Shown here: positions 1-64,000 of the stretch, one piece after another
Layout: each line of letters opens with the position of its first letter
How positions within the stretch are numbered: position 1 is the first letter of the stretch
Assembly (NCBI GenBank): GCA_029906195.1
Contig: JARWSJ010000001.1
Location: forward strand, 248,001 to 312,000
Source of the DNA: Chitinophagaceae bacterium 26-R-25
Lineage (GTDB): Bacteria > Bacteroidota > Bacteroidia > Chitinophagales > Chitinophagaceae
DNA length: 64,000 nt
Reading direction: 5' to 3'
Notes under the pieces: generated by a model
The model's input: only the letters and a program-made list of their open reading frames with translations
The model's database searches: none
Told to the model about the DNA's origin: nothing
Made by a program: the position numbers and the translations under genes

Positions 1-225
1 ATTCAGTGTCATTATGGATAGTCTATAAGGTTGTGTGAATTTACAGATAAATTTTAGAAAAAATACCATGTCCTGTACTATCTTGGATGACTATGCGAAA
101 TTATAGATTGTCGTCATGTAATAGAAAAAGAAAACGAACCTCCCAGGTATAGTAATCATTGGCAAACAAAATAGTCGCAAAAAATGCCATGGCCATTGAA
201 CGGGGACCCTGGTGGAATGATTGCA

Positions 226-254
226 TAAAAAAGGGGAATTATATTTCCCCTTCG
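226..254 (-). terminator. Intrinsic terminator of the radC-like gene
   Basis: An 8-bp inverted repeat (AAGGGGAA / TTCCCCTT) with a 6-base loop is followed, read on the minus strand, by a run of T. It overlaps the stop codon of the radC-like gene, as intrinsic terminators sometimes do. Seen directly; function inferred. Confidence 0.6.
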
Positions 255-709
255 TCTGCAAATGAATAATAGGTTTCAGGCGTTATGATCAGGTGGTCAA
301 GTATCCTGATATCCAAAAAACTCCCCGCTTCTTTTAGTTTCAGCGTTATCCGTTTGTCTGCCTCGCTGGGTCTCACGCTTGCGCTCGGGTGGTTGTGCGC
401 GACGATTGCCTGGGTGGCACCTGCTTTCAGCAATAGGCCGAAGATTAATCTTGGATCCACTGTTGCCTGGTCAATAGCACCACTTGACAATTCACAGATA
501 CCCAAGACACGGTTTCCTTTATTCAAGGGCATTACTTTGAATTGTTCCACCAGTTCAATTTTATCCATGTTCCAGGATGCCAGGAACAGTTTGTGTGCAT
601 CCACTGAACATTTTATTTGTGGTCTTTCGGATGCCTTGATCTTTGCTTTGTAGATAATTTCCAATTCTGATACTTGCATCCAGCCTGTTGTTTCTACTGT
701 GTTTTCCAT
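239..709 (-). CDS. RadC-like JAB-domain protein
   Basis: A 156-residue protein of the short RadC/YkfG type that Bacteroidota mobile elements often carry. The JAB (Mov34/MPN) metal-binding signature is visible near residues 100-120: AHNHPSA followed by a PSEAD stretch, giving the two His, a Ser and an Asp of the zinc site. It lacks the N-terminal helix-hairpin-helix region of chromosomal RadC, which is normal for element-borne versions. The biochemical role of this family is not settled; DNA repair is only its historical label. A second, truncated copy with nearly the same N-terminus lies at 15647-15901. A terminator overlaps its end. Confidence 0.85.
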   Translation of the reverse strand: MENTVETTGWMQVSELEIIYKAKIKASERPQIKCSVDAHKLFLASWNMDKIELVEQFKVMPLNKGNRVLGICELSSGAIDQATVDPRLIFGLLLKAGATQAIVAHNHPSASVRPSEADKRITLKLKEAGSFLDIRILDHLIITPETYYSFADEGEI

Positions 710-1343
710 AATTCAATTTTTTTTTTGATGAATAAATTATGGAACCCTTACTGGCGGTTATTTGCATTGGCGCAAGGAGGAACGAAATAAAGGAAAGCCT
801 TGTGCGATGGCACGTTGTGTTTATGTCGTAGTTCCTTGCCAGCCTATTGCAAATAGGCGCCTAACTTTTGGAATAATTGATGCATAAAAAAAACTAATCA
901 GCGTAATCATCATACGAAAGGATCTTAGTTTGTCAGACTCATCAAAACTGATAGCGAACGTGCACTTGGAAAATTATCAACATATTTTTCGAAAACTCCC
1001 GAAGCCTATCATTGATCACCACCTTTTAATGCGAAGTTCAGTGTAGCAAGAAACCAAAAAGGCCATGTTGCTTCGTTTAAGTGACAATCAATTTTATAAA
1101 ATTAGCGGTACAAGTATTAATCTGGACCTGGCGGTGCGTGATTATTGTGCGTCATAGATCGACGAAAAAACACATCCTTCAATTCAGATTCTGAATATTG
1201 ATGAAGCAAGTCAAAAATCAACTACTGGTTAGTGTTAGTTCACGGTCTGAAATCGAATTGACTTTGATTAAAGAGAATGAGCCAGGGCGATCACTCCATG
1301 ATTTTATATTAGTTACAGTAACGATTCGCCGAAGGTTAAGCGT
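710..1343. other. Intergenic, probably decayed DNA
   Basis: No convincing gene is seen here. There is a small hairpin (GCCTATT / AATAGGC) near 842-858. A short open stretch around 1060-1130 on the plus strand resembles nothing I recognise. The adjacent dinB remnant suggests this is scar tissue from lost genes. Confidence 0.4.
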
Positions 1344-1472
1344 CATGGAGGTAAACAGCCTTGATTGCCTGGAATAGCAATCCATGTCACCCCGACGTAC
1401 AATGGCATCAGGACATAGGCTGAGCGTTTCCTTCATCAGCATCGCACTGTGCACGCCAATGGCCCTTGCTTC
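1344..1472 (-). pseudogene. DNA polymerase IV / UmuC-family remnant
   Basis: About 43 codons read EARAIGVHSAM, then LCPDAIVRRGDMDCYS and SR. This matches the Y-family polymerase palm segment, where EARAFGVRSAMP is followed by an LCP...GD...YS motif. A stop codon lies directly in front of EARAIG, and the match ends shortly after the QSR residues, so both the N-terminal catalytic part and the rest of the roughly 350-residue enzyme are missing. It is a decayed dinB/dinP-like gene. Family assignment is from remembered motifs; decay is seen directly. Confidence 0.6.
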
Positions 1473-1492
1473 TTATCAATGATTACCTGGTT

Positions 1493-2437
1493 TTAGAAGA
1501 TTTTTTTAAACTCAGTGAATTTTTTGAAATAGTTAAGTACGTAATCTGTTTCTGCTTTGAATTCCTGTATTAACGGAGGTGGTACGGGAAAAGATGAAAT
1601 TTTTTTCTTATCCGTATAGATAGAAAAATAGCCGTCAATGTCATTCCAATAGAACCTGAAGTTTCTGCCGTTTTGTAATTGATTAATTTCTGTTTTGAAC
1701 TTATAGTTCAATTTTTGAAGTTGTTGTTTGGGGTGCTTGAATTTCAGCTGTACTCTATTAATCTGCCATTCTGTTTTTTCATCTTTGTTATGAAAGATGT
1801 CTACGTCAAATAGAACGTCGACGTTTTCCAGGTAATTGTGACAGGCAATAGATTCGTTGTCATAGATATCTGGAGCAATCTCGAATATCTTATTCTCATA
1901 TAGCGTATTGATCTTTTTGACAACTTCTTCCATTCGGATTTTTACATCTTTCAAGAATAGATAATTAAATCCTTCCTTGGTAATCTTGTTGCTTCTTTGT
2001 ATGATTGTTGAGGCTTTAACGATCATTTTCACTTCATCGATGGCATCATCATAAGCGTCTGTTTCTTCAAATAAATCTTCTTCCTTTGATATCAGTATGC
2101 CCATTTCCCGGTTGTTTTTCGAGCTGTGCTGTAAAAGATTCAATGAAGAAATTATCATATTATCTTCATTAAAATAGCATTTTGCATGAACGGTATTGTG
2201 TTGAAGAATTGTCAGGTTGGAAATTTGATTTAATGACGACAGTATTTCGCTGGAAAGAATATTTTCCCGGCAAATGAGTAAGACCTCGACATTTCGTTCT
2301 TTCAGCTTGGCAAATGTTTTTATAATGGGGTCTTTGATATCAATGAAAGGAGTTATTATTACCAATTCCCTTTCGGCTTTATTTATTATGTTCTTAAATT
2401 CAGCAATTATTCCTTCGGTGTTTAGGAAGACAGCCAT
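1493..2437 (-). CDS. Phospholipase D-like (HKD) nuclease domain protein
   Basis: A 314-residue protein with a single HKD-type active site near residues 105-125: HAK, then a Glu-Asp pair where the family usually has Asp, then ISSLNL, as in Nuc/BfiI-like phosphodiesterases. The N-terminal part shows the usual alternation of strands and helices (LVIITPFI, VEVLLIC). One HKD copy implies an active dimer if it works like other single-motif members. It starts 13 bases after the lipoprotein gene at 2451-2810, so it is the last gene of a six-gene operon that begins with an HNH nuclease. The C-terminal 150 residues are not recognised. Substrate (DNA, RNA or lipid) cannot be told from the sequence; nuclease is the likelier guess. 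Confidence 0.7.
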   Translation of the reverse strand: MAVFLNTEGIIAEFKNIINKAERELVIITPFIDIKDPIIKTFAKLKERNVEVLLICRENILSSEILSSLNQISNLTILQHNTVHAKCYFNEDNMIISSLNLLQHSSKNNREMGILISKEEDLFEETDAYDDAIDEVKMIVKASTIIQRSNKITKEGFNYLFLKDVKIRMEEVVKKINTLYENKIFEIAPDIYDNESIACHNYLENVDVLFDVDIFHNKDEKTEWQINRVQLKFKHPKQQLQKLNYKFKTEINQLQNGRNFRFYWNDIDGYFSIYTDKKKISSFPVPPPLIQEFKAETDYVLNYFKKFTEFKKIF

Positions 2438-2450
2438 CGTTTTTTTTGTT

Positions 2451-2810
2451 TTACAAGTGAAGTAGATAGTTACCCTTTATATTTTGATTATAGTATTTAC
2501 CAAATGATTCTGCCGCTTTAAAATCTCGCCAAATATCGATTGGCATATCCTGGTGGATATATTTTTGCTTTCCCATCTCAATTATGAAAAATCCTCTGTG
2601 ATGGTCACAACTATAAAAATGGGCGGCTTTAATAAAACTACTTTTACCTGTGTTTATCGAGTCCGTAAATACAAAATGACTGCTGGTGACCATTCTTTTT
2701 GCCTGCTCATATGAGTTGAATTTACCGGGATTATTACTGCAATCTTGTGCAGAACAACTGTGAACGGTAATGCAAAAAAATATCAACAATAATGGTTTAA
2801 TTGTCTTCAT
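2451..2810 (-). CDS. Small exported (lipo)protein, unknown
   Basis: The start at MKTIKPLLL is chosen because it gives a clean signal sequence ending at VHSC, a possible lipobox, with AQ next. The open frame continues 26 codons upstream inside the previous gene, but that part is not signal-like. The mature protein is about 100 residues with three further Cys residues (CSNN, YSCDHH). It overlaps the end of the coiled-coil gene by 14 bases, so translation is probably coupled. No family is recognised. It is probably envelope-located. Confidence 0.6.
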   Translation of the reverse strand: MKTIKPLLLIFFCITVHSCSAQDCSNNPGKFNSYEQAKRMVTSSHFVFTDSINTGKSSFIKAAHFYSCDHHRGFFIIEMGKQKYIHQDMPIDIWRDFKAAESFGKYYNQNIKGNYLLHL

Positions 2811-3144
2811 TGTTTTGATGCATTTCATCCACTTCATCGCCGAGATCTTTGACTTTTTGTTCCAAATCCCACTTGTCATGATATTCATATTCCAATTGGC
2901 CTTTTAACTCATCAACATCTCCCTGCGTCTGTTCAATGGATTGTTGCAAATTCTCCTTACTTTCCTCCAATTCATCGACCCGGTTTTGCAGTGTTGTTTT
3001 TTCAAATTCCAAATTATCTATTTCATGGTTGAGATAAACGATTTTAGATTTGAGTTTATTTTTCTGCTCCTGCTGCGCCAAATTTAGAACAGCAGATGTG
3101 ACGAGTGCAACGACTGTCGCTGTGACAACTACTTTGTTTTTCAT
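2797..3144 (-). CDS. Membrane-anchored coiled-coil protein
   Basis: A 115-residue protein. Residues 4-22 form one hydrophobic segment (signal anchor), and nearly everything from residue 28 on is charged heptad-like helix (for example LEFEKTTLQNRVDELEESK), typical of a long parallel coiled coil. Its start codon overlaps the stop of the preceding gene (TAATG), and its end overlaps the next start, so it is embedded in the operon. It may act as a membrane tether or spacer for its partners; this is inference. Confidence 0.65.
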   Translation of the reverse strand: MKNKVVVTATVVALVTSAVLNLAQQEQKNKLKSKIVYLNHEIDNLEFEKTTLQNRVDELEESKENLQQSIEQTQGDVDELKGQLEYEYHDKWDLEQKVKDLGDEVDEMHQNNEDN

Positions 3145-3563
3145 TAATTGAATATTTTTTCATACCAGCTACTGACATCATCTCGAATCAAGTCGTAGTA
3201 CTTGTAAATAATTGACGCGAGCTTGAAGTCCGCTCGTTGGCTTTTGTAATCGTTGACTGTAAAGTATCCGTAAAATGTTCCATTCCCGTCGACAATCACG
3301 GGTGGATAACTAGCATATGTGTTAAATGGCGACAGGTTGCTAAATTGGCTTCCGTAATCACTGTAACTATTCCAAATTGATTTGTTACTGTATTTTGAAC
3401 CGTAGGTGCCATATTGATTCCAAATAGAGTTAGTGTTAAAGTTGTTGCAGTTTAGACATCCCAGGTAAACGTCATGGTTTTTTCCCCCATAAATCTGTAA
3501 TGCATTTTGACTGAAGGATACACTGGAAAACAGGCTTAGTGCAAGGATGAAGAGTATTCGCAT
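3144..3563 (-). CDS. Exported protein with SIWN-Y-YGS repeats
   Basis: A 139-residue protein with a Sec signal peptide (LFILALSLFSSVSFSQ). The mature N-terminus reads IYGGKNHDVYLGCLNC, with a CxxC pair, followed by three short repeats of the form SIWNxYxxYGSxxSN at about residues 45-80, then PPVIVDGNGTFYGYFTVN. Proteins with this repeat pattern occur scattered in many bacteria, but I know of no assigned function. It is the third gene of the HNH/PLD operon and coupled to the next gene by TAATG. Confidence 0.6.
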   Translation of the reverse strand: MRILFILALSLFSSVSFSQNALQIYGGKNHDVYLGCLNCNNFNTNSIWNQYGTYGSKYSNKSIWNSYSDYGSQFSNLSPFNTYASYPPVIVDGNGTFYGYFTVNDYKSQRADFKLASIIYKYYDLIRDDVSSWYEKIFN

Positions 3564-3602
3564 CTTATATTTTTTGAATTGGAATTGAATGCCGATGGGC
3601 CA

Positions 3603-4196
3603 CTATTGTAGCTTGCTTTCGAATTGTTTTTTTGATTGTTTAAAGGCCGACTCATCCCAGTTGCTATCGAAGCCATTCCAAAAAAGCCGGATGAGGAATC
3701 GATTTGCTGTCTTGCAAATCAATACATCTATATTGTCATAGCTGAAATAGATGTTGTTATTGTCGTAGTCGTCTGTTAGAAATCGATCGTTGTCGTTCAT
3801 CGCGTTTTGAATGATATTAAGAAAAGCGGTTGCTTTTTCTTTTTCTAAATTCTTGTAGGCATACCCTTGCGAGACACTTCCATCGCTGTTGCAATAGCTG
3901 CCATAAAACCCAAGTACCAGGCCTTCCTGTTTTGTTCGATCACATTTATACAGCAAGGTTGTCAGTTCTCCTGAGGTTGCTGCCGCCAGTGGAATTACTT
4001 CAAATTGGATCAATTCGTTTTCACTCGACAAACCAAATACATTTGTAAAGAGAAAACGTTTCGAGTTAAAAAGTGCAATGTTTTTGCTGTACTCTTTTGC
4101 ATCCCGATAGAATTTACCAGCACTACCACTCGCCACCTGTGCCGATGCTGCAAAGGACAATAGAATGACTGTACATGCAATTGCGATTCTTTTCAT
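3603..4196 (-). CDS. Exported protein of unknown function
   Basis: The start at MKRIAIACTVILLSFAASAQ gives a standard signal peptide; the 23 extra codons upstream would place a charged stretch in front of it and run into the HNH gene. The mature protein is about 175 residues, mixed alpha/beta, with two Cys residues around the sequence CKTANRFLIRLFWNG. It is not recognised. It is 23 bases after the HNH gene and about 40 bases before the next gene of the same operon. Confidence 0.6.
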   Translation of the reverse strand: MKRIAIACTVILLSFAASAQVASGSAGKFYRDAKEYSKNIALFNSKRFLFTNVFGLSSENELIQFEVIPLAAATSGELTTLLYKCDRTKQEGLVLGFYGSYCNSDGSVSQGYAYKNLEKEKATAFLNIIQNAMNDNDRFLTDDYDNNNIYFSYDNIDVLICKTANRFLIRLFWNGFDSNWDESAFKQSKKQFESKLQ

Positions 4197-4219
4197 TTTA
4201 AATATTTGTCGGATAATTT

Positions 4220-4537
4220 TTACGATGGCAGGTCGCCGTTTTGTTGATGTTGATCCCGGTGGCAACGTTTACATACTGAAACAAGCCATTCAATGGGTTC
4301 TTTCCCGATGTTTAACCTTGCATATTTTAAATGGTGTACTTGCGTGGCATGGCCACCGCAATACACACAAGTCCAGTTGTCCCGTTTGAGCACCACATAG
4401 CGTTTGCGTTGCCAGGCATCAGACTTAAGGTATACATTCCTGTAATAGTCGCGACGATACTTGCGTTTGACTTCAAAGCGCCATCGCCCAACGACTGCGA
4501 CAAGCGCAGTAATGATTAATAGCATGAGTATTTCCAT
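4220..4537 (-). CDS. Membrane-anchored HNH endonuclease-like protein
   Basis: A 105-residue protein with one N-terminal transmembrane segment (LMLLIITALVAVVG), then a basic linker and an HNH domain. The domain is seen as CVYCGG, QVHHLKY and CKRCHRDQH, which gives two CxxC zinc pairs and the His-His/Asn-His core. The spacing is that of small HNH (McrA-like) nucleases. It is the first gene of a minus-strand run of six. The basic residues after the segment suggest the nuclease domain stays in the cytoplasm at the membrane. A membrane-tethered HNH beside exported proteins and a PLD-type enzyme is unusual. Confidence 0.75.
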   Translation of the reverse strand: MEILMLLIITALVAVVGRWRFEVKRKYRRDYYRNVYLKSDAWQRKRYVVLKRDNWTCVYCGGHATQVHHLKYARLNIGKEPIEWLVSVCKRCHRDQHQQNGDLPS

Positions 4538-5169
4538 TTTGTTGGATTTACAGCCCCAGTGCTCATAAAGATGCGACGCTATCTATAATGGTTGCCCGGA
4601 GAGGGTCAGAGCGGTCAAATATGGCTTATACGGTTGGTTTATTAATCTTATTCAAGTACTTACATTCTATGTAAATAGAGAACATAGCCTCCCGTTGACC
4701 TATTTCCGATCAATAACGATTCAGCTAATTAGACACAATAGCTATAATAAGAGGAAAAAAGTAGATTGGTTTCACGTTTTTATTTATTGAACATAAATTA
4801 AAGCGAACGCAGTTAATACAATACTACCATATCAAATTTTTGTTGATGGAGGATTTTTAGTTTCCGGTTCTATATTGTAGCATTTGGTAATGATTCTTAA
4901 ATTGTATTTAACTGAACTGTTTGTCAATTGTTATTCTGAAAAATATGCAAGGTTGGGGTAAGATAAAGATCTGCGTGAGGCATGCTAATTAATAATATCA
5001 AACAGCTAAATTTCGGTTATTGGCTGACGTGACAGCATATCACGACTTATTATTGCTACAGGCCAATTCGACGCGCTGGAAGTACTACGGGACCCGGTAG
5101 ATTAAGTACACAGGCATTTTCAACCAGCCTGGGAGTAAGTTTCGGTCCGTTTAAACATTGATTTTGAAT
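4538..5169. other. Intergenic region
   Basis: About 630 A+T-rich bases between divergent genes. It should contain the promoters of the HNH operon (minus strand) and of the gene at 5170. I see no convincing gene, repeat or RNA here. Confidence 0.4.
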
Positions 5170-5832
5170 ATGAGTACTTTTTTAAAATGCCTTTTTTGCT
5201 GTATATTGATATTGAAATTTTCTTTTTCCGGAGGTCAGGATAAAGGCCAGTCCTGTGTCGACGCATCACTCGGCTATAGAATCTATAACATAGCTCTTTC
5301 CTTCAAATATGACTTGAATAAGGTTTTTTCATTGGACGGCGACTTTATTCGTGCCAAATACCAGCCTTATGGTGTAGGAATAGGAGATGTGTTTTATCAT
5401 CCTGCAGATATCAAATTTAAGCCATTTGTTGAGGCCTATTTTTCAAGATTGTTTCAGGGGTACAATAGCTTCGGCGAAAGCAATGATGGGGTTTATACTG
5501 AAATAGAAATTGATCCGAGAACGTATTTGGTCCCGATGATTGGTGTTAGGTATAACAAACTGGAAAAGGGCACCAACAATGTTATTGGTGTATTTAAAAT
5601 TGGGTATAAAATTAATTTACCTGCACCTGCTAATGTTTATTATGTATCAGGTCCTGCTGATCAGGGAAGTGTTGACAAGATTAATAAATACTTAGAGAAT
5701 TGTATTGCGTTGAATTTGGGTGTGGTTGTTAACATCTCAAAAAAAATAAATGAAGTCATTAATACAATGCACTCTAGATCTTCCGTAATCTTTCCACCTT
5801 CACGTTGTAAACTTTTGCTATATATGGTATAA
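5170..5832 (+). CDS. Exported protein, possible outer-membrane beta-barrel
   Basis: The ATG at 5170 is preferred over the TTG four codons earlier; it gives the signal peptide STFLKCLFCCILILKFSFSGG. The mature part (about 195 residues) alternates short hydrophobic strands ending in aromatic residues (YRIYNIALSFKYDL, VFKIGYKINLPAP, ALNLGVVVNISKK), as in small outer-membrane barrels. The last 25 residues (from NTMHSRSS) look unlike the rest and may be read-through after a disrupted end. No specific family is recognised. Confidence 0.5.
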   Translation: MSTFLKCLFCCILILKFSFSGGQDKGQSCVDASLGYRIYNIALSFKYDLNKVFSLDGDFIRAKYQPYGVGIGDVFYHPADIKFKPFVEAYFSRLFQGYNSFGESNDGVYTEIEIDPRTYLVPMIGVRYNKLEKGTNNVIGVFKIGYKINLPAPANVYYVSGPADQGSVDKINKYLENCIALNLGVVVNISKKINEVINTMHSRSSVIFPPSRCKLLLYMV

Positions 5833-6053
5833 ATCAAGAGTTTGAGAGAATCGACGAATAAAACACCTTTACATAATATGTTGTGTGTTGGTTAATCGAA
5901 ATTTTGGTGTTTTTTATTTTTTTCGTTTAATCAGGATTGAAGCGAAGTAGCGGTAATGCCAATAAACACTTATTTAATTTTTTTCTATTCAACTGTTTTC
6001 CCTAATAATTCAAAGGCTGAAATCCATTTATTTACTTTATTGAAAAGGCTTAT

Positions 6054-6248
6054 GTGGATGCCAGATACAATAATAATTATGTTATAACCGAAGATGAGTT
6101 AACTACTTTGATTGAAAGAGTAATAAAGTTGCATGAAATAGCTGAAAGGATATGCAAAATTAAAATAGCATCTATCGTGTGTGCCACCCCAGTCCAAAGC
6201 TCCAAAATAGTAACGGTTAAGTATCATCGATGGCGCCATAAGAACTAA
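6054..6248 (+). CDS. Possible small protein or gene remnant
   Basis: A 64-codon frame with a GTG start. The first half (YVITEDELTTLIERVIKLHE) resembles the amphipathic N-terminal helix of helix-turn-helix/excisionase-type proteins of Bacteroidota elements, but no DNA-binding domain follows. The remaining flanks of this 474-base gap (5833-6306) hold nothing else I can support. It could equally be chance. Confidence 0.2.
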   Translation: MDARYNNNYVITEDELTTLIERVIKLHEIAERICKIKIASIVCATPVQSSKIVTVKYHRWRHKN

Positions 6249-6306
6249 AATACAAAACGCAGGAACGTTGTACATTTGTGCGGCGTGATAAACTTACTTC
6301 TCTTTC

Positions 6307-7563
6307 TTATGTCTGACCGTTTCTAATGTTATCACGAATGTATCCAAAATAGGGATCATTGCCATCCATCGGAGTCCGGTTTGGGACAACAACTGTTTTG
6401 GTTCCAGCAAACCATTGATCAACAATGGCTGCCTGCGCCTCCAAATTAAAATTGCCCCAGGCTGGTCCGGGAGGGCCGTATACATAGACACTTTGGCCAA
6501 CTATATTGTTTGCTTGATTGACAATACTCGCACAGACGGTGCCCGGCAAGAATGTGTTATGTTTAATCTGCCATACATGGACCAACTCGTGTATTAATAC
6601 TTGCCCATGAGTAGGATAGGAGTCACTATGGTATTGGAGCGGCTCATAGAACGCATTTCCCAGGTTTACATAAATTTTCTCATCGGCACCAGGTATGGTA
6701 AAAGCGCGTCCTCCCAGACCCGATAAGTTGGTCAAGACAATCTGATTGGCTGGAGGCAAAGACCCTCCAAAAATCCGTGCTGCAAATGCTGATTCCTGAG
6801 GGGAGAGTTCCCTTTGCCGGATCATCGCATTTGTGACACTACCAACTGCCGCTCCGGCAACAATCGCCATAACTATGGACCCGCCTGCCACGAAAACAAC
6901 TACTCCTGCGATAACGCCGAAAGGACCGTCGAGGCCCAAACCTCGCAAAAGCTGGCTCGCTTCTGTTCCCAGTCCAATAACAACGCCAAGGGCACCTCCA
7001 ACACTAATGGCCGCTACATCGAGTACCGCTTTGGCGACATCTTGAACAAAACCGGATAAACCGGTAGCCGAATATTCTTTTGTGATCCACAACTGACCTT
7101 TCTTAATCTCCAACCAGTTTGCCCGAATTAAAGGGTTTATGCCACTCTCTTGATGGTTACTGTCTCTATTAGGAGCATGAGTCAGGGATGTAGATTCTGT
7201 ACCTTCTACATGTCCGTTATATTGTGATACAAATACTAATCCACCAGAAGTGGTAAATATTGCCCGGACTTGAAAATCATAATCGGGAATCCCGCTATCA
7301 TGTATATGAAATTGAATATCGAACTTACCATTGCTTCGCAGGGTCAGGTCAACAGAACCACCAAGGGCCGTGCCCGTAGGAGTAACGAGATTTCCGTGAA
7401 AGGTTTGTTCCTCAAATTCAATCATGGCGATTAAATCCGTAAATGTAACGGGAGGGTTTAACCCAACACGTTGAGCTAATTTTCGGGCACTAATAGGCGA
7501 ATCTGGCACAGGTGGTATTCTCGACAACCCTTCGCGAATTGCCGCTTCTCTGAAACTTTTCAT
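6307..7563 (-). CDS. HELVH zinc-site protein with a hydrophobic hairpin
   Basis: A 418-residue protein; the ATG at 7563 is chosen over a GTG three codons upstream. The N-terminal half (residues 1-170) has no signal peptide. Residues about 180-255 are glycine-rich and hydrophobic (GGALGVVIGLG, GVIAGVVVFVAGG, IVMAIVAGAAVG) and would form two or three membrane passes. The C-terminal part carries LIHELVHVWQ near residue 330, an HExxH metallopeptidase-like site related in style to the HELAHVVQ motif of DUF4157 proteins, with the context YPTHGQVLIHE. Such domains often accompany toxins or injected effectors, so a pore or protease effector is possible, but not shown. Confidence 0.55.
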   Translation of the reverse strand: MKSFREAAIREGLSRIPPVPDSPISARKLAQRVGLNPPVTFTDLIAMIEFEEQTFHGNLVTPTGTALGGSVDLTLRSNGKFDIQFHIHDSGIPDYDFQVRAIFTTSGGLVFVSQYNGHVEGTESTSLTHAPNRDSNHQESGINPLIRANWLEIKKGQLWITKEYSATGLSGFVQDVAKAVLDVAAISVGGALGVVIGLGTEASQLLRGLGLDGPFGVIAGVVVFVAGGSIVMAIVAGAAVGSVTNAMIRQRELSPQESAFAARIFGGSLPPANQIVLTNLSGLGGRAFTIPGADEKIYVNLGNAFYEPLQYHSDSYPTHGQVLIHELVHVWQIKHNTFLPGTVCASIVNQANNIVGQSVYVYGPPGPAWGNFNLEAQAAIVDQWFAGTKTVVVPNRTPMDGNDPYFGYIRDNIRNGQT

Positions 7564-7599
7564 AACACCCACATTTGAATTACAAAATAGATATATTTA

Positions 7600-8694
7600 T
7601 TATTGTAAGGCAATTAAAATAGGAATTAATCCCTGCCCTTCTTTAAGCGGACAAAGAGCTTTCCCTATAACTGCTCCAAATGCTTTAAGAGAATCCATTG
7701 CCTTCATCGCATGGCCTGGTGTATCGGAAGTGGTTAATAAATCGCCTGCTTCAATCGGCGAATAGCTGGCATCTACTTTGCAAAAAACTTTCCCAAGAAG
7801 CGCAATTGGTTTTCTATTTCGCTCTGATTGACGTTTGTCAAGAATGATTCCAGGTTTATAGTTCCCCGCACCTGAAATGACGCCTGTTACCCGTTTATCA
7901 TATGCGCGTTGACTTTTATGTAATACGCCTCCTTCTGCGCTAAGTACCATAACAGTGCCTGGTTCTATCGATTCATCATTTGCTATGTCAAAGTCTTCAG
8001 CGCAATCTGCATTTGGAAGTTTAATATCTATTCCAACGGCAAGCTCGCCACTAATCCAAACGTTGCCTTCAAAAAAACCTGCATGTCCCTGGATTCCTTC
8101 CTTTTTACCATAAACAGCAAATCCCAATCCGTTTGAGTTTTTATTAATTGCGGCTATAACTCCTCCGGTTGTAGCCGACTCAGCATGGATTGCCTCATTG
8201 CTGGCGCTGTAAGCTTCAAGGCCTACGCCATCCTTGCTTATTGCCTTCACACCTGTGCCGGCCCCTTTGTGTTCACCCCAAACGCCTGCTGGTCCGTTGT
8301 CAATTCCTGCTGTTTCCCCATAAACACCTATCCACTTTGTACTCTTTCCGATAATTCCAGGTCCAGGGTCCCCTTCGCCCATTACCCCAGCACCTCCAGT
8401 CTCGCTTTCACTCTTTCCATAGAGCCCCATCCATTTTTTACTTTCTCCCATTACACCCGTTCCACCATCGGCATGATGGCCATACACACCAACACCCCCC
8501 GTTGTACTTTTACTTAAACCAACGACACCGTGCCAGGTTCCGCCTATTCCCCAAACCCCAGTAGAATCGCCCTCTCCCTTAACGCCGACTGCATCACCAT
8601 TACCTACACCCAGAATTCCGATGGCTTTTTCCCCTGAAGCTGTACCTGTAATTGCAACACTGTTTTGCCCATTACTTGTTTCTTTAATAGCCAT
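7600..8694 (-). CDS. Glycine-repeat, tail-fibre-like surface protein
   Basis: A 364-residue protein without signal peptide. Residues about 20-190 are imperfect repeats built on GVxGxGxSTGVWG / GVYGxxxxGGTGVMGE, expected to form a trimeric beta-helix like phage tail fibres. The C-terminal 150 residues (NADCAEDFDIAN, GTVMVLSAEGG, VTGVISGAGNY, LLGKVFCKVDAS, AGDLLTTSDTPGHAMKA) resemble the conserved cap domain found behind such repeats in many environmental bacteria. It lies 36 bases downstream of nothing but 257 bases after the oxidase gene, and just upstream of the HELVH gene on the same strand. Role inferred: adhesion or a structural fibre. Confidence 0.6.
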   Translation of the reverse strand: MAIKETSNGQNSVAITGTASGEKAIGILGVGNGDAVGVKGEGDSTGVWGIGGTWHGVVGLSKSTTGGVGVYGHHADGGTGVMGESKKWMGLYGKSESETGGAGVMGEGDPGPGIIGKSTKWIGVYGETAGIDNGPAGVWGEHKGAGTGVKAISKDGVGLEAYSASNEAIHAESATTGGVIAAINKNSNGLGFAVYGKKEGIQGHAGFFEGNVWISGELAVGIDIKLPNADCAEDFDIANDESIEPGTVMVLSAEGGVLHKSQRAYDKRVTGVISGAGNYKPGIILDKRQSERNRKPIALLGKVFCKVDASYSPIEAGDLLTTSDTPGHAMKAMDSLKAFGAVIGKALCPLKEGQGLIPILIALQ

Positions 8695-8951
8695 TGTTTA
8701 CCTCCTTTTTATTTTTTTAAGTGAATTTTTTCTTTTGAGATTTTGACACTCCATACGCTCTGCGTTATTGGTCTTCTCACCGGGTGATCAAAAAACATCT
8801 TATCAGTAAATTCATAATCATAGGCTGCGTTGACATCTATCAGAAGATCAAGATCACATGATGCAGATGTTGAAATCGCCAGTCCGGTAAAACAGAATGT
8901 TCTCCCTGAATAAAAATTCCAGAAAACAATAAATTATAATTAAGGATTTCC

Positions 8952-11900
8952 TTATATCAATTTTATAAACATCAATACGAACAATAGCAGCAACAGAAAC
9001 ATTAACGCCATCATTAAAAACGACATTTTGCGGCAACAACTATCGAAGAATTTTAAAATACCATCCTGTTTTGGTTCGCCGCCAAGCAACCATTTGTCGT
9101 TAGGTGCTGGCGGTACTTCAGCAGCATCACCACCGAGTCCATCAATTTTATCAGATAGTGACTTAATATACCTGTTAAATATGAATCGCCAGGGATCGGT
9201 TACTGCCATGGCTTGTCGTACATACTTTAAAATGGAAAGGTTTCGCATTTCCTTTTGTAAAATCTGTACAGCGGTTCGCACAACCACATTAAACTGAAAA
9301 CTGCCGATAATGTATCTCGTATTCCTGAAAAATCTTGCCTGCTGCACCAGCACTTTAAACAATTGCCCTTTTACTACATTGTCGGGCAACTCGATGGTTA
9401 ATAAACCAGGGATGTTTTTTTCAAAACCGCCGGGAATGGGTATGTAGTTGATCTGCGAGCTGCTAAAGCTAAAACTATACTCATCTTCTTTCACAATTTT
9501 ATCGGTTGATATTCTTGTATAAGGTTCAAGGGCCAGTATATCATCCACCTTGATGTCAGGCGTATATACAATCACTTTGCTGGCTAGGGGTAAATTATTC
9601 CAATGGATCATTAACAAATCAGGGCCCTTTCTTTCGTTTGCAGCAAATGCTTCTGCCCGGGGTATTAACGACAGTAAACGGTCGTTAATCGATTCGACAG
9701 ATAATGTAAACTGTGATGGTTTTATTTCAAAAGTATGCTGTACGGTATGTGTTGATAAATTTCCCGGATTGTCGCTATGCGAAATAGCCAGGTTGCGTTG
9801 TGATAAATTATCATTGGATGCCGGTGTTGCATTAATGGGTGTAGGATCACCTTCAAAATACACTTCAGCTACAAGGCACTGATGTATACCTCGAATGCTC
9901 GTTTGCAAATTGACCAGCGATGTAGCGTGGGTAGCATCTTCGGCAACAGGTATCATTTGTGCCGGTTGATTGAAATCGAGCCAGCATCCGAAATAAGCAA
10001 CTGATTCAACATTACCTTTAGCTGGCAGGGTTTTCATATTGAGCGGATCAGTTTGCGAAGCCATCAGCGATGTGTTATAATTAACCCGGGAAGCTGCAAA
10101 AAAAGGAATTGAACTTATTATACCGCCTTCCTTTCCTACCAATGCTATAGTATTAACGCCTGAGCCTGACCGGTTGTAACTTTTCGCCGGGTTATATTGC
10201 ATGGCGGTACCAGCCGTGTTAAATAAGCGGAAGAACACTTTTACATTTGTTGCATCATTTACGTTTGATGGGGGTGTTGGTATCGGCGCTTTAAACCTTA
10301 CTTTGGCCACTGCATAGTTAAACACCCGGGTTCCACCTGATGTTTCAAGCCATTCCAGCTGGCTGGTTTCCTGGTCTGTATCAATATCATAGAAAGGATG
10401 CAATTCATCTGCGGGATAAATAGTGCGGTCATTAAACCGGTTTAACAACTGGGTGATAAAAGTTGTGCCGGAGGAGCCCTGCGATATGGTGACACGGGAA
10501 GGTCCGCCTTCTTTCATTTGAAAAACCCGCAAGTCAACACTCAGCCATGACATAGGGCCATCTACCATGTAAGGATTGGGCGTTTTGGTTAAATTAATTA
10601 CCGCATGGCCGGTATTCTGTAACAGATTTGCCGTTATCCGCACATCTTCCGATTGCCCTGAAAAGCCAAAAGCACTGTCATTAGTAAATAACACATTGAA
10701 AACAAAAGTTACTTTTTGAGGTATATCGGTCGGTATCGTCGGATTCTCAAATTTTGTATCGGCATGTATGGCCCGTATGCTGGTTATATTGGAGCCCCCA
10801 ATTAACGGAGCAAATGTAATAACGGGCGGCGCGGTAAAATTATTCAGTTCCGATGGCAGAAAGCCGTCATATACTACATAAAAAGCATTTTGAAATATAG
10901 CACTGCCTGCGGGTTGTGCATCTACTTCCAAAATGGAAAAAGTGCTATGGTCGGTAATGATCTCGCAGCTTTGGTAACCAATGCGTATAAATCTGGCATA
11001 TTCACAGGGCCGTCCTCCATTATCAACCGTAAAAAGCATATAAGGTCCGGGAACAACAACATTGGGGTTAGAAGGAATGACAGCATTGATGGTATTTCCG
11101 TTCACAGTAAAATCAAGATTAATAGCCCGCTGATCTGGGTTGAAAGCATGTGTAGAAGACCCGCAACGCATTAACACTACTTTTTGAATGATAGAACCGT
11201 TATTGGTTTCAACCTGTATTGTTTTTCCAAAAGAAACCGAGGCGGGGCAAGAAACGATAACAGGTCTTGTACCCGGCGGATAAGGGGGAACAAAAACCTC
11301 TATTTTTTCCTGATTAGCTGTAGGCGGCTGCCTAGGTTGTGAATTAGCATCATCAACATGATTTGCCGCATTTAATACTACTAAATTACCTCCTCCGGTC
11401 CAGATATTTCCATCTGGCATAAGCAGCGCCGACGAATGATAGTTTCTTAGAACAGAGGCAGGGTCATTAAGCGTTGTCCATTGATTAGTGTTGGGGTCAT
11501 AAATTTCAGGATCATTAACTGCCGACACGTCATTACCATCAGAAGTTCCACCATTCAGAATTATATGTCCAGTTGGTAAAAGGGTTGCACAAGAATGAAC
11601 TCTTGGACCTCCTGACGGGTTGCCGTCCCTCCGCACCGTAGACCACGATGGGCTTGCATCGCTCAAATTTATGATTTGGGAAGTTGCACCTCCGCAAAGC
11701 AAGATCCTGGCTGCATATCCATCGGAAGAACTCAAAGGCAGCAATACCGACGGGAAATCGTAGTTGTTATATGCACCATCCGGCAAAGAGCATATGTTTT
11801 GCGTGGTGCCATCAAATGGGTTGATCTTAATGTTTTGAGTGAATCCGTTGATAAAGGATGAAACGAATATTTTTCCATCATTTATAAGATGTATGCGGGG

Positions 11901-12506
11901 GTATAAGATCGGATCGCCGCCAATTACTCCTATAGCGGGAAGCAATACCCAGTTTCCTCCTGCCAGTTGATAACGCTCTGGCGTATTGTTGCCGTGTCGA
12001 TTGTCATCGCCTTCGGGATGGCCCTGGAAAATAAACACATCCCCTGTACCTAAAGTGCAAAGTGTAGGATACCATCGGCCGCCTCCTGTTGTAAGCCCCG
12101 GCTCAGGATTCATATCGGCAGCCTGGTTTAGCACGCCACTTAGGTAGCTATAAATAGTACTATGACGATGTCCGTCGAAATGATGCGTGTGATGAATGCC
12201 AGTTGCATCGGCCGGAAATTGCGCCGTACCCCCAGCCAGCAAGGGACGGCCATCGCCTAAAAAAGCATGGCCGCAACAGAATAAATCAAAATCAGGCGTT
12301 GGCACAGGTGTACTAATCATACTTGTTGTGCGACAATTAAAGCGCCTGCTGTTTAAATAATCGTGTGGAGCACCGGGATTGTTTCCGGCGTATGAATGAT
12401 TGTCCCCCCCTACAATAAGCACTTCACCATCGCCATTAAGCGTAGGAACCAATATTGCATGAATAGCAACTACATTTTCCGATGAAATTACAGGTAGCCA
12501 ACTCAT
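8952..12506 (-). CDS. Copper-radical oxidase (galactose/glyoxal oxidase family) with C-terminal membrane anchor
   Basis: A 1184-residue protein. The first 520 residues are a kelch-type propeller plus a DUF1929-like domain of the galactose/glyoxal oxidase family. The copper site and Cys-Tyr cofactor can be read: the Cys in LFCCGHAFLGDGRPLLAGG, the Tyr in GGRWYPTL, Tyr-His in RNYHSSALLMPDGNI, and the distal His in STHAFNPDQR. Members oxidise primary alcohols or aldehydes with O2 and release H2O2. Residues about 530-1120 are several beta-rich segments I do not recognise. The extreme C-terminus is CCRKM followed by some 20 hydrophobic residues and KLI, a tail anchor. There is no N-terminal signal peptide, so export is unexplained. 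It is roughly twice the usual family length. Confidence 0.8.
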   Translation of the reverse strand: MSWLPVISSENVVAIHAILVPTLNGDGEVLIVGGDNHSYAGNNPGAPHDYLNSRRFNCRTTSMISTPVPTPDFDLFCCGHAFLGDGRPLLAGGTAQFPADATGIHHTHHFDGHRHSTIYSYLSGVLNQAADMNPEPGLTTGGGRWYPTLCTLGTGDVFIFQGHPEGDDNRHGNNTPERYQLAGGNWVLLPAIGVIGGDPILYPRIHLINDGKIFVSSFINGFTQNIKINPFDGTTQNICSLPDGAYNNYDFPSVLLPLSSSDGYAARILLCGGATSQIINLSDASPSWSTVRRDGNPSGGPRVHSCATLLPTGHIILNGGTSDGNDVSAVNDPEIYDPNTNQWTTLNDPASVLRNYHSSALLMPDGNIWTGGGNLVVLNAANHVDDANSQPRQPPTANQEKIEVFVPPYPPGTRPVIVSCPASVSFGKTIQVETNNGSIIQKVVLMRCGSSTHAFNPDQRAINLDFTVNGNTINAVIPSNPNVVVPGPYMLFTVDNGGRPCEYARFIRIGYQSCEIITDHSTFSILEVDAQPAGSAIFQNAFYVVYDGFLPSELNNFTAPPVITFAPLIGGSNITSIRAIHADTKFENPTIPTDIPQKVTFVFNVLFTNDSAFGFSGQSEDVRITANLLQNTGHAVINLTKTPNPYMVDGPMSWLSVDLRVFQMKEGGPSRVTISQGSSGTTFITQLLNRFNDRTIYPADELHPFYDIDTDQETSQLEWLETSGGTRVFNYAVAKVRFKAPIPTPPSNVNDATNVKVFFRLFNTAGTAMQYNPAKSYNRSGSGVNTIALVGKEGGIISSIPFFAASRVNYNTSLMASQTDPLNMKTLPAKGNVESVAYFGCWLDFNQPAQMIPVAEDATHATSLVNLQTSIRGIHQCLVAEVYFEGDPTPINATPASNDNLSQRNLAISHSDNPGNLSTHTVQHTFEIKPSQFTLSVESINDRLLSLIPRAEAFAANERKGPDLLMIHWNNLPLASKVIVYTPDIKVDDILALEPYTRISTDKIVKEDEYSFSFSSSQINYIPIPGGFEKNIPGLLTIELPDNVVKGQLFKVLVQQARFFRNTRYIIGSFQFNVVVRTAVQILQKEMRNLSILKYVRQAMAVTDPWRFIFNRYIKSLSDKIDGLGGDAAEVPPAPNDKWLLGGEPKQDGILKFFDSCCRKMSFLMMALMFLLLLLFVLMFIKLI

Positions 12507-12739
12507 ATTTTTAATTTTGTTTTTACACGTGATCAGAATTTTGGTTTGCTTACATGCAAGCGAGTCCCTTTTTACTATTGTAAATAGCGAAGAAGCTATA
12601 ATAATTCAGAAATCTGTCACATATGTACAATGATTTTTAAGTAGAGTGGAAACAAAGAAATGAGTAAATAATAGTTCAAAATCAAATGTACCTAATTCAG
12701 ATAGTGCGGATTAATTATGCTCGCCGCGATTTGTTGCTG

Positions 12740-13750
12740 CTACTTAATCCTTATTTGAAGACCATAAATGTTACACGAGTTTCCAGGCTCAAAACCCACA
12801 AATCCACAACCAGCAAATTTCCAACCGAAAAATAATCCACCGGATGCAAGCGCATTGTTTTCATTAATCATTAGTATCGGGTAGAACGCTATAGCCTCTT
12901 CACCTCCACGAGTTATCTGATAACCACCCCCAGTGGTAAAATAACCAGTTGTAGCCGTAATTTCACTTACGGGTATACATAGTTCCGGAATCGTTTGAGT
13001 AACATGATTTGTCAGCAACGCACCTTGTTCCAAAACTGGTTTTAAAAATGGTTTTCCGATATCAATGACTTCTCCTTTCGAATACAAAACGTAATTGGTG
13101 ATTTGTTGAGACCAAGCTGCATTACCTTGTATCATCATTGGTGTGTTTAGCCATCCCACAATGGAATCCCTTCCATTTACGCTAATTGTCTGCGGATATG
13201 AACCCATCATTGAAACCGTGCTATCATCATAATTTGTAATTTTTAATTTGAATCCTCCAGCAGTCACAACGTTGCTCAACTGTTTTTTCCGAACGGCACT
13301 CGAATAAGTATAACTTTGGCTTCCAAATGCAATCGGAACCTGGATCGTTTCGTCCGCTTTTACTATCTCCATGTTCAGATTTTTATCACCTGTATAGCAA
13401 TAGGCGGTGACGATCACTACCGGTTCATTTGATTGTTCCGGATTTTGAAAATCTATAAAGTCGACGTGCCAGGCATTAGAGTCCGGGTAGTTGCCGGTGA
13501 CTTCATAGCCTGTGACTCCCGCATTTACGAGTATCGAATACCCGCCACCGACCAATTGTTGGTTCGATGGACATGTCGCAACAATGCTGCTGTATCCTTT
13601 AGTGCTGATGGTTTGCGTTTGTATTGTCGGTTGTATAATACCGTTGGTAGCATTTTTTGCGGGAGCGCAGCTAACAAACAGCAGTGTAAAAAGACTACAA
13701 CAAACAACAGGAAAGTTAAACTTTAGTGTAATGGGGGATAAGGGTGCCAT
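12740..13750 (-). CDS. Lipoprotein with two CP-GGGY-type repeats
   Basis: The start at MAPLSPITLKF gives a lipoprotein signal (SLFTLLFVSC, Cys at about residue 28). The mature 310 residues hold two related blocks: CPSNQQLVGGGYSI...VTGYEVTGNYPDSNAWHV...VTAYCYT, and CIPVSEITATTGYFTTGGGYQI, each with a Cys and a GGGY turn. Similar blocks occur in secreted proteins of Actinobacteria and Bacteroidota with no known function. It is in the same orientation as the oxidase gene, 233 bases upstream of it. Confidence 0.6.
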   Translation of the reverse strand: MAPLSPITLKFNFPVVCCSLFTLLFVSCAPAKNATNGIIQPTIQTQTISTKGYSSIVATCPSNQQLVGGGYSILVNAGVTGYEVTGNYPDSNAWHVDFIDFQNPEQSNEPVVIVTAYCYTGDKNLNMEIVKADETIQVPIAFGSQSYTYSSAVRKKQLSNVVTAGGFKLKITNYDDSTVSMMGSYPQTISVNGRDSIVGWLNTPMMIQGNAAWSQQITNYVLYSKGEVIDIGKPFLKPVLEQGALLTNHVTQTIPELCIPVSEITATTGYFTTGGGYQITRGGEEAIAFYPILMINENNALASGGLFFGWKFAGCGFVGFEPGNSCNIYGLQIRIK

Positions 13751-13896
13751 AAAAAAAGTTTTAAAATCATTGTTTTTACCTGATTGGCTGCTGAAAAGAA
13801 TGATTGAAATTGATATAGGCAACAAAACTAGCGACTTGAATTTTGTATTGTTTCATACAAAACGGTGGAGTTGCCATCCCAATATTACCTGAATGT

Positions 13897-14802
13897 TTAT
13901 TCTTCTATTTTATTTGCATATCCCGAAATTTCATTTACAATCCCTTTTGATGCGATCGCAATTTGTTTAGCAGCAAGGTTCAAAAATTCTTTGGCTAATG
14001 ACGGACTGGAATACTTAGCAAGGTCAGCCATAACAACTCCTGTAAGAAAATAGCGGACATCAGGATTCCATGGATGAATACCGTCATCTATCATAGTGCC
14101 ATAGTCAACCCATGTCCAAATTCCTTCAGTAGGTATTTTGATTCGCCTATGTTGCGTTTGATAAAAAGCAATCCATATTTCACCACTCTGATTTTGTTTA
14201 AGGTCGATATCGTTTGTATTAGTAACTACTTGTATAGGGAAAATTTTCTTCCACTCGACAAAGGGCACACCTCCATCAATTGTTGCGGAAGCTCTTATAC
14301 GTTCTGCCGTTGCTGTGGAAACATCCCCTTCCAAATTTGCTTCAGTTGTTTTCGTATTGTCAATATTGTCGGGCGGGGTAGGAGGAGTAAGTACTTCGAT
14401 AAAATGTGTGTCATCAGAAAAATTTCCTGTATCGACGTTAAAGGCATCAACCCATATACCGGGACTGCCACCTGGGCCACTAATACCTCCGGGGGGAGCA
14501 TACACTAAAGTTATTTTTATATCAGCGGAGCCAACCTTGACTGGTTGATTACCAGCTGTAGTATAAAGTTGATTACCATCAGGCGAACCATTCACTGACA
14601 TGAATGCAAAAGGAAGATCTTTTCCGTTAAAAGATAATGTAGGCCATCCGAAGGCTATATGATTCCCCGGATTTAGATCTGTGGTGCCTGGATAATTTTC
14701 GTCAGTTTCGTTCGTAATATTATTGTTTGCAGAGAAATGATGATGTCTTATGCCAGTACCACCATGTGTATACACAATGTACGCAGTTACAACATGTGCC
14801 AT
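13897..14802 (-). CDS. Unknown protein, possibly with a sugar-binding-like fold
   Basis: A 301-residue protein, ATG at 14802. It begins with a beta-rich segment (VVTAYIVYTHGGTGIRHHHF), has a Gly/Pro-rich stretch near residue 105 (APPGGISGPGGSPGIWVDAF), and ends in helices (LAKEFLNLAAKQIAIASKG). There is no signal peptide. It is the most upstream gene of a same-strand set with the lipoprotein, oxidase, fibre and HELVH genes, all unusual and most lacking signal peptides. No family is recognised. Confidence 0.5.
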   Translation of the reverse strand: MAHVVTAYIVYTHGGTGIRHHHFSANNNITNETDENYPGTTDLNPGNHIAFGWPTLSFNGKDLPFAFMSVNGSPDGNQLYTTAGNQPVKVGSADIKITLVYAPPGGISGPGGSPGIWVDAFNVDTGNFSDDTHFIEVLTPPTPPDNIDNTKTTEANLEGDVSTATAERIRASATIDGGVPFVEWKKIFPIQVVTNTNDIDLKQNQSGEIWIAFYQTQHRRIKIPTEGIWTWVDYGTMIDDGIHPWNPDVRYFLTGVVMADLAKYSSPSLAKEFLNLAAKQIAIASKGIVNEISGYANKIEE

Positions 14803-15646
14803 AATAAGTCAATTTATTCGCCTACTCTTTGATAGGATTTTCGGCGCACTCCGTTTTTTTTATCGAAATCACTGGTGAAGGTGCTTCGATAGCTTTCAGG
14901 GAACAGGCATACTTTTTCAGCAGAGAAATAAGGGTAATTATAAAAAAATGACAAATCATCGCAGTTTTCTTTCATAGAATGACTCTACAACATTTGTCTT
15001 TTTCATTTGATCCGTGCTGCGAGGGTTTCACCGAAATAATTCCATTGAAAGAAGACTTTATTGACTGTGAATCTGTTTCCAAACTATCTATGGGTGCCGA
15101 GCTATAAAGTAGATAGTGTTGGAATACCTGATACCAACAATTGGCAGGAGACATTACATTGAGCCGCACCATCACTATCGCGAACCTATTCCATCCCGTT
15201 TTAAGGCAAATTTTGCCAGTTAACGCATATTAATGTTGGCCCTGCAATATGTCCTGTATGGGTACTTGCATCCTATGTAAATTGTGTGGCATACTAAACG
15301 ACAATGTCATGTATTACAGACTCACTGTTAATGGAATTATAGCTATGTACTTAAGATTCATCGTTTGTCAACTAATCCATTTTAACTAGCAGGAAAGTGG
15401 AGCTTAAAGTAAGTTCTTTGTAGGGGAGCGGTCTAGGGGAGTTGCAACTTGCATCAGCAAAGGATGCAATTATTTTCCAGAAGTGCAACAAACATTGATA
15501 ATATTATTGAGAATTTGCAAGTGTTTAACATTAGACAAGGTTGGCATGTGATGGAGGTAGATATTTAAAGTGGGATTTCTACGAATCACCATGGTATCGA
15601 ATTCAATGTCCCTATCCCGTAGAAGTAACGACCTGGCTATTTAGCA
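14803..15646. other. Intergenic, probably decayed DNA
   Basis: About 840 bases. A 67-codon minus-strand frame (14972-15175) exists but has no start context or recognisable motif. I see no RNA gene or terminator. The region leads into a truncated radC and is likely scar sequence at the border of the defence island. Confidence 0.35.
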
Positions 15647-15901
15647 TTAAGTTCCGATGATGTCCCAGGGGGAGGGATGAGGGTTTCTATACTTGTTTGG
15701 TATGTATAATGCTTCCCCATGTCTATATGCCCATGAAATAGCGTCCAACCCAGTTGTTGTTGCAGAAGTTGCCAGAAATAGATTATACACATCTGAAGAC
15801 ATTTTTATTTTTGGTCTTTCAGCAACTTTGATCTTTGCTTTGTAGATGATTTCCAGCTCCGATACTTTTGTCCAATCTGTTGTCACTACATTCTTTTCCA
15901 T
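15647..15901 (-). pseudogene. Truncated RadC-like gene (second copy)
   Basis: The first 40 or so residues (MEKNVVTTDWTKVSELEIIY...) match the RadC-like protein at 239-709 almost residue for residue, up to the VYNLFLA segment. The remaining 45 residues are unrelated and the JAB domain with its HNHPS motif is gone. This is an internal or 3' deletion that fused the radC start to other sequence. The ATG at 15901 matches the intact copy's start. Confidence 0.7.
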
Positions 15902-16011
15902 ACCTAAAAAACAGTTTTTAATCCATTGAAAAAACAACTGGGCCAAATTAGCCCTTTACAAACATTGGAGGATGTTTTAATTTTATACGCAGATTAATAA
16001 TATTTAGTAGC

Positions 16012-16052
16012 AAGCCTACGCATTGTTCAGTTTGTCTCGCGTAGGCTTTTTA
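16012..16052 (+). terminator. Strong hairpin with T-run ahead of the phosphotransferase fragment
   Basis: A perfect 10-bp inverted repeat (AAGCCTACGC / GCGTAGGCTT) with a 17-base loop is followed by TTTTTATT on the plus strand. No plus-strand gene ends just upstream, so it either insulates the next gene, attenuates it, or belonged to a lost gene. Confidence 0.6.
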
Positions 16053-16081
16053 TTGGGTAAATATTCGAGTACCTTTATTTA

Positions 16082-16474
16082 ATGATGCCTACTTTTCCCG
16101 CCACCTATTCTACGCTTTGTCCGACCGCCTTATCTTCTATTATTGTAGAAAAATACCAACTACGAAACGTCGGGTGTAAATTCCTGGTGAGGGGTGTTGG
16201 TGATACCTATCTTGTTGAATCAAGTGACGGGCGTTTTATATTAAGGATCTATCGCTCTTCTCACCGAAGCCTGCCACAAATAAAAGAGGAGGTAAAATTA
16301 TTACATGCGCTGCAACAGGCAGGGGTGTCCGTGTCATACCCGGTGGCGGATATATTGGGTGATACCATCCAGACACTTGTGGCCATTGAAGGAGAGAGGC
16401 ATGCTGTGTTGTTTAGCTATGCACCTGGTCATGTGGTCAGATCACTGGATGACCATCCCAATGTTGTGCGCTGA
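16082..16474 (+). pseudogene. Truncated aminoglycoside-phosphotransferase-like kinase
   Basis: The 130 residues cover the kinase N-lobe of the APH/choline-kinase-like family: VRGVGDTYLVESSDGRFILRIYRS (nucleotide-binding strand and the ATP-binding Lys region) and EEVKLLHALQQAGVSVSYPV. The family is normally about 330 residues; the catalytic HGDLHxxN and D-x-D motifs are absent because the frame stops after SLDDHPNVVR. It is therefore a 3'-deleted gene. The two in-frame ATGs at 16082 and 16085 cannot be told apart. Confidence 0.65.
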
Positions 16475-16583
16475 TTTTAGAATATTTATTTGTAGGAGTT
16501 AAGATTTAATCTGACATTTTGTGTGGTTACTTAAAGTTACCTTAACTGTCAAAGATTGAATCTTTATTTCTACACATTTTTAG

Positions 16584-17477
16584 TTAACATATTGGATCAA
16601 CAGGTTCTCCATTTTCATCATAGGCAATTACCTCTCCAAAATCATCGGAATAAAAAATGTCTTTTGAGTCGTCGGAAAGCATCCAACTTTTTTTGGGGCT
16701 CAACCATTTGATTTTCGAATCAATAAGTTCATTTGCCACATCTATGATTCTGTATTGATATTTATCGCCCTTAATTTGAGTAATTTCGATGAATTCAGTT
16801 CTGTCTAAGGTTAACAGCTTCGCATCAACTACACTTTTCTTAATTGCGAAATTATCGTCATCCCCATTTAATTTAATTGTCGGATAAAAGATTCCGGCAA
16901 AGTCATTTTGTTGCATGTGTATCCTTGCAATAGCGTTTGTTATCAAATAATGTGAGTCATCGGTGGCTAAAATTTTCTTGCAGAAGTTTTCAGAAAGGAA
17001 GTTCGATACAAGTTTGTCCTCTTCTTTTTCCGCCTCAATGCTTCTTCCGCCAATTGCGCTGCATCCAAGTCGTTCCAAACTGGATTTCGTAAACCCAACG
17101 TGTTGGAAAACTAGGTAAGCATTCGTTAGCCATGTTGAAAGCACTAAAGTGTCTCCAACTTGGACATTTAGTTCGTAGAAAACAGCTTTTTTAGAAGATG
17201 ATGCATATAGCATTTGTTCGCCTTTTAGGTTTGCCCTATTAAGCCTGGCAAGATGTTCGGGTGGATAAATAATGTCTGAATAACATTCTGGTTTAGAAGT
17301 ATATAAAATGCCACGATATAAAACTATTCCTGGGTTAAGTTGAAATGCCAATACTTTATATCCATTCATTAATTTTCTTATTCTTTGATCAACGTCCTCA
17401 ATAGATATTTTACTCAAGTCCAATGAATTTATTTCTGTAATACATTGCTGAATTGTTTCAAAACTGTGATTTGACAT
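16584..17477 (-). CDS. RES-domain protein (possible NAD+-degrading enzyme), copy 1
   Basis: A 297-residue protein. The RES signature appears as VLYRGILY (Arg), PPEHLARLNRANLKGEQMLYAS (second Arg region), AVFYELNV (Glu) and a Ser-rich VLSTW, with the later DFAGIFYP block. RES toxins break down NAD+ and are usually paired with an Xre antitoxin; none is adjacent here. About 95 residues before and 60 after the core are extra. The next gene upstream (17681-18544) has the same order of motifs, so the two are divergent paralogues in tandem. A role in phage defence is inferred from the AbiH and SIR2-HerA neighbours. Confidence 0.6.
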   Translation of the reverse strand: MSNHSFETIQQCITEINSLDLSKISIEDVDQRIRKLMNGYKVLAFQLNPGIVLYRGILYTSKPECYSDIIYPPEHLARLNRANLKGEQMLYASSSKKAVFYELNVQVGDTLVLSTWLTNAYLVFQHVGFTKSSLERLGCSAIGGRSIEAEKEEDKLVSNFLSENFCKKILATDDSHYLITNAIARIHMQQNDFAGIFYPTIKLNGDDDNFAIKKSVVDAKLLTLDRTEFIEITQIKGDKYQYRIIDVANELIDSKIKWLSPKKSWMLSDDSKDIFYSDDFGEVIAYDENGEPVDPIC

Positions 17478-17680
17478 GGTAGTTGAATTTCGGTTGCTAA
17501 TAATAGTTAAGTTTTAATGAAAAAATAGGCAGCTGAGCTGAATCCTCTTCTTGTTGGAAATTATCAACTGTTAATATAAAAAACATACTCGCAAACTGAA
17601 AACAGAAGGTGGAATTTGCAGCTGGATGAAGTTGTAATTTATTTGTGTCAAATGTTTAATAGCTAACGCCAATGTCCGTT

Positions 17681-18544
17681 TTACCATATGATCTCGTCTA
17701 ATTTAGTATTGAAGTTTTTTGCGTGGATTATTCCAAGTTCAGTGTAATTCATTTTATTGTCTGGAGAAAGTGTCGCCAACAGTTCGTTTCTGCTTACTGA
17801 AATTAGTTTGAAAATCTCAAATGTTGAAACCGCCTGATTAAATGCGAAATTGAGTCCTATTTCTTTTGCGGGTACACTTGGGTACATAATACCATCTGCT
17901 TGTTCCTTCGCTAAAAATAATGCTAGATTACAATACGCTGTTGTAATAATATAAGTCTTGAGATCTTTTTTTGCGTGCTTTCGAAATCTTTCAAACAAAA
18001 ATCTATAAAGGACAATTGTCGCGTTTCTTGATTCTGGGTCATATTGCTGAACCGTTTCGTCAAAACCTTTGCCGTAATACTTGTCGAAGTAAGATGTTCT
18101 TAGATGTTTATCCGGTGACGTAACTATGACTATTTTTAAAGGCCTTTGGAGTTCCCATTTGCTAATTGTAACGATTACCTTGTCCCCAGAACTAATAGAT
18201 TTTGTCCAATCATCCGCGATTTCCATATAGGATATGGGCCGCGTTTCCGACGAATAAAGTTTGGGTTGAAAAGGCCGATTGCATCGTGCAAAGGATTTTA
18301 CAACCTCTTGTGGGGCGATAAATATTTCTGATATTTTATTGAAGAAAATCTCATCTTGCCTGTGAGTTCTTGACCTCACGACGGCAGTTTTTGCTGCTAA
18401 GTCATCTATAATTACAGGTATACCTTTAATTGAAAGAAAGGCCGTCAATGCATATTCATAGGCGAACTCATCATTTGCATCTAATTCCTCTAATTTCTTT
18501 ATAGCCTTATTTACCGTCTCTAATGTCATTGGGTTGATGCTCAT
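17681..18544 (-). CDS. RES-domain protein, divergent copy 2
   Basis: A 287-residue protein parallel to the one at 16584-17477. Corresponding motifs are VVRSRTHR (for YRG), SFARCNRPFQPKLYSS (for RLNRANLKGEQMLYAS), ISYMEIADDW (for AVFYELNV), a shared YxITxA block, and ADGIMYPSVPAKEIGLNFAF, the typical RES C-terminal G-I-x-Y-P-S. The start codon ATG at 18544 is followed by a helical N-terminus. The separation of 200 bases from copy 1 holds no gene. Whether both act as enzymes or one is an inhibitor of the other cannot be told. Confidence 0.55.
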   Translation of the reverse strand: MSINPMTLETVNKAIKKLEELDANDEFAYEYALTAFLSIKGIPVIIDDLAAKTAVVRSRTHRQDEIFFNKISEIFIAPQEVVKSFARCNRPFQPKLYSSETRPISYMEIADDWTKSISSGDKVIVTISKWELQRPLKIVIVTSPDKHLRTSYFDKYYGKGFDETVQQYDPESRNATIVLYRFLFERFRKHAKKDLKTYIITTAYCNLALFLAKEQADGIMYPSVPAKEIGLNFAFNQAVSTFEIFKLISVSRNELLATLSPDNKMNYTELGIIHAKNFNTKLDEIIW

Positions 18545-18989
18545 AATAGTTGATTAGTTAAAACATATATATATCCAATCCATAGAATACTTTAAAACTG
18601 TGATATTGTTTCTTCTGAAACAAAAGAACTGGGGTACTGCTTCGCTACCTAAATCACGGACGAAGGGTTTAAGTATTTAATCATGAACTTACTATTTTTC
18701 AGCATATTCAAAAAAAGAAAGAGTATTAAGAATGAACAAATGTCAACAATGTAGCTAGTTCAGGTCGTCGTAAAAGGAATAGAAAATCTGCGAGAATGAT
18801 AGATTGATTTATGGTAAATGATTTCAGGCTATAATCATATGCAGATTAAGAGCTGATTGATTCCATCGCACATTCTCGATTACAAATAAGCAGGGTTCGC
18901 AATTGAGTTGGGATCAAATATAAACTGCCACTAAGGATTTGGATTAACTTTTCTGCATATCAATATCAAGTTAAATAGGTTTCAATGAT
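18545..18989. other. Intergenic region
   Basis: About 445 A+T-rich bases between the RES pair and abiH, all on the minus strand. It presumably carries the promoter of the RES genes. No gene or hairpin that I can support. Confidence 0.35.
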
Positions 18990-20090
18990 CTATACATGTG
19001 GCATTGGTAACGAGCTCTCAAATGGAACAATCCTTTCCCGCATTTTTTGCTTGCTTTTAAAGTGTCGCGAGACCTCTTGTGTTAAATCAACATAGTTATT
19101 TCCTTCTGAGTATTCATAGTAATATATTTTTATAGATCTGCAATTGTCATGTTCAAAAACCATATTAAGCATAGTTCTGTCTGATAATCCGCAGGAATGG
19201 CCAATGGTGATAACCTGGAAAATCTCAGAATTGATAAAACGAATGAGATCCCGGTAATTTGAATTTTTGAAATATCCAAACGATTTCATATAGTTAAGAA
19301 ACCCCTTGATTGGTTCATCTTCCAATTTTGAATACTCTTTGTCCATTTCATCACCAAACCCGAAAATTATCGGATTAATTTCACTGTTTAATTCTCCGTG
19401 TATGTAATTGACAACAATTGGCGAGTTTCGATTTTTATTAAGTTCATCAATATATTCGGTTACTGTATCTGTGTAATTAAAATTTAGAATCATACAGTCA
19501 TTCACACTAAGCCATTCTGAAAGGACGGGTTTGACCACATCCTTCGGATGAATAGCGTCATCGATAAAATCGCGAAACCTTGTGTTTTTGTCTTTGGGAG
19601 TAACTGTTGACAAATATATTTCTAATGCATTTCTAAGACTCGCGAATGCTTCGTTCAACTGTCTGACTTTTTCACTTTTCAGTTGAGCATCCTCAATATT
19701 TAGAATCTTTTTTAGCTCAGAGTAGTATTCGTTTTCAATGTCTACCCAGCCGCAATGTTGACATTTTGTAAAGAGATAAGTTATAAAAGGATCGGCGATT
19801 TTCCAAAGTAAAGGATCGTATGTTTCTCGTCTAGGAGCATCATCCAAAAAAGTGAAGGCGTAATCAAGCGGCAGCAAGCCAATAAAATCTTCAAGTTTGG
19901 TGAAGTGCTGTGTAATTGGTCCACGCCAATAATGCGTTTTTACAACTGACCCAAGTGCATCTTCATAACGGCCCTCTTCCTCTGCAATCTTAAAAATGGT
20001 TTTAATGTAGCTAAAAATGAAGTCATGGTAACTTGTTTTCATTCCATGTGCAAGGTCGAAGCCATTGCCAATAATAACAAGCCTGTTCAT
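18990..20090 (-). CDS. abiH: AbiH family abortive-infection protein
   Basis: A 366-residue protein; the start at MNRLVIIGNGFDLAHG is chosen because the AbiH family begins with exactly this nucleotide-binding-like strand, so the eight codons upstream are left out. Other family marks are KTSYHDF, the FNYTDTV segment near residue 210, YIHGELN, the IIFGFGDEMDKEY stretch and the C-terminal ITIGHSCGLSDRTML. AbiH was first described as a lactococcal abortive phage-infection factor; the mechanism is not established. Full length and apparently intact. It stands alone on its strand, between the RES pair and a remnant-rich gap before SIR2-HerA. Confidence 0.9.
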   Translation of the reverse strand: MNRLVIIGNGFDLAHGMKTSYHDFIFSYIKTIFKIAEEEGRYEDALGSVVKTHYWRGPITQHFTKLEDFIGLLPLDYAFTFLDDAPRRETYDPLLWKIADPFITYLFTKCQHCGWVDIENEYYSELKKILNIEDAQLKSEKVRQLNEAFASLRNALEIYLSTVTPKDKNTRFRDFIDDAIHPKDVVKPVLSEWLSVNDCMILNFNYTDTVTEYIDELNKNRNSPIVVNYIHGELNSEINPIIFGFGDEMDKEYSKLEDEPIKGFLNYMKSFGYFKNSNYRDLIRFINSEIFQVITIGHSCGLSDRTMLNMVFEHDNCRSIKIYYYEYSEGNNYVDLTQEVSRHFKSKQKMRERIVPFESSLPMPHV

Positions 20091-20486
20091 CTTGCGTCTT
20101 GTCTGATCGCGCATTTTTTACGGTTTAGCCAACTAATATAATAAAACATCTTTTAATGAAGTTTTGATAAACAGTAGTTGCACTTTTTCTTTGTGGCAGA
20201 GTTAAATATGTTTTAACTATATAGTCGAAGGAAATCACCTAATTACTATCTTAATAAGTATTGTTTAATATTCAAAAGCTTGAGACCAAATTTATGAAAC
20301 CAAGCTGACCCAAATAGTTCAAGTTTGACTAGCAGTAGTTTATTGCTATCAAGGCTTCTCTTTTGAACTTGTGCCCAGGACTGAAGTTGGAAAGTCAAGA
20401 TATGCTTGCAGGTGAATTAAAGCGCATAAGCAAGGAGTTTTGTAATTTCTTGCTCATTCCACTCAATCAAAGTACCATGCTCCTAA

Positions 20487-21129
20487 ATGAGCGCTTTAAG
20501 CTTAAAAAACCTTGAAATCTGGAATCAGTCATATAAACAGGAGGTAGCCATGTTTAATCAAGATTTAATCGGCCTTCACAATTCTTTTGAAGCGATCACG
20601 CAAGATGAAATTCAAAACGTTGTTGAAGGTAGTTCATTAATGGAAATATACTATCCAAAAAAGGTGGTCGAGTTCGGTTAGTGGTGAAGGATATGGGAGT
20701 GGAGTTTTTTAGCGCAATACTTTTAGCAAGTTTACAACACTGGCTTTGACCGGGTTTTGAGAGGGGCGTTGATAACTGCAGATAAGTTTAAAAAAAGTCA
20801 CGCAAGAGGATATCTAGCAGCCGATCAACTAATAGAGTATTTCAGGATTCAGGATTTTTCACAACTTAAAAATTTATACAATAGTTAAAAATATTATTGT
20901 CTATTGAGAGCCGCATCAATGCAAGGATGCTAAAGATCATTTAAGAAGAGCAAATAAGCTGCTGGTCGAGTGGTCAAAAAAATGTGATGCATACGACAGT
21001 AAAGTGTCGATTAATGGCATGAATAGAGATAATAAAGAAGACCGCGAATTGTTTAGACACATTGTGAATGGTAGTTATATTTTTAGCTCCCATTGTACCG
21101 GCTGTGGAGTGATTGCAATTGTGATTTAA
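20487..21129 (+). pseudogene. Remnants of one or more decayed genes
   Basis: Three plus-strand coding-like stretches are separated by stops and frame changes: 20550-20681 (MFNQDLIGLHNSFEAITQDE...), about 20745-20888 (FDRVLRGALITADKFKKSHA...) and about 20919-21129 (AKDHLRRANKLLVEWSKK ... HCTGCGVIAIVI). Each has protein-like composition but no start or a premature stop. They may be pieces of a single lost defence gene. I cannot name the family. The rest of the 20091-21134 gap shows nothing else. Confidence 0.35.
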
Positions 21130-21134
21130 TAAAA

Positions 21135-22901
21135 TCAAATAATTTTGAAAAGAGGTGTGCCAGAATCAGGAATGATGTTTGGCATGTCTATTTTCAGCAT
21201 CACCGGCATTGGAAAATCGACCCCCATTAAAATTGCTTCACCCGCTCCCAAGGCAGGTAAAAAATCTAATGAGTTTTTACCTGCTGAGGAGCTAGCGCTC
21301 GATATTGATTCTTTATCAAAATGATTTATAAGGCGATGTACGATAAATGTGCCCATTTGACTTAATGTTCCAGTGGGAATATCCCTTGGCATTTGTGTAG
21401 CAATGCATAAGAATAATCCAAACTTTCGGCATTCCTTTGCAATTGAATCGAAAGAACTCAATTTCGTTTGCTCAAAATATTCATCTTTCACATCTTTATT
21501 TAGGTATTGATGTGCCTCATCTATAAACAAAATAATCGGCTCGGTTTTAAAACAACCGGTTCTTGCTTTATCTAGCAAAAATTTCCCAATCGCATTTGCA
21601 AGAATCTCCCTCGATTGAAATTCAAACCCAATTTTTTCAAATCCTATACGAAAAAATTTTTTGTCTCCACCTAAAAAAGTATTGATTTTCCTTATTAGTT
21701 CATCTTCATCCTCTTTCCTTTTTTCGAACCCGAACATTAGATTAAACTGCTTATTATTGATTAGGTTGGTTATTCTAAGAATTAGGCTAATGCAATTGTT
21801 TAAATGAGAATCATTTTTTGCACCCCATTTACTCGCTGAATTAAAATCCACATCATAAACGCACTCCTTAGCTATTTGATTTGATAATGCCTTTATATCG
21901 AAATTAGAGTTAATGCCTTCTATATCCTCGATAAAGTGTTTGTAAACACGATTAAAAGGCCGCATCAACTGTCCCATTTTATAAATATTATTGTCTCTTA
22001 CAACAATCAATTCGCGAAGCTCATTGGTAATTTTAATAGAATAGTTATCTCCCTCTTTAATAATAAAATCACCATCACATTTCTCCTCCAATATTCTTAA
22101 TATCTTGAGAGATTTAATCGCTTCTAAAAGCTTGGGGGCTTGAACTTGCCCCGACGGTCGTAGCAAAACAAACAAATCACTTGTAGTTAGATTAGTGTAA
22201 TGAAAAAAAGAATTTTCCGCTAATACTGATGCATCAAAAGAATCATCGGTTTCTCCTTGTTTTTTGTACTCGCCTGTTGCATCAATCAATATGGATTTCC
22301 CTGTATTTCTTTTAACTTCTTCAATTAACTTACAAAGTGTATAACTTTTTCCGCCACCTGTTGTGCCAACAACTGCACAATGCCTTCCAAATACGGCTTG
22401 CTGGGAGATTTGAACTTGGGCAGTCTTGTCATATGTCAAGCAACCTAAATTCATTAAAGGAGCATTACCTATATTTTCTTCTTTTACTCCGAAATGTTTA
22501 AAATAAGTTTTAATAAAATCAGAAGTACATACAAATACCTTAGCTCCAATTGCAGGCAGTGAATTTAATCCCTTATCAATTTTCGTCGGTTCAAACAGAT
22601 CAAAAGATAATAATATTTCTATTTTGCCTGTTGGATGAAAATCTTTATTTTGGAAAGATTGCTCACTCAAGTGAAGACGCTCCTTCTCTGGAAGAGCTAA
22701 CTCTAATATTTTGCCCAAAAATCCAAATTTCTGCCCCTCGATTACAACAAAATTTCCGACTAATCCTCCGTTAAGCTGCTCGCCGTTAAGTGTAAATGTT
22801 TTCAATAAAACAGAGGATGGAAAATGGACTTTGATATATTGTGGTAGTACTTGATTTACATAACCAATAAAATAGTCGTGCACAAATGGATTACTATTCA
22901 T
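21135..22901 (-). CDS. herA: HerA-like ATPase of a SIR2-HerA defence system
   Basis: A 588-residue AAA+/FtsK-HerA ATPase. Residues 1-170 form a HAS-barrel-like N-terminus. Walker A is GTTGGGKSYTL near residue 180; Walker B is IILFIDEAHQYL near 460, followed by the sensor-type segment LFLCIATQMPRDIP and the arginine-bearing IVHRLINHFD. HerA proteins are hexameric DNA translocases. Its start overlaps the end of the SIR2 gene by 8 bases, which marks them as one operon and one functional unit. SIR2-HerA is a known anti-phage pair in which the SIR2 partner consumes NAD+ on infection. Intact by length. Confidence 0.88.
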   Translation of the reverse strand: MNSNPFVHDYFIGYVNQVLPQYIKVHFPSSVLLKTFTLNGEQLNGGLVGNFVVIEGQKFGFLGKILELALPEKERLHLSEQSFQNKDFHPTGKIEILLSFDLFEPTKIDKGLNSLPAIGAKVFVCTSDFIKTYFKHFGVKEENIGNAPLMNLGCLTYDKTAQVQISQQAVFGRHCAVVGTTGGGKSYTLCKLIEEVKRNTGKSILIDATGEYKKQGETDDSFDASVLAENSFFHYTNLTTSDLFVLLRPSGQVQAPKLLEAIKSLKILRILEEKCDGDFIIKEGDNYSIKITNELRELIVVRDNNIYKMGQLMRPFNRVYKHFIEDIEGINSNFDIKALSNQIAKECVYDVDFNSASKWGAKNDSHLNNCISLILRITNLINNKQFNLMFGFEKRKEDEDELIRKINTFLGGDKKFFRIGFEKIGFEFQSREILANAIGKFLLDKARTGCFKTEPIILFIDEAHQYLNKDVKDEYFEQTKLSSFDSIAKECRKFGLFLCIATQMPRDIPTGTLSQMGTFIVHRLINHFDKESISSASSSAGKNSLDFLPALGAGEAILMGVDFPMPVMLKIDMPNIIPDSGTPLFKII

Positions 22902-24099
22902 TGGTTTTATTTTCGGTTACTATGATAATTTTGTTTTGTTCATCTTGATTGTAAGATTTTAAATCCGGATAATGGTCGGCAAAATCAGAAAATCTCTCAT
23001 CAACTAAAGCAATGTTTGAATGTTTTTTTGATATTTCGAAGAGCCATTTGAATTTGTCGGAGGTGTCAATCCCTTTATTTACAACCATCAATTGAAAACT
23101 TGGATTTTGGGTTAAAGCCTCCATAATTGCGGTAACAATATGTTTGTCACTGAAACTAAATCCAATACAAATCAGTAGCACATTCTCTTTTCTTAAATTC
23201 TGATGAAATCTTGACATCATCTCGAAAAAGGGTTGTTCATAGGAGTTTTCATATTTGCTGTCCTTCGGGTATATCATTAATGCATTCTCAACCTTCTCTG
23301 ATTGTTTTATAGTTCCGTCTTGTAATTTTTCCCAATCAACTGAACCATGAGGTTTGTATAAATGAAATACTCTTGTTATAAAATTATCTTCTTCTTTAAC
23401 TCTGCTCTTGTCTCTTAATACTATGTCATAGTCAAAATTTCGTCCACTGAAATGCCGAGGAAATGAAAATGAGAACCCATCTATTACCGTGAAATTCTTC
23501 TTTTTTGAGGCTTGTTCAAATAGTGTGTCATAATTTAAGGTAAATATCTTAAGTCGGGGAAGAGTAACTTTTCGCTTGGTGATTTTTTCTAAAAATAATT
23601 CATGAGGCGAGCTTAGTGGAAGAGTTAACTCGCATTGAGTTTTTATCAGATTCTGAATTTTTAATATGAATTGATTCAGATTGATATGCTTGTCTGTTAC
23701 ATATTCCTTTGCCGCATTTGCAAGTGACAAGAGTTTTTCTAAATTTTTGATATATGCCCCTTTGTCGTCCTTGTCTAGATAATGAACAAGTTCGCAAAAT
23801 TTATTTAATTTTTGTTCAGTTAAATCTTTTGAAGCTTCATCCCATAACTCAGTCAGTAATTTTCCACCAGCATCTTTTGAAGATCCGGCGCCACTTAACA
23901 CAATCAGGTTTTCAAATTGATGTTCGAGAAATTTCCTATACTTATTTCTTTTTGTTTGATGTGCAAATTCTTCTTTGTTATTATTGTCATCAGGGCCAAA
24001 TAAGTGTTCTGAGTTGTCGATAAAAACGCTTATTACTTTTCCTTCATTATCTCTCTCAATTCCTACAGTACTATTACCATTTATATAAATATATTCCAT
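22894..24099 (-). CDS. SIR2-domain protein of a SIR2-HerA defence system
   Basis: A 401-residue protein; the ATG at 24099 follows a TTG codon and is preferred. The SIR2 NAD-binding motif is LIVLSGAGSSKDAGG near residue 70; further family marks are FTLNYDTLFE, HLYKPHGSVDW and LICIGFSFSDKHI. The first 55 residues form an extra N-terminal strand domain (YIYINGNSTVGIERD). In known SIR2-HerA systems this subunit is an NADase activated by phage. It overlaps the HerA gene by 8 bases. A+T content is visibly higher than in the Sus loci nearby, which fits transfer. Confidence 0.87.
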   Translation of the reverse strand: MEYIYINGNSTVGIERDNEGKVISVFIDNSEHLFGPDDNNNKEEFAHQTKRNKYRKFLEHQFENLIVLSGAGSSKDAGGKLLTELWDEASKDLTEQKLNKFCELVHYLDKDDKGAYIKNLEKLLSLANAAKEYVTDKHINLNQFILKIQNLIKTQCELTLPLSSPHELFLEKITKRKVTLPRLKIFTLNYDTLFEQASKKKNFTVIDGFSFSFPRHFSGRNFDYDIVLRDKSRVKEEDNFITRVFHLYKPHGSVDWEKLQDGTIKQSEKVENALMIYPKDSKYENSYEQPFFEMMSRFHQNLRKENVLLICIGFSFSDKHIVTAIMEALTQNPSFQLMVVNKGIDTSDKFKWLFEISKKHSNIALVDERFSDFADHYPDLKSYNQDEQNKIIIVTENKTNE

Positions 24100-24644
24100 C
24101 AATTTAAAGGGTTGTGATGTTAGATAGGGGCAGCAACATTAACTATAAATATATGAAAGTTTATAAGTTGCAGAAATTTCTTTGACGCAAAAGGATAGCT
24201 GAAAATATTTGGAAATTATTAATGCCTCCCATATTGCATGACCAGAATATGAAAGAAGCCTTCAAAACTAATCGTATCAAGGATTTCCCATTTTAAATTA
24301 TGCCCAGGGTTGGATTTGCGGTAGCAAATTAAGCACACTGCACTGCAATGGTTTTTTCGGAGGAAAATCTCTCGGGAAGCATTTGAAAAGTTTAGCAAGT
24401 TCATTCAGATGTTGACTATTGTGCTTTGCCCTGCTACCAGGAATTTCAATTTAACCAATAAAACCTGTTTAGATGTTTAGAGAATGGCTAAATGCTCTTG
24501 TGTATACCCCTCTTCAAGTCTTATTTTTGTGACCAAACTTATAATATATTAGGCAGTTTTGGTTGCCGATTCTTTACGAATGCTGGATAATGCTCGTGTT
24601 CTCACTAACAGAATAGAAGATACTTTAAATCGGTTACGAAAATC
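24100..24644. other. Intergenic region, possible scrap
   Basis: About 540 bases upstream of the SIR2 gene, probably with its promoter. A 61-codon minus-strand frame (24219-24404, ending SFEGFFHILVMQYGRH) is present, but it has no support beyond being open. Nothing else is seen. Confidence 0.3.
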
Positions 24645-24977
24645 TTATTTACTTTTACGTTTAGTTGCTTTTTTCGCTTTTTCAATTTCGTTAATATGAG
24701 CTATCACGGTGTCATCAGTAATCTTCTCGACACCTTGGAGAAATTTATGAAGAGGCATTCCTAACCCTTCCGTTAATGCTAAAAGCGTTGTGTATTGTGG
24801 GTCTTTTTTACCAGATGAAATTAGTTGTACAATTGCATACTCCAGCCCGGAAGATGCCGCCAATTTTCTCAAACTACTTATTGCGTCAAGCTTTCCTGTC
24901 TTTTTATTTTCTTCGATAATGTTAGATAGACATATGCCTAACTTATATTTTGCAATGTTTTTTTCTTTTGAATCCAT
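24645..24977 (-). CDS. Xre-family helix-turn-helix regulator
   Basis: A 110-residue protein with a single HTH_3-type domain at residues 10-85: LRKLAASSGLEYAIVQLISSG as the two recognition helices, then KKDPQYTTLLALTEGLGMPLHKFL. The C-terminal tail is highly basic (KAKKATKRKSK). It sits at the island border, 546 bases from SIR2 and transcribed the same way, so it could regulate the defence genes; it could also be an element repressor. It is too far (6 kb) from the RES genes to be called their antitoxin. Confidence 0.75.
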   Translation of the reverse strand: MDSKEKNIAKYKLGICLSNIIEENKKTGKLDAISSLRKLAASSGLEYAIVQLISSGKKDPQYTTLLALTEGLGMPLHKFLQGVEKITDDTVIAHINEIEKAKKATKRKSK

Positions 24978-25279
24978 GGAGTTAAAGTCCGTGGATTAAT
25001 ATTTTAAATTGACGTTCGTACGGATATCAATAAGGAAATTGTCCTATATTTACTTTGCGATTCTTCATAAAAATAATTTGAAGCTTTCGCTTTGAGTCTT
25101 GTTCTGAAACGTCGGAAATTTCAATGCCACAAGATAATAAGCAAGGGCTCACGTTTTGGCGTGGGCTCCCTTATTAGTGGCAGGCCTCCGACGGCCTCAG
25201 AACAGTAAGGTGAGTTCCGCGCCATTTTTTATTCCTGCGACATTGCTTACCAGACTCATGATTTTTAAATCTCCTTATT
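24978..25279. other. Divergent promoter region with a hairpin
   Basis: About 300 bases between the Xre gene (minus) and the ECF sigma gene (plus). An imperfect hairpin, AATAAG...GGGCTCACG / CGTGGGCTCC..CTTATT, lies at 25136-25175, without a T-run. It could be a transcript-end or leader structure; I cannot assign it. Confidence 0.35.
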
Positions 25280-25855
25280 ATGAGTCCGCTTCAAAACAAA
25301 ACCGACCTGGAACACTTGCTGGCCCTTCAAAAAGACAATGAAAGTGCTCTGCAACATTTCTTTAACCTGTACTATCCCTCACTGGTATATTTCGCATTTG
25401 ACATCACCAAAGACATTGCTGTCGCCGAGGAAATATCCTCTGATGCCTTTCTAAAGCTTTGGCATAAGCGAGATCAGTTCTTTAAAGTAAATTCCCTGAA
25501 AGCCTATTTATACCGGATCGTAAAAAATGCCTCCATTGACTTTAACCGCGTCAATAAAGTGGCACTCAAAAATGAGCAGGGCTATCAATACCTCGCCGAA
25601 CCCACGGAAATAGCCATCGAAGAAAAAATAATCGCGGCTGAAACGTATGCACTGGTTCTTGCTGCCCTGGAAACCATGCCAGCAGGCTATCAACGAGTCT
25701 TTCGCGGAATTTATCTTGAAGGTAAATCCTACGAGGAGCTGGCCCGGGAAATGGATACCAACACCGTCAATATCCGGAATCAAAAATTCAAGGCCATCTT
25801 ATTTCTTCGAAAGAAAGTTCCATTCACCATCCTCCTCACGCTGTATTTTATTTGA
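25280..25855 (+). CDS. FecI-like ECF sigma factor
   Basis: A 191-residue extracytoplasmic-function sigma-70 factor. Region 2 is seen as LVYFAFDITKDIAVAEEISSDAFLKLW, with the following KAYLYRIVKNASIDFNR; region 4 as LETMPAGYQRVFRGIYLEGKSYEELA followed by the helix NTVNIRNQKFKAILFLRK. It ends in a hydrophobic tail (FTILLTLYFI), which is usual in Bacteroidota members. It is 124 bases upstream of a FecR-like anti-sigma gene and a SusC/SusD pair. It should direct transcription of the downstream transport genes when the anti-sigma factor is released. Confidence 0.88.
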   Translation: MSPLQNKTDLEHLLALQKDNESALQHFFNLYYPSLVYFAFDITKDIAVAEEISSDAFLKLWHKRDQFFKVNSLKAYLYRIVKNASIDFNRVNKVALKNEQGYQYLAEPTEIAIEEKIIAAETYALVLAALETMPAGYQRVFRGIYLEGKSYEELAREMDTNTVNIRNQKFKAILFLRKKVPFTILLTLYFI

Positions 25856-25979
25856 TAAAAAACTAATGCTCCAGGTTACAAACTAACCCTTTTATCGTTT
25901 TATTGATATGCTGCTTTTCACCGGTATTTACGTAATTATACCTACAGGAAAAGACATTAAATTATATTAATTTAAGGCG

Positions 25980-27158
25980 ATGAACTACCCATTTCAAGAG
26001 ACGGAAGAAAGAGCACAACGCATTGCTTACCTCGTTGCAGGATTTATTAATAAAACCCTGACCACGAAAGAGCATGATGAACTTGATTTATGGTTAGAAG
26101 AAAACGATGAAAACGTTGAGCTATTTTCACGTCTTACCGATGAAAGAAATGTCAATTATGCAATGGCTTTCATGAAAGGCATCGATAAAGAATCGGCTTA
26201 TGAAAAATTGAGGAGTAAAATATTTGCTGAGAAAAAACAAAGAAGATGGTTGTTGCCGGTTTCGATTGCTGCTATATTTTTGATAGCTTTTAGCATTGAC
26301 TGGCTGGTGAAAACAAAGCCGGTAGTGTCCACGCTTCCAACACCTGACATCGCGACCACCAGTGATGTTCCGCCTGGTTCTTCTAAAGCTGTTTTGCAAC
26401 TGGCCAATGGCAAAACCATTGCACTTGGGAAAGATAGCCATGGCACCATTGCAAAGGAAGAAAATATTGCCATCGCTGCGGACAACCAAACCTTGGTCTA
26501 TTCTGGCCAAACTTCATCGAACGCTGCCGTCTTCAATACACTCACTGTCCCGAAAGGAGGTAAGTACAAACTGGTTCTATCTGATGGATCGCAGGTATGG
26601 CTCAATGCCGCCAGCTCTATCAAATACCCGGTTGCCTTTAATGGACCTGAAAGAAGCGTCGTGATTGAAGGGGAGGCTTTTTTTGACGTCACCAAAGATG
26701 ATCAACATCCATTTATTGTTCAAACGAATAGTGCCAGCATTCAAGTACTTGGAACCAGTTTCAATGTATCCAGTTATTTGGATGAACCGTTGGCGACGGC
26801 GGTATTGGTTACGGGGAAAATCAAAGTCATCGCTGCGGGTAAACAGCAAGAGCTGGCTCCTGGTGAGCAGGCCACGATTGCCACAACGGGCGATATGAAA
26901 CTATCCACGGCCAATATAAAAGTGGCGACGGCCTGGAAGGATGACCAATTTGTTTTTAAGGATGCGCCGATTGAACAGATCATGCGACAGCTGTCCCGCT
27001 GGTACAATGTAACGGTCGTTTACAAGGGTACCGTCAACTATCATTTTTTCGCGGCGATTTCCAGGGACGAACCACTATCGAAAGTTTTACAATTGCTTGA
27101 ACAAACCAAGCACGTTCATTTTACCCTACATTCAGACACCATAGAAGTTAGCGATTAA
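25980..27158 (+). CDS. FecR-type anti-sigma factor
   Basis: A 392-residue single-pass inner-membrane protein. The N-terminal cytoplasmic part (residues 1-85) carries the helix bundle with the LDLWLEENDEN motif that holds the sigma factor. A transmembrane segment follows (WLLPVSIAAIFLIAFSIDWL). The periplasmic FecR domain is clear: LTVPKGGKYKLVLSDGSQVWLNAASS, then VVIEGEAFFDVTKD, HPFIVQT and IQVLGTSFNVSSY. The last 70 residues (DDQFVFKDAPIEQIMRQLSRWYNV) are the DUF4974/secretin-like part that meets the STN domain of SusC. Confidence 0.9.
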   Translation: MNYPFQETEERAQRIAYLVAGFINKTLTTKEHDELDLWLEENDENVELFSRLTDERNVNYAMAFMKGIDKESAYEKLRSKIFAEKKQRRWLLPVSIAAIFLIAFSIDWLVKTKPVVSTLPTPDIATTSDVPPGSSKAVLQLANGKTIALGKDSHGTIAKEENIAIAADNQTLVYSGQTSSNAAVFNTLTVPKGGKYKLVLSDGSQVWLNAASSIKYPVAFNGPERSVVIEGEAFFDVTKDDQHPFIVQTNSASIQVLGTSFNVSSYLDEPLATAVLVTGKIKVIAAGKQQELAPGEQATIATTGDMKLSTANIKVATAWKDDQFVFKDAPIEQIMRQLSRWYNVTVVYKGTVNYHFFAAISRDEPLSKVLQLLEQTKHVHFTLHSDTIEVSD

Positions 27159-27315
27159 TTTAACAGCAAGGAAAAACCACTATCATACTATCAAACCTCA
27201 CTGCGAGTAGTTAAGGCACTCCAGCTGTCATTTGAGCAAAGGGCTGTCGGTATTTACCGGCAAGCACAACCTTTTGTTTTTTAAACTGCATTCTTTCATT
27301 AAAACCAACACAACT

Positions 27316-30300
27316 ATGCATGTGACTGCATTCGGCACGTCATTGCCCAAACGCTTATGCGATTTATTCAAACCACGGTTAGTAGCGTGGCTGCTCTTCG
27401 GCTGCTTGTTTATGACCTGCGAAAAAACTCACGCCCAAAAAGTAACGCTGTCGCTTAAAAAGGTGCCGATTGCCAAAGTATTTGATGCGATCGAGCTACA
27501 AACGGGGTATCAATTTTTTTATACCCGCGAAGATATTTCGGGTGTGCCACCGGTGACTGTTCGGGTTAAAGAGGAGGACTTGAAAACCGTCCTTGATCAG
27601 TGTTTCAAAAATACGGCTGTCACTTACCAGATCAATGATAAGTATGTTACGATTAAGCCAGTGCATGGTCGGCCCGCTTCCAACGATAAGGATACGGCGG
27701 CTTTGCTCACCGTTACCGGCAGAGTAGTCAATGAAAAAGGAGAGGGACTACCAGGAGCTACTTTACAAATTAAGGGCACGCAAACCATTGTGAATACCAA
27801 TGACCAGGGCTACTTCGCAATCGATCAAATTGCCAAAGGAACCATGCTTATTATCAGTAGCATAGGCTATCAACCAGAAGAAATTAAAGTGAATGGTGTT
27901 AGTCTTTCTCATGTGTTGAAAACAGCGGTTACAAGCCTTGACGAAACGGTCGTCATCGCCTACGGCACTACCACGCGTCGTCTAAATACCGGTGCTGTAG
28001 GCAGGCTTACCGCGAGTGACATCAGTAAACAACCGGTATCCAATCCCATCGGTGCGTTAGAGGGAAGAATCACCGGCTTACAGATTACCCAAAGCAACGG
28101 GTTGCCGGGTTCTAATTTTACCGTGCTCATACGTGGCACCAATTCCATTCAAAGTGGCAACGATCCCTTGTATATCATTGATGGTGTTCCTTTCCTGAAC
28201 AACATCAACAGTTTTGCGCAACGGAGTGTACTGGTGGCCAATAGCCCCTTTAACAACATCGATCCGTCCACTATTGAAAGCATCGAGGTGTTGAAAGATG
28301 CGGATGCCACTGCGATATATGGGAGCCGTGGTGCCAATGGTGTAATACTCATTACGACCAGGAAAAGCAAAGAAGGCGGTACGCATTTGGATTTTAGTTA
28401 CACCCAGCGCTTTTCAAAGGTTCATAATGCCATGCCCCTGATGAACACGCCTACCTATTTGATGATGCGAAGAGAAGCCTTTACAAATGATGCGATGGTA
28501 CCCGACGAAACGAATGCGCCCGATCTATTGGTATGGGATACTACAAGATATATCGATTGGAGAAAAATGTTGATCGGGCATACAGCACTGTCCCAGAATG
28601 CGCAGGCTCAATTAAGTGGAGGGAACGCCACTACAAAATTTGGCTTTGGTTTGGGTTATTTGAATGATGGGACGGTATTCATGGGTGATTTTTATGACAG
28701 GCGCATCAACGGCAATTTGTTTGTTGCCCACCAGTCAATAAACAAACGATTTAATTTCAACCTAACGACTTCGTATACGGATGAAGCCACGCACCTGCTT
28801 CAGGGAGATTTGACGGCCTCTATCTATATGCCGCCCAACATGTATTATCCTTATGACTCCACCGGGAAATTGCAATGGCAGGAAAAGCCCGGTACCATCT
28901 CCAATGGCAACCCTTTGGCCGTCTTACAACAGCCCTATAACACCAATACCAATCGCTTCACCTCGACCGGGCTGGTGAGTTATAAAGTGCTGAACAATTT
29001 AACGGTGAAGGCATCCATCGGGTATAACCAGTTCCTGTTTGATGAAACGTCTTATTATCCCATCGCTTCACAAGACCCTTCTTATTTACCGAAGGGAAGC
29101 CATTCTATTGGCAACGGTTCTGAAAAGACCTGGAACGTCGAACCACAAATTGAGTACAACAATGACAGGGTGGGCAATAAGGGCCGATTATCTGTACTAG
29201 CCGGATCGACGTTCCAGGAAAGCATCGATAAAGCCCAGACCATCGATGGATCCGGCTATAACACCGATCTCCTTTTGACATCAATCAATGCGGCACCGAG
29301 TATTATCGTTAACAATTCGATCAACCAGTACCGTTATAACGCCGTATTTGCCAGGGTCAATTATAACTGGGCGGGAAAATATTTAGTCAATGCGACCGGG
29401 AGAAGGGATGGTTCCAGCAGGTTTGGGCCCGGCAAACAATTTGCCAATTTCGGCGCCATTGGTGCGGCCTGGATATTTTCTGAAGAGCATTTTATTCAAA
29501 ATAGTTTGCCCTTCCTATCCTTTGGAAAATTGCGTGGTAGCTACGGCATCACGGGCAATGACAAAATCGGCAATTACCAATACCTCGATACGTATACCGT
29601 GACACGTTATCCTTACCAGGGGCAACCGGCGTTAAGACCCTCCAGGTTGTACAACCCTGATTTCAGTTGGGAGAATAATCTTAAAGGTGAAGTCGCAGTG
29701 GAATTGGGGTTCTTCAAAAACCGGATCCTGTTAAATGCTGCCTGGTTTAAAAACAAGAGCACCAACCAGATCATCCGGTATAACCTGCCCGGCCAAACGG
29801 GCGCTAACAGCATCCTGATGAATTTTCCGGGCGTTGTCAGTAACCGTGGATGGGAAGTTGAATTGCAAACGGTCAATGTCCACCATGCGGACTTTGATTG
29901 GAAAACGGCCTTCAACATCAGTATTACCCGCAACCGACTCGATGAGTTTCCTGGCCTTGCCCATTCCAGCTATGCCAACGACTATGAAATTGGCCAGTCA
30001 TTGAACCTGAAAAGGGGCTACCAATTCCTGGGTGTACATCCTTCTACCGGGGTATACTCGTTCAATGACCTGAATAAAGACGGGCTCACTAATATTAACG
30101 ACTATATCACGATTGGCACCACCGATCCAACATTCTACGGGGGATTGTTAAATGCCTTGCGTTATAAAAACTGGCAGCTGGATATTCATTTCCAATTTGT
30201 CAAACAAAAAGGAATCGACCCGGTGTACAGCTCCCCTTTAACGCCTGGTACCCTATCCAATCAAACTAACCTTTTACTTAGCCGATGGCAAGGGGTGGGT

Positions 30301-30609
30301 GACGTACAACCTTACCAGCAATACACGCAAACCGACGTTAGCGAAGCGGGGGAGGCGAGTTATACAGTCAACCAATCCAGCGCCACGCTGACTGATGCTT
30401 CCTTTATCCGTTTGAAAAATGTGGCGCTGCACTATAGCTTTGGTAGCGCTGCGGTGAAGAAATTGAAATTAGCCAACCTGCAACTTTTTGTGCAGGCGCA
30501 GAACCTCGCCACCATCACCCAATACAAAGGGCTTGACCCCGAATCACAAAGCATCACCCGATTGCCACCATTGTTGACACTTGCCGTTGGCGCAAAACTT
30601 TCATTTTAA
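27316..30609 (+). CDS. SusC/RagA TonB-dependent outer-membrane transporter with STN domain
   Basis: A 1097-residue protein; the ATG at 27316 is preferred to a TTG 28 codons earlier because it leads straight into the signal peptide (LVAWLLFGCLFMTCEKTHAQ). Order: STN domain (residues ~45-110, KKVPIAKVFDAIELQTGYQFFYT), carboxypeptidase-like repeat (VTGRVVNEKGEGLPGATLQIKG), plug (TRRLNTGAVGRLTASDISKQ...LYIIDGVPF, ESIEVLKDADATAIYGSRGANGVILI), then a 22-strand barrel to the terminal LAVGAKLSF. The STN domain shows it both imports and signals to FecR/FecI just upstream. The substrate is unknown. It ends 10 bases before the SusD start. Confidence 0.93.
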   Translation: MHVTAFGTSLPKRLCDLFKPRLVAWLLFGCLFMTCEKTHAQKVTLSLKKVPIAKVFDAIELQTGYQFFYTREDISGVPPVTVRVKEEDLKTVLDQCFKNTAVTYQINDKYVTIKPVHGRPASNDKDTAALLTVTGRVVNEKGEGLPGATLQIKGTQTIVNTNDQGYFAIDQIAKGTMLIISSIGYQPEEIKVNGVSLSHVLKTAVTSLDETVVIAYGTTTRRLNTGAVGRLTASDISKQPVSNPIGALEGRITGLQITQSNGLPGSNFTVLIRGTNSIQSGNDPLYIIDGVPFLNNINSFAQRSVLVANSPFNNIDPSTIESIEVLKDADATAIYGSRGANGVILITTRKSKEGGTHLDFSYTQRFSKVHNAMPLMNTPTYLMMRREAFTNDAMVPDETNAPDLLVWDTTRYIDWRKMLIGHTALSQNAQAQLSGGNATTKFGFGLGYLNDGTVFMGDFYDRRINGNLFVAHQSINKRFNFNLTTSYTDEATHLLQGDLTASIYMPPNMYYPYDSTGKLQWQEKPGTISNGNPLAVLQQPYNTNTNRFTSTGLVSYKVLNNLTVKASIGYNQFLFDETSYYPIASQDPSYLPKGSHSIGNGSEKTWNVEPQIEYNNDRVGNKGRLSVLAGSTFQESIDKAQTIDGSGYNTDLLLTSINAAPSIIVNNSINQYRYNAVFARVNYNWAGKYLVNATGRRDGSSRFGPGKQFANFGAIGAAWIFSEEHFIQNSLPFLSFGKLRGSYGITGNDKIGNYQYLDTYTVTRYPYQGQPALRPSRLYNPDFSWENNLKGEVAVELGFFKNRILLNAAWFKNKSTNQIIRYNLPGQTGANSILMNFPGVVSNRGWEVELQTVNVHHADFDWKTAFNISITRNRLDEFPGLAHSSYANDYEIGQSLNLKRGYQFLGVHPSTGVYSFNDLNKDGLTNINDYITIGTTDPTFYGGLLNALRYKNWQLDIHFQFVKQKGIDPVYSSPLTPGTLSNQTNLLLSRWQGVGDVQPYQQYTQTDVSEAGEASYTVNQSSATLTDASFIRLKNVALHYSFGSAAVKKLKLANLQLFVQAQNLATITQYKGLDPESQSITRLPPLLTLAVGAKLSF

Positions 30610-30619
30610 AATTAGAGCT

Positions 30620-31987
30620 ATGAAGACATTAAAGATATTGGTTGCTTTTTGTTTTGTAATGGTTGGTAGTGGTTGCAAAAAGTTTGTCACCATTGACCCG
30701 CCGAATAATCAAATCGTCAATCCTACGCCATTTACTGACGATGCCACGGCGACTGCGACGATCACCGGCATTTACAGTGAAATGATGAATGGCATCGCGC
30801 AATTTTCCAGTGGCTATACCACTTTCCTCGAAGGCATGTACGCCGATGAATTGTATTATTATACGCCGGGAAGATTTGATGAATTTGTGGCCAGCAATAT
30901 TTCCCTGACCAGCCATGGCGTTATTGAAAGCTCCTTTTGGATACCGCTTTATAAATACATCTATGCCGCCAACCTGGCGCTTGAACAACTGGATGCCTCT
31001 ACGAAATTGAGCGCTGCTGTTAAGCAGCGGCTGTCTGGCGAAGCGTTATTTATTCGCGCCTTTTGCTATGACTACCTTGTCAATGTATTTGGAGATGTGC
31101 CACTGGTTTTGCATTCTGGTTATGCGCAGAATATGGATTTGCCGAGAACGGCCAGCCCGCTTGTATATGCGCAAATGCTACAGGATGTTTCACGTGCTGT
31201 TGATTTGCTTCCTGCCGATTATCCTGAACCGGAAAGAACAAGGCCGAATAAGTGGGCAGCGAAAGCACTGCAAGCAAGGCTTTTGCTCTATACCAACAAT
31301 TATACGGCCACTGTGGCAACGGCCAGTGAGGTGATCAATAGTAACCTGTTTGCCCTTGAAACGGACCTGGATAAAATATTTCTAAAAGAGAGCCAGGAGG
31401 CGATTTGGCAATTGCAACCGGTAATGCCAAACTACAACACCACGGAAGGATATCAAATCCTGCCCGCCAACAATAATACGCAGCCAACATTCGTGGTGAC
31501 GAGTTATTTGTTGAATGCCTTTGAAGGAGGGGATCAAAGAAAAGCTGCCTGGATAAAGGGGCGAACCTACAGCAACAAAACGGTCTATTATCCCTATAAA
31601 TACAAGGTCAGGACAAACCTGGCTGTGACAGAAAATTACGTGGTGCTACGACTCGCAGAGATGTACCTCATCCGTGCCGAGGCAAATAACCAACTGGGTC
31701 ACTACCCGGATGCCATCAATGATCTCAATACCATTCGGGCAAGAGCAGGACTTGCTGCCACTACTGCCGCGAGTGCAAATGACATCATGCAGGCCATTGA
31801 GCAGGAAAGAAGAACCGAACTTTGTTTTGAATGGGGACACCGCTGGTTTGATCTGAAAAGAACAGGGAGGGCTGCAGCTATATTAAGTGTAATCAAAACG
31901 GGTTGGTCCGCCCATGATACCCTTTGGCCGATCCCTGCTGCTCAACTCAACCTTAACCCCTCACTGGTACAGAACACAGGGTACTAA
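30620..31987 (+). CDS. SusD/RagB substrate-binding lipoprotein
   Basis: A 456-residue lipoprotein; the start at MKTLKILVAF gives a signal ending in VGSGC, a lipobox. The TPR-like SusD fold is recognised by LALEQLDAS, LSGEALFIRAFCYDYLVNVFGDVPLV, RPNKWAAKALQARLLLY and the C-terminal EQERRTELCFEWGHRWFDLKRTGRA ... WPIPAAQLNLNPSLVQNTGY. It is the lid partner of the SusC protein 10 bases upstream, on the outer membrane. Mildly short for the family, which is common in FecI/FecR-linked pairs. Confidence 0.92.
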   Translation: MKTLKILVAFCFVMVGSGCKKFVTIDPPNNQIVNPTPFTDDATATATITGIYSEMMNGIAQFSSGYTTFLEGMYADELYYYTPGRFDEFVASNISLTSHGVIESSFWIPLYKYIYAANLALEQLDASTKLSAAVKQRLSGEALFIRAFCYDYLVNVFGDVPLVLHSGYAQNMDLPRTASPLVYAQMLQDVSRAVDLLPADYPEPERTRPNKWAAKALQARLLLYTNNYTATVATASEVINSNLFALETDLDKIFLKESQEAIWQLQPVMPNYNTTEGYQILPANNNTQPTFVVTSYLLNAFEGGDQRKAAWIKGRTYSNKTVYYPYKYKVRTNLAVTENYVVLRLAEMYLIRAEANNQLGHYPDAINDLNTIRARAGLAATTAASANDIMQAIEQERRTELCFEWGHRWFDLKRTGRAAAILSVIKTGWSAHDTLWPIPAAQLNLNPSLVQNTGY

Positions 31988-32026
31988 TCAACACTTTATT
32001 TTTTCATTTATAATTTGTACTTACGT

Positions 32027-33343
32027 ATGAACAAGCTATTTTTTTGCCTATGCCTGGCGGCAATGGTAACGAGTGTGAATGCACAGAAAACGAAGAGGCA
32101 ACCATTACAAATTGGCGATACGGTTCCCAATGTATTTTTCGGGGAATGTTTACAAGGCAAGTTTGCTGTGAAGAGTCTCGCAGATTGTAGAGGCCGGCTT
32201 ACGATTCTTGATTTTTGGGACACTGGCTGTTTGGGTTGCATACTCGGAATGCCACACATGGATAGTTTGCAACAAATCTTTGGTGACCGGATCCAAACCA
32301 TTATTATTTGCTACAATCATAGAAAAGATGTTGAGGGGATGTTCAATAGGATAAGAAAGCCCCTTCCTTCAACACCCATTATTTTAGAAGATTCCATATT
32401 GAATGCCTATTTCCCGCATGTCACCGTCCCGCATCATGTGTGGATAGATGGAGCCGGCGTGGTAAAATTTATCACCTATGACCACAATGCCACCGTTGAT
32501 AATGTACGCAGGTTTTTGAATGGCGAGACATTGCATTTTGCATTGAAAAAAGAAATCACCGATTTTGACGACAATGCTGTATTATATGCAGAGGGAAATG
32601 GGCGATGGAACAGGGAAATAAAGTACCATACGCTTTTTGCCACCTACCTGGATGGGGTCGAGCTCAGCATTCCACAATTGATGTATGACCCGTCGACCAA
32701 CAGCCAAACCCTTCGGGTGGTTAACCATTTCTATCGACAATTATTTATGTTTGCTTATAACCGTGACATCGGATATGGTTTGTATTATCAAAAAAGCAGG
32801 TGGGTGCTAGAAACTAAAGACCGGGCCAATTTTTTCAATGGTACCGAGGTCGACAGTTTGATTGACAACTGGAACAAAAAAAAATTAGCGAGTTATGAAG
32901 CGGTATTGCCAGGAAAAGACCCAGCCATGTTATTTACAGCCATGCAGCGGGATCTCAATATTTTTTCCCCTTATAATGCCCGCATAGAAAAACGAAAAGT
33001 AAAATGCCTGTTGCTGGTTAATAAAGGAATCAAGCCTTCTGCCTACAAAGGCACTGATTCTGTGTATGTGTCAGAGGTCAATGACTCCTGGGTTGCGAAA
33101 AATTATACTATTCAGAACACAGTGTTCTCCGGGATGGTTGAAGGTAATCATGACCTGGATACCCCTATTTTAGATGAAACACATTATACAGGAAAAACGG
33201 ACCTGCATTTTGCTGGATCGCTTAGCAATTTGTCCGACCCTACGAACTTTGTTCGTGCACAGGAGGACTTACGCAAAAATGGATTGGATTTAGAATATGG
33301 TTATCGTGACATTGATATGCTCGTCATACGGGACAAAAAATAA
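32027..33343 (+). CDS. Exported thioredoxin-like (TlpA/redoxin-type) protein
   Basis: A 438-residue protein; ATG at 32027 gives the signal peptide LFFCLCLAAMVTSVNAQ. Residues ~35-165 are thioredoxin-fold: GDTVPNVFFGECLQGKFAVKS, LTILDFWDTGCLGCILGMPHM and later FPHVTVPHHVWIDGAGVV. The active site is CLGC instead of the usual CGPC or CxPC, and the residue before it is Gly, not Trp. The C-terminal 270 residues are an extra domain found with some Sus-linked redoxins. It follows the SusD gene by 39 bases and is likely periplasmic in the same operon. Confidence 0.75.
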   Translation: MNKLFFCLCLAAMVTSVNAQKTKRQPLQIGDTVPNVFFGECLQGKFAVKSLADCRGRLTILDFWDTGCLGCILGMPHMDSLQQIFGDRIQTIIICYNHRKDVEGMFNRIRKPLPSTPIILEDSILNAYFPHVTVPHHVWIDGAGVVKFITYDHNATVDNVRRFLNGETLHFALKKEITDFDDNAVLYAEGNGRWNREIKYHTLFATYLDGVELSIPQLMYDPSTNSQTLRVVNHFYRQLFMFAYNRDIGYGLYYQKSRWVLETKDRANFFNGTEVDSLIDNWNKKKLASYEAVLPGKDPAMLFTAMQRDLNIFSPYNARIEKRKVKCLLLVNKGIKPSAYKGTDSVYVSEVNDSWVAKNYTIQNTVFSGMVEGNHDLDTPILDETHYTGKTDLHFAGSLSNLSDPTNFVRAQEDLRKNGLDLEYGYRDIDMLVIRDKK

Positions 33344-33351
33344 ATAGAGCA

Positions 33352-33424
33352 AATGGGTTGCAGTAGCTCCGGCAAAGAAGGTTAAAACTTTCCTATGAAG
33401 CAGCTGGCATTCCTGCAACCCATT
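33352..33424. terminator. Bidirectional terminator between convergent genes
   Basis: AATGGGTTGCAG at 33352-33363 pairs with CTGCAACCCATT at 33413-33424 around a long loop, with a T-run after the plus-strand arm. It lies between the stop of the redoxin gene and the minus-strand small gene. A second copy is at about 33784-33859 in the duplicated unit. Confidence 0.55.
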
Positions 33425-33430
33425 TTTCGT

Positions 33431-33718
33431 TTAGTTTCTTTGTTTAATTGTGAACGTCTGTGTAAAATCCGGATGACCGGTGCCATCATCCTGGGCGACT
33501 ACACCACAGGTGTGTATAGTTCCCGGACAATGTAAAGGATCGTTGCCATTATTTGGTGTCAACGTGTAAAAGCTCGGATCAGTGGTGTAATGATCATCCG
33601 GGTATGCATCGTAGCTGTAGTTTTTGGTTGAAGTCGGGTGACTTGCGGGTTTTACTGTAAAGGAATTCAGCGTGATGGCTGTTACGAGGGCGATCGCGCC
33701 CAATAGATACTGTTTCAT
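33431..33718 (-). CDS. Small exported two-Cys protein, copy A
   Basis: A 95-residue protein; the start at MKQYLLGAIALVTAI gives a signal sequence. The mature part has DPLHCPGTIHTCGVVAQDD with two Cys six residues apart, the only cysteines, near residues 68-75. Small exported proteins of this plan occur in Bacteroidota next to MauE-like membrane proteins, as here. Its paralogue is 144 bases upstream; the two share about 85 of 95 residues by eye. Function unknown; the Cys pair may form a disulfide. Confidence 0.7.
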   Translation of the reverse strand: MKQYLLGAIALVTAITLNSFTVKPASHPTSTKNYSYDAYPDDHYTTDPSFYTLTPNNGNDPLHCPGTIHTCGVVAQDDGTGHPDFTQTFTIKQRN

Positions 33719-33862
33719 AATGCTTGTGTTGTTACATTTAAAATTGATATGCTCGTCATACGGGACAAAAAATAAATAAAGCAAATGGGCTGCAGTATCT
33801 CCAGCAAGCAAGGTCAAAACTTACCTATGAAGCAGCTGGCATTCCTGCAACCCATTCAATTG

Positions 33863-34150
33863 TTAGTTCCTGTGTTCAATGGTGAACGTCTGGGTAAAAT
33901 CCGGATGGCCGGTGCCGTCATCCTGCGCTACCACTCCACAGGTGTGTGTATTTCCCGGACAATGTAAAGGATCGTTACCATTATTTGCTGTCAACGTGTA
34001 AAAGCTCGGATCGGAGGTGTGCGAATCATCCGGGTACGCATTATACGTGTAGTTTTTTGTTGCCGTTGGATGATTTGCTGGCTTTACTGTAAAAGAATTC
34101 AGCGTGATGGCTGTCACCAGGGCGATAGCGCCCAACAAATACTGTTTCAT
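33863..34150 (-). CDS. Small exported two-Cys protein, copy B
   Basis: A 95-residue paralogue of copy A with the same signal sequence (MKQYLLGAIALV) and the same Cys pair (CPGNTHTCGVV). Changes are mostly conservative (NYTYNAYPDDSHTSD against NYSYDAYPDDHYTTD), which suggests both are under selection. It is the first of the pair after the MauE-like gene, 35 bases downstream of its stop, and likely in the same transcript as it and copy A. Confidence 0.7.
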   Translation of the reverse strand: MKQYLLGAIALVTAITLNSFTVKPANHPTATKNYTYNAYPDDSHTSDPSFYTLTANNGNDPLHCPGNTHTCGVVAQDDGTGHPDFTQTFTIEHRN

Positions 34151-34185
34151 AAATCTCGTGTTGTTACATTTAAAAATGATGCCTA

Positions 34186-34641
34186 CTATATTACAGGTGT
34201 TCGGCTTCGCCTGATTGCAATATTTTTATCGGTTGTATGAGTGTTTCGCATGCTGTACCATCCGTAAAGGGCAAGCAAGAGGAAAATGGTATTGAAAACA
34301 AGGTGCTGTTTCCATGACAGGTAACTTACAATGCCACCACAGGAACAAGGAAGATTAGGAGTAAACAGCAGCATGTAGATGATGTACAGTGTAAATGTAG
34401 TTAGCAGTACGACAGAACATAATAGACCAATACGCCTGAGGGATGGAAAAATTAAAAGACAGACAACCGCCAATTCTGTTGCGGGAACCATCCAGGAGAG
34501 AGGAGTGGCCAACGAATGTAGCAGGGTAGAACGTTCCAGGGTCCACAGAAAAGTGTCATGCTCCATGTACTTCTGGAAAGCAGTGTAAGCAAATAGTAAG
34601 ATCAATAAAGAACCAATGATTTCTGATTTGATGTTTCGCAT
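34186..34641 (-). CDS. MauE/DoxX-like membrane protein
   Basis: A 151-residue protein with four transmembrane helices (IGSLLILLFAYTAFQKY, LATPLSWMVPATELAVVCLLIF, IGLLCSVVLLTTFTLYIIYMLLF, HLVFNTIFLLLALYGWY). Between helices 3 and 4 is NLPCSCGGIVSYLSWKQH, with the conserved CxC(GG) motif of the MauE/DoxD group, which is thought to handle thiol or quinone redox chemistry. Its linkage to the two-Cys exported proteins (downstream) and a thioredoxin-like protein (convergent) suggests a disulfide-related role; inference only. Confidence 0.75.
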   Translation of the reverse strand: MRNIKSEIIGSLLILLFAYTAFQKYMEHDTFLWTLERSTLLHSLATPLSWMVPATELAVVCLLIFPSLRRIGLLCSVVLLTTFTLYIIYMLLFTPNLPCSCGGIVSYLSWKQHLVFNTIFLLLALYGWYSMRNTHTTDKNIAIRRSRTPVI

Positions 34642-34758
34642 ATAGGTTAAGGTTGATTAGATAAACAATGCTGATGTAAAGTTGAAAAATCTTTACATCA
34701 GATTTTTGAGTATCTATTTCGGAAATAGCAGAAAAAGTTTATCAAAAAGAAGGGATGA

Positions 34759-35724
34759 TTATTTTCTGACAGTACCTGGAGAATAACCGAAGTGATTGGT
34801 GAACGCGGTGACAAAACTTGAAAAACTGGCATAGCCTGCCAGCATAGCAATCTCTTTGATGGGTTTGCCGGTTTGTTGCAGCAGCTCTTTTGCTTTTTGC
34901 AGACGCACCTCATTCCTGTATTCCAAAGGCGGCAGGCCGTAAACCTGTTTAAACCCGTTCTTTAACGTGTGCAGGTTGATGTGTGCTTTTCTCGCAAGTT
35001 CTTTATGGGAGTAATGCGTGGTGATATCTTGCAGCATCAGTTGCCGGATCTCTTCCAATGCCTCCAGTTGTCTTTCGGACAATTTCAGTTTTGGCTCAGG
35101 CCTTCTAAAAGCTGTCGCCAGTTGCAATACAAATAGCTCCTGCATTTTAATGGAGGTATAACTCTCATTCAATTGCCGGGGCAATGCATAATGAATGATG
35201 TCGCTGATGGTATCCAGCATTTTCCGTGAGGCAGGCAGTGCGCCTTCGGTAAGCGAAAAAGAATTATTAGAGGAGAATTTGGGCATCTCCTCCTGGAGGA
35301 AATATGCCTGCAGGTATTTATACACGAAGTCAAGATTAAATGATGACCCAAATGCGCAATAATTTTTACCTTTTTCAAAAACAAAAGACATTTCATTCGA
35401 GGGGTTATGCGTGATGACCAGGTGATCTTTTCGCAATAAAAAATTGCCTGTACCCTGGACAAGCGTGACGATGTCCTCATTCATGGCGATCATTGATTGC
35501 ATCGCAAAACCATCGTGACGAAAATTGATAATGGCTCTGTCGTTGAGCAAAAAGTTAGCATAATGAAAAGTGAAGTCTTCTGTAATCTGCTGCTGTATTA
35601 GGATTGTGCCTGCGTCTCCTTTATAGGAAAATGCATCGGCACCAGCAATAATATACCCATCAATATCATGGGCGAAAGGTTGTAACGGTAATTTTCCGTA
35701 AACATCTGAGTACAGCATTGTCAT
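34759..35724 (-). CDS. AraC-family transcription regulator
   Basis: A 321-residue regulator; the start at MTMLYSDVYGK is chosen (an upstream MFSTTLSF is also in frame). The N-terminal 200 residues are a sensor domain. The C-terminal two-HTH AraC domain is clear: YSHKELARKAHINLHTLKNGF and the second helix pair KPIKEIAMLAGYASFSSFVTAFTNHFGYSPGTVR. It is in line with the MauE-like gene 117 bases downstream and is probably its regulator. Similar sensor domains are common in Bacteroidota. Confidence 0.85.
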   Translation of the reverse strand: MTMLYSDVYGKLPLQPFAHDIDGYIIAGADAFSYKGDAGTILIQQQITEDFTFHYANFLLNDRAIINFRHDGFAMQSMIAMNEDIVTLVQGTGNFLLRKDHLVITHNPSNEMSFVFEKGKNYCAFGSSFNLDFVYKYLQAYFLQEEMPKFSSNNSFSLTEGALPASRKMLDTISDIIHYALPRQLNESYTSIKMQELFVLQLATAFRRPEPKLKLSERQLEALEEIRQLMLQDITTHYSHKELARKAHINLHTLKNGFKQVYGLPPLEYRNEVRLQKAKELLQQTGKPIKEIAMLAGYASFSSFVTAFTNHFGYSPGTVRK

Positions 35725-36306
35725 GAAAGATAAGGTTGTGCTGAACAATAAAAAGGAATATACGAAAAATGATAAAGCTGCAAAAGCGCATTAGTACGTG
35801 TGCATGGTCTCGATACAAATAAATTTGCGCAATTACCATAGTGGAGTTAGTACGTAGGCCATAAAAACGCATAGGATCAGGTGTTATACCCCATTTGTGA
35901 GACATGAAAAATTGTGATAGCCGTTGTTCATTGCCCTGGGGCGATTTTCAATCTTTGCGCATAAAATATTTTCAAGTATAGTTGACATGGTATTATTTAC
36001 TGTTTACATTTACATAGCTGGTTTGCTTTCTCCAGTGATTATTGTCCTACTTACTTCATTGATTTTACAAATAGAATTTCCCGCTGAAAACTGCTGATCA
36101 TGTTGGATGGTGAACCGTTCGCATCATCTAAACTTTATAATGGTTTATGAAGTCTCGCCTTTTTTTGCACAGCGAAATAGCATTTTTTATGCTATGGATT
36201 TATCCTAGTGATTCCGAATGGGGCCAATTTATCAAAGCTGAGAAATGACTGGACCGTAGGCTATGTCAACTGTTGAAAATATTTGAAAATAATTTAAAAC
36301 CTTTTT
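35725..36306. other. Intergenic region
   Basis: About 580 A+T-rich bases between the AraC gene (minus) and a lipoprotein gene (plus). A small hairpin (TAGCAT / ATGCTA) is seen near 36177-36194. No further feature is supported. Confidence 0.35.
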
Positions 36307-37125
36307 ATGAGTAAGTATTACTTTACAATCGCGGTTATTTCCATTATTGTGTTTGCATCCGGTTGTAAAAAAGTCTATGATTATATAGACCACCATCCAA
36401 CTTCAACTTGCGACGCATGCCAGGTTGTGCAATTAACTGCCTATTATCACGGGGATCCCACTGTTTTCTCCATTAATTATGACAAGAAAGGTAATGTAAC
36501 CAGCATTATCGGAGACCGTGATCATCCTGAATATGATTATTACATACGATACGATAAGCAAAACAGGGTTTCTGATATTATATCTATTTATCACGGTAAC
36601 ACTGGTGCCGTTACATGGGAGACCTTCAGATATTTTCCAGGGAAAATAGTAGATACCATTTACGCATATGCCGGTTTGATAACCGATCCTAATCCACCTT
36701 ATGATGCATATAATAAGAATTATGCAGTGTTGAAAACGGATGATTTAGGACGGGTTATAAGCCGGGTCTTTTTTATACCGCTGGCTCCCAATAACCCACA
36801 AAGTATAATTCCCTTTCCATATAACAGCATAGGAAACCTTGTATTGCCCGGAACAATTGCCGATAACAAAATCAATCCAAACAGGACAAATAAGCTATGG
36901 CAATTGATGAGCCTGGATTATAGTGTTAATAACATTGTTTATGATCCGGCTGCTGATTCCTATTATATCCAAGATGAGAAGCCCGTCATCATTTCCTATA
37001 ATACGTATGGATTGCCCATCAAATACAAAACGCCAAAACCATATGCATCGCCAAGAGTATTTGGAATTGTTTTCGATTCGATGACCGTAAAATACGATTG
37101 TGATTTTTCGGGTATTAACTATTAA
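36307..37125 (+). CDS. Lipoprotein, YD-repeat-like
   Basis: A 272-residue lipoprotein: signal MSKYYFTIAVISIIVFASGC with the Cys at residue 20. The mature protein is made of strand-turn blocks such as INYDKKGNVTSIIGD, IRYDKQNRVSDIISIY and TDDLGRVISRVFF, like the YD/RHS-type units in DUF4595-like lipoproteins of Bacteroidota. A CDACQ pair follows the lipid anchor. Function unknown; likely envelope-anchored. It stands alone. Confidence 0.6.
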   Translation: MSKYYFTIAVISIIVFASGCKKVYDYIDHHPTSTCDACQVVQLTAYYHGDPTVFSINYDKKGNVTSIIGDRDHPEYDYYIRYDKQNRVSDIISIYHGNTGAVTWETFRYFPGKIVDTIYAYAGLITDPNPPYDAYNKNYAVLKTDDLGRVISRVFFIPLAPNNPQSIIPFPYNSIGNLVLPGTIADNKINPNRTNKLWQLMSLDYSVNNIVYDPAADSYYIQDEKPVIISYNTYGLPIKYKTPKPYASPRVFGIVFDSMTVKYDCDFSGINY

Positions 37126-37240
37126 GGTAATTGATAGAAGGAGTCATCTTCCTGGTGTCGAATAGGGAGATGAAGGTTGGCAATGCTCTTTCTTTTGACA
37201 AAAAAAATAGCTGGTCGTTAGCCATTTTTAAGATGGGAAG

Positions 37241-37669
37241 TCATGCTAATTCGGTGGACAGTTGCAGTAAGCCTCGTTTAATTGTCGAGATGTACTTGAT
37301 GGGGAAGGGTTCCTTGTCAAGTATCCATTGCTGCATTTCTAAAAGCGCATCCACGTCGTGATATAGAAAATGCTCCCATGCAATTTCATGTTTTGAAAGA
37401 AATGTTCGAAGGCTTTCCTGGAGTGGTTCGGTAATTGTTTTTTGCCGGTCAAGCGCCGATAACAGTGTTTTGGTTGCACTATGTAGAGAAGCTACCGCAT
37501 TTTGCAGGGCGGTTAATTGCATGGAATTGAGGCTAGGGTTTCCACTAGCAAAATGTAGCACCATGTCTTTTTTTAAAATGGCTGCACGTGCGATCCCGTC
37601 GATGTCTATAAAGTTTGACCGAAGGCATTTTCGAAGTGCGATTTGTTGTTGTAAGGTTAGTTGGGCCAT
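37241..37669 (-). CDS. Small helical protein of unknown function
   Basis: A 142-residue protein, start MAQLTLQQQI chosen over an ATG eight codons upstream. It is helical, rich in Leu, with one Cys, no signal peptide and no membrane segment. The pattern FLSKHEIAWEHFLYHDVDALLEM does not match a family I know. It converges with the lipoprotein gene and diverges from rteC, 140 bases away. Proteins of this size next to rteC are common in Bacteroidota conjugative elements, which supports it being real. Confidence 0.5.
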   Translation of the reverse strand: MAQLTLQQQIALRKCLRSNFIDIDGIARAAILKKDMVLHFASGNPSLNSMQLTALQNAVASLHSATKTLLSALDRQKTITEPLQESLRTFLSKHEIAWEHFLYHDVDALLEMQQWILDKEPFPIKYISTIKRGLLQLSTELA

Positions 37670-37811
37670 ATCGATAAGATAAAAAGATGTCATCCTCCCT
37701 CGCGTCGGGTTTCTTTTTGCAAAAGTAATTCTTCTTTTGGCGAAATAGTTTACGTTCTACTACGCTTTAATAAAAGTTATGGCCGGGCGATCTTTATCCC
37801 AAACTTTACCT

Positions 37812-38701
37812 ATGGCCCTCCTTAACAAAAAGATTAGTATGCTCCCTTTTGTCAAAAGCTCCATAACGAACTAGAAGCGGCGCTGGAACAAATTGCATCC
37901 GAAGAGGACGATCGAATATTGCCTTTAGCCGAGCGATCTATCCAGGTTGCCAAAAGCGTTATGGAGCAATTAAGAAAAGATGTCACTGCCTACGAATTTG
38001 CTTCGCAGGAGGAAGAAATTAATTTCTTTAAAGAAGTGAAACCCCGCTTCTATAGCAAGCTTATTTATTTTCTACGGATTTATCGTATTGAAACAAGGCG
38101 TCCGACAGGGAGCAATGAAACCCAGCAAAAATACTTGCGCAAAGAGTTACGAAGACTCACTTCTTTTTTTGAAGAGCATCTCAATTTTTACCAGTACTAC
38201 CGGTCCGGTGCCACTTACCTTGATGAAAAATATTTTGTAAGAGGGCACCAGGATATTTATCTCACGCTTGATACCTATCATTTTGATGCAGATCCCAAGT
38301 TCTCCACCAGTCATGACTTCAGGGTGGCAAAAATTCATGCGCATGAATTGTTACGCATCTACCTGATCGGTGCACTGGAAGACCTTGAGAGAAAAGATGA
38401 TATTGTAAGAGTGCCCGTCGGTGCCCGCCAACCCATTGCCTGGACCGGATCTAAGACGGCATTGATTGAACTACTGTATGCGCTGCAATCTACCGGTGTG
38501 TTTAATAATGGCGCTGCCGATATCAAATTACTGGCTACCTACTTTGAACAGATGTTTTCGATTGATCTTGGCAACTATTACCGCATCTTCCAGGAGATTA
38601 GAATTCGCAAGGGCAATCGCACTGCTTTTTTAAAGTCGCTTGTTGACAGGCTTACGCAGCGGATGGATGACAGTGACGAGCATCCCAAACAGTATTTGTA
38701 G
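37812..38701 (+). CDS. rteC: RteC-domain protein with disrupted N-terminal frame
   Basis: The 260-residue open part (from TTG at 37919) is an RteC-family protein of conjugative transposons: VKPRFYSKLIYFLRIYRIE, LRRLTSFFEEHLNFYQYYRSG, TGSKTALIELLYALQSTGVFN and GNYYRIFQEIRIRKGNRTAFL. The in-frame sequence continues upstream to a TAG at 37836 without ATG (QKLHNELEAALEQIAS). An ATG at 37812 opens MALLNKKISMLPF in another frame that stops at 37874; adding one base in the CTCCCTTTT run would join them. RteC controls excision gene expression in CTnDOT. So it is either frameshifted or begins at a poor start. Confidence 0.75.
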
Positions 38702-38774
38702 GATTGATTGCCAGTTAGACTTAGTATATTGATTGCCAGGCAAATTATTTATATTGGTTTTCAATTCAATCGCT

Positions 38775-39635
38775 ATGAGTAAAAAGTATGAAAAGATAAT
38801 GCAGGATTTTACGATAGATGAAATAAATGAAATCGTTTCTGTCTTTGAAGAAGCTAAGTCTAAGGTTTCTGGGCTTAAAGAGGATTTTCCGTCCCCATTT
38901 AATTATATAAACAGAATGTTAGATGCCCAACCAATTTTAAATATTTTGCAACCTTTTTTAGAGATTAACGAGACCCTTGAAAATTACACTAAAGATCGCG
39001 TCCGTTTATCCAGAAATATCAATGCCTTAGCAGAAAAAGGCTGGTATCTCAGTCTGCGAATAATTGATAAACTTGGAATAACAAACCTGGAAAATAAACT
39101 GCTGGATAACCAGATTCTTTTTGAAGATACAGTAACCAGCTTATTTGAAAAGAATTTAAAAGAAATCGAAAAGTCGCTTATTAGATCTTTTCCCAAAAGA
39201 GAAAGTTTTATAAAGAAAATGGTGAATTTGCACGAACTCCAGAAATACGAAATATCAATTCCTATAGCTCTTATTCAAGCCGACGGGATGTGTAAAGATA
39301 TTTTTTATACAATCAAGGATGGTAAAAAAAGGCCGATTGGTTTTTTTGATTTGAAGAGAAAAAATAAGAAGAATCCAAGTGTTCAAGCGTTGGCAGAAAT
39401 TTGTGAATCTGATCCTGCATCTGTTTTAAGCATCCTAACAAGACAGTTGGCCGCTTTTGATAGAAATGAACACGTACTAATGCAGTCTAATACTTTGAAA
39501 TTATCTGATATTAATCGCCACGCCATTTTACATGGTGAGTCCATCGAATACGGAACCTATATAAATTCGGTAAAGGCGATATTGCTATTAGATTTTATTC
39601 TTGAACTTTCGATTATTAGATCAAGCAACAATTGA
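38775..39635 (+). CDS. Protein with a HEPN-type R-x4-H motif, putative RNase
   Basis: A 286-residue protein; the ATG at 38775 is preferred to an upstream in-frame start because the extra 14 residues look random. It is mainly helical. Near residues 247-254 it reads INRHAILHGE, which fits the R-x4-6-H catalytic motif of HEPN ribonucleases, and is followed by EYGTYINSVKAILLLDFIL, a pattern shared by several unnamed families of the same sort. No signal peptide. It lies 74 bases after rteC and converges with the propeller-NACHT gene. HEPN effectors with NTPase sensors are a common defence design. Identification as HEPN rests on the motif alone. Confidence 0.5.
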   Translation: MSKKYEKIMQDFTIDEINEIVSVFEEAKSKVSGLKEDFPSPFNYINRMLDAQPILNILQPFLEINETLENYTKDRVRLSRNINALAEKGWYLSLRIIDKLGITNLENKLLDNQILFEDTVTSLFEKNLKEIEKSLIRSFPKRESFIKKMVNLHELQKYEISIPIALIQADGMCKDIFYTIKDGKKRPIGFFDLKRKNKKNPSVQALAEICESDPASVLSILTRQLAAFDRNEHVLMQSNTLKLSDINRHAILHGESIEYGTYINSVKAILLLDFILELSIIRSSNN

Positions 39636-39883
39636 TAGATTCGAGCAATAGAATAGGCCGGACAAGTAATGCCGTCAATTAATATTATATTAACCTTAAG
39701 AAATTATAAACAGATTGTAACTGTTGAAAATCTTTACAAGCTTTGTGTTGTTGTTATGTAACTCCTATCATGAATGTATCCTGCTGATCATTAATTGAGC
39801 TCACCGCATTCCTTTGATTTCTTCTCAAATACAAAGGGTAAGCCGAAAACCAATTTAGAAAAGAAAAAGTAGCCTCATTGTTT

Positions 39884-42800
39884 TTATAGTAGAATATCTA
39901 ATCTCATCCTAGAAGCCGTTGACTTCAATAAAGATAGAAATGAAGTTGAGGTAGTTGATTTAGATATAAAGTCAATTTGTTCTTTCGAAATTGTACCAAG
40001 CTTATACAAAATCATTATTTTGACACTTGCAAGATATTCACCTACAGGGTCATGCATAAATTTAATGTAGATCACACCGGCTTCATTTGTAGAGTTTAAT
40101 GCTCCACTCAAAAGCAAGATATCGACTTTATCTTTAGATATAAATTTTGTGTAGCTGGTTTTAGGTAGCCACATTGGCTTTACCTCTATTTGTTTTGTAA
40201 TAGAAAAGGTTGAGTCGAGTAATTCACTTAAACCAATGGAAATTAAACTTACATCACGCAAATTTTCTATTAGTTCATCTTTATTCGTAGTATTTCTAAA
40301 TAAGTCAAAAATGTATCTGTCATAAAGCTCGCCAATTGATCTTGGCAGGAACTCTGCCAATGGTTTATTTTCATCTATTAGAATGGATGCCTGTTTCACA
40401 ATTTCCTTCAACATTGACAATGGTACAGGTTTTGTCACGTCATCGCTATTCAATTCAGTCAACATCGTTTTCACTCTTTGCCTAAGAGGTTCTCTTTGGC
40501 TTCCAAATTTATATGCTTCTGCATATGAATTAGTGAAACTATCTAGAAGCATATCAAGAAAATCTATTTTTAAACCCATCGGATAGACAACGGTCGATTC
40601 TGGAATTTGAACTGGTTTTCTGGAAGTGTATATAACGAGAAAATTATTCTTTGCTCCAAACTCGGGCAAATATTGTTTTTCGGTAATTGCCAACATTTCC
40701 GATATGCCATCGACAACAACAACAACTCTTTTCTTTCTTAATAGAGCTTCAGAGAGCGTGTTCGAAATACTGCTTGAATTTGACAAATATTGTAGTTTGC
40801 TAGTACATATTTCGTCAAGAGTTTTGTCGCCAAGTTTATCAATGTAAATAGGAAGACAAGTCCAAGGTTGCAGTCTTCTTGTTTTGTCGGTTTCAGTTGC
40901 CCATTTGTATAGCTGAAGAGCGAGTGATGTTTTACCGATGCCACCTTGCCCTTCAATTCGAATTATGATTCGATTTTTCCTTAATGCACGTTGAATCTCT
41001 GCGAGACCTGGCACATAATACTTATTTTTGTTCTCGCCCTGCTGAAATCCAACAATGTCAATATTGTCTAATTTAAAGGGTGCATTAACCCATATAGAAC
41101 GACTTTTTACTTCTTCGTAATTGTTTATGAGTTCCATCGCCCTGTCCCTGTACATCGTTACAAACGCGTTCAAACAACGGTCGCTCTCGATTAAAAAAAG
41201 AACTAAGAATTTCGATATTTTTTCAGGAAATGGTAATCTTGAGTTAGAAACCGCTTCGTGCCATAAGATGAAATTTCTCGGAGAAAATAAATATAGAACC
41301 AAAACTACAATAGCATATAATATGGCAAGTAAAGTTAAATTCCTTGTTACAGATTTAAGGATTTCTTCGTTATTTGGCAGAGGACTCCAGTACATATATT
41401 CTGCAAATCTTTGGAGTCTTGACTTTCCTATTCTTATCTTAATGTCTTTTGAAATAATGTTCCAGCCATCAAAGACAGTTAATCTGAAAGTATAAGTGAC
41501 GCCCTGTACAAAAATTTCATTTGGAAAGTCGTGTAGGATATCATTGTTTTTGATATAAACTAGCTGGTTTTTAAAAGATTTGTCTGCACCCGTAGCCAAA
41601 TTATCTACAACTGACAGAGAATAAACTAATTTATCATTTCGTTCCTGATCGGTTATCTTAATCGATGGTTTCCATAATCCTCCAAGAATAGATTGTGAAA
41701 TATCAAACTTTATTATATTCGGTTTATGGTCTTTATTCACGCATATAATTAAAGTTCCATTATCTCCGGAAAAAATGGGGTTGTTGTTATTGTCAAAAGA
41801 TATATATTTTAAAGCATTGTAAGTTTGCCAAGGAAATATTTTAAACCAGTTGTTACCATTATCAATTGATTTATAGATGCCGCCATATGAATCTGTAACA
41901 TATATCTCATTGGTATGCTTATTAAAGCGAACACATTGCAGGTTTCGAGAATTATAGTTTGGCAAATTATTGACCTCACGCCAAGTATTGCCCAGATCGT
42001 CTGTTTTGTATAAATGTTTTCTACATCTACTATCGCTTGACGTAATAAATCCTATGTTAGATGTAGCTGAGAAATCAATAGATGTCAAGCTTTCAGTGCT
42101 GTCACCAACAGTTTGTTTCTTCCATTTTTCTACATCAATATTAGCCGTGTAGAGTTTTCCTTTGTTTCCTAAAACGTAAAAGGTGTTATTTTTTACAGTA
42201 GTGGCAGAGAATTTTAGAAAATCCTCTACGGCTTTAGAGGATTGTTTCCAGCTGTTTCCGGCGTCCTTACTTACGAGAATTGTTGATTCATCGCCTACAG
42301 CAATGCCAATCTTTTGGTTTTCACTAAAACAGATTGAATTCAATTGTATTCGACTTTTAGCCTGTTTAAATACTATTTCGCACTTTCTTGTAGCAAGTGA
42401 ATATTTTATAATTGTTAGGGTGTCGCCGACGGCAAATAATGCGTCATTGAAACTGTTATATTTGATCGAGGTCAATTTGCAAGTGATATAGGTTGGGGTT
42501 AGCCTTTCTGATTTGAAATTTTTTAAGTTTATAGTTGAAATGATACCCTTATCACATGCGCTATATAAAACATGGTTTTTTTCGTTGTAGAACGTTTCCG
42601 AAATTCCGGCATTGATAGAGAAATTACTTTTCTCAAGGGTAAAAAAAGAATCTTTAAAATAGTCCCCTGTTTTATATTCCCAAGAATTACCAGAGTCGTT
42701 TGAATGCACCAATGTCCGATTAGTGCCGCAAATCCAAATGTCTTCACCATTTTTACTACATGAAATCGAATAAAAGTCAAAGCCGTCGTTGTTTAAATCT

Positions 42801-43744
42801 AATAATTGTTGCCAAGTTATTCCTCCATCGTTCGATTTGTAAAGTTTTGAATAGTCGCCAATAACGAATATCTTCTTGCCGGATTTATCAAAACAAAAAT
42901 CATAAGGAGTGGTTAAGTCTGGAACTCGCCCAATGCTTTCCCATTTTCCGTTTGTATTGTATGACATTAGATAACCGTTATCGTGTAATCCCAGATATTT
43001 GTTTGATGAATAGTCATACTTTATTGATTTAATGTAGGAATAGTTAACAGCGAGTTCTGCTCCAACGCTTATATCTTTCGACGAATCTCCATTTGAAATA
43101 TATTCATAGATACCAGTTCCAAGCTTTTTTTCAAATACTAAAAATGAATTATTCGTTGCTACAAAGGCAGGGGTTTGGTATTTTAAGTCAATTGTAGATC
43201 CCCAAGTTGCACCATCATCTGCTGATTCAAAGACTTCTGCGTCGTCATTTAAAACCCTGACTATTTTGTTGTCGAATGAGAAATGTATATCTGTTAGGTC
43301 TGACTCTGTTTTTAGGATAATACGTTGCCAGTGCTGTCCTCCATCTAAGGTTCTAAAGATTGTTCCCATACCACCGATGACAAATCCCGTCTTATTATCT
43401 GGTTTGAAAATTATTTTGTCCAAGTGGACTGTTGAACTTTCGTAGACATCTTTTACCGGGCTTATATCTTTCCATGTTTTTCCTCCATCATGGGTAACAA
43501 GTATCACACCTCGGGCACCGCAAACCCATCCATCCTTGTTATTTTCTGAGAAAAAAATATGAACATAAGTTATTCCGTCAAAAAGAGCAATAGGGCTAAG
43601 TGTGTAAGTTGCCGGCGCTTGCGCTGCCAGTTTTCCGAAAGGTATAACTGAAATTGTATAGGAGCTGAAAATAAGAATTGGAAGTATGAGAGCTTTGTTA
43701 GTAATGCTAACAAAGGGATAACCCCATTTTTTAAAATCAATCAT
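39884..43744 (-). CDS. Transmembrane beta-propeller / NACHT NTPase
   Basis: A 1286-residue protein. Residues 17-43 are a signal or anchor segment ending LAAQA. Residues about 70-690 form one or more propellers with at least eight Asp-box repeats (S/T-x-D-x-G-x-T/S-W): THDGGKTW, TLDGGQHW, SADDGATW, SNDGGITW, SNDSGNSW, SKDAGNSW, TDDLGNTW, SIDNGNNW, as in Ycf48/sortilin-type proteins. A transmembrane helix (LLAILYAIVVLVLYLF) is near 805. Then comes a NACHT-like STAND NTPase: Walker A EGQGGIGKTSLAL near 933, Walker B RVVVVVDGISEM near 1010, and the family-typical MHDPVGEYLASVKIM near the C-terminus. So a periplasmic sensor is joined to a cytoplasmic NTPase. No effector domain is seen in it. It ends 249 bases from the convergent HEPN-motif gene. 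Confidence 0.8.
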   Translation of the reverse strand: MIDFKKWGYPFVSITNKALILPILIFSSYTISVIPFGKLAAQAPATYTLSPIALFDGITYVHIFFSENNKDGWVCGARGVILVTHDGGKTWKDISPVKDVYESSTVHLDKIIFKPDNKTGFVIGGMGTIFRTLDGGQHWQRIILKTESDLTDIHFSFDNKIVRVLNDDAEVFESADDGATWGSTIDLKYQTPAFVATNNSFLVFEKKLGTGIYEYISNGDSSKDISVGAELAVNYSYIKSIKYDYSSNKYLGLHDNGYLMSYNTNGKWESIGRVPDLTTPYDFCFDKSGKKIFVIGDYSKLYKSNDGGITWQQLLDLNNDGFDFYSISCSKNGEDIWICGTNRTLVHSNDSGNSWEYKTGDYFKDSFFTLEKSNFSINAGISETFYNEKNHVLYSACDKGIISTINLKNFKSERLTPTYITCKLTSIKYNSFNDALFAVGDTLTIIKYSLATRKCEIVFKQAKSRIQLNSICFSENQKIGIAVGDESTILVSKDAGNSWKQSSKAVEDFLKFSATTVKNNTFYVLGNKGKLYTANIDVEKWKKQTVGDSTESLTSIDFSATSNIGFITSSDSRCRKHLYKTDDLGNTWREVNNLPNYNSRNLQCVRFNKHTNEIYVTDSYGGIYKSIDNGNNWFKIFPWQTYNALKYISFDNNNNPIFSGDNGTLIICVNKDHKPNIIKFDISQSILGGLWKPSIKITDQERNDKLVYSLSVVDNLATGADKSFKNQLVYIKNNDILHDFPNEIFVQGVTYTFRLTVFDGWNIISKDIKIRIGKSRLQRFAEYMYWSPLPNNEEILKSVTRNLTLLAILYAIVVLVLYLFSPRNFILWHEAVSNSRLPFPEKISKFLVLFLIESDRCLNAFVTMYRDRAMELINNYEEVKSRSIWVNAPFKLDNIDIVGFQQGENKNKYYVPGLAEIQRALRKNRIIIRIEGQGGIGKTSLALQLYKWATETDKTRRLQPWTCLPIYIDKLGDKTLDEICTSKLQYLSNSSSISNTLSEALLRKKRVVVVVDGISEMLAITEKQYLPEFGAKNNFLVIYTSRKPVQIPESTVVYPMGLKIDFLDMLLDSFTNSYAEAYKFGSQREPLRQRVKTMLTELNSDDVTKPVPLSMLKEIVKQASILIDENKPLAEFLPRSIGELYDRYIFDLFRNTTNKDELIENLRDVSLISIGLSELLDSTFSITKQIEVKPMWLPKTSYTKFISKDKVDILLLSGALNSTNEAGVIYIKFMHDPVGEYLASVKIMILYKLGTISKEQIDFISKSTTSTSFLSLLKSTASRMRLDILL

Positions 43745-43935
43745 TTTGACTTAATTAAAAGATACAGAAACTTTCGAAGTAAGCTTTTTGTAATGATCGA
43801 GATAATAGCGTTCCCGCATTTTTGAGAAGGGTAGTTGACTAAATATATCAATATAATTTGAAAGAAGCAAGAACTTCGGATTGAAAACTGGTTTATCCTT
43901 TTATTGAAAATAATTTCCGATCCACTTAAAAAAAG

Positions 43936-44282
43936 GTTATATGAGTGCGATCTTTTTCCCAAATGTTACCTAACCCCCCGATCAATGAAAAGATCAGCAT
44001 GCTCCAAAGCCGACAACCTCTTACTTGCGCCCTCTCTAAGACTGTGTTGGAACAATGTATGCTTTACAATCTTTAGTTGTGTTTAATAATGGCGCTGCTG
44101 ACATTAAATTGCTCGCGACTTATTTTGAACGGATTTTTACCGTTGATCTTGGTAACTATTACCGCATCTTCCAGGAGATCAGGATACGAAAGGGTAACCG
44201 TACAGCCTTTTTAAAATCATTGATTGAAAGATTGACCCAGCGTATGGATGACGCTGACGAAAATCCCAAGCAATATTTATAG
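43936..44282 (+). pseudogene. rteC: rteC remnant with internal deletion
   Basis: The upstream part (GTTATATGAGTGCGATCT..., 43936 on) matches the leader and first codons of the intact rteC, but the ATG is lost and stops are present. From 44055 the frame is YALQSLVVFNNGAADIKLLATYFERIF...NPKQYL, matching the last 75 residues of rteC. About 580 bp of the middle are missing; the join is after a shared CTGGAACAA. Synonymous differences from the other copy are many, so it is an old paralogue, not a fresh duplicate. It directly precedes the tra operon. Confidence 0.75.
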
Positions 44283-44531
44283 GTGTTGTTTGCAGATTTT
44301 GGGCAGAATTGATAAGGCCGTAGACGGGGCAAAGTGTGAAAAGAATCTGATTGGTTTTGTATTGGCTGAATGACTTGTGATGTTTCAACCTTTGTGACTG
44401 TAATTAATACCCATCCATAACCTAAGTAAATTTGAAAAAATATTTTACAGAATACGGGTGGTAGTGTGCAAAACAGCTTTTTTGTGATAGCATCTTTGTG
44501 TGGCAAATGTGATCAAAGAAAAGTTGATGAA

Positions 44532-44717
44532 ATGAAAACAATAATTGATTGGTCGGGCTACGCAAAGATGATGATGCTATTAACAGTGCTTTATTATCTA
44601 ATCATTGGAGTGAAGTTTTTCAAATACGAAATACTCCAGTTGTTTGGAATAAGAAAGGTTACTGAGGTCAAGAAATCTTTTGCTCAGCCTGATCCCAAGG
44701 AGCCTGTTGAGGGGTAG
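44532..44717 (+). CDS. Small single-pass membrane protein at head of tra operon
   Basis: A 61-residue protein; the ATG at 44532 is preferred over a GTG 22 codons upstream. Residues 10-28 form a transmembrane helix (MMMLLTVLYYLIIGVKFF), followed by a soluble tail (GIRKVTEVKKSFAQPDPKEP). Similar small proteins precede traE in related conjugative elements. 115 bases separate it from traE. Confidence 0.55.
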   Translation: MKTIIDWSGYAKMMMLLTVLYYLIIGVKFFKYEILQLFGIRKVTEVKKSFAQPDPKEPVEG

Positions 44718-44832
44718 GTTGTAGGTTGTGCTTTCCGGGAGCTGCCGCTTTGGTAATGAATGGTGAGGGGCAGGTCAGGGCATGCGACCGGAAAGCTTTT
44801 TGAAATGATTTTTGATTTTTAAAAATAGCGTT

Positions 44833-45162
44833 ATGAGGAAACTGAAAATTGGCGGATGGATGAGTAGTCAGAGGCGAATCCTTACTGTTGCCCTGTTGTG
44901 TATGTCTCAAGGATTGGTATATGCGCAGGACGGTGTGGCCGGTATACAGGAGGCCAATACCAAAGTGAGGGGATACTTTGATGTGGGTTGTAATTTGATG
45001 TATGCCGTAGGTGCCATCCTTGGTTTGATTGGTGCGGTGAAAGTATACCAGAAATGGTCGAATGGTCACCCGGACACCGGTTCCACCGCAGCCGCATGGT
45101 TTGGTAGTTGTGTTTTCCTGGTGGTAGTGGCAACCGTATTAAAATCATTCTTTGGCATTTAG
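44833..45162 (+). CDS. traE: Conjugative transposon TraE (DUF4134)
   Basis: A 109-residue membrane protein with a signal-like N-terminus (RILTVALLCMSQGLVYAQ) and two further hydrophobic segments (LMYAVGAILGLIGAVKVYQKW, WFGSCVFLVVVATVLKSFF). The AVGAILGLIGAVKVYQKW and GNP/GHPDT...WFGS elements are the DUF4134/TraE signature, a VirB2/VirB3-sized inner-membrane component of the T4SS. The start MRKLKIGGWM is chosen. It is 9 bases before traF. Confidence 0.9.
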   Translation: MRKLKIGGWMSSQRRILTVALLCMSQGLVYAQDGVAGIQEANTKVRGYFDVGCNLMYAVGAILGLIGAVKVYQKWSNGHPDTGSTAAAWFGSCVFLVVVATVLKSFFGI

Positions 45163-45171
45163 AAAGCAGTT

Positions 45172-45492
45172 ATGGCAGCAAGCATATATACAATTAATAA
45201 AGGAGTAAACGCCAGCATCGAATTTAAGGGTTTGAAGGCGCAGTATATCTGGTGGCTGGCCGGTGGTTTACTCTGTTTATTAGTAATGTTTGCGATCATG
45301 TATGTGCTCGGTGTCAATACCTATTTATGCCTGTTGATCATTGTTGGTTTAGGTGCGTTGCTTTTTACGCAAGTGTACCGCATGAGCAAAACATACGGCC
45401 AACATGGACTCATGAAAAGAGCGGCGCAAAGAAAAGTGCCCAAAGTGATCAAATCCAATTCGCGAAAGCTGTTCATAAAAAACAAGCAGTAA
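45172..45492 (+). CDS. traF: Conjugative transposon TraF (DUF4133)
   Basis: A 106-residue protein with two transmembrane helices (YIWWLAGGLLCLLVMFAIMYVLG, YLCLLIIVGLGALLFTQVYRM) and a basic tail. TINKGVNASIEFKGLKAQYI and YRMSKTYGQHGLMKRAAQR are hallmarks of DUF4133/TraF, the VirB3-like partner of the TraG ATPase. Its stop overlaps the traG start (TAATG). Confidence 0.9.
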   Translation: MAASIYTINKGVNASIEFKGLKAQYIWWLAGGLLCLLVMFAIMYVLGVNTYLCLLIIVGLGALLFTQVYRMSKTYGQHGLMKRAAQRKVPKVIKSNSRKLFIKNKQ

Positions 45493-47927
45493 TGGAAAGG
45501 TGGTTAACAGACATATTACCCATTATGGATGTGGAGCATGACGCGATCGTCAGCAAGCAAGGAGACATCAGCATTGTTTACCAATGTGCATGGCCGGAGA
45601 TCTTTACACTCAGTGATGAAAACTATGAAGCCATCCACCAGGGACTGGTCAAAGCCATTAAAGTGTTGCCAAAGGATTCGATACTTCATAAGCAGGACTG
45701 GTTCAACCGTACCCTATATCATTCACCTGCCGGAAACGACAGTTTTTTGAAAATCAGTAGTACGAGGCATTTCGAAGGACGACCTTATTTATCACACGAG
45801 AGTTTTATCATCCTTACCAAAAAGGCGGGAGGCCGGAAACCGGCGAGTTCCATTGTTAGTAATTTGTTTAGCAACAGCATTGTGTCGGGCCAAACCATTC
45901 ATCCGCCAGCCATTGAAGCGTTCGAGGATATATGTGGCCAGTTCCAAAGAATACTCGCAAGCGTAGGGATAGGACTTCGCCGCCTCAAAAATCGGGAACT
46001 GTTAAGCGAGTCCACAAAGGCTGGTCTTATCGAAAGGTATTGTAATCTTTCTACTGTTAACGAACAGGTGTATATCAATGACATCCAATTTAAGGATGAT
46101 TTTAGAATAGGGGACAAGCATGTACAAGTGTTTACACTTGCCGATACCGAAGAAATGCCGGCGCTGTGTGGCAGCAAAATGACGTATGAAAAATACAGTA
46201 CCGATCGCACAAAATTCAGCATCGGTTTTGCGGCCCCGCTTGGTTTATTGCTCCCTTGTGATCATGTCTATAATCAATACATCATTATCGGAGATGCACA
46301 AGCCAGCATTAAAAAACTGGAAAGCAAAAGACTCAAGCTGCAGTCACTTAGTAACTATAGCCGGGAAAATGCTATAGCAAGAGATGCTGTCAACGAGTTT
46401 CTGAATGAATGTATTAGCCAATCGAGACTGCCGGTTAGGGCACATTTTAACCTGATGGTATGGTCGGATAAGAAAAATGAGTTAAAGGATGTAAAGAATA
46501 TGGTAGCGACGGCGCTTGCTCAAATGAATGCAGTCGCCAAACAAGAGACCGTTGGTGCCGCCCAGATTTATTGGGCTGGCATTCCAGGGAATGCTGCAGT
46601 TCTTCCTCTCAATGATACTTTTGAAACATTCGCGGAACAGGCATCTTGTTTTTTGACACTGGAGACCAACTACAAAAGTTGTTTGCCTGAAAATGGTATC
46701 CGGTTCTGTGATCGCCTAAGCGGCAAACCGGTGTATGTTGACCTGTTTGATGAACCCCGAAAAGAAGGCATCACTTCCAATATGGGGATGCTGGTTTGCG
46801 GAACGAGCGGAGGGGGAAAAAGCATGACGGTCAATCATATTCTCCGGACATTATACGATCAACAGGCACATTGTGTCGTGGTGGATATTGGTGGAAGTTA
46901 CAAAGGACTCTGTGAGCTGGTAAAGGGTTATTATTTCACTTATGAGGAGACAAACCCTATTCGATTCAATCCTTTTTATTTAGCTGATGGAGATATTCTT
47001 GACACAGAGAAAAAAGAAAGTTTGAAGGCACTTTTGATCGCCTTATGGAAACAGGAGAATGAACGGTTCAATCGGAGTGAATATGTAGCCCTTTCAAATG
47101 CGCTGACAGGTTATTATGAACACCTGCAAAATAGTCCCGGCATGTTCCCGTGTTTCAATACTTTTTATGAATACCTGCAGGACGATTATGTTAACGTTCT
47201 CAAAGGACATAACGTAAAGGCTAGCGATTTTGATGTCAGCAATTTTCTCTATGTTCTTCGTCCTTATTACAACGGCGAGTTTGATTACCTGTTGAACGCC
47301 CGTGAAAACCTTGATCTGCTGCATCAACCTTTCGTGGTATTTGAGCTCGATGCGATTAAAGATCACCCGATTTTATTCCCAGTCGTGACGCTCATCATTA
47401 TGGAAATGTTTATCTCCAAGATGCGCAAATTGTCTAATAAAAGAAAAGTGCTGGTGATTGATGAAGCCTGGAAAGCCATCGCCAAATCAGGTATGGCAGA
47501 GTTTTTAAAATATGCTTTTAAAACCATTCGAAAGTTCAATGGTATTCCTTGTGTGATCACGCAAGAGTTGGATGACCTGGTTAGTTCTCCGATCATAAAG
47601 GATGCCATCATCAATAATGCGGATATAAAGATCCTGATGGACATGCGCAAGTTTATCAACAAGTTTGACAAACTGCAGGATACTTTGGGATTGTCGGAGA
47701 AAGCAAAAACAATCCTGCTTTCCGTCAACAAAGATAATCGCGAGATTTTTATTGATCTTGGTGGGCACGTGTCAAAGGTTTATAAAAATGAACTGTGCCC
47801 GGAAGAATATTTTGCCTTTACAACCGATGGAAAGGAAAGGGTGAAAGTGCTGGAGTACGCGGCTGCCTATGGAAGTATGGAGAAGGGCATCAGTAAGCTG
47901 GTAGAGGAATTGAGGGCTGGTAAGTAA
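45492..47927 (+). CDS. traG: Conjugation ATPase TraG (VirB4-like)
   Basis: An 811-residue ATPase; the ATG at 45492 is fixed by the TAATG overlap with traF and by the typical beginning ERWLTDILPIMDVEHDAIVSK. The open frame extends 80 codons upstream in another frame of traF and is ignored. Walker A is LVCGTSGGGKSMTVNHIL near residue 440, Walker B is KVLVIDEAWKAIA near 655, followed by the VirB4-type IPCVITQELDDL and RKFINKFDKLQ. It powers assembly of the type IV secretion channel at the inner membrane. Intact. Confidence 0.95.
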   Translation: MERWLTDILPIMDVEHDAIVSKQGDISIVYQCAWPEIFTLSDENYEAIHQGLVKAIKVLPKDSILHKQDWFNRTLYHSPAGNDSFLKISSTRHFEGRPYLSHESFIILTKKAGGRKPASSIVSNLFSNSIVSGQTIHPPAIEAFEDICGQFQRILASVGIGLRRLKNRELLSESTKAGLIERYCNLSTVNEQVYINDIQFKDDFRIGDKHVQVFTLADTEEMPALCGSKMTYEKYSTDRTKFSIGFAAPLGLLLPCDHVYNQYIIIGDAQASIKKLESKRLKLQSLSNYSRENAIARDAVNEFLNECISQSRLPVRAHFNLMVWSDKKNELKDVKNMVATALAQMNAVAKQETVGAAQIYWAGIPGNAAVLPLNDTFETFAEQASCFLTLETNYKSCLPENGIRFCDRLSGKPVYVDLFDEPRKEGITSNMGMLVCGTSGGGKSMTVNHILRTLYDQQAHCVVVDIGGSYKGLCELVKGYYFTYEETNPIRFNPFYLADGDILDTEKKESLKALLIALWKQENERFNRSEYVALSNALTGYYEHLQNSPGMFPCFNTFYEYLQDDYVNVLKGHNVKASDFDVSNFLYVLRPYYNGEFDYLLNARENLDLLHQPFVVFELDAIKDHPILFPVVTLIIMEMFISKMRKLSNKRKVLVIDEAWKAIAKSGMAEFLKYAFKTIRKFNGIPCVITQELDDLVSSPIIKDAIINNADIKILMDMRKFINKFDKLQDTLGLSEKAKTILLSVNKDNREIFIDLGGHVSKVYKNELCPEEYFAFTTDGKERVKVLEYAAAYGSMEKGISKLVEELRAGK

Positions 47928-47973
47928 AATTGGTTTGGTAGAACTGGTATTTATTAACCTACAAATACATCTT

Positions 47974-48362
47974 ATGAAAGTTTCAGTATTCTTTTTTGTT
48001 GCAGTGGTTTTGGTTATTGCTGGTTGCGGCGATTCCGCTTCGGATAAGATCCGGATTTTATGCCGGGCATGTATGTAAGGCAAATTGAGAACGAGTTTAC
48101 GAATGGGGCCGATACAATCGTAATAACGGTACATGATCATTCAGGTGGTGTTTATCTCGTCCAAAATATGACAGGCTATCAACAACGACTAGATGGAAAA
48201 GTTTTTCCTCCTGAATACAAGGTAAAGAAATGGACTGCAGTATACGATGAAAAAACACACCAGTTAATCATTCAACAAAAACAGGATATAATAACCTTTT
48301 CTCCACAGGAAAATAAATTGTTGCGTGGACGGACCGAATTTTTCAAAGTGAAAAAAGATTAA
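47974..48362 (+). pseudogene. Frameshifted conjugation lipoprotein
   Basis: The ATG at 47974 opens a lipoprotein signal (KVSVFFFVAVVLVIAGC) that stops at 48076 after about 34 codons. In another frame 48060-48362 continues with MPGMYVRQIENEFTNGADT, TGYQQRL, EYKVKKWTAVYDEKTHQLI, and PQENKLLRGRTEF, which is the body of a conserved small lipoprotein encoded between traG and traI in related elements. A one-base indel near 48050-48060 would restore a roughly 130-residue protein. It might be a sequencing error. Confidence 0.65.
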
Positions 48363-48368
48363 GAGAAG

Positions 48369-49046
48369 ATGAAAAAGGTTGTACTTACAATGGTGCTTAG
48401 TTGCACCTTAATCGTAATGCCTACCCAGCAAAGCCATGCTTTTATATGGGAGATTGTCAGGCAGGCAATTATAGCAGCGATCAAAGCAGCAGACCTCGCG
48501 GTGCAAAGATTGCAGAATAAAACAATCTGGTTGCAGACAGTACAGAAAAACCTGGAGAATGTTTTGTCAAAAGTGAAGCTCGATGAAATCACCGATTGGA
48601 CAAAGAAACACAAGGAACAGTACCAGCAATACTTCGATGAACTCAAACAAATAAAGGATGCCATCAGTACCTACAGGAAAGTTAAGGAGATCATCGAAAA
48701 ACAAAAACAATTGGTAGATGAATACAAAGTTGCTTTTAACCGTTTCAAACAGGACATGCATTTTACGACTGGGGAGATCACATATATGGCGCAAGTATAC
48801 ACAGGTATTATGGATCATAGTGTGGACAATCTTGATCAATTGTTTTTGGTTATTGATGCCTTCAATACAGAGATGACAGATGGCAGGAGACTCGAAATTA
48901 TTGGCGCGGTCGCAATACAGGTTGATGATAATCTGAATGATCTGAGGGATTTTAACCGGCAGTGCACGCGGCTAAGTTTGCAGCGATCAAAAGATGAGAA
49001 TGAACTTAAAACGATGCGACTTTATTACGGGCTTCCGGGTAACTAA
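48369..49046 (+). CDS. traI: Conjugation protein TraI (DUF4141-like)
   Basis: A 225-residue exported protein: signal VVLTMVLSCTLIVMPTQQSHAF, then long helices (VQRLQNKTIWLQTVQKNLEN, EQYQQYFDELKQIKDAISTY). This is the plan of VirB5-like TraI: a periplasmic helical protein, often at pilus tips. A GLPGN end is typical. It is 7 bases after the lipoprotein frame and 13 before the next gene. Confidence 0.75.
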   Translation: MKKVVLTMVLSCTLIVMPTQQSHAFIWEIVRQAIIAAIKAADLAVQRLQNKTIWLQTVQKNLENVLSKVKLDEITDWTKKHKEQYQQYFDELKQIKDAISTYRKVKEIIEKQKQLVDEYKVAFNRFKQDMHFTTGEITYMAQVYTGIMDHSVDNLDQLFLVIDAFNTEMTDGRRLEIIGAVAIQVDDNLNDLRDFNRQCTRLSLQRSKDENELKTMRLYYGLPGN

Positions 49047-49058
49047 AAAGCAAAGGGT

Positions 49059-49673
49059 ATGAAAAATGTTTGGATGTTTTTTTTGATCGTGCCATTTAGC
49101 ATCAAGAGCAACGCACAGAATCAGCAAATCAAAGTGTATTTACAACAAATAGCCGCGAATAAAGCGTATATCGAACTACTACAGAAAGGCTACCAGATTG
49201 TAAAGCAGGGATGGAAGACCATCGGGGATATAAAACAGGCACATTTTACACTCGACGGCGATTTTTTCAAAAGCCTGGAATCCATCAACCCCAAAATAAA
49301 AAACTATGCAAAAACGGTGACAGGTTTTGTGTTGCTGAATACTGCGAAGAAAGAGATGGATAATCTCCAGGTAAACGTAGCTTTCAACAGTCTTTTCAGC
49401 GAAAATGAAAAAGCCTATGTGGATCATGCGGCGTCCAATGTTAAAGATAACTGTACGCTTCAGTTTTACTTTTTGCAATCCCTTATTACTGCATCCGAAT
49501 TAAAAATGAGCGATGATGAAAGAATAGAACGGATCGATGAAGTCTTTAAGGAAGCACAGGATCTGTATTCATTTACCAGGTCGTTTAAAACGGATGTGCA
49601 GTTGCTCGCTTTGCAAAAGCAAAAGGCGAAAATAGACGTCGATCATTTCAAGCAGGTAATTGATGTAAAATAG
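49059..49673 (+). CDS. TraI-like exported helical protein, second copy
   Basis: A 204-residue exported protein (signal FFLIVPFSIKSNAQ) with the segment KGYQIVKQGWKTIGDIKQAHFTLDGDFFKSLESINPKIK near the N-terminus, matching KEGYEILSGGYKTIKDLSEG in the next gene, and the shared ending LKMSDDERIERIDEVF. It is helical throughout and shorter than the first TraI. It appears to be a paralogue in a run of three. Confidence 0.6.
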   Translation: MKNVWMFFLIVPFSIKSNAQNQQIKVYLQQIAANKAYIELLQKGYQIVKQGWKTIGDIKQAHFTLDGDFFKSLESINPKIKNYAKTVTGFVLLNTAKKEMDNLQVNVAFNSLFSENEKAYVDHAASNVKDNCTLQFYFLQSLITASELKMSDDERIERIDEVFKEAQDLYSFTRSFKTDVQLLALQKQKAKIDVDHFKQVIDVK

Positions 49674-49699
49674 TTATCAGACAAATTTAAAAGTGGTGT

Positions 49700-50329
49700 A
49701 TGAAAATGAGGGTACTGATATTAATGATTTTCTTTTTAACTGCTAGCCTGACCAACAGGGTGGAAGCACAGGCCACAGAACTCGCTCAACTTGCTTTGAA
49801 TATTGAAAAACTGGCGCAGTTCAAACAAATCCTGGCAGACCTGAAAGAAGGTTATGAGATTTTATCCGGTGGTTACAAAACCATTAAAGATCTATCTGAG
49901 GGTAATTTCAATTTACATAAAGTGTTTCTGGACGGTTTACTCGAAGTCAGCCCAATTGTAAAAAAGTACAAGCATGTAGCGGATATTGTAGATTATCAAA
50001 TAATGCTGGTTAAGGAATACAAAACTGCCTTTGCAAGGTTTCAAACAAGTGGATGGTTCAGCGCTGATGAACTCGGTTATATCAGTAAAGTGTACGATAA
50101 CCTGTTCACGCTTTCTGGAAAAAACCTCGATGATTTGCTGACAGTTGTTACCGCTAAGAAATTACGCATGAGTGATGATGAGCGCCTAAAAGCGATCGAT
50201 AAAATATTTGAGGACATGGAAGATAAACTGGTATTTCTGCGGTCATTCAATAGCAGTAATTCAATTCTAATGGGACAACGGTTGAAGGAATCAAATGAAG
50301 TAAAAGGTATGCAGCATTTCTATAAGTGA
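49700..50329 (+). CDS. TraI-like exported helical protein, third copy
   Basis: A 209-residue exported protein (signal ILMIFFLTASLTNRVEAQ). GYEILSGGYKTIKDLSEGNFNLHKVFLDGLLEVSP and KKLRMSDDERLKAIDKIFEDME are typical of proteins annotated TraI in Bacteroidota elements. It shares both motifs with the preceding gene. The sequence AGTGGTGTATGAAAATG surrounds its start and, identically, the traJ start at 50369, suggesting copied translation signals. Confidence 0.7.
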   Translation: MKMRVLILMIFFLTASLTNRVEAQATELAQLALNIEKLAQFKQILADLKEGYEILSGGYKTIKDLSEGNFNLHKVFLDGLLEVSPIVKKYKHVADIVDYQIMLVKEYKTAFARFQTSGWFSADELGYISKVYDNLFTLSGKNLDDLLTVVTAKKLRMSDDERLKAIDKIFEDMEDKLVFLRSFNSSNSILMGQRLKESNEVKGMQHFYK

Positions 50330-50368
50330 TGATTGGTAAGGTCAAAAATGTTTTAAAAATAGTGGTGT

Positions 50369-51472
50369 ATGAAAATGTGTAGTAGGATTAGTTCAGTAAT
50401 GGTGTTGATGATTTTGCCAACCATGCTCTTTGCGCAAAATGGACTCGGGGATGATATAAAAGGGCTGCATTCAGTCCTCGATCAATTGTACAAAGAAATG
50501 ATTCCTCTTTGCTCGCAGCTCATCGAGGTCGGTAGAGGCATCGCCGGTTTTGCCGCAATGTGGTATATCGCCTATCGTGTCTGGGGACACCTTGCGAGAG
50601 CTGAGCCCATTGATTTTTATCCATTGTTCAGGCCATTTGTCGTGGGCTTTGCCATCATCATTTTCCCGTCGGTAATCGGGCTCATTAATGGCGTCATGCA
50701 GCCTACGGTTACCGGAACCGCTGCTATGGTGAGTCATTCAGATGAAGCGATTGCCGTTCTATTAAAACAAAAGGAAGCTGCCATCAAACAATCAGATATC
50801 TGGCAAATGTATGTGGGAGAAGATGGAAATGGTGATAGGAGCAAGTGGTATAAATATACCTATGACGAAGATCCAAATAAAGAAGATTTGCTTCATGGAA
50901 TTGGTAATGATATCAAATTCGCAATGGCCAAAGCCTCCTATAATTTTCGCAATTCGATCAAGGAATGGATGAGTGAAGTATTACAGGTTTTGTTTGCCGC
51001 CTCATCACTTTGTATCAATACCATCCGGACATTTAACCTGATCATACTCGCAATTCTTGGACCACTGGCCTTTGGTCTCTCGGTCTTTGACGGGTTTCAC
51101 CAAACCATCAAACACTGGCTCGCGAGGTACATCAATGTGTTCCTGTGGCTGCCAATTGCCAATATCTTCGGCGCATTGATTGGAAAGATCCAGGAAAACA
51201 TGTTGAAGATCGACCTCTCGCAGATCAATCAAAACGGCGATACGTTTTTCAGTCGCACAGATATGGGCTACCTCGTTTTTTTGATCATCGGTATCATCGG
51301 CTATTTCACCGTTCCTTCTATCGCGAACCAAATTCTGTGGGTGGGCGGCGGTGATGGGATCACTTCAAAAGCAACTTCCATGGGTGCTACTGCTGTTCAG
51401 GCAAGCACCAATCTTGCAGGAACTGCCATCAATCAAACCGCACAAAAAGGCCGCGAAATGATGGGCTTATAA
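50369..51472 (+). CDS. traJ: Conjugation protein TraJ (VirB6-like)
   Basis: A 367-residue polytopic protein. A signal peptide (MVLMILPTMLFAQ) is followed by DDIKGLHSVLDQLYKEMIPL and about six transmembrane helices, including GIAGFAAMWYIAYRVWGHL, FVVGFAIIIFPSVIGLIN, LIILAILGPLAFGLSVFDGF and MGYLVFLIIGIIGYFTVPSIA. The FDGFHQTIKHWLARYINVFLWLPIAN segment is the TraJ hallmark. VirB6-like subunits form the inner-membrane channel. Intact. Confidence 0.92.
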   Translation: MKMCSRISSVMVLMILPTMLFAQNGLGDDIKGLHSVLDQLYKEMIPLCSQLIEVGRGIAGFAAMWYIAYRVWGHLARAEPIDFYPLFRPFVVGFAIIIFPSVIGLINGVMQPTVTGTAAMVSHSDEAIAVLLKQKEAAIKQSDIWQMYVGEDGNGDRSKWYKYTYDEDPNKEDLLHGIGNDIKFAMAKASYNFRNSIKEWMSEVLQVLFAASSLCINTIRTFNLIILAILGPLAFGLSVFDGFHQTIKHWLARYINVFLWLPIANIFGALIGKIQENMLKIDLSQINQNGDTFFSRTDMGYLVFLIIGIIGYFTVPSIANQILWVGGGDGITSKATSMGATAVQASTNLAGTAINQTAQKGREMMGL

Positions 51473-51490
51473 CAATAAAATAAATGCGTG

Positions 51491-52108
51491 ATGTTTTCAA
51501 AAATGAAACATATAGATACCGCCTTCCGGTATGTACGGGCCTTCACATTCGTCATTATAACAGGCTCTCTCTTGTTATGCGGGTTTGTGATCTACAAAAG
51601 TTTTGAACTGGCCTCCATTGCTAAAAACAAAGTCTATGTGCTTGCCAACGGGAAGGCACTTGAAGCACTGGCAGCAGACCGAAAAGATAATGTGCCAGTG
51701 GAAGCCAGGGATCATGTATACATGTTCCATCATTACTTTTTTACCCTTGACCCGGATGATAAGGTCATTCAACGCAATATTACCAAGGCGCTATATCTAT
51801 CGGACGCCTCTGCTAAAAGACAATATGAAAACTTAAAAGAATCGGGTTACTATTCAAATGTGATTGCAGGTAATATCAGTCAACAGATCAGTATTGATAG
51901 TGTGCAGGTCAGCGTTGATAGTTATCCCTATTATTTCCGGTGCTATGCGACACAACAAATCATTCGCGCCACGTCCATTGTCTACCGGCTGCTGATCACA
52001 GAAGGTTACCTGCGCAATGTAGAACGCAGCGAAAACAATAGCCATGGGTTCCTGATTGAAAAATGGCACACGATAGAAAACCGCGATGAAAAAACAGTTA
52101 ACCGTTAA
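51491..52108 (+). CDS. traK: Conjugation protein TraK (VirB8/TrbF-like)
   Basis: A 205-residue protein; the ATG at 51491 is preferred to the GTG just before it. One transmembrane helix (FTFVIITGSLLLCGFVIYKSF) near the N-terminus is followed by a periplasmic NTF2-like domain with VYVLANGKALEAL, PVEARDHVYMFHHYFFTLDPD and VERSENNSHGFLIEKW, all typical of TraK. Two bases separate it from the next gene. Confidence 0.92.
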   Translation: MFSKMKHIDTAFRYVRAFTFVIITGSLLLCGFVIYKSFELASIAKNKVYVLANGKALEALAADRKDNVPVEARDHVYMFHHYFFTLDPDDKVIQRNITKALYLSDASAKRQYENLKESGYYSNVIAGNISQQISIDSVQVSVDSYPYYFRCYATQQIIRATSIVYRLLITEGYLRNVERSENNSHGFLIEKWHTIENRDEKTVNR

Positions 52109-52110
52109 TC

Positions 52111-52566
52111 ATGCTACGCTTATTCAAAAGAAGAAATAGAGTGTTGGTGCTGAGCCAACCGGTGTTGAACGAGGTTGCTATGCGCATTAGGAAATGTTTG
52201 GGGCATGCATCTATATGGTTGCAAAAGCAAACAGCCACGTGGAGCAAGCTGGAATGGTATACGGTCATCATTGTTTTTTGTGTGGGCTCTTTACTTGTTT
52301 GCAGTTCGATAGTGAAAGAGGCAATTGTTCATCCGGGAGGGATTTTTTCTCATGAAGTGCACATTCGGCCGATCCAACATTTTCGCCCGGAACCAATTAC
52401 TGTCGATCCTGCAGAGATTTTGAACACCCTTATTGCAGACAAGAAATTCCTTGACAGCCTGCGCATTCATGACAGTTTACAATTTGAGGCAATGCTAAAA
52501 ATAAATCCTGCAGTTGTCGATAGCCTGGACGCATTAATCCATTTATATCAAGCACAATTAAAATAA
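52111..52566 (+). CDS. Conjugation accessory membrane protein (TraL position)
   Basis: A 151-residue protein with one transmembrane helix (WYTVIIVFCVGSLLVCSSIV) near residue 60 and a periplasmic tail of about 75 residues. It occupies the traL slot between traK and traM; the sequence itself is poorly conserved, so the name is by position. 6 bases before traM. Confidence 0.65.
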   Translation: MLRLFKRRNRVLVLSQPVLNEVAMRIRKCLGHASIWLQKQTATWSKLEWYTVIIVFCVGSLLVCSSIVKEAIVHPGGIFSHEVHIRPIQHFRPEPITVDPAEILNTLIADKKFLDSLRIHDSLQFEAMLKINPAVVDSLDALIHLYQAQLK

Positions 52567-52572
52567 TCATAT

Positions 52573-53916
52573 ATGATACGTTTCAATGCCAGTACACCCG
52601 GATATACGACAAAGCATTTTAGGCAAAGGAAATTCCTGTTGATAATGCCATTGCTTGCAGTACCCCTTTTGACTTTCTTATTATGGTCAACAGGACTACT
52701 TGGAAGCATACCAAGCAATGACAATGTCGCGAGTAAAACCACTGGACTAAATACAACACTTCCTGGTGTGGGCAGGGGAAAGGATAGTAGCTGGAGCAAA
52801 CTTAATTTTTACGAAGCCGCCGACAAGGAAGCGGCAAAGCGGGCTTCGCTGGCAAAGAGTGATCCGTATTACCAACTGGCGCCTTTGGAAATAATGGATA
52901 CAGCGGATACCGGGTTGTTGCCTGTTGGGAGTAAAAGGGATGTTGATGGCGATGAGCCGAATGGTTTGCAAAAATCCTCTTTGGTGGGTGGTAGCACAGA
53001 GGATCCCAATGAGGTGAAGGTGTATCAAAAGTTGAATGCACTGAACAAGGCGCTAGAAGAGAGACCGACGGTTGCGAATAAGTCGTCTGTAACTAATCTG
53101 CCGATGCGAACAGAAGTGGAGGGCAGCGACAATGATGTTTCGAGGTTGGAGGCCATGATGCAACAAATGAATAGTAGCAGTAACAACAGTAATCCTGAAA
53201 TGGACCAGATCAACAGCATGCTGGAAAAGGTGCTCGACATCCAACACCCTGAACGTGTCAAGGGCAGACTTCAGGAAGTTGTTGCTAACAATAAGGAACT
53301 CAGTTTACCGGTTGGTACAAAGGGCGATGAGTTGGCTGTCACGACTTTGGGGAACCTGCCTATTGATACATTGCCTGGTTCGACTGCAACTGTAAGCCGG
53401 AACCAATTTTACTCACTTGAAGAAGAGAATGATGATCGTTCGAATGACCCACATAATGCTATTAGCGCCATCATTCCCGAAGAGCAGGCACTTGTAAACG
53501 GGGCCACTGTAAAATTGCAGGCTGCAGAGGACGTGTCTATCTCTGGTATTTTGATTCCCAAAGGGCAGTCCTTATTTGGCGAAGCCACACTCAGTAATGA
53601 GCGACTGAAAATTGATATCCGTTCTATTCGTTTTGGATACTCCATACTGCCGGTGAAGTTATCGGTGTATGATTTGGATGGTGTTGAAGGTATTTATATG
53701 CCGGGGGCTATCGGCAGGGAGGTTGCAAAACAATCTACCGACCAGGCCATTCAAAGTATGGGTATTGCTTCGCTCGATCCTTCCATTGGTGCCCAGGCTG
53801 CGAGCGCCGGTATACAAGCTACAAAATCACTGATCGGTAAAAAATCAAAACAGGTGCGTGTCACCGTTAGGACAGGATATGAAGTGTTGCTCTATGACCA
53901 AAATTCCAAACATTAA
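52573..53916 (+). CDS. traM: Conjugation protein TraM (VirB10-like)
   Basis: A 447-residue protein with one N-terminal transmembrane helix (LLIMPLLAVPLLTFLLWSTGLLG), a low-complexity Asn/Ser-rich linker with PEMDQINSMLEKVLDIQHPERV, and the C-terminal VirB10-like domain: VNGATVKLQAAEDVSISGILIPKGQSLFG, LKIDIRSIRFGYSILPVKLSVYDLDG and VRVTVRTGYEVLLYD. It bridges inner and outer membranes. Intact. Confidence 0.92.
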   Translation: MIRFNASTPGYTTKHFRQRKFLLIMPLLAVPLLTFLLWSTGLLGSIPSNDNVASKTTGLNTTLPGVGRGKDSSWSKLNFYEAADKEAAKRASLAKSDPYYQLAPLEIMDTADTGLLPVGSKRDVDGDEPNGLQKSSLVGGSTEDPNEVKVYQKLNALNKALEERPTVANKSSVTNLPMRTEVEGSDNDVSRLEAMMQQMNSSSNNSNPEMDQINSMLEKVLDIQHPERVKGRLQEVVANNKELSLPVGTKGDELAVTTLGNLPIDTLPGSTATVSRNQFYSLEEENDDRSNDPHNAISAIIPEEQALVNGATVKLQAAEDVSISGILIPKGQSLFGEATLSNERLKIDIRSIRFGYSILPVKLSVYDLDGVEGIYMPGAIGREVAKQSTDQAIQSMGIASLDPSIGAQAASAGIQATKSLIGKKSKQVRVTVRTGYEVLLYDQNSKH

Positions 53917-53949
53917 TGGCTTCTATAAAACCAAACGAAAATGTGTAGC

Positions 53950-54771
53950 ATGAAAAAGATATGTAGTGCGCTGTTCTTGATGATTTCTTTCCGGGTAATG
54001 GCCCAGCAAATGCCGGGAGAGAGAAAGTGGACAGTCATTGAACCTTATCCAATTGATATCACTTGTAACAATACAAGTAACCTCATTTTTCCTTTCAAAG
54101 TCATCAGTGTAGACAGAGGGAATTCATTAGTGCTCGTGCAAAAAGCAAAGCACGTCGATAATATTTTGCAACTCAAGGCAGCTGGAAAATATTTGGATAC
54201 AACGAACCTGTCGGTGGTGACAGCGGATGGTAAGTTCTATTCTTTTCAAATTGCCTACAGTGATCATCCTTCCAGTTTGAACCTGGTGCTGGGTAGTGAT
54301 TCATTGGATGCGGTGGGACAATTTACGAGAAGCGCAAATGATGCGGTGATTTGCAAAGGAATGGAGTTAGCGGAGAATGCTACGTCATTTATGCGTGCAG
54401 GAGTGCATGAACAAGGAATAGGGTTGCAACTGCGCGGGATCTACCTGTATGAGGGGTTGTGCTATTTTAAGCTTGCTGTTCGAAACGACTCTGCTTTTCC
54501 ATTTGATCCGGAGGCTGTCCGTTTAATGGTAACAGATAAACATCGAGTAAAACGATCTGGGTCACAAGAGAAAGAGATGGCGGTGCTTTCACGGAAGTCA
54601 CTGCCTGCGATTGATGGTAACGGGCATGGTGATTTGATCATACCTGCAAACGTCTTTACGGTCGCCCCAAAACAACGTCTCGTTATTCGAATGGTGGAAA
54701 AGAACAACGGACGGATTGTTCAATTGCAGATTAGTGGAAAAAGATTATTAAGAGCCAGGGCTATTAAATAA
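53950..54771 (+). CDS. traN: Conjugation protein TraN (VirB9-like)
   Basis: A 273-residue exported protein; the start at MKKICSALFLM is chosen over an ATG three codons before. After the signal (FLMISFRVMAQ) come IEPYPIDITCNNTSNLIFPFKVISVDRG, LVQKAKHVDNILQLKA, and GIGLQLRGIYLYEGLCYFKLAVRNDS, the TraN/VirB9-like pattern. It forms the outer-membrane part of the core complex with TraM. Confidence 0.9.
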   Translation: MKKICSALFLMISFRVMAQQMPGERKWTVIEPYPIDITCNNTSNLIFPFKVISVDRGNSLVLVQKAKHVDNILQLKAAGKYLDTTNLSVVTADGKFYSFQIAYSDHPSSLNLVLGSDSLDAVGQFTRSANDAVICKGMELAENATSFMRAGVHEQGIGLQLRGIYLYEGLCYFKLAVRNDSAFPFDPEAVRLMVTDKHRVKRSGSQEKEMAVLSRKSLPAIDGNGHGDLIIPANVFTVAPKQRLVIRMVEKNNGRIVQLQISGKRLLRARAIK

Positions 54772-54778
54772 GCAGGTT

Positions 54779-55951
54779 ATGGACGCCGAACATGTTATTT
54801 CAAAGGAAGCACGCCAGGCCATAGAAGCAGGATGGGCCCGAAATGAACCCTGGCTCGCCTACAATACCTGTAACCATTTTCTTGGAAAAGAAGATGTATG
54901 GACATTCAGCAAGAAAGAGGAAGGCCTTGAATTTTGTTCGAACAATATCAGTGAATATGATTTGTTCCGGCTCGTTCGCGTCACTTCGTCTAAGGAGCTG
55001 CAGGCGGTCTTACAATACGGCGAATTATCAGATAACAATATTCATTCACAAAACAATGTAATTTCTATGGAAGAGAAGGTAATGTCATTCAACGAGAACC
55101 AGTTGAAGAGAACAGGATTTGCGGAGGCTTTTACCCCGGATCTCCAACAGAAAATGGAACAACGCATTCCCATCATCGAGCAGTCTTTTAAAAAAGATTT
55201 TGATGGCGACAAGGTCAGTGCCACTTTGCATCTGCGAAAGTCCGAGTCTTCGGATCATTATCACTTAAACAAGTTTGATCTATCGCTTCAAAAGGAAGGG
55301 CAGTTAACGGAGACAAAGCACACGTTTTATATCAACCAGGTCAAGAGTACCAATGCTGCCGGTGAAAAGAACCCGGACAATCTTTTCACTTTAAAAGAAG
55401 GGTATAACCTGCTTGCCGGCAGACCGGTGTTTAAGCACATGACCAATATTGAAGGCAATGCTTATGATTCATGGGTACAGTTGAATCTCAAGAACAAACT
55501 GGATAGTGGCAATTTTGAAATGAAGCAGTATACGGCCAACTATGGTTTCAATCTTGAGTCAGTATTGAATAAATATCCCATTAAGGAGTTGACAAACGAC
55601 CAATACAGGAACAACCTGGTTGATTCATTGCAAAGAGGCAACCTGCAAAAAGCAACGTTTGTAGGTGCCGATGGTAAAGAAGAAAAGTTGTATGTGTCTC
55701 CCGTCGTTACTATGGGCCAATTAAATGTCTATGATTTGGAGAAGCAAAGAATCCCCACTGAAAAGCTACTGGAAAGGGGACTCGTGGGCAGTGAACTTGC
55801 TACACAATTAAGGGAAAAGATGAGTCAGTCCAATTCCGCTGAGGTTAAGAATCAACCTGCTCAAAAGGTGGATGAAAAAGCTAAACCATCCATCAAACCA
55901 GCAGGAGAGGAGAAGGCGCCAAAACAAAGGGTGAAACATAAATTGCATTAA
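54779..55951 (+). CDS. DUF3945-type conjugative element protein
   Basis: A 390-residue soluble protein. Signature segments of the Bacteroidota DUF3945/DUF4099 group are visible: FTLKEGYNLLAGRPVFKH, AYDSWVQLNLKNKLDSGNFEMKQY, YGFNLESVLNKYPIKEL, DSLQRGNLQKATFVGADGKEEKLYV and INVYDLEKQRI-like ends. The tail (EEKAPKQRVKHKLH) is basic. Function is unknown; these genes sit downstream of tra operons. It is 7 bases after traN. Confidence 0.75.
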   Translation: MDAEHVISKEARQAIEAGWARNEPWLAYNTCNHFLGKEDVWTFSKKEEGLEFCSNNISEYDLFRLVRVTSSKELQAVLQYGELSDNNIHSQNNVISMEEKVMSFNENQLKRTGFAEAFTPDLQQKMEQRIPIIEQSFKKDFDGDKVSATLHLRKSESSDHYHLNKFDLSLQKEGQLTETKHTFYINQVKSTNAAGEKNPDNLFTLKEGYNLLAGRPVFKHMTNIEGNAYDSWVQLNLKNKLDSGNFEMKQYTANYGFNLESVLNKYPIKELTNDQYRNNLVDSLQRGNLQKATFVGADGKEEKLYVSPVVTMGQLNVYDLEKQRIPTEKLLERGLVGSELATQLREKMSQSNSAEVKNQPAQKVDEKAKPSIKPAGEEKAPKQRVKHKLH

Positions 55952-55952
55952 A

Positions 55953-56246
55953 TTGGATATTGACAAACTGGTATATGAATTTATGCAGGTTGCAAGGGAA
56001 GACCCATCTATCGGGCCTTCCCATATCAGTTTGTATCTGACGATTGTTTTTTTATACCAGCAACGCAATAGGAAGATGCCCATTGAGATCAGGGCTCAAC
56101 AATTAATGGACGGCGCGAAAATCAGGAGTACCTGCACTTTTTACAAGCACCTGAAAAACCTGGTGGATAAGCGATTCATTTACTATCAACCTTCGCATTC
56201 TCCGACAATGGGTAGCCTGATTACGATTAATGAGAAGTTGGGTTGA
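55953..56246 (+). CDS. Small winged-helix-like conjugative element protein
   Basis: A 97-residue protein, TTG start at 55953 because the family includes the residues before the ATG at 55983. It reads ISLYLTIVFLYQQRNRK, QQLMDGAKIRSTCTFYKHLKNLV and FIYYQPSHSPTMGS, which matches the winged-helix proteins common at the ends of such tra operons. It begins one base after the preceding stop. Role unknown; possibly replication or regulation. Confidence 0.65.
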   Translation: MDIDKLVYEFMQVAREDPSIGPSHISLYLTIVFLYQQRNRKMPIEIRAQQLMDGAKIRSTCTFYKHLKNLVDKRFIYYQPSHSPTMGSLITINEKLG

Positions 56247-56797
56247 ACATTTGCATTTGTTTAGTAGACTTCGCTTTTATAGATTCTAAACTCGATCATA
56301 TTCCTTGGCCCGTTCTCTGTTCCCATTTACCAACTGCTTTGGGGGTAATAAATAACTGTCAATTAAGGCGCGCCTGAGTGATACCCTTCGCATTTCTTGG
56401 ATGTACAATTTTGCGGCCGATTACTTTAGTATCCATATATCATGTCTTTTTTTTGATACAACGCAGATATGCGACCTCCTCTCCTGTATTAACAAAAAAG
56501 CGGAAAGGGTGAGTCGTAATGGCACTACTTTATGGTTGTCATGGGATTGGAAAAAACATAATCTCTTCCTGGCTTTGTAATGCTTCCTCAAATCCCAACG
56601 GACTGATCGAACAGATCAGCCCATTATTTTCATCCTTTAAATTTCTTATCTTTTACAGGCCATTTAAGCCGAACATTTTGGACAAAAAGATAAACTATTA
56701 ATAAAGACAGCCTGGTTCAGTCTGTACAGCGGGTAACTCAACATGCGACGATAAACTTTTAAGACGATTATTCGTTGCTTGTTTAAGTATAATTGTT
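56247..56797. other. Intergenic region at the end of the tra operon
   Basis: About 550 bases with no gene I can support; a 60-codon frame (56519-56701) lacks any motif. No integrase, relaxase or obvious attachment repeat follows. It may mark one border of the conjugative segment. Confidence 0.35.
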
Positions 56798-57451
56798 ATG
56801 AAAAATATCGATTCAGGCTGGGGTGTAGGTATATCCTATTTTTACAGGTTTTATGCAGAGCTGTTGAATGCTTATGGAGAAGGTGTGTCCCAATCCGGCA
56901 ACTGTATTTTTCTTGACAATGCAAGTATAAAAGGAACAATTGAATTTTGTTTCCTGGATAACAAGATGTCTCTGATTCGATTTAATCTTTCCTTTTCGGA
57001 AACTGTATGTTTTGCAAGAAGAATACATGCCAGTGCAGACTATTATGCTTGTTTTTTTTATTTTAAGGAAGGCATGTTTCCAAGGGTGTTTGATAATGCA
57101 AGCCAACTGGATACCGAATTGTCGAGGATGCTGGGAAATGGCTATGTGCAGTATTTTTCTGCTGATGTTGCGACACTCTTAAAAGCCTCCTCCAATGAAC
57201 AGATAAGGGGAGCAATTGTTGTGTTCACGGCCGATGCGCTGAGCTCAATACGACCAATGATCGATACATACCAAAACTTCCACCTGTTCAACGGTCGGAC
57301 AACAAAGGGGTCCATTTCAATGGGAGCAGCGATGTCGGATATATTAACAGACTTACTACTTGACCATGACAAAAACTTTCATTCATTGTATATGCTCGGT
57401 GGGGTGTATAGATTGCTGTCGCTCTTAATGATAGAAATTGAAAGTAAATAA
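56798..57451 (+). CDS. AraC-type sensor domain without HTH, or unknown
   Basis: A 217-residue protein. The first half alternates strands and reads like the cupin-like ligand domain of Bacteroidota AraC regulators (GNCIFLDNASIKGTIEFCFL, FNLSFSETVCFARRIH), and the rest is helical (LDTELSRMLGNGYVQYFSA, DILTDLLLDHD). The C-terminal double helix-turn-helix of AraC is missing; the frame ends in LLSLLMIEIESK and no HTH follows in any frame. It is therefore a stand-alone or truncated sensor. Confidence 0.5.
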   Translation: MKNIDSGWGVGISYFYRFYAELLNAYGEGVSQSGNCIFLDNASIKGTIEFCFLDNKMSLIRFNLSFSETVCFARRIHASADYYACFFYFKEGMFPRVFDNASQLDTELSRMLGNGYVQYFSADVATLLKASSNEQIRGAIVVFTADALSSIRPMIDTYQNFHLFNGRTTKGSISMGAAMSDILTDLLLDHDKNFHSLYMLGGVYRLLSLLMIEIESK

Positions 57452-57734
57452 TCGGTTACCCTTTTTTTTCGATTGATTTTTTATGAATGTTCCGGAAAGG
57501 GATTCTTAGTTTTTCTTTTTTCTCAAACCTAATCAAGGAGCTTGTAAAATAACTTGCGTTCATTGCATCTACATTCCAATGCCTGTATTTTTCAGTGGGC
57601 CCCCAGCCAAATTTTTCCCTTCATTAATTGTGAGCCGATATAGGTCTAAAAACTTTTGAATAACGCTAAATTATACGACAAGTACCGTCTATAATCGTAA
57701 CTTTACTTTTTCATTTTTTTTAGGAATCCCGATA

Positions 57735-57762
57735 GCAGTCGCATTTTGTGCGACTGCTTTTT
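57735..57762 (+). terminator. Strong intrinsic terminator
   Basis: A perfect 9-bp stem GCAGTCGCA / TGCGACTGC with a TTTTG loop followed by TTTTT. It has no coding gene just before it (the last stop is 284 bases upstream), so it may end a short RNA or a long trailer. Confidence 0.75.
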
Positions 57763-58074
57763 GTTCAGGGTAATTACAATGCAGGCATATAAATAAACAT
57801 TGCTGCTGTCGCCATCTTCACAAATTCCTTTATACTTACTTCTGACATCGCAAACACCAGCTCCTTTCCCTTGCGAAGCTATTCTTTGGCGCTTAAAAGA
57901 ATATTGGTACGAAAAGTCAATCGTCGGTTATAAAAAACCGAACCGATTAAAGGAATAAAAATTACGGCACTTTTTGATCCCCCGCTGGCTTGAAAGTCAA
58001 CAAGATCTTGCCGATCGATTCCCAATAAATTTAAATAGCAGGCCGCACGTACAAATATTTATCATAGATGTTAC

Positions 58075-58113
58075 AAAAAGGATAGAGAAACCCAGGTTCC
58101 TCTATCCTTTTTT
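58075..58113. terminator. Bidirectional terminator at end of the Sus operon
   Basis: A 13-bp stem AAAAAGGATAGAG / CTCTATCCTTTTT with a 12-base loop. Read either way it ends in a T-run. It follows the stop of the minus-strand endonuclease/exonuclease/phosphatase gene by about 57 bases. Confidence 0.75.
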
Positions 58114-58169
58114 GTGTTGCGTTACACACCAACTCCGGTGCGTATAATCAGCCTGATTTTGTGTAAAAA

Positions 58170-59015
58170 CTATTTTTCTGTAATGATCAAGTCCGCAATA
58201 ATCGGTAAGTGATCAAGGTCGTTGAGGCCATTGTGCGGCGCTGATACATTCATGATTTTGATATTCTTACTGGTGATAATTTCGTCAATATGTGTATCTG
58301 CCCGGTCTTTCATGTGAGCAAGATTGATATTGCCTGAAGCGGTTGCAAACCAACCCTGGTAACCACCGTTGGCTATATTAAAACCTGCATCCTGTAAGCC
58401 CAATATATCCGCATCAGACGAGTTGGAATCTGTAAAACAAATGAAGTATTCATATTTTTTCAACTCTGCTGTAACGGCTTCCAGAGCAGCTTTATGGCCT
58501 TCCTTTTGCCATGGAATATGCGTAGATATTACCTTAATTGTTTTATTCCCGATTTTCAAATCACCTATCAGTGCATAGTAATCCTGGAACCAATATTTTT
58601 GGTGAAGATTGGATAAACGATAGTTCGTTATAATACCGTTGTATATCCAAGGGTGCTCGTCACCAAAATAAACATTGTTGTAATACGGTTTTAAAAGAGA
58701 ATCTTCTGCAATAAAAGTGCTGTCCTGGTCAAAATACCGGTTCCATTCCTGCACTCCTAAAATATCAAAACTTTGTTCTCCGATCCATTTTCTCCATGCA
58801 AACATTTCCTGCTGAATATATTTGTCAATTACGCCTTTATTGGTTGGGTAATAGTTTTTCCCTCTAACCTCCAGCCCACCTTTCATTCCCTGATTAAAAT
58901 GGCCCACGTTATAAGAACACACTCTCAGTTTTACGGGAGTGAAATCAGATGATTGCGCCATTATTGCAAACACATAAAAAACGGTCATCAATAATAGAGT
59001 TATTCTTTTTTTCAT
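58170..59015 (-). CDS. Exported endonuclease/exonuclease/phosphatase-family hydrolase
   Basis: A 281-residue protein with a signal peptide (LLLMTVFYVFAIMAQ). The EEP fold motifs are in order: CSYNVGHFN, ILGVQEWNRY (Glu metal ligand), VISTHIPWQ, FICFTDSNSSD (Asp-x-Asn), DTHIDEIIT and NDLDHLPIIAD (terminal DH). The family cleaves phosphodiesters or sugar/lipid phosphates; export and the Sus setting point to a nutrient-scavenging phosphodiesterase rather than a DNA repair enzyme. Last gene of the operon, before the terminator. Confidence 0.85.
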   Translation of the reverse strand: MKKRITLLLMTVFYVFAIMAQSSDFTPVKLRVCSYNVGHFNQGMKGGLEVRGKNYYPTNKGVIDKYIQQEMFAWRKWIGEQSFDILGVQEWNRYFDQDSTFIAEDSLLKPYYNNVYFGDEHPWIYNGIITNYRLSNLHQKYWFQDYYALIGDLKIGNKTIKVISTHIPWQKEGHKAALEAVTAELKKYEYFICFTDSNSSDADILGLQDAGFNIANGGYQGWFATASGNINLAHMKDRADTHIDEIITSKNIKIMNVSAPHNGLNDLDHLPIIADLIITEK

Positions 59016-59151
59016 TTTATTAACTTAATAGCGTTTTTATTTTTCCCGTCTAATCGTGTTGCTATCTTGCCTGGTTAGCAACAGTACGGGAAGTTTGTTT
59101 AAAGATTGATATAGCATTTCGGTGACGCTTATACTCGCTATATCTTAGTGT

Positions 59152-60231
59152 CTATTTTACAATCCGCATTATCTCCGGTTTTATTACCTGCAGCATTCTG
59201 TCAAACCCAATATCATTGGGGTGTGTACCGTCCGTAGTACCTTCGTGGTCTTTTCCCAAAAGATTATCTCCAGGTATCAGGTAAAGATTTTTGATCCCTT
59301 CTTTTAACAGCTTTTGATATTCTTTGAGTGCATTTTCATTTTGCCGTTGAACATACTTTTTTACACCCAAATCAAAATTGCCGTTCTCACGAACAATACT
59401 TTGTATAAGGATGATAGGTGCATCCGGATGTCTCGCCCTGATGGTTTTAACGGTATACGCGGTTCGTTCGGTTATTTGTTCCGGGCTCGGGTTTGCAAAG
59501 CAATCCAGTACAAATGCATCAGCTTCAATAGAAGCCACCATATCTGCCACTTCCTTTTCCATTTTGCCACTACCGCTCAGTCCGAGATTGATACAATCAA
59601 TTCCAAGGTCTCTTGAAAGTCTTGCGGGATACGCCATGCCGGGCCTGCTTGCGGAAGCGCCCTGTGTAATACTCGAACCATATATTACTACTCGTTTTTT
59701 TGCAAAAGGATTGTCACCGCTTGAGATTTGATAACCACTGTCGATACCGACCGACAAACTTTTTACTTCATCGTAAGTAGGCAAATAGAGTAAACATTCT
59801 TTCTCTCCTTCCGCCATGTCTTTTACCATCACAAACTCATTGCATAATGCATCGGGCCTGCCCACTCCGGCAAATTCCCATACGCTGTCTCGTTTGATGT
59901 AGAGATCCAATCCCTTGTTAACAATGGCTGTCATATTATTACTGTAAGGTTTCGGATTGGCCACGCACCATTTGGCTGCAATGCGCGGACTGTTGGTTTT
60001 GAAACTCAGCGCCAGCCCCGCTGAATGCGTCAATAGCTTTTTTATTCCCGGCGAAAAGTCTTGATGCAACGCTGTATCAATGCGATAAAAACTGTTCCGC
60101 AAAGGGAATGCCTGCCCGATCAACCTTAATGAAAACCCATCTTTATAAACAAGAGTGGATTTGGGCGTTTGTTGAGCACACAGCAAACCGGCAACGCAAA
60201 TAAATGCCAGTAAGATCAATAACTTTTTCAT
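59152..60231 (-). CDS. Exported SGNH/GDSL hydrolase with N-terminal beta domain
   Basis: A 359-residue protein with signal peptide (ILLAFICVAGLLCAQ). Residues 25-170 are a beta-rich domain (LRLIGQAFPLRNSFYRIDTA). The SGNH core follows: block I VVIYGSSITQG (Ser), block II GLSGSGKME (Gly), block III DCFANPSPEQ (Asn) and block V DGTHPNDIGF (Asp-His). This two-domain form is usual in Bacteroidota, likely an esterase for acylated glycans. 95 bases downstream of the BACON gene. Confidence 0.87.
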   Translation of the reverse strand: MKKLLILLAFICVAGLLCAQQTPKSTLVYKDGFSLRLIGQAFPLRNSFYRIDTALHQDFSPGIKKLLTHSAGLALSFKTNSPRIAAKWCVANPKPYSNNMTAIVNKGLDLYIKRDSVWEFAGVGRPDALCNEFVMVKDMAEGEKECLLYLPTYDEVKSLSVGIDSGYQISSGDNPFAKKRVVIYGSSITQGASASRPGMAYPARLSRDLGIDCINLGLSGSGKMEKEVADMVASIEADAFVLDCFANPSPEQITERTAYTVKTIRARHPDAPIILIQSIVRENGNFDLGVKKYVQRQNENALKEYQKLLKEGIKNLYLIPGDNLLGKDHEGTTDGTHPNDIGFDRMLQVIKPEIMRIVK

Positions 60232-60326
60232 TTGCAGATTATTTAATCAACTTAATAGAGTCGAATTGCTTTCTGAATTACATCAGTCAAATGCTTATAC
60301 CTTGTCAGTATAATGAGTCAACCGTT

Positions 60327-60968
60327 TTACTGTTTAGCTTGATTGATTTGTAAAGAATCCGTTACGACAGTTCCTAGAATATCGGAATAGCTGAGGAATA
60401 TTTTGCCGCTGCGTGCAATTGCTGCCGTGTTCAGATCTACAGTAAACGTCAACATGTTATTGGTTATGGCGGGGTTTGATATCCAGTTTGTACCGTTGGC
60501 ATCATAGGTATATATTACGCTCATTACATTAAACGGAAGGTTGGTGGTAACAGCCGTTGAAACAGGCCCACCTGCAGCTGTAGATGATAGAGATGTGGCG
60601 ACAATATTAAGTGTCGGCGCAATAATGCCTCGCTGTCCCAATTTAAGCGTATCGGTTTTACTACCCGATTTAAAAAGGAGAGTGGACGCGCGAGCGAAGT
60701 TAGTTGTATTGGCAGCCACCTTGACAATACCATATGCTGTTCCGGTACCGGATCCTTTGAGAACAGTAATCCATGGAGCACTGTCCATGTTCTCCATCGT
60801 CCAGGCATGGTCTGAGTATACAACAATTTTTGTGGTGTCTGCCGGCGCATCAAGTATAATAAATCGTGAATCAATAGCAAGGTCCGTATGAAATGTAAAA
60901 TCATCTTTTTTATTGCAGCTTGCCAACAGCAGCGATGCAAAGGCTGAGAACAATATGAGTCGGTTCAT
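60327..60968 (-). CDS. BACON-domain lipoprotein
   Basis: A 213-residue lipoprotein: signal LILFSAFASLLLASC, Cys at residue 17. Residues about 40-115 are a BACON domain: DHAWTMENMDSAPWITVLKG, GIVKVAANTTNFARASTLLFKSG and DTLKLGQRG. The remainder is a second beta domain (SLSSTAAGGPVSTAVTTNLPFNV). BACON domains are carbohydrate-binding or spacer modules of surface lipoproteins (SusE-like role). It follows the SusD gene by 19 bases. Confidence 0.82.
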   Translation of the reverse strand: MNRLILFSAFASLLLASCNKKDDFTFHTDLAIDSRFIILDAPADTTKIVVYSDHAWTMENMDSAPWITVLKGSGTGTAYGIVKVAANTTNFARASTLLFKSGSKTDTLKLGQRGIIAPTLNIVATSLSSTAAGGPVSTAVTTNLPFNVMSVIYTYDANGTNWISNPAITNNMLTFTVDLNTAAIARSGKIFLSYSDILGTVVTDSLQINQAKQ

Positions 60969-60987
60969 CTGTTAATTTTTTTATTTG

Positions 60988-62499
60988 TTATTGATTGTAC
61001 GCATCATTTTTCAGCACACCGTTTGAGCGGTCAATTTCTGCTTGCGGTATCGGGTAGTACTCATGATAAGGCCTAAGGTTGGTACCTATAATTGGTATTT
61101 CAATGGCAGAGGTAGCGCTTACGGCATTATAAAAATCTCCCCAGCGGACCAAATCCCATTTACGGCCATGTTCACCAAACAATTCACGTGCACGTTCTTT
61201 TTTCAGTTCAGTAAGAAATGCATCGTGGCCCGGATAGTTTACCAATACAAAGCTTGCTTTAGCTCTTGCTTTCACTTGATTGATTGCATCCATAGCCGTT
61301 GCCTGATCACCTGTCTCATTAGCTGCTTCAGCTAACATCAACAGGGCATCGGCATAACGAAAAACTTTCTGGTTATTATTGTCCTGCGCCAGGCTCATAT
61401 TAGGGCACCAGAATTTTGGGCCCGGCCAGGGCTTGCCTGTATGGTTATTAGATGCAGGCCTGGTAAACCATGTACCGTTATAGGTATATGCCAAGTTTGT
61501 ATTTCTTCTCGGGTCAGTGGTGTCGTACAAAGACATGAAATAATTGGTTGGTGTAACAGCCGTATATACAGTAGCCGTAGAACCCAACTCTGTAACAGTA
61601 ACACCGTCATATACAGCCGTCCCTGTGGCCCTTGGAGGTTCTAATTGAGTAGCGGTGGTGCTGGTTTTTAATATTCCAGAAAATTGTATTTCAAAAATCG
61701 ATTCAGGTTTGTTTTTATTACGGAACCAGGTATCTGTTAACGGGTATTGAGACAGGTCGCCATAAATACCTTTTAGCTTTTGCATGGCTCCAATACATAC
61801 ATCCCATTCTTTATTCCAAAGCGCCATTTTTCCAATCAACATATACGCTACCGCAGCTCCAACACGGTTGTTGCTAATAGCGGAGCTTTTAGCTTGCGAT
61901 AAACCCGGCGCCCATTTTTGAAGATCAGCAATCAAGCTGTCCCTTGTAGCAGCCGCAGGCATTCTTCCCAATTGTGCCACTTGCACCAATACATCAAAAC
62001 TTGCGCTGGCATCGCGGGTATAAAAAGGCACATCACCAAACATGCTTGTAAGTATGTAATAATACATGGCCCGCAGTGTAGCCGCTTCGCCAATCAATGC
62101 AGGCTTCTTTGCTTCCGGGATCGTGGTGGAGTTTTGAATACCTGCAATCGTAGCATTACAAGTCATGATAGCATTGTAAGCATTCGACCATATATTGGCT
62201 CCAAACCCTGGATTACCCGCACTTATCGCAAAGGTTTGGTCCACACTGCCTGCATTAAGATACGCAAGGTCGCTTGTGTATTCTGTTGCACATATCAATC
62301 CGCCATTGACACCGTCGTAAATGTTGTTGAGTTTTATGTAACATGCATTCAACGCAGACTGTGCTTCTGCTTCGGTTTTATAGAAAGTTTTGGCAGAGGT
62401 AAAACTCAATGGCGTTTCATCCAAAAACTTACTGCACCCGCTGATGCACAAAGCGATAACGACGAGCAGGGATATTGAAAATATTTTTATTCGTTTCAT
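60988..62499 (-). CDS. SusD/RagB substrate-binding lipoprotein
   Basis: A 503-residue lipoprotein with the lipobox LCISGC. SusD marks: FLDETPLSFTSAKTFYKTEAEAQSALNACY near the N-terminus, LIGEAATLRAMYYYILTSMFGDVP, LLMLAEAANETGDQATAMDAINQVKARA and LKKERARELFGEHGRKWDLVRWG, ending YYPIPQAEIDRS. It pairs with the SusC gene 5 bases upstream. Full length. Confidence 0.93.
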   Translation of the reverse strand: MKRIKIFSISLLVVIALCISGCSKFLDETPLSFTSAKTFYKTEAEAQSALNACYIKLNNIYDGVNGGLICATEYTSDLAYLNAGSVDQTFAISAGNPGFGANIWSNAYNAIMTCNATIAGIQNSTTIPEAKKPALIGEAATLRAMYYYILTSMFGDVPFYTRDASASFDVLVQVAQLGRMPAAATRDSLIADLQKWAPGLSQAKSSAISNNRVGAAVAYMLIGKMALWNKEWDVCIGAMQKLKGIYGDLSQYPLTDTWFRNKNKPESIFEIQFSGILKTSTTATQLEPPRATGTAVYDGVTVTELGSTATVYTAVTPTNYFMSLYDTTDPRRNTNLAYTYNGTWFTRPASNNHTGKPWPGPKFWCPNMSLAQDNNNQKVFRYADALLMLAEAANETGDQATAMDAINQVKARAKASFVLVNYPGHDAFLTELKKERARELFGEHGRKWDLVRWGDFYNAVSATSAIEIPIIGTNLRPYHEYYPIPQAEIDRSNGVLKNDAYNQ

Positions 62500-62504
62500 G
62501 ATTT

Positions 62505-64000
62505 TTAGAATTTAATTTCAGCTGTAAAGGTGATGGTTCTGTTGGGAGGGTATGATCCGTTGTCGATACGGCGAAGGGTAGAAGAGGTGCCGCTTGTATT
62601 TACTTCCGGGTCATATCCGATATAATTTTTCAACAAAAACAAATTGCTTCCATTGAGGGAGAGTGCCAATGACTTCAATTTTGAACCGGTAATTTTTGTA
62701 AGATCGAAAGTGTAACCAATGGATGCTGCTTTCAGGCGCAAGAAACTTGCATCATATAAAAATCTATCGCTCGGAATATTGTCTTGTGAAGTTGGACGAG
62801 GCAAGTCTCCGTCCGGGTTACGCACCGGTTGCCAACGGTTTACCATGTACTCAAACCCTGTAGTCAGGTTCGACGCGTTTCCCAGGAAGTTTCCTGCGGG
62901 GAAGTATATTACACCGCCCAATGAATAGTTGAAATAGACAGATAAGAATAGTTTTTTATAGCGCAGTGTGTTCTGCCAACCGCCGTATACGGCCGGATCT
63001 GCATTACCTAAATAAATATCGTCATCCGCATTCAATACACCATCGTGGTTTTGGTCTATATAACGCTGGCGGCCCGGAGCGTAGACAGAGGATACATATT
63101 TTTTGTCTTTTTTATCCTGGTCAATTTCAGCCTGGTTATGCCATACACCGGCGTAACGGAAACCGAAAGCAGCATTCACGGGATATCCTTTCAGGTAACC
63201 ATTGATCATGTAGCTCGCACCGTATGAGAGTGTGTTGGTCACCACTCTTCCCACCAAACCTATGTCATCCACCATTTGTTTGTCGTGCGCGGCGGTAAGG
63301 CTTGTGGACCAGCTAAAATTACGGCTGCGGATAACATCGTAGTTTACGGTAAGCTCAATCCCTTTGTTAGATGTTTTGCCAAAGTTCATCAGCCTTGAAG
63401 AAAAGCCTGTCTGTGTAGGCAATTGTACGGAGAGCAACAAGTCGGAAGTATAACTTTTATAAACTTCAAGTGTTACGTCAAGGCGCTTATTAAATAATGA
63501 AAGGTCAACACCTAAATTATAACTGGTTGTTTTTTCCCATTTCAAACCATCATTGGCAATGTTCGAAGGATAAAAAGCCACAGGCTGCGTTCCGCCAAAT
63601 AGATATCCTGTTGTCGTGGAGCTGAGTCGATCTAATGATTGATAACGTGCAATAGCATCATTGCCTGATGTGCCTGCACTCAAACGAATAGCAAATTCAT
63701 CAAGGTTCACATTCTTCATAAACTTCTCCTTCAACATATTCCAGCGGATGGCAGCGGAAGGAAAATAGGCCCATTTGTTATCGGCGGCAAAGTTGGAAGC
63801 GCCGTCTTTGCGCACAGTGGCCGTGAGATAATATTTCTGGTTATAGTCGTAATTAACACGAGCCAGGTGTGACATACGGGTTTGAATTTGTTTTGAACCG
63901 CTGACACCCAGGTTTGCTTTGTTGGGAATGGAACCTATGTCCCACAAAGCGGTGTTATCGTCATAATAACCACTACCGGTTATGGATATGGCGTTGAAAT
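62505..64000 (-). CDS. SusC/RagA TonB-dependent transporter, partial (N-terminus outside window)
   Basis: The last 498 or so residues of a SusC-family barrel; the frame runs off the window edge, so the start, plug and any STN domain are not seen. Barrel marks: LARVNYDYNQKYYLTATVRKDGASNFAADNKW, ...PSAAIRWNMLKEKF, LRLSAGTSGNDAIARYQS-like, LDVTLEVYKSYTSDLL, DQNHDGVLNADDDIYLGNADP, and the terminal RTITFTAEIKF. It is the first gene visible of the Sus operon with SusD, BACON, SGNH and EEP genes. Confidence 0.93.
   Translation of the reverse strand, partial: FNAISITGSGYYDDNTALWDIGSIPNKANLGVSGSKQIQTRMSHLARVNYDYNQKYYLTATVRKDGASNFAADNKWAYFPSAAIRWNMLKEKFMKNVNLDEFAIRLSAGTSGNDAIARYQSLDRLSSTTTGYLFGGTQPVAFYPSNIANDGLKWEKTTSYNLGVDLSLFNKRLDVTLEVYKSYTSDLLLSVQLPTQTGFSSRLMNFGKTSNKGIELTVNYDVIRSRNFSWSTSLTAAHDKQMVDDIGLVGRVVTNTLSYGASYMINGYLKGYPVNAAFGFRYAGVWHNQAEIDQDKKDKKYVSSVYAPGRQRYIDQNHDGVLNADDDIYLGNADPAVYGGWQNTLRYKKLFLSVYFNYSLGGVIYFPAGNFLGNASNLTTGFEYMVNRWQPVRNPDGDLPRPTSQDNIPSDRFLYDASFLRLKAASIGYTFDLTKITGSKLKSLALSLNGSNLFLLKNYIGYDPEVNTSGTSSTLRRIDNGSYPPNRTITFTAEIKF

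Follow-up and report, generated by a model that had tools for sequence, protein, structure and literature searches.

A tightly packed cluster of six minus-strand genes in a Chitinophagaceae genome: a probable composite of small accessory genes

Organization of the gene cluster

In the 64,000-nucleotide stretch of DNA that we analysed, hereafter the window, the reading of open reading frames (ORFs) placed six co-directional genes on the minus strand between positions 1493 and 4537, all of them with ATG as the start codon. We number them g1 to g6:

4220..4537, minus strand: g1, membrane-anchored HNH protein, 105 aa (PF01844, hydropathy, and K/R count)
3603..4196, minus strand: g2, predicted exported protein, 197 aa (signal-like N-terminus by hydropathy)
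3144..3563, minus strand: g3, predicted exported protein with SIWN repeats and an LGCLNC motif, 139 aa
2797..3144, minus strand: g4, 115-aa coiled coil whose N-terminus holds a membrane segment or signal, joined to g3 by TAATG
2451..2810, minus strand: g5, lipoprotein-like KTSC protein, 119 aa, overlapping g4 by 14 bases
1493..2437, minus strand: g6, single-HKD phospholipase D-like protein, predicted cytosolic, 314 aa

The intergenic gaps from g1 to g6 measure 23, 39, −1 (the TAATG junction), −14, and 13 bases. Two of the starts were taken by choice, that of g2 at 4196—the frame being open from a TTG at 4265—and that of g5 at the ATG at 2810, in a frame open from an ATG at 2888. This layout agrees with the initial annotation, which had described six packed minus-strand genes with gaps of less than 45 bases, a TAATG, and a 14-base overlap; and its protein assignments likewise stood: an HNH domain plus a transmembrane helix in g1 (PF01844 above the cut-off and a hydropathic membrane segment), a single-HKD phospholipase D-like g6 (PF13091 above the cut-off), three exported proteins in g2, g3, and g5 (signal-like N-termini by hydropathy), and a coiled coil in g4, for which hydropathy indicates a membrane segment and which may instead be exported.

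To estimate how readily such an array arises by chance, we generated 1000 Markov-chain sequences from the dinucleotide frequencies of the region. At least one ATG-initiated ORF of at least 105 aa occurred in 9.5% of them, but in none of the 1000 did the sixth-longest such ORF on the strand attain that length. Homologues exist elsewhere for g1, g2, g3, g5, and the N-terminal half of g6, while g4 is supported as a gene by its overlaps and by one weak coiled-coil match.

The six genes are probably co-transcribed. Since no promoter of the form TTG-spacer-TAnnTTTG was found in positions 4538–5160, and since sigma-70-like and terminator-like sites were not above the chance level, the argument for co-transcription is one from spacing; a single TAnnTTTG element lies within the cluster, at 3086. 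The overlapping junctions, for their part, suggest some selection for co-expression.

The two nuclease-type proteins

The g1 product matched the HNH family PF01844 of Pfam with 22.6 bits (cut-off 21.4) and has in common with the nine relatives listed the CxxC, HH, and CxxCH motifs, so that it resembles the small HNH endonucleases and the HNH region of IscB in its zinc-ligand and HH motifs. The IscB model matched g1 over the HNH region (E 4.3e-9), but g1 consists of a membrane anchor and one HNH domain and nothing else, and we rejected its identification as IscB upon an equivalog score of 35.9 bits against a cut-off of 175. The K/R-rich flank of a membrane segment lies on the cytoplasmic side according to the positive-inside rule; because the g1 segment is preceded by no K/R but followed by seven within 15 residues, the HNH domain probably faces the cytoplasm. 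At E ≤ 1e-8, g1 was present in 12 of 244 genomes of the same family, its own included, and a scan of the viral_contigs collection gave four distant relatives. This membrane-tethered HNH group constitutes a small family open to testing.

The g6 product matched PLDc_2 (PF13091) with 40.3 bits (cut-off 27) and has neither a membrane segment nor an export signal by hydropathy. The complete HKD motif is HxK(x)4D: g6 has the HxK, in the form HAKC—HAKC or HGKC being found in all 14 proteins compared—and an E at the D position, which position is E, D, Q, S, or A in the relatives. The N-terminal half is 27–34% identical to plasmid single-HKD phospholipase D proteins among the 20 listed of 215 records, whereas the C-terminal half had no relatives in the searches made. 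An assignment to DrmC of the DISARM system was rejected (equivalog 29.1 bits against a cut-off of 133), and no DISARM partner genes were found among the six genes and the three neighbours scanned. Neither the sequences of solved structures (at E 0.01) nor the viral_contigs collection yielded a relative. The N-terminal half occurred in 14 of the 244 same-family genomes, its own included.

The exported and envelope proteins

Of the remaining proteins, g2 was found in only two of the 244 same-family genomes, its own and that of a congener (G002), with 65% identity. The g4 product gave coiled-coil-type matches in the Pfam search.

The g5 product carries a KTSC domain that the initial annotation had left unnamed (PF13619, 30.2 bits, cut-off 25). 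Its AF2 model (pLDDT 86.4) superimposed on the KTSC structures 4rgi and 7x8c with a Foldseek probability of 1.00, a target TM of 0.77–0.78, and an rmsd of 2.1–2.2 over 67–70 columns, at E values of 1.4e-3 to 6.9e-3, so that no match reached E ≤ 0.001. The C-terminal part of g5 is accordingly like the KTSC proteins in sequence and in predicted fold, but the solved chains comprise about 70 residues versus the 119 of g5, which also has a lipoprotein-type signal and a conserved N-terminal part; C24 and C68 are invariant there, in addition to a lipobox-like C19. We found g5 in eight of the 244 same-family genomes (its own included), in two of 247 genomes of the phylum, and in one of 199 from the family of a further genome, G499; the viral_contigs scan returned no relative, and a literature search for "KTSC domain" gave no functional paper among the matches listed. 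This exported KTSC variant is a second small family open to testing.

The g3 product, whose N-terminus is signal-like by hydropathy, matched no Pfam family at E ≤ 1. Its relatives occur in Bacteroidota, Proteobacteria, Cyanobacteria, and Paenibacillus. The whole collection was scanned once, with short exact peptide patterns; in the genome samples the frequencies were eight of 395 genomes of the phylum, one of 54 in the genus of G581, and one of three in that of G128. The g3 family is a widespread, predicted exported family without a name. Its best AF2 model was of low confidence (pLDDT 77.7, with the five models spanning 56.1–77.7), so that the lack of a Foldseek match below E 6.4 and of a VIA-align match at Z ≥ 2 says little; the g3 profile attained at best E 0.027 against the sequences of solved structures. 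One plasmid protein named 4-fold beta flower (L075) also has an SIWN stretch, but its match to PF21784 covers residues 5–95, the SIWN stretch lies C-terminal to that match, and g3 itself does not match the family; we thus rejected that name for g3. Literature searches found no paper for SIWN-type peptides and, for "beta flower," no functional paper among the matches listed.

Recurrence of the set in other genomes

We searched 123 fetched loci with all six proteins; outside the present genome, two was the highest number of these genes seen together. That number was reached in only two genomes: in the congener G002, g1 and g2 flank a gene that PADLOC lists as a defence candidate, and in G128, of another genus, g3 and g5 follow each other on the same strand in the same order, 19 bases apart. 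In G499, of another family, a weakly g4-like coiled coil (E 3.2e-4, 23% identity), the sole g4 match there, directly precedes g5. Otherwise the genes occurred apart: g1 without g2–g6 at 10 of 11 other loci, the g6 N-terminal half without g1–g5 at all 13, g5 without g3 at seven of the eight other places fetched, and g3 without g5 at 26 of 27 loci; on six plasmid loci fetched from Proteobacteria and Paenibacillus, the g3 relatives lacked the other five genes. The neighbours of the same-family homologues differ as well. Because each query covered no more than 400 sampled genomes and the whole collection was scanned for g3 once, with short exact peptides, an intact copy, if rare, may have escaped detection. 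The three pairwise recurrences indicate a set that is not entirely random.

The initial annotation had proposed that the six genes form one membrane-associated nuclease defence or DNA-uptake barrier, and had named an order unique to this genome, or separate occurrence of the genes, as grounds for rejecting it. Among the loci searched this is largely what was seen, the three partial recurrences aside. The tight packing with its two overlaps, the presence of two nuclease-type domains alongside four envelope proteins, the defence-candidate gene between the g1 and g2 homologues of G002, and the SIR2-HerA and AbiH genes in the same window would all be in keeping with a six-component system; but with no other genome in the 123 loci combining more than two of the genes, with g1, g3, and g6 mostly found without the others, with no nuclease that seems to face the periplasm, and with PADLOC matches of the six proteins confined to the sub-family level, we consider such a system very unlikely. 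A barrier to DNA uptake formed by two extracytoplasmic nucleases is in particular unlikely, since the HNH domain of g1 is placed on the cytoplasmic side by the K/R distribution and g6 is devoid of an export signal. The nuclease defence thus falls in its six-part form, while single genes or pairs may have an anti-phage role, in view of the partial recurrences, the G002 gene, and the temperate-phage context of some g3 relatives. A six-gene machine would be a new defence architecture, which the evidence does not support; and a combined literature search on HNH–PLD defence gave no match for the six-gene set.

Genuine linkage is best indicated for the envelope trio g3–g4–g5. If these three worked as a unit at the cell envelope, the SIWN-repeat protein and an exported coiled coil being partners of the KTSC lipoprotein, and g1, g2, and g6 mere neighbours, this would explain why they overlap or abut in the window, why g3 adjoins g5 in G128, and why a coiled coil adjoins g5 in G499. 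For chance adjacency in a genome of some 2,400 genes, rough arithmetic gives odds of about 1 in 1,000. Nevertheless, the weakness of the g4 match and the predominance of g5 without g3 and of g3 without g5 make this unit unlikely.

Phage context of the g3 relatives

Pfam places a phage-type gene, for a repressor, integrase, recombinase, or amidase, near five of the 12 g3 relatives on viral contigs: an S24 repressor lying 8 bases upstream of the SIWN gene (L107), an S24 repressor plus an integrase (L103), an HTH protein plus a serine recombinase (L104), an amidase (L105), and an integrase plus an amidase (L109). The other seven have no such support, of which five (L106, L108, L110, L112, L114) were left out of the scan and two (L111, L113) were represented by one neighbour protein each, neither with a Pfam match.

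Such neighbours suggest superinfection exclusion. Ltp is encoded in a lysogeny module and blocks injection (PMC3952083); Ltp and SieA (PMC10883804) are small envelope proteins, as g3 is predicted to be, and the position of some g3 relatives beside phage repressor or integrase genes may be a further likeness to them. We therefore considered whether g3 might be an exported exclusion protein of temperate-phage origin, domesticated on plasmids and chromosomes and able by itself to block the entry of phage DNA. The five loci and a gene layout similar to that of Ltp would fit; but g3 has no Pfam match to any such family and lies outside any recognised prophage, a search of 50,697 phage records gave no match, contigs called viral may carry host genes beside a prophage, and restriction genes occur by control loci too, so that g3 is a candidate by sequence and the proposal a tentative one, with the odds against it. 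A scan of viral_contigs with g3 alone gave no relative, and a combined literature search on exclusion no match for the six-gene set. If the g3 family did exclude phages, it would represent a simple, testable, and unrecognised class of entry block.

Still less likely is a broader version, in which the SIWN-repeat proteins would make up a hitherto unrecognised, phylum-crossing class of exported superinfection-exclusion proteins on prophages, plasmids, and chromosomal islands, with a fold not yet solved, and in which g3–g4–g5 of some Bacteroidota—with the KTSC lipoprotein and the exported coiled coil—would gate phage DNA entry, backed here by the membrane-tethered HNH nuclease at the cytoplasmic entry point.

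Genomic surroundings and interpretation

The SIR2-HerA and AbiH genes lie 14–20 kb from the cluster, and conjugative-transposon tra genes begin 45 kb from it. Large repeat-type proteins, one with DUF5977, are encoded upstream of the window.

PADLOC assigned a type IV restriction gene (L005), a type I restriction gene (L059), and a TIR-like gene (L089) to the vicinity of SIWN genes. In bulk scans of neighbours at E ≤ 1e-15, the SIWN loci gave 15 families, each in one of 60 neighbour genes; the HNH control loci 23 families, each in one of 48, including a type II restriction enzyme and methyltransferases; and the PLD and KTSC control loci 85 families, of which the 25 listed were each in two of 92 and were mostly methyltransferases. 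The count excluded every gene shorter than 200 aa and the second G114 place; among the SIWN loci it passed over the viral ones and L095, among the HNH loci L044 and L054, and it entered L059 under SIWN. Since L044 had the strongest defence-candidate match, the HNH control is, if anything, too low. An enrichment of defence islands specific to g3 was thus rejected, restriction-type genes being found by the control loci as well.

We favour, at a probability of about 65%, the view that the cluster is a composite operon of independently mobile small accessory genes in a variable chromosomal region. The separate and patchy occurrence of the genes, their differing neighbours, and a variable region with SIR2-HerA, AbiH, and tra genes speak for it; the overlapping junctions and the three pairwise recurrences suggest the contrary. 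Assembly would have been stepwise, with one or two genes joining each time, within a variable part of a Bacteroidota-type chromosome. The protein sequences assign the products to different compartments: the HNH nuclease g1 would be anchored in the inner membrane on its cytoplasmic side, the HKD phosphodiesterase g6 would be in the cytosol, g2 and g3 would reside in the periplasm or at the surface, the KTSC protein g5 would be a lipoprotein, and the coiled coil g4 would be either membrane-bound or exported. Each product would most likely act alone or in pairs rather than within a six-part complex. There is perhaps one chance in three that the composite operon serves as protection against incoming mobile DNA, a role without direct support and to be weighed against the restriction-type genes near the control loci: g3 would then be an exported protein of the exclusion type, as made by temperate phages from the lysogeny region, and g1 and g6 nucleases acting on intracellular DNA.

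Most improbable of all is a polymorphic-toxin origin, in which some of the small exported proteins would be immunity proteins or orphan remnants of such a locus and g1 or g6 a nuclease toxin domain. Neither g1 nor g6 is fused to a delivery domain, no match to an immunity-type family exceeded the cut-off, and the large repeat-type genes lie on the other strand, several kb off; what would favour it is the very presence of those large proteins, DUF5977 among them.

Organization of the cluster

The six reading frames lie exactly where the initial annotation had placed them in the window (contig positions 248001-312000 of a genome of 6.5 Mb in 6 contigs), and their products, from g1 to g6, are as follows:

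4220-4537, minus: g1, a hydrophobic N-terminal segment, then a strongly basic stretch, then an HNH domain
3603-4196, minus: g2, exported (signal-like N-terminus), with no known family matched
3144-3563, minus: g3, exported (signal-like N-terminus), with two copies of a SIWN..YG.YG repeat, the motif LGCLNC, and a C-terminus that is conserved (the SIWN family)
2797-3144, minus: g4, a coiled coil that also has either a membrane segment or a signal
2451-2810, minus: g5, a KTSC domain at the C-terminus behind a lipoprotein-like signal; comparison with the folds of 4rgi and 7x8c confirmed the domain
1493-2437, minus: g6, a single-HKD phospholipase D (PLD)-like protein without an export signal, whose relatives match its first half only

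The successive gaps are 23, 39, -1, -14, and 13 bases, and six ATG-initiated frames of such length on one strand appeared in 0 of 1000 simulated sequences, so that this number of long frames is not expected by chance. The G+C content declines from 0.46 in g1 to 0.33 in g6, which gradient is compatible with differing origins of the parts, though it proves nothing. Just beyond g6 is a RadC gene (239-709, minus strand), and in another genome (G117; locus L068, 8207-8677) a RadC gene likewise adjoins a g6-like gene, there on the opposite strand.

Recurrence of the six genes

We fetched wider neighborhoods and queried all 123 loci with all six proteins. Besides the source genome, only two genomes had a pair of the six: a congener, G002, with g1 and g2, and G128, a member of a different genus, with g3 and g5. 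None of these loci from other genomes contained three or more; the proposal of a single membrane-associated nuclease defense or DNA-uptake barrier is therefore unsupported, and we consider the cluster to be probably a composite accessory operon (probability about 0.65).

In G002 the g1 and g2 homologs flank, on the same strand, a gene for a protein with KilAC (ANT) domains (locus L044, 9917-10852, minus strand), which protein matches the PADLOC candidate PDC-S69 at 2.5e-108. In G128 the SIWN and KTSC genes share a strand and the order seen in the window, with 19 bases between them. Upstream of the SIWN gene are encoded a type I restriction subunit and a cysteine-rich CXXCXGXG protein; this latter product, encoded just upstream of the pair (locus L059, 8180-8668, minus strand), is lipoprotein-like, its repeats being of the DnaJ central domain, BSD2 type. 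In G499, of another family, an exported coiled coil—that genome's only g4 match (E 3.2e-4)—is encoded directly before the KTSC gene, the two overlapping by 11 bases or standing 1 base apart according to the start codon chosen. The SIWN-KTSC link is occasional: no KTSC gene adjoined the SIWN gene in 26 of 27 loci, and no SIWN gene adjoined the KTSC gene at seven of the eight other fetched places (the source genome's own paralog, G059, G248, G222, two in G114, and G499), the weak g5 matches of G046 and G243 being checked within their short loci. What interest the cluster has lies mostly in the SIWN family itself and in this link.

The same-family searches, covering 244 genomes per query with the source genome counted, found g6 in 14, g1 in 12, g5 in 8, and g2 in 2. 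For g3, 99 relatives yielded, besides the source copy, two matches that were weak (about 0.009), a set of 395 genomes of the phylum gave 8 (source included), and a single scan of genome contigs gave two loci, from an uncultured Bacteroidales and Paenibacillus dauci.

The own-genome KTSC paralog, a lipoprotein gene of the g5 family (contig positions 330714-331064; L056, 7203-7565), lies outside the window; the next gene downstream, on the same strand, encodes a 513-aa product whose start is signal-like. Among the HNH loci, two minus-strand genes (L051, 1540-2163; L052, 7590-8204) encode proteins of 204-207 aa with a signal-like start, in which the g1-type domain follows a longer N-terminal part, and at L045 (7312-9966) a membrane HNH gene adjoins a methyltransferase-like gene.

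The SIWN family on mobile elements

The SIWN family occurs in 16 of 72,556 plasmid records, from Acinetobacter, Cupriavidus, Paenibacillus, Robbsia, and Microvirga, among others; none of the other five genes was present at the six plasmid loci fetched. Fusions to PdaC/DUF3298-type or beta-flower domains exist, and in distant members of the phylum SIWN-type repeats are C-terminal in longer proteins of 434-492 aa (L092, 4318-5622; L093, 3934-5412; L094, 5587-7050).

A profile-type scan gave 12 relatives in viral contigs (L103-L114), and a comparison of g3 with 50,697 phage records gave no match. The Pfam scan of neighbors covered the viral loci L103, L104, L105, L107, L109, L111, and L113. At L107 an 8-base gap separates an upstream S24 repressor from the SIWN gene, a layout that L108 resembles in appearance, and L103 carries an S24 repressor, a small membrane protein, the SIWN gene, one further gene, and an integrase. 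Nearby are a helix-turn-helix protein and a serine recombinase at L104, an amidase at L105, and an integrase and an amidase at L109; the one neighbor protein scanned at each of L111 and L113 had no Pfam match. Ltp (PMC3952083) and SieA (PMC10883804), both encoded by prophages, act in the envelope to keep phage DNA from being injected; the likeness of the g3 relatives to them is one of gene position and location only.

Genomic surroundings and possible function

Three defense-related genes lie 14-20 kb from the cluster:

22894-24099, minus: SIR2 gene (SIR2 model, 6.6e-86)
21135-22901, minus: HerA gene (HerA model, 1.2e-176), forming with the former a SIR2-HerA defense pair (21135-24102)
18990-20114, minus: AbiH abortive-infection gene (PF14253, 9.9e-28)

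Restriction or TIR genes stand near some g3 relatives; since bulk scans placed restriction or methylase genes near the HNH and PLD/KTSC loci as well, the neighborhood does not single out g3. These surroundings mark the genes as residents of variable regions, which is no proof of defense; anti-phage action by single genes or pairs is our leading guess as to function, not a result.

The bulk scan of the HNH loci, pooled rather than per gene, contained type II methyltransferase and restriction-enzyme matches. Elsewhere in the window, conjugative-transposon transfer genes of the Bacteroides type, from which the genome is taken as probably Bacteroidota-type, occupy 45327-54771 on the plus strand (TraG, TraJ, and TraM families by Pfam, part of the genes being scanned). 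Upstream of the window, two plus-strand genes (L061, 4656-8573 and 9103-13422) encode very large exported-looking proteins of 1305 and 1439 aa, the former of which contains DUF5977.
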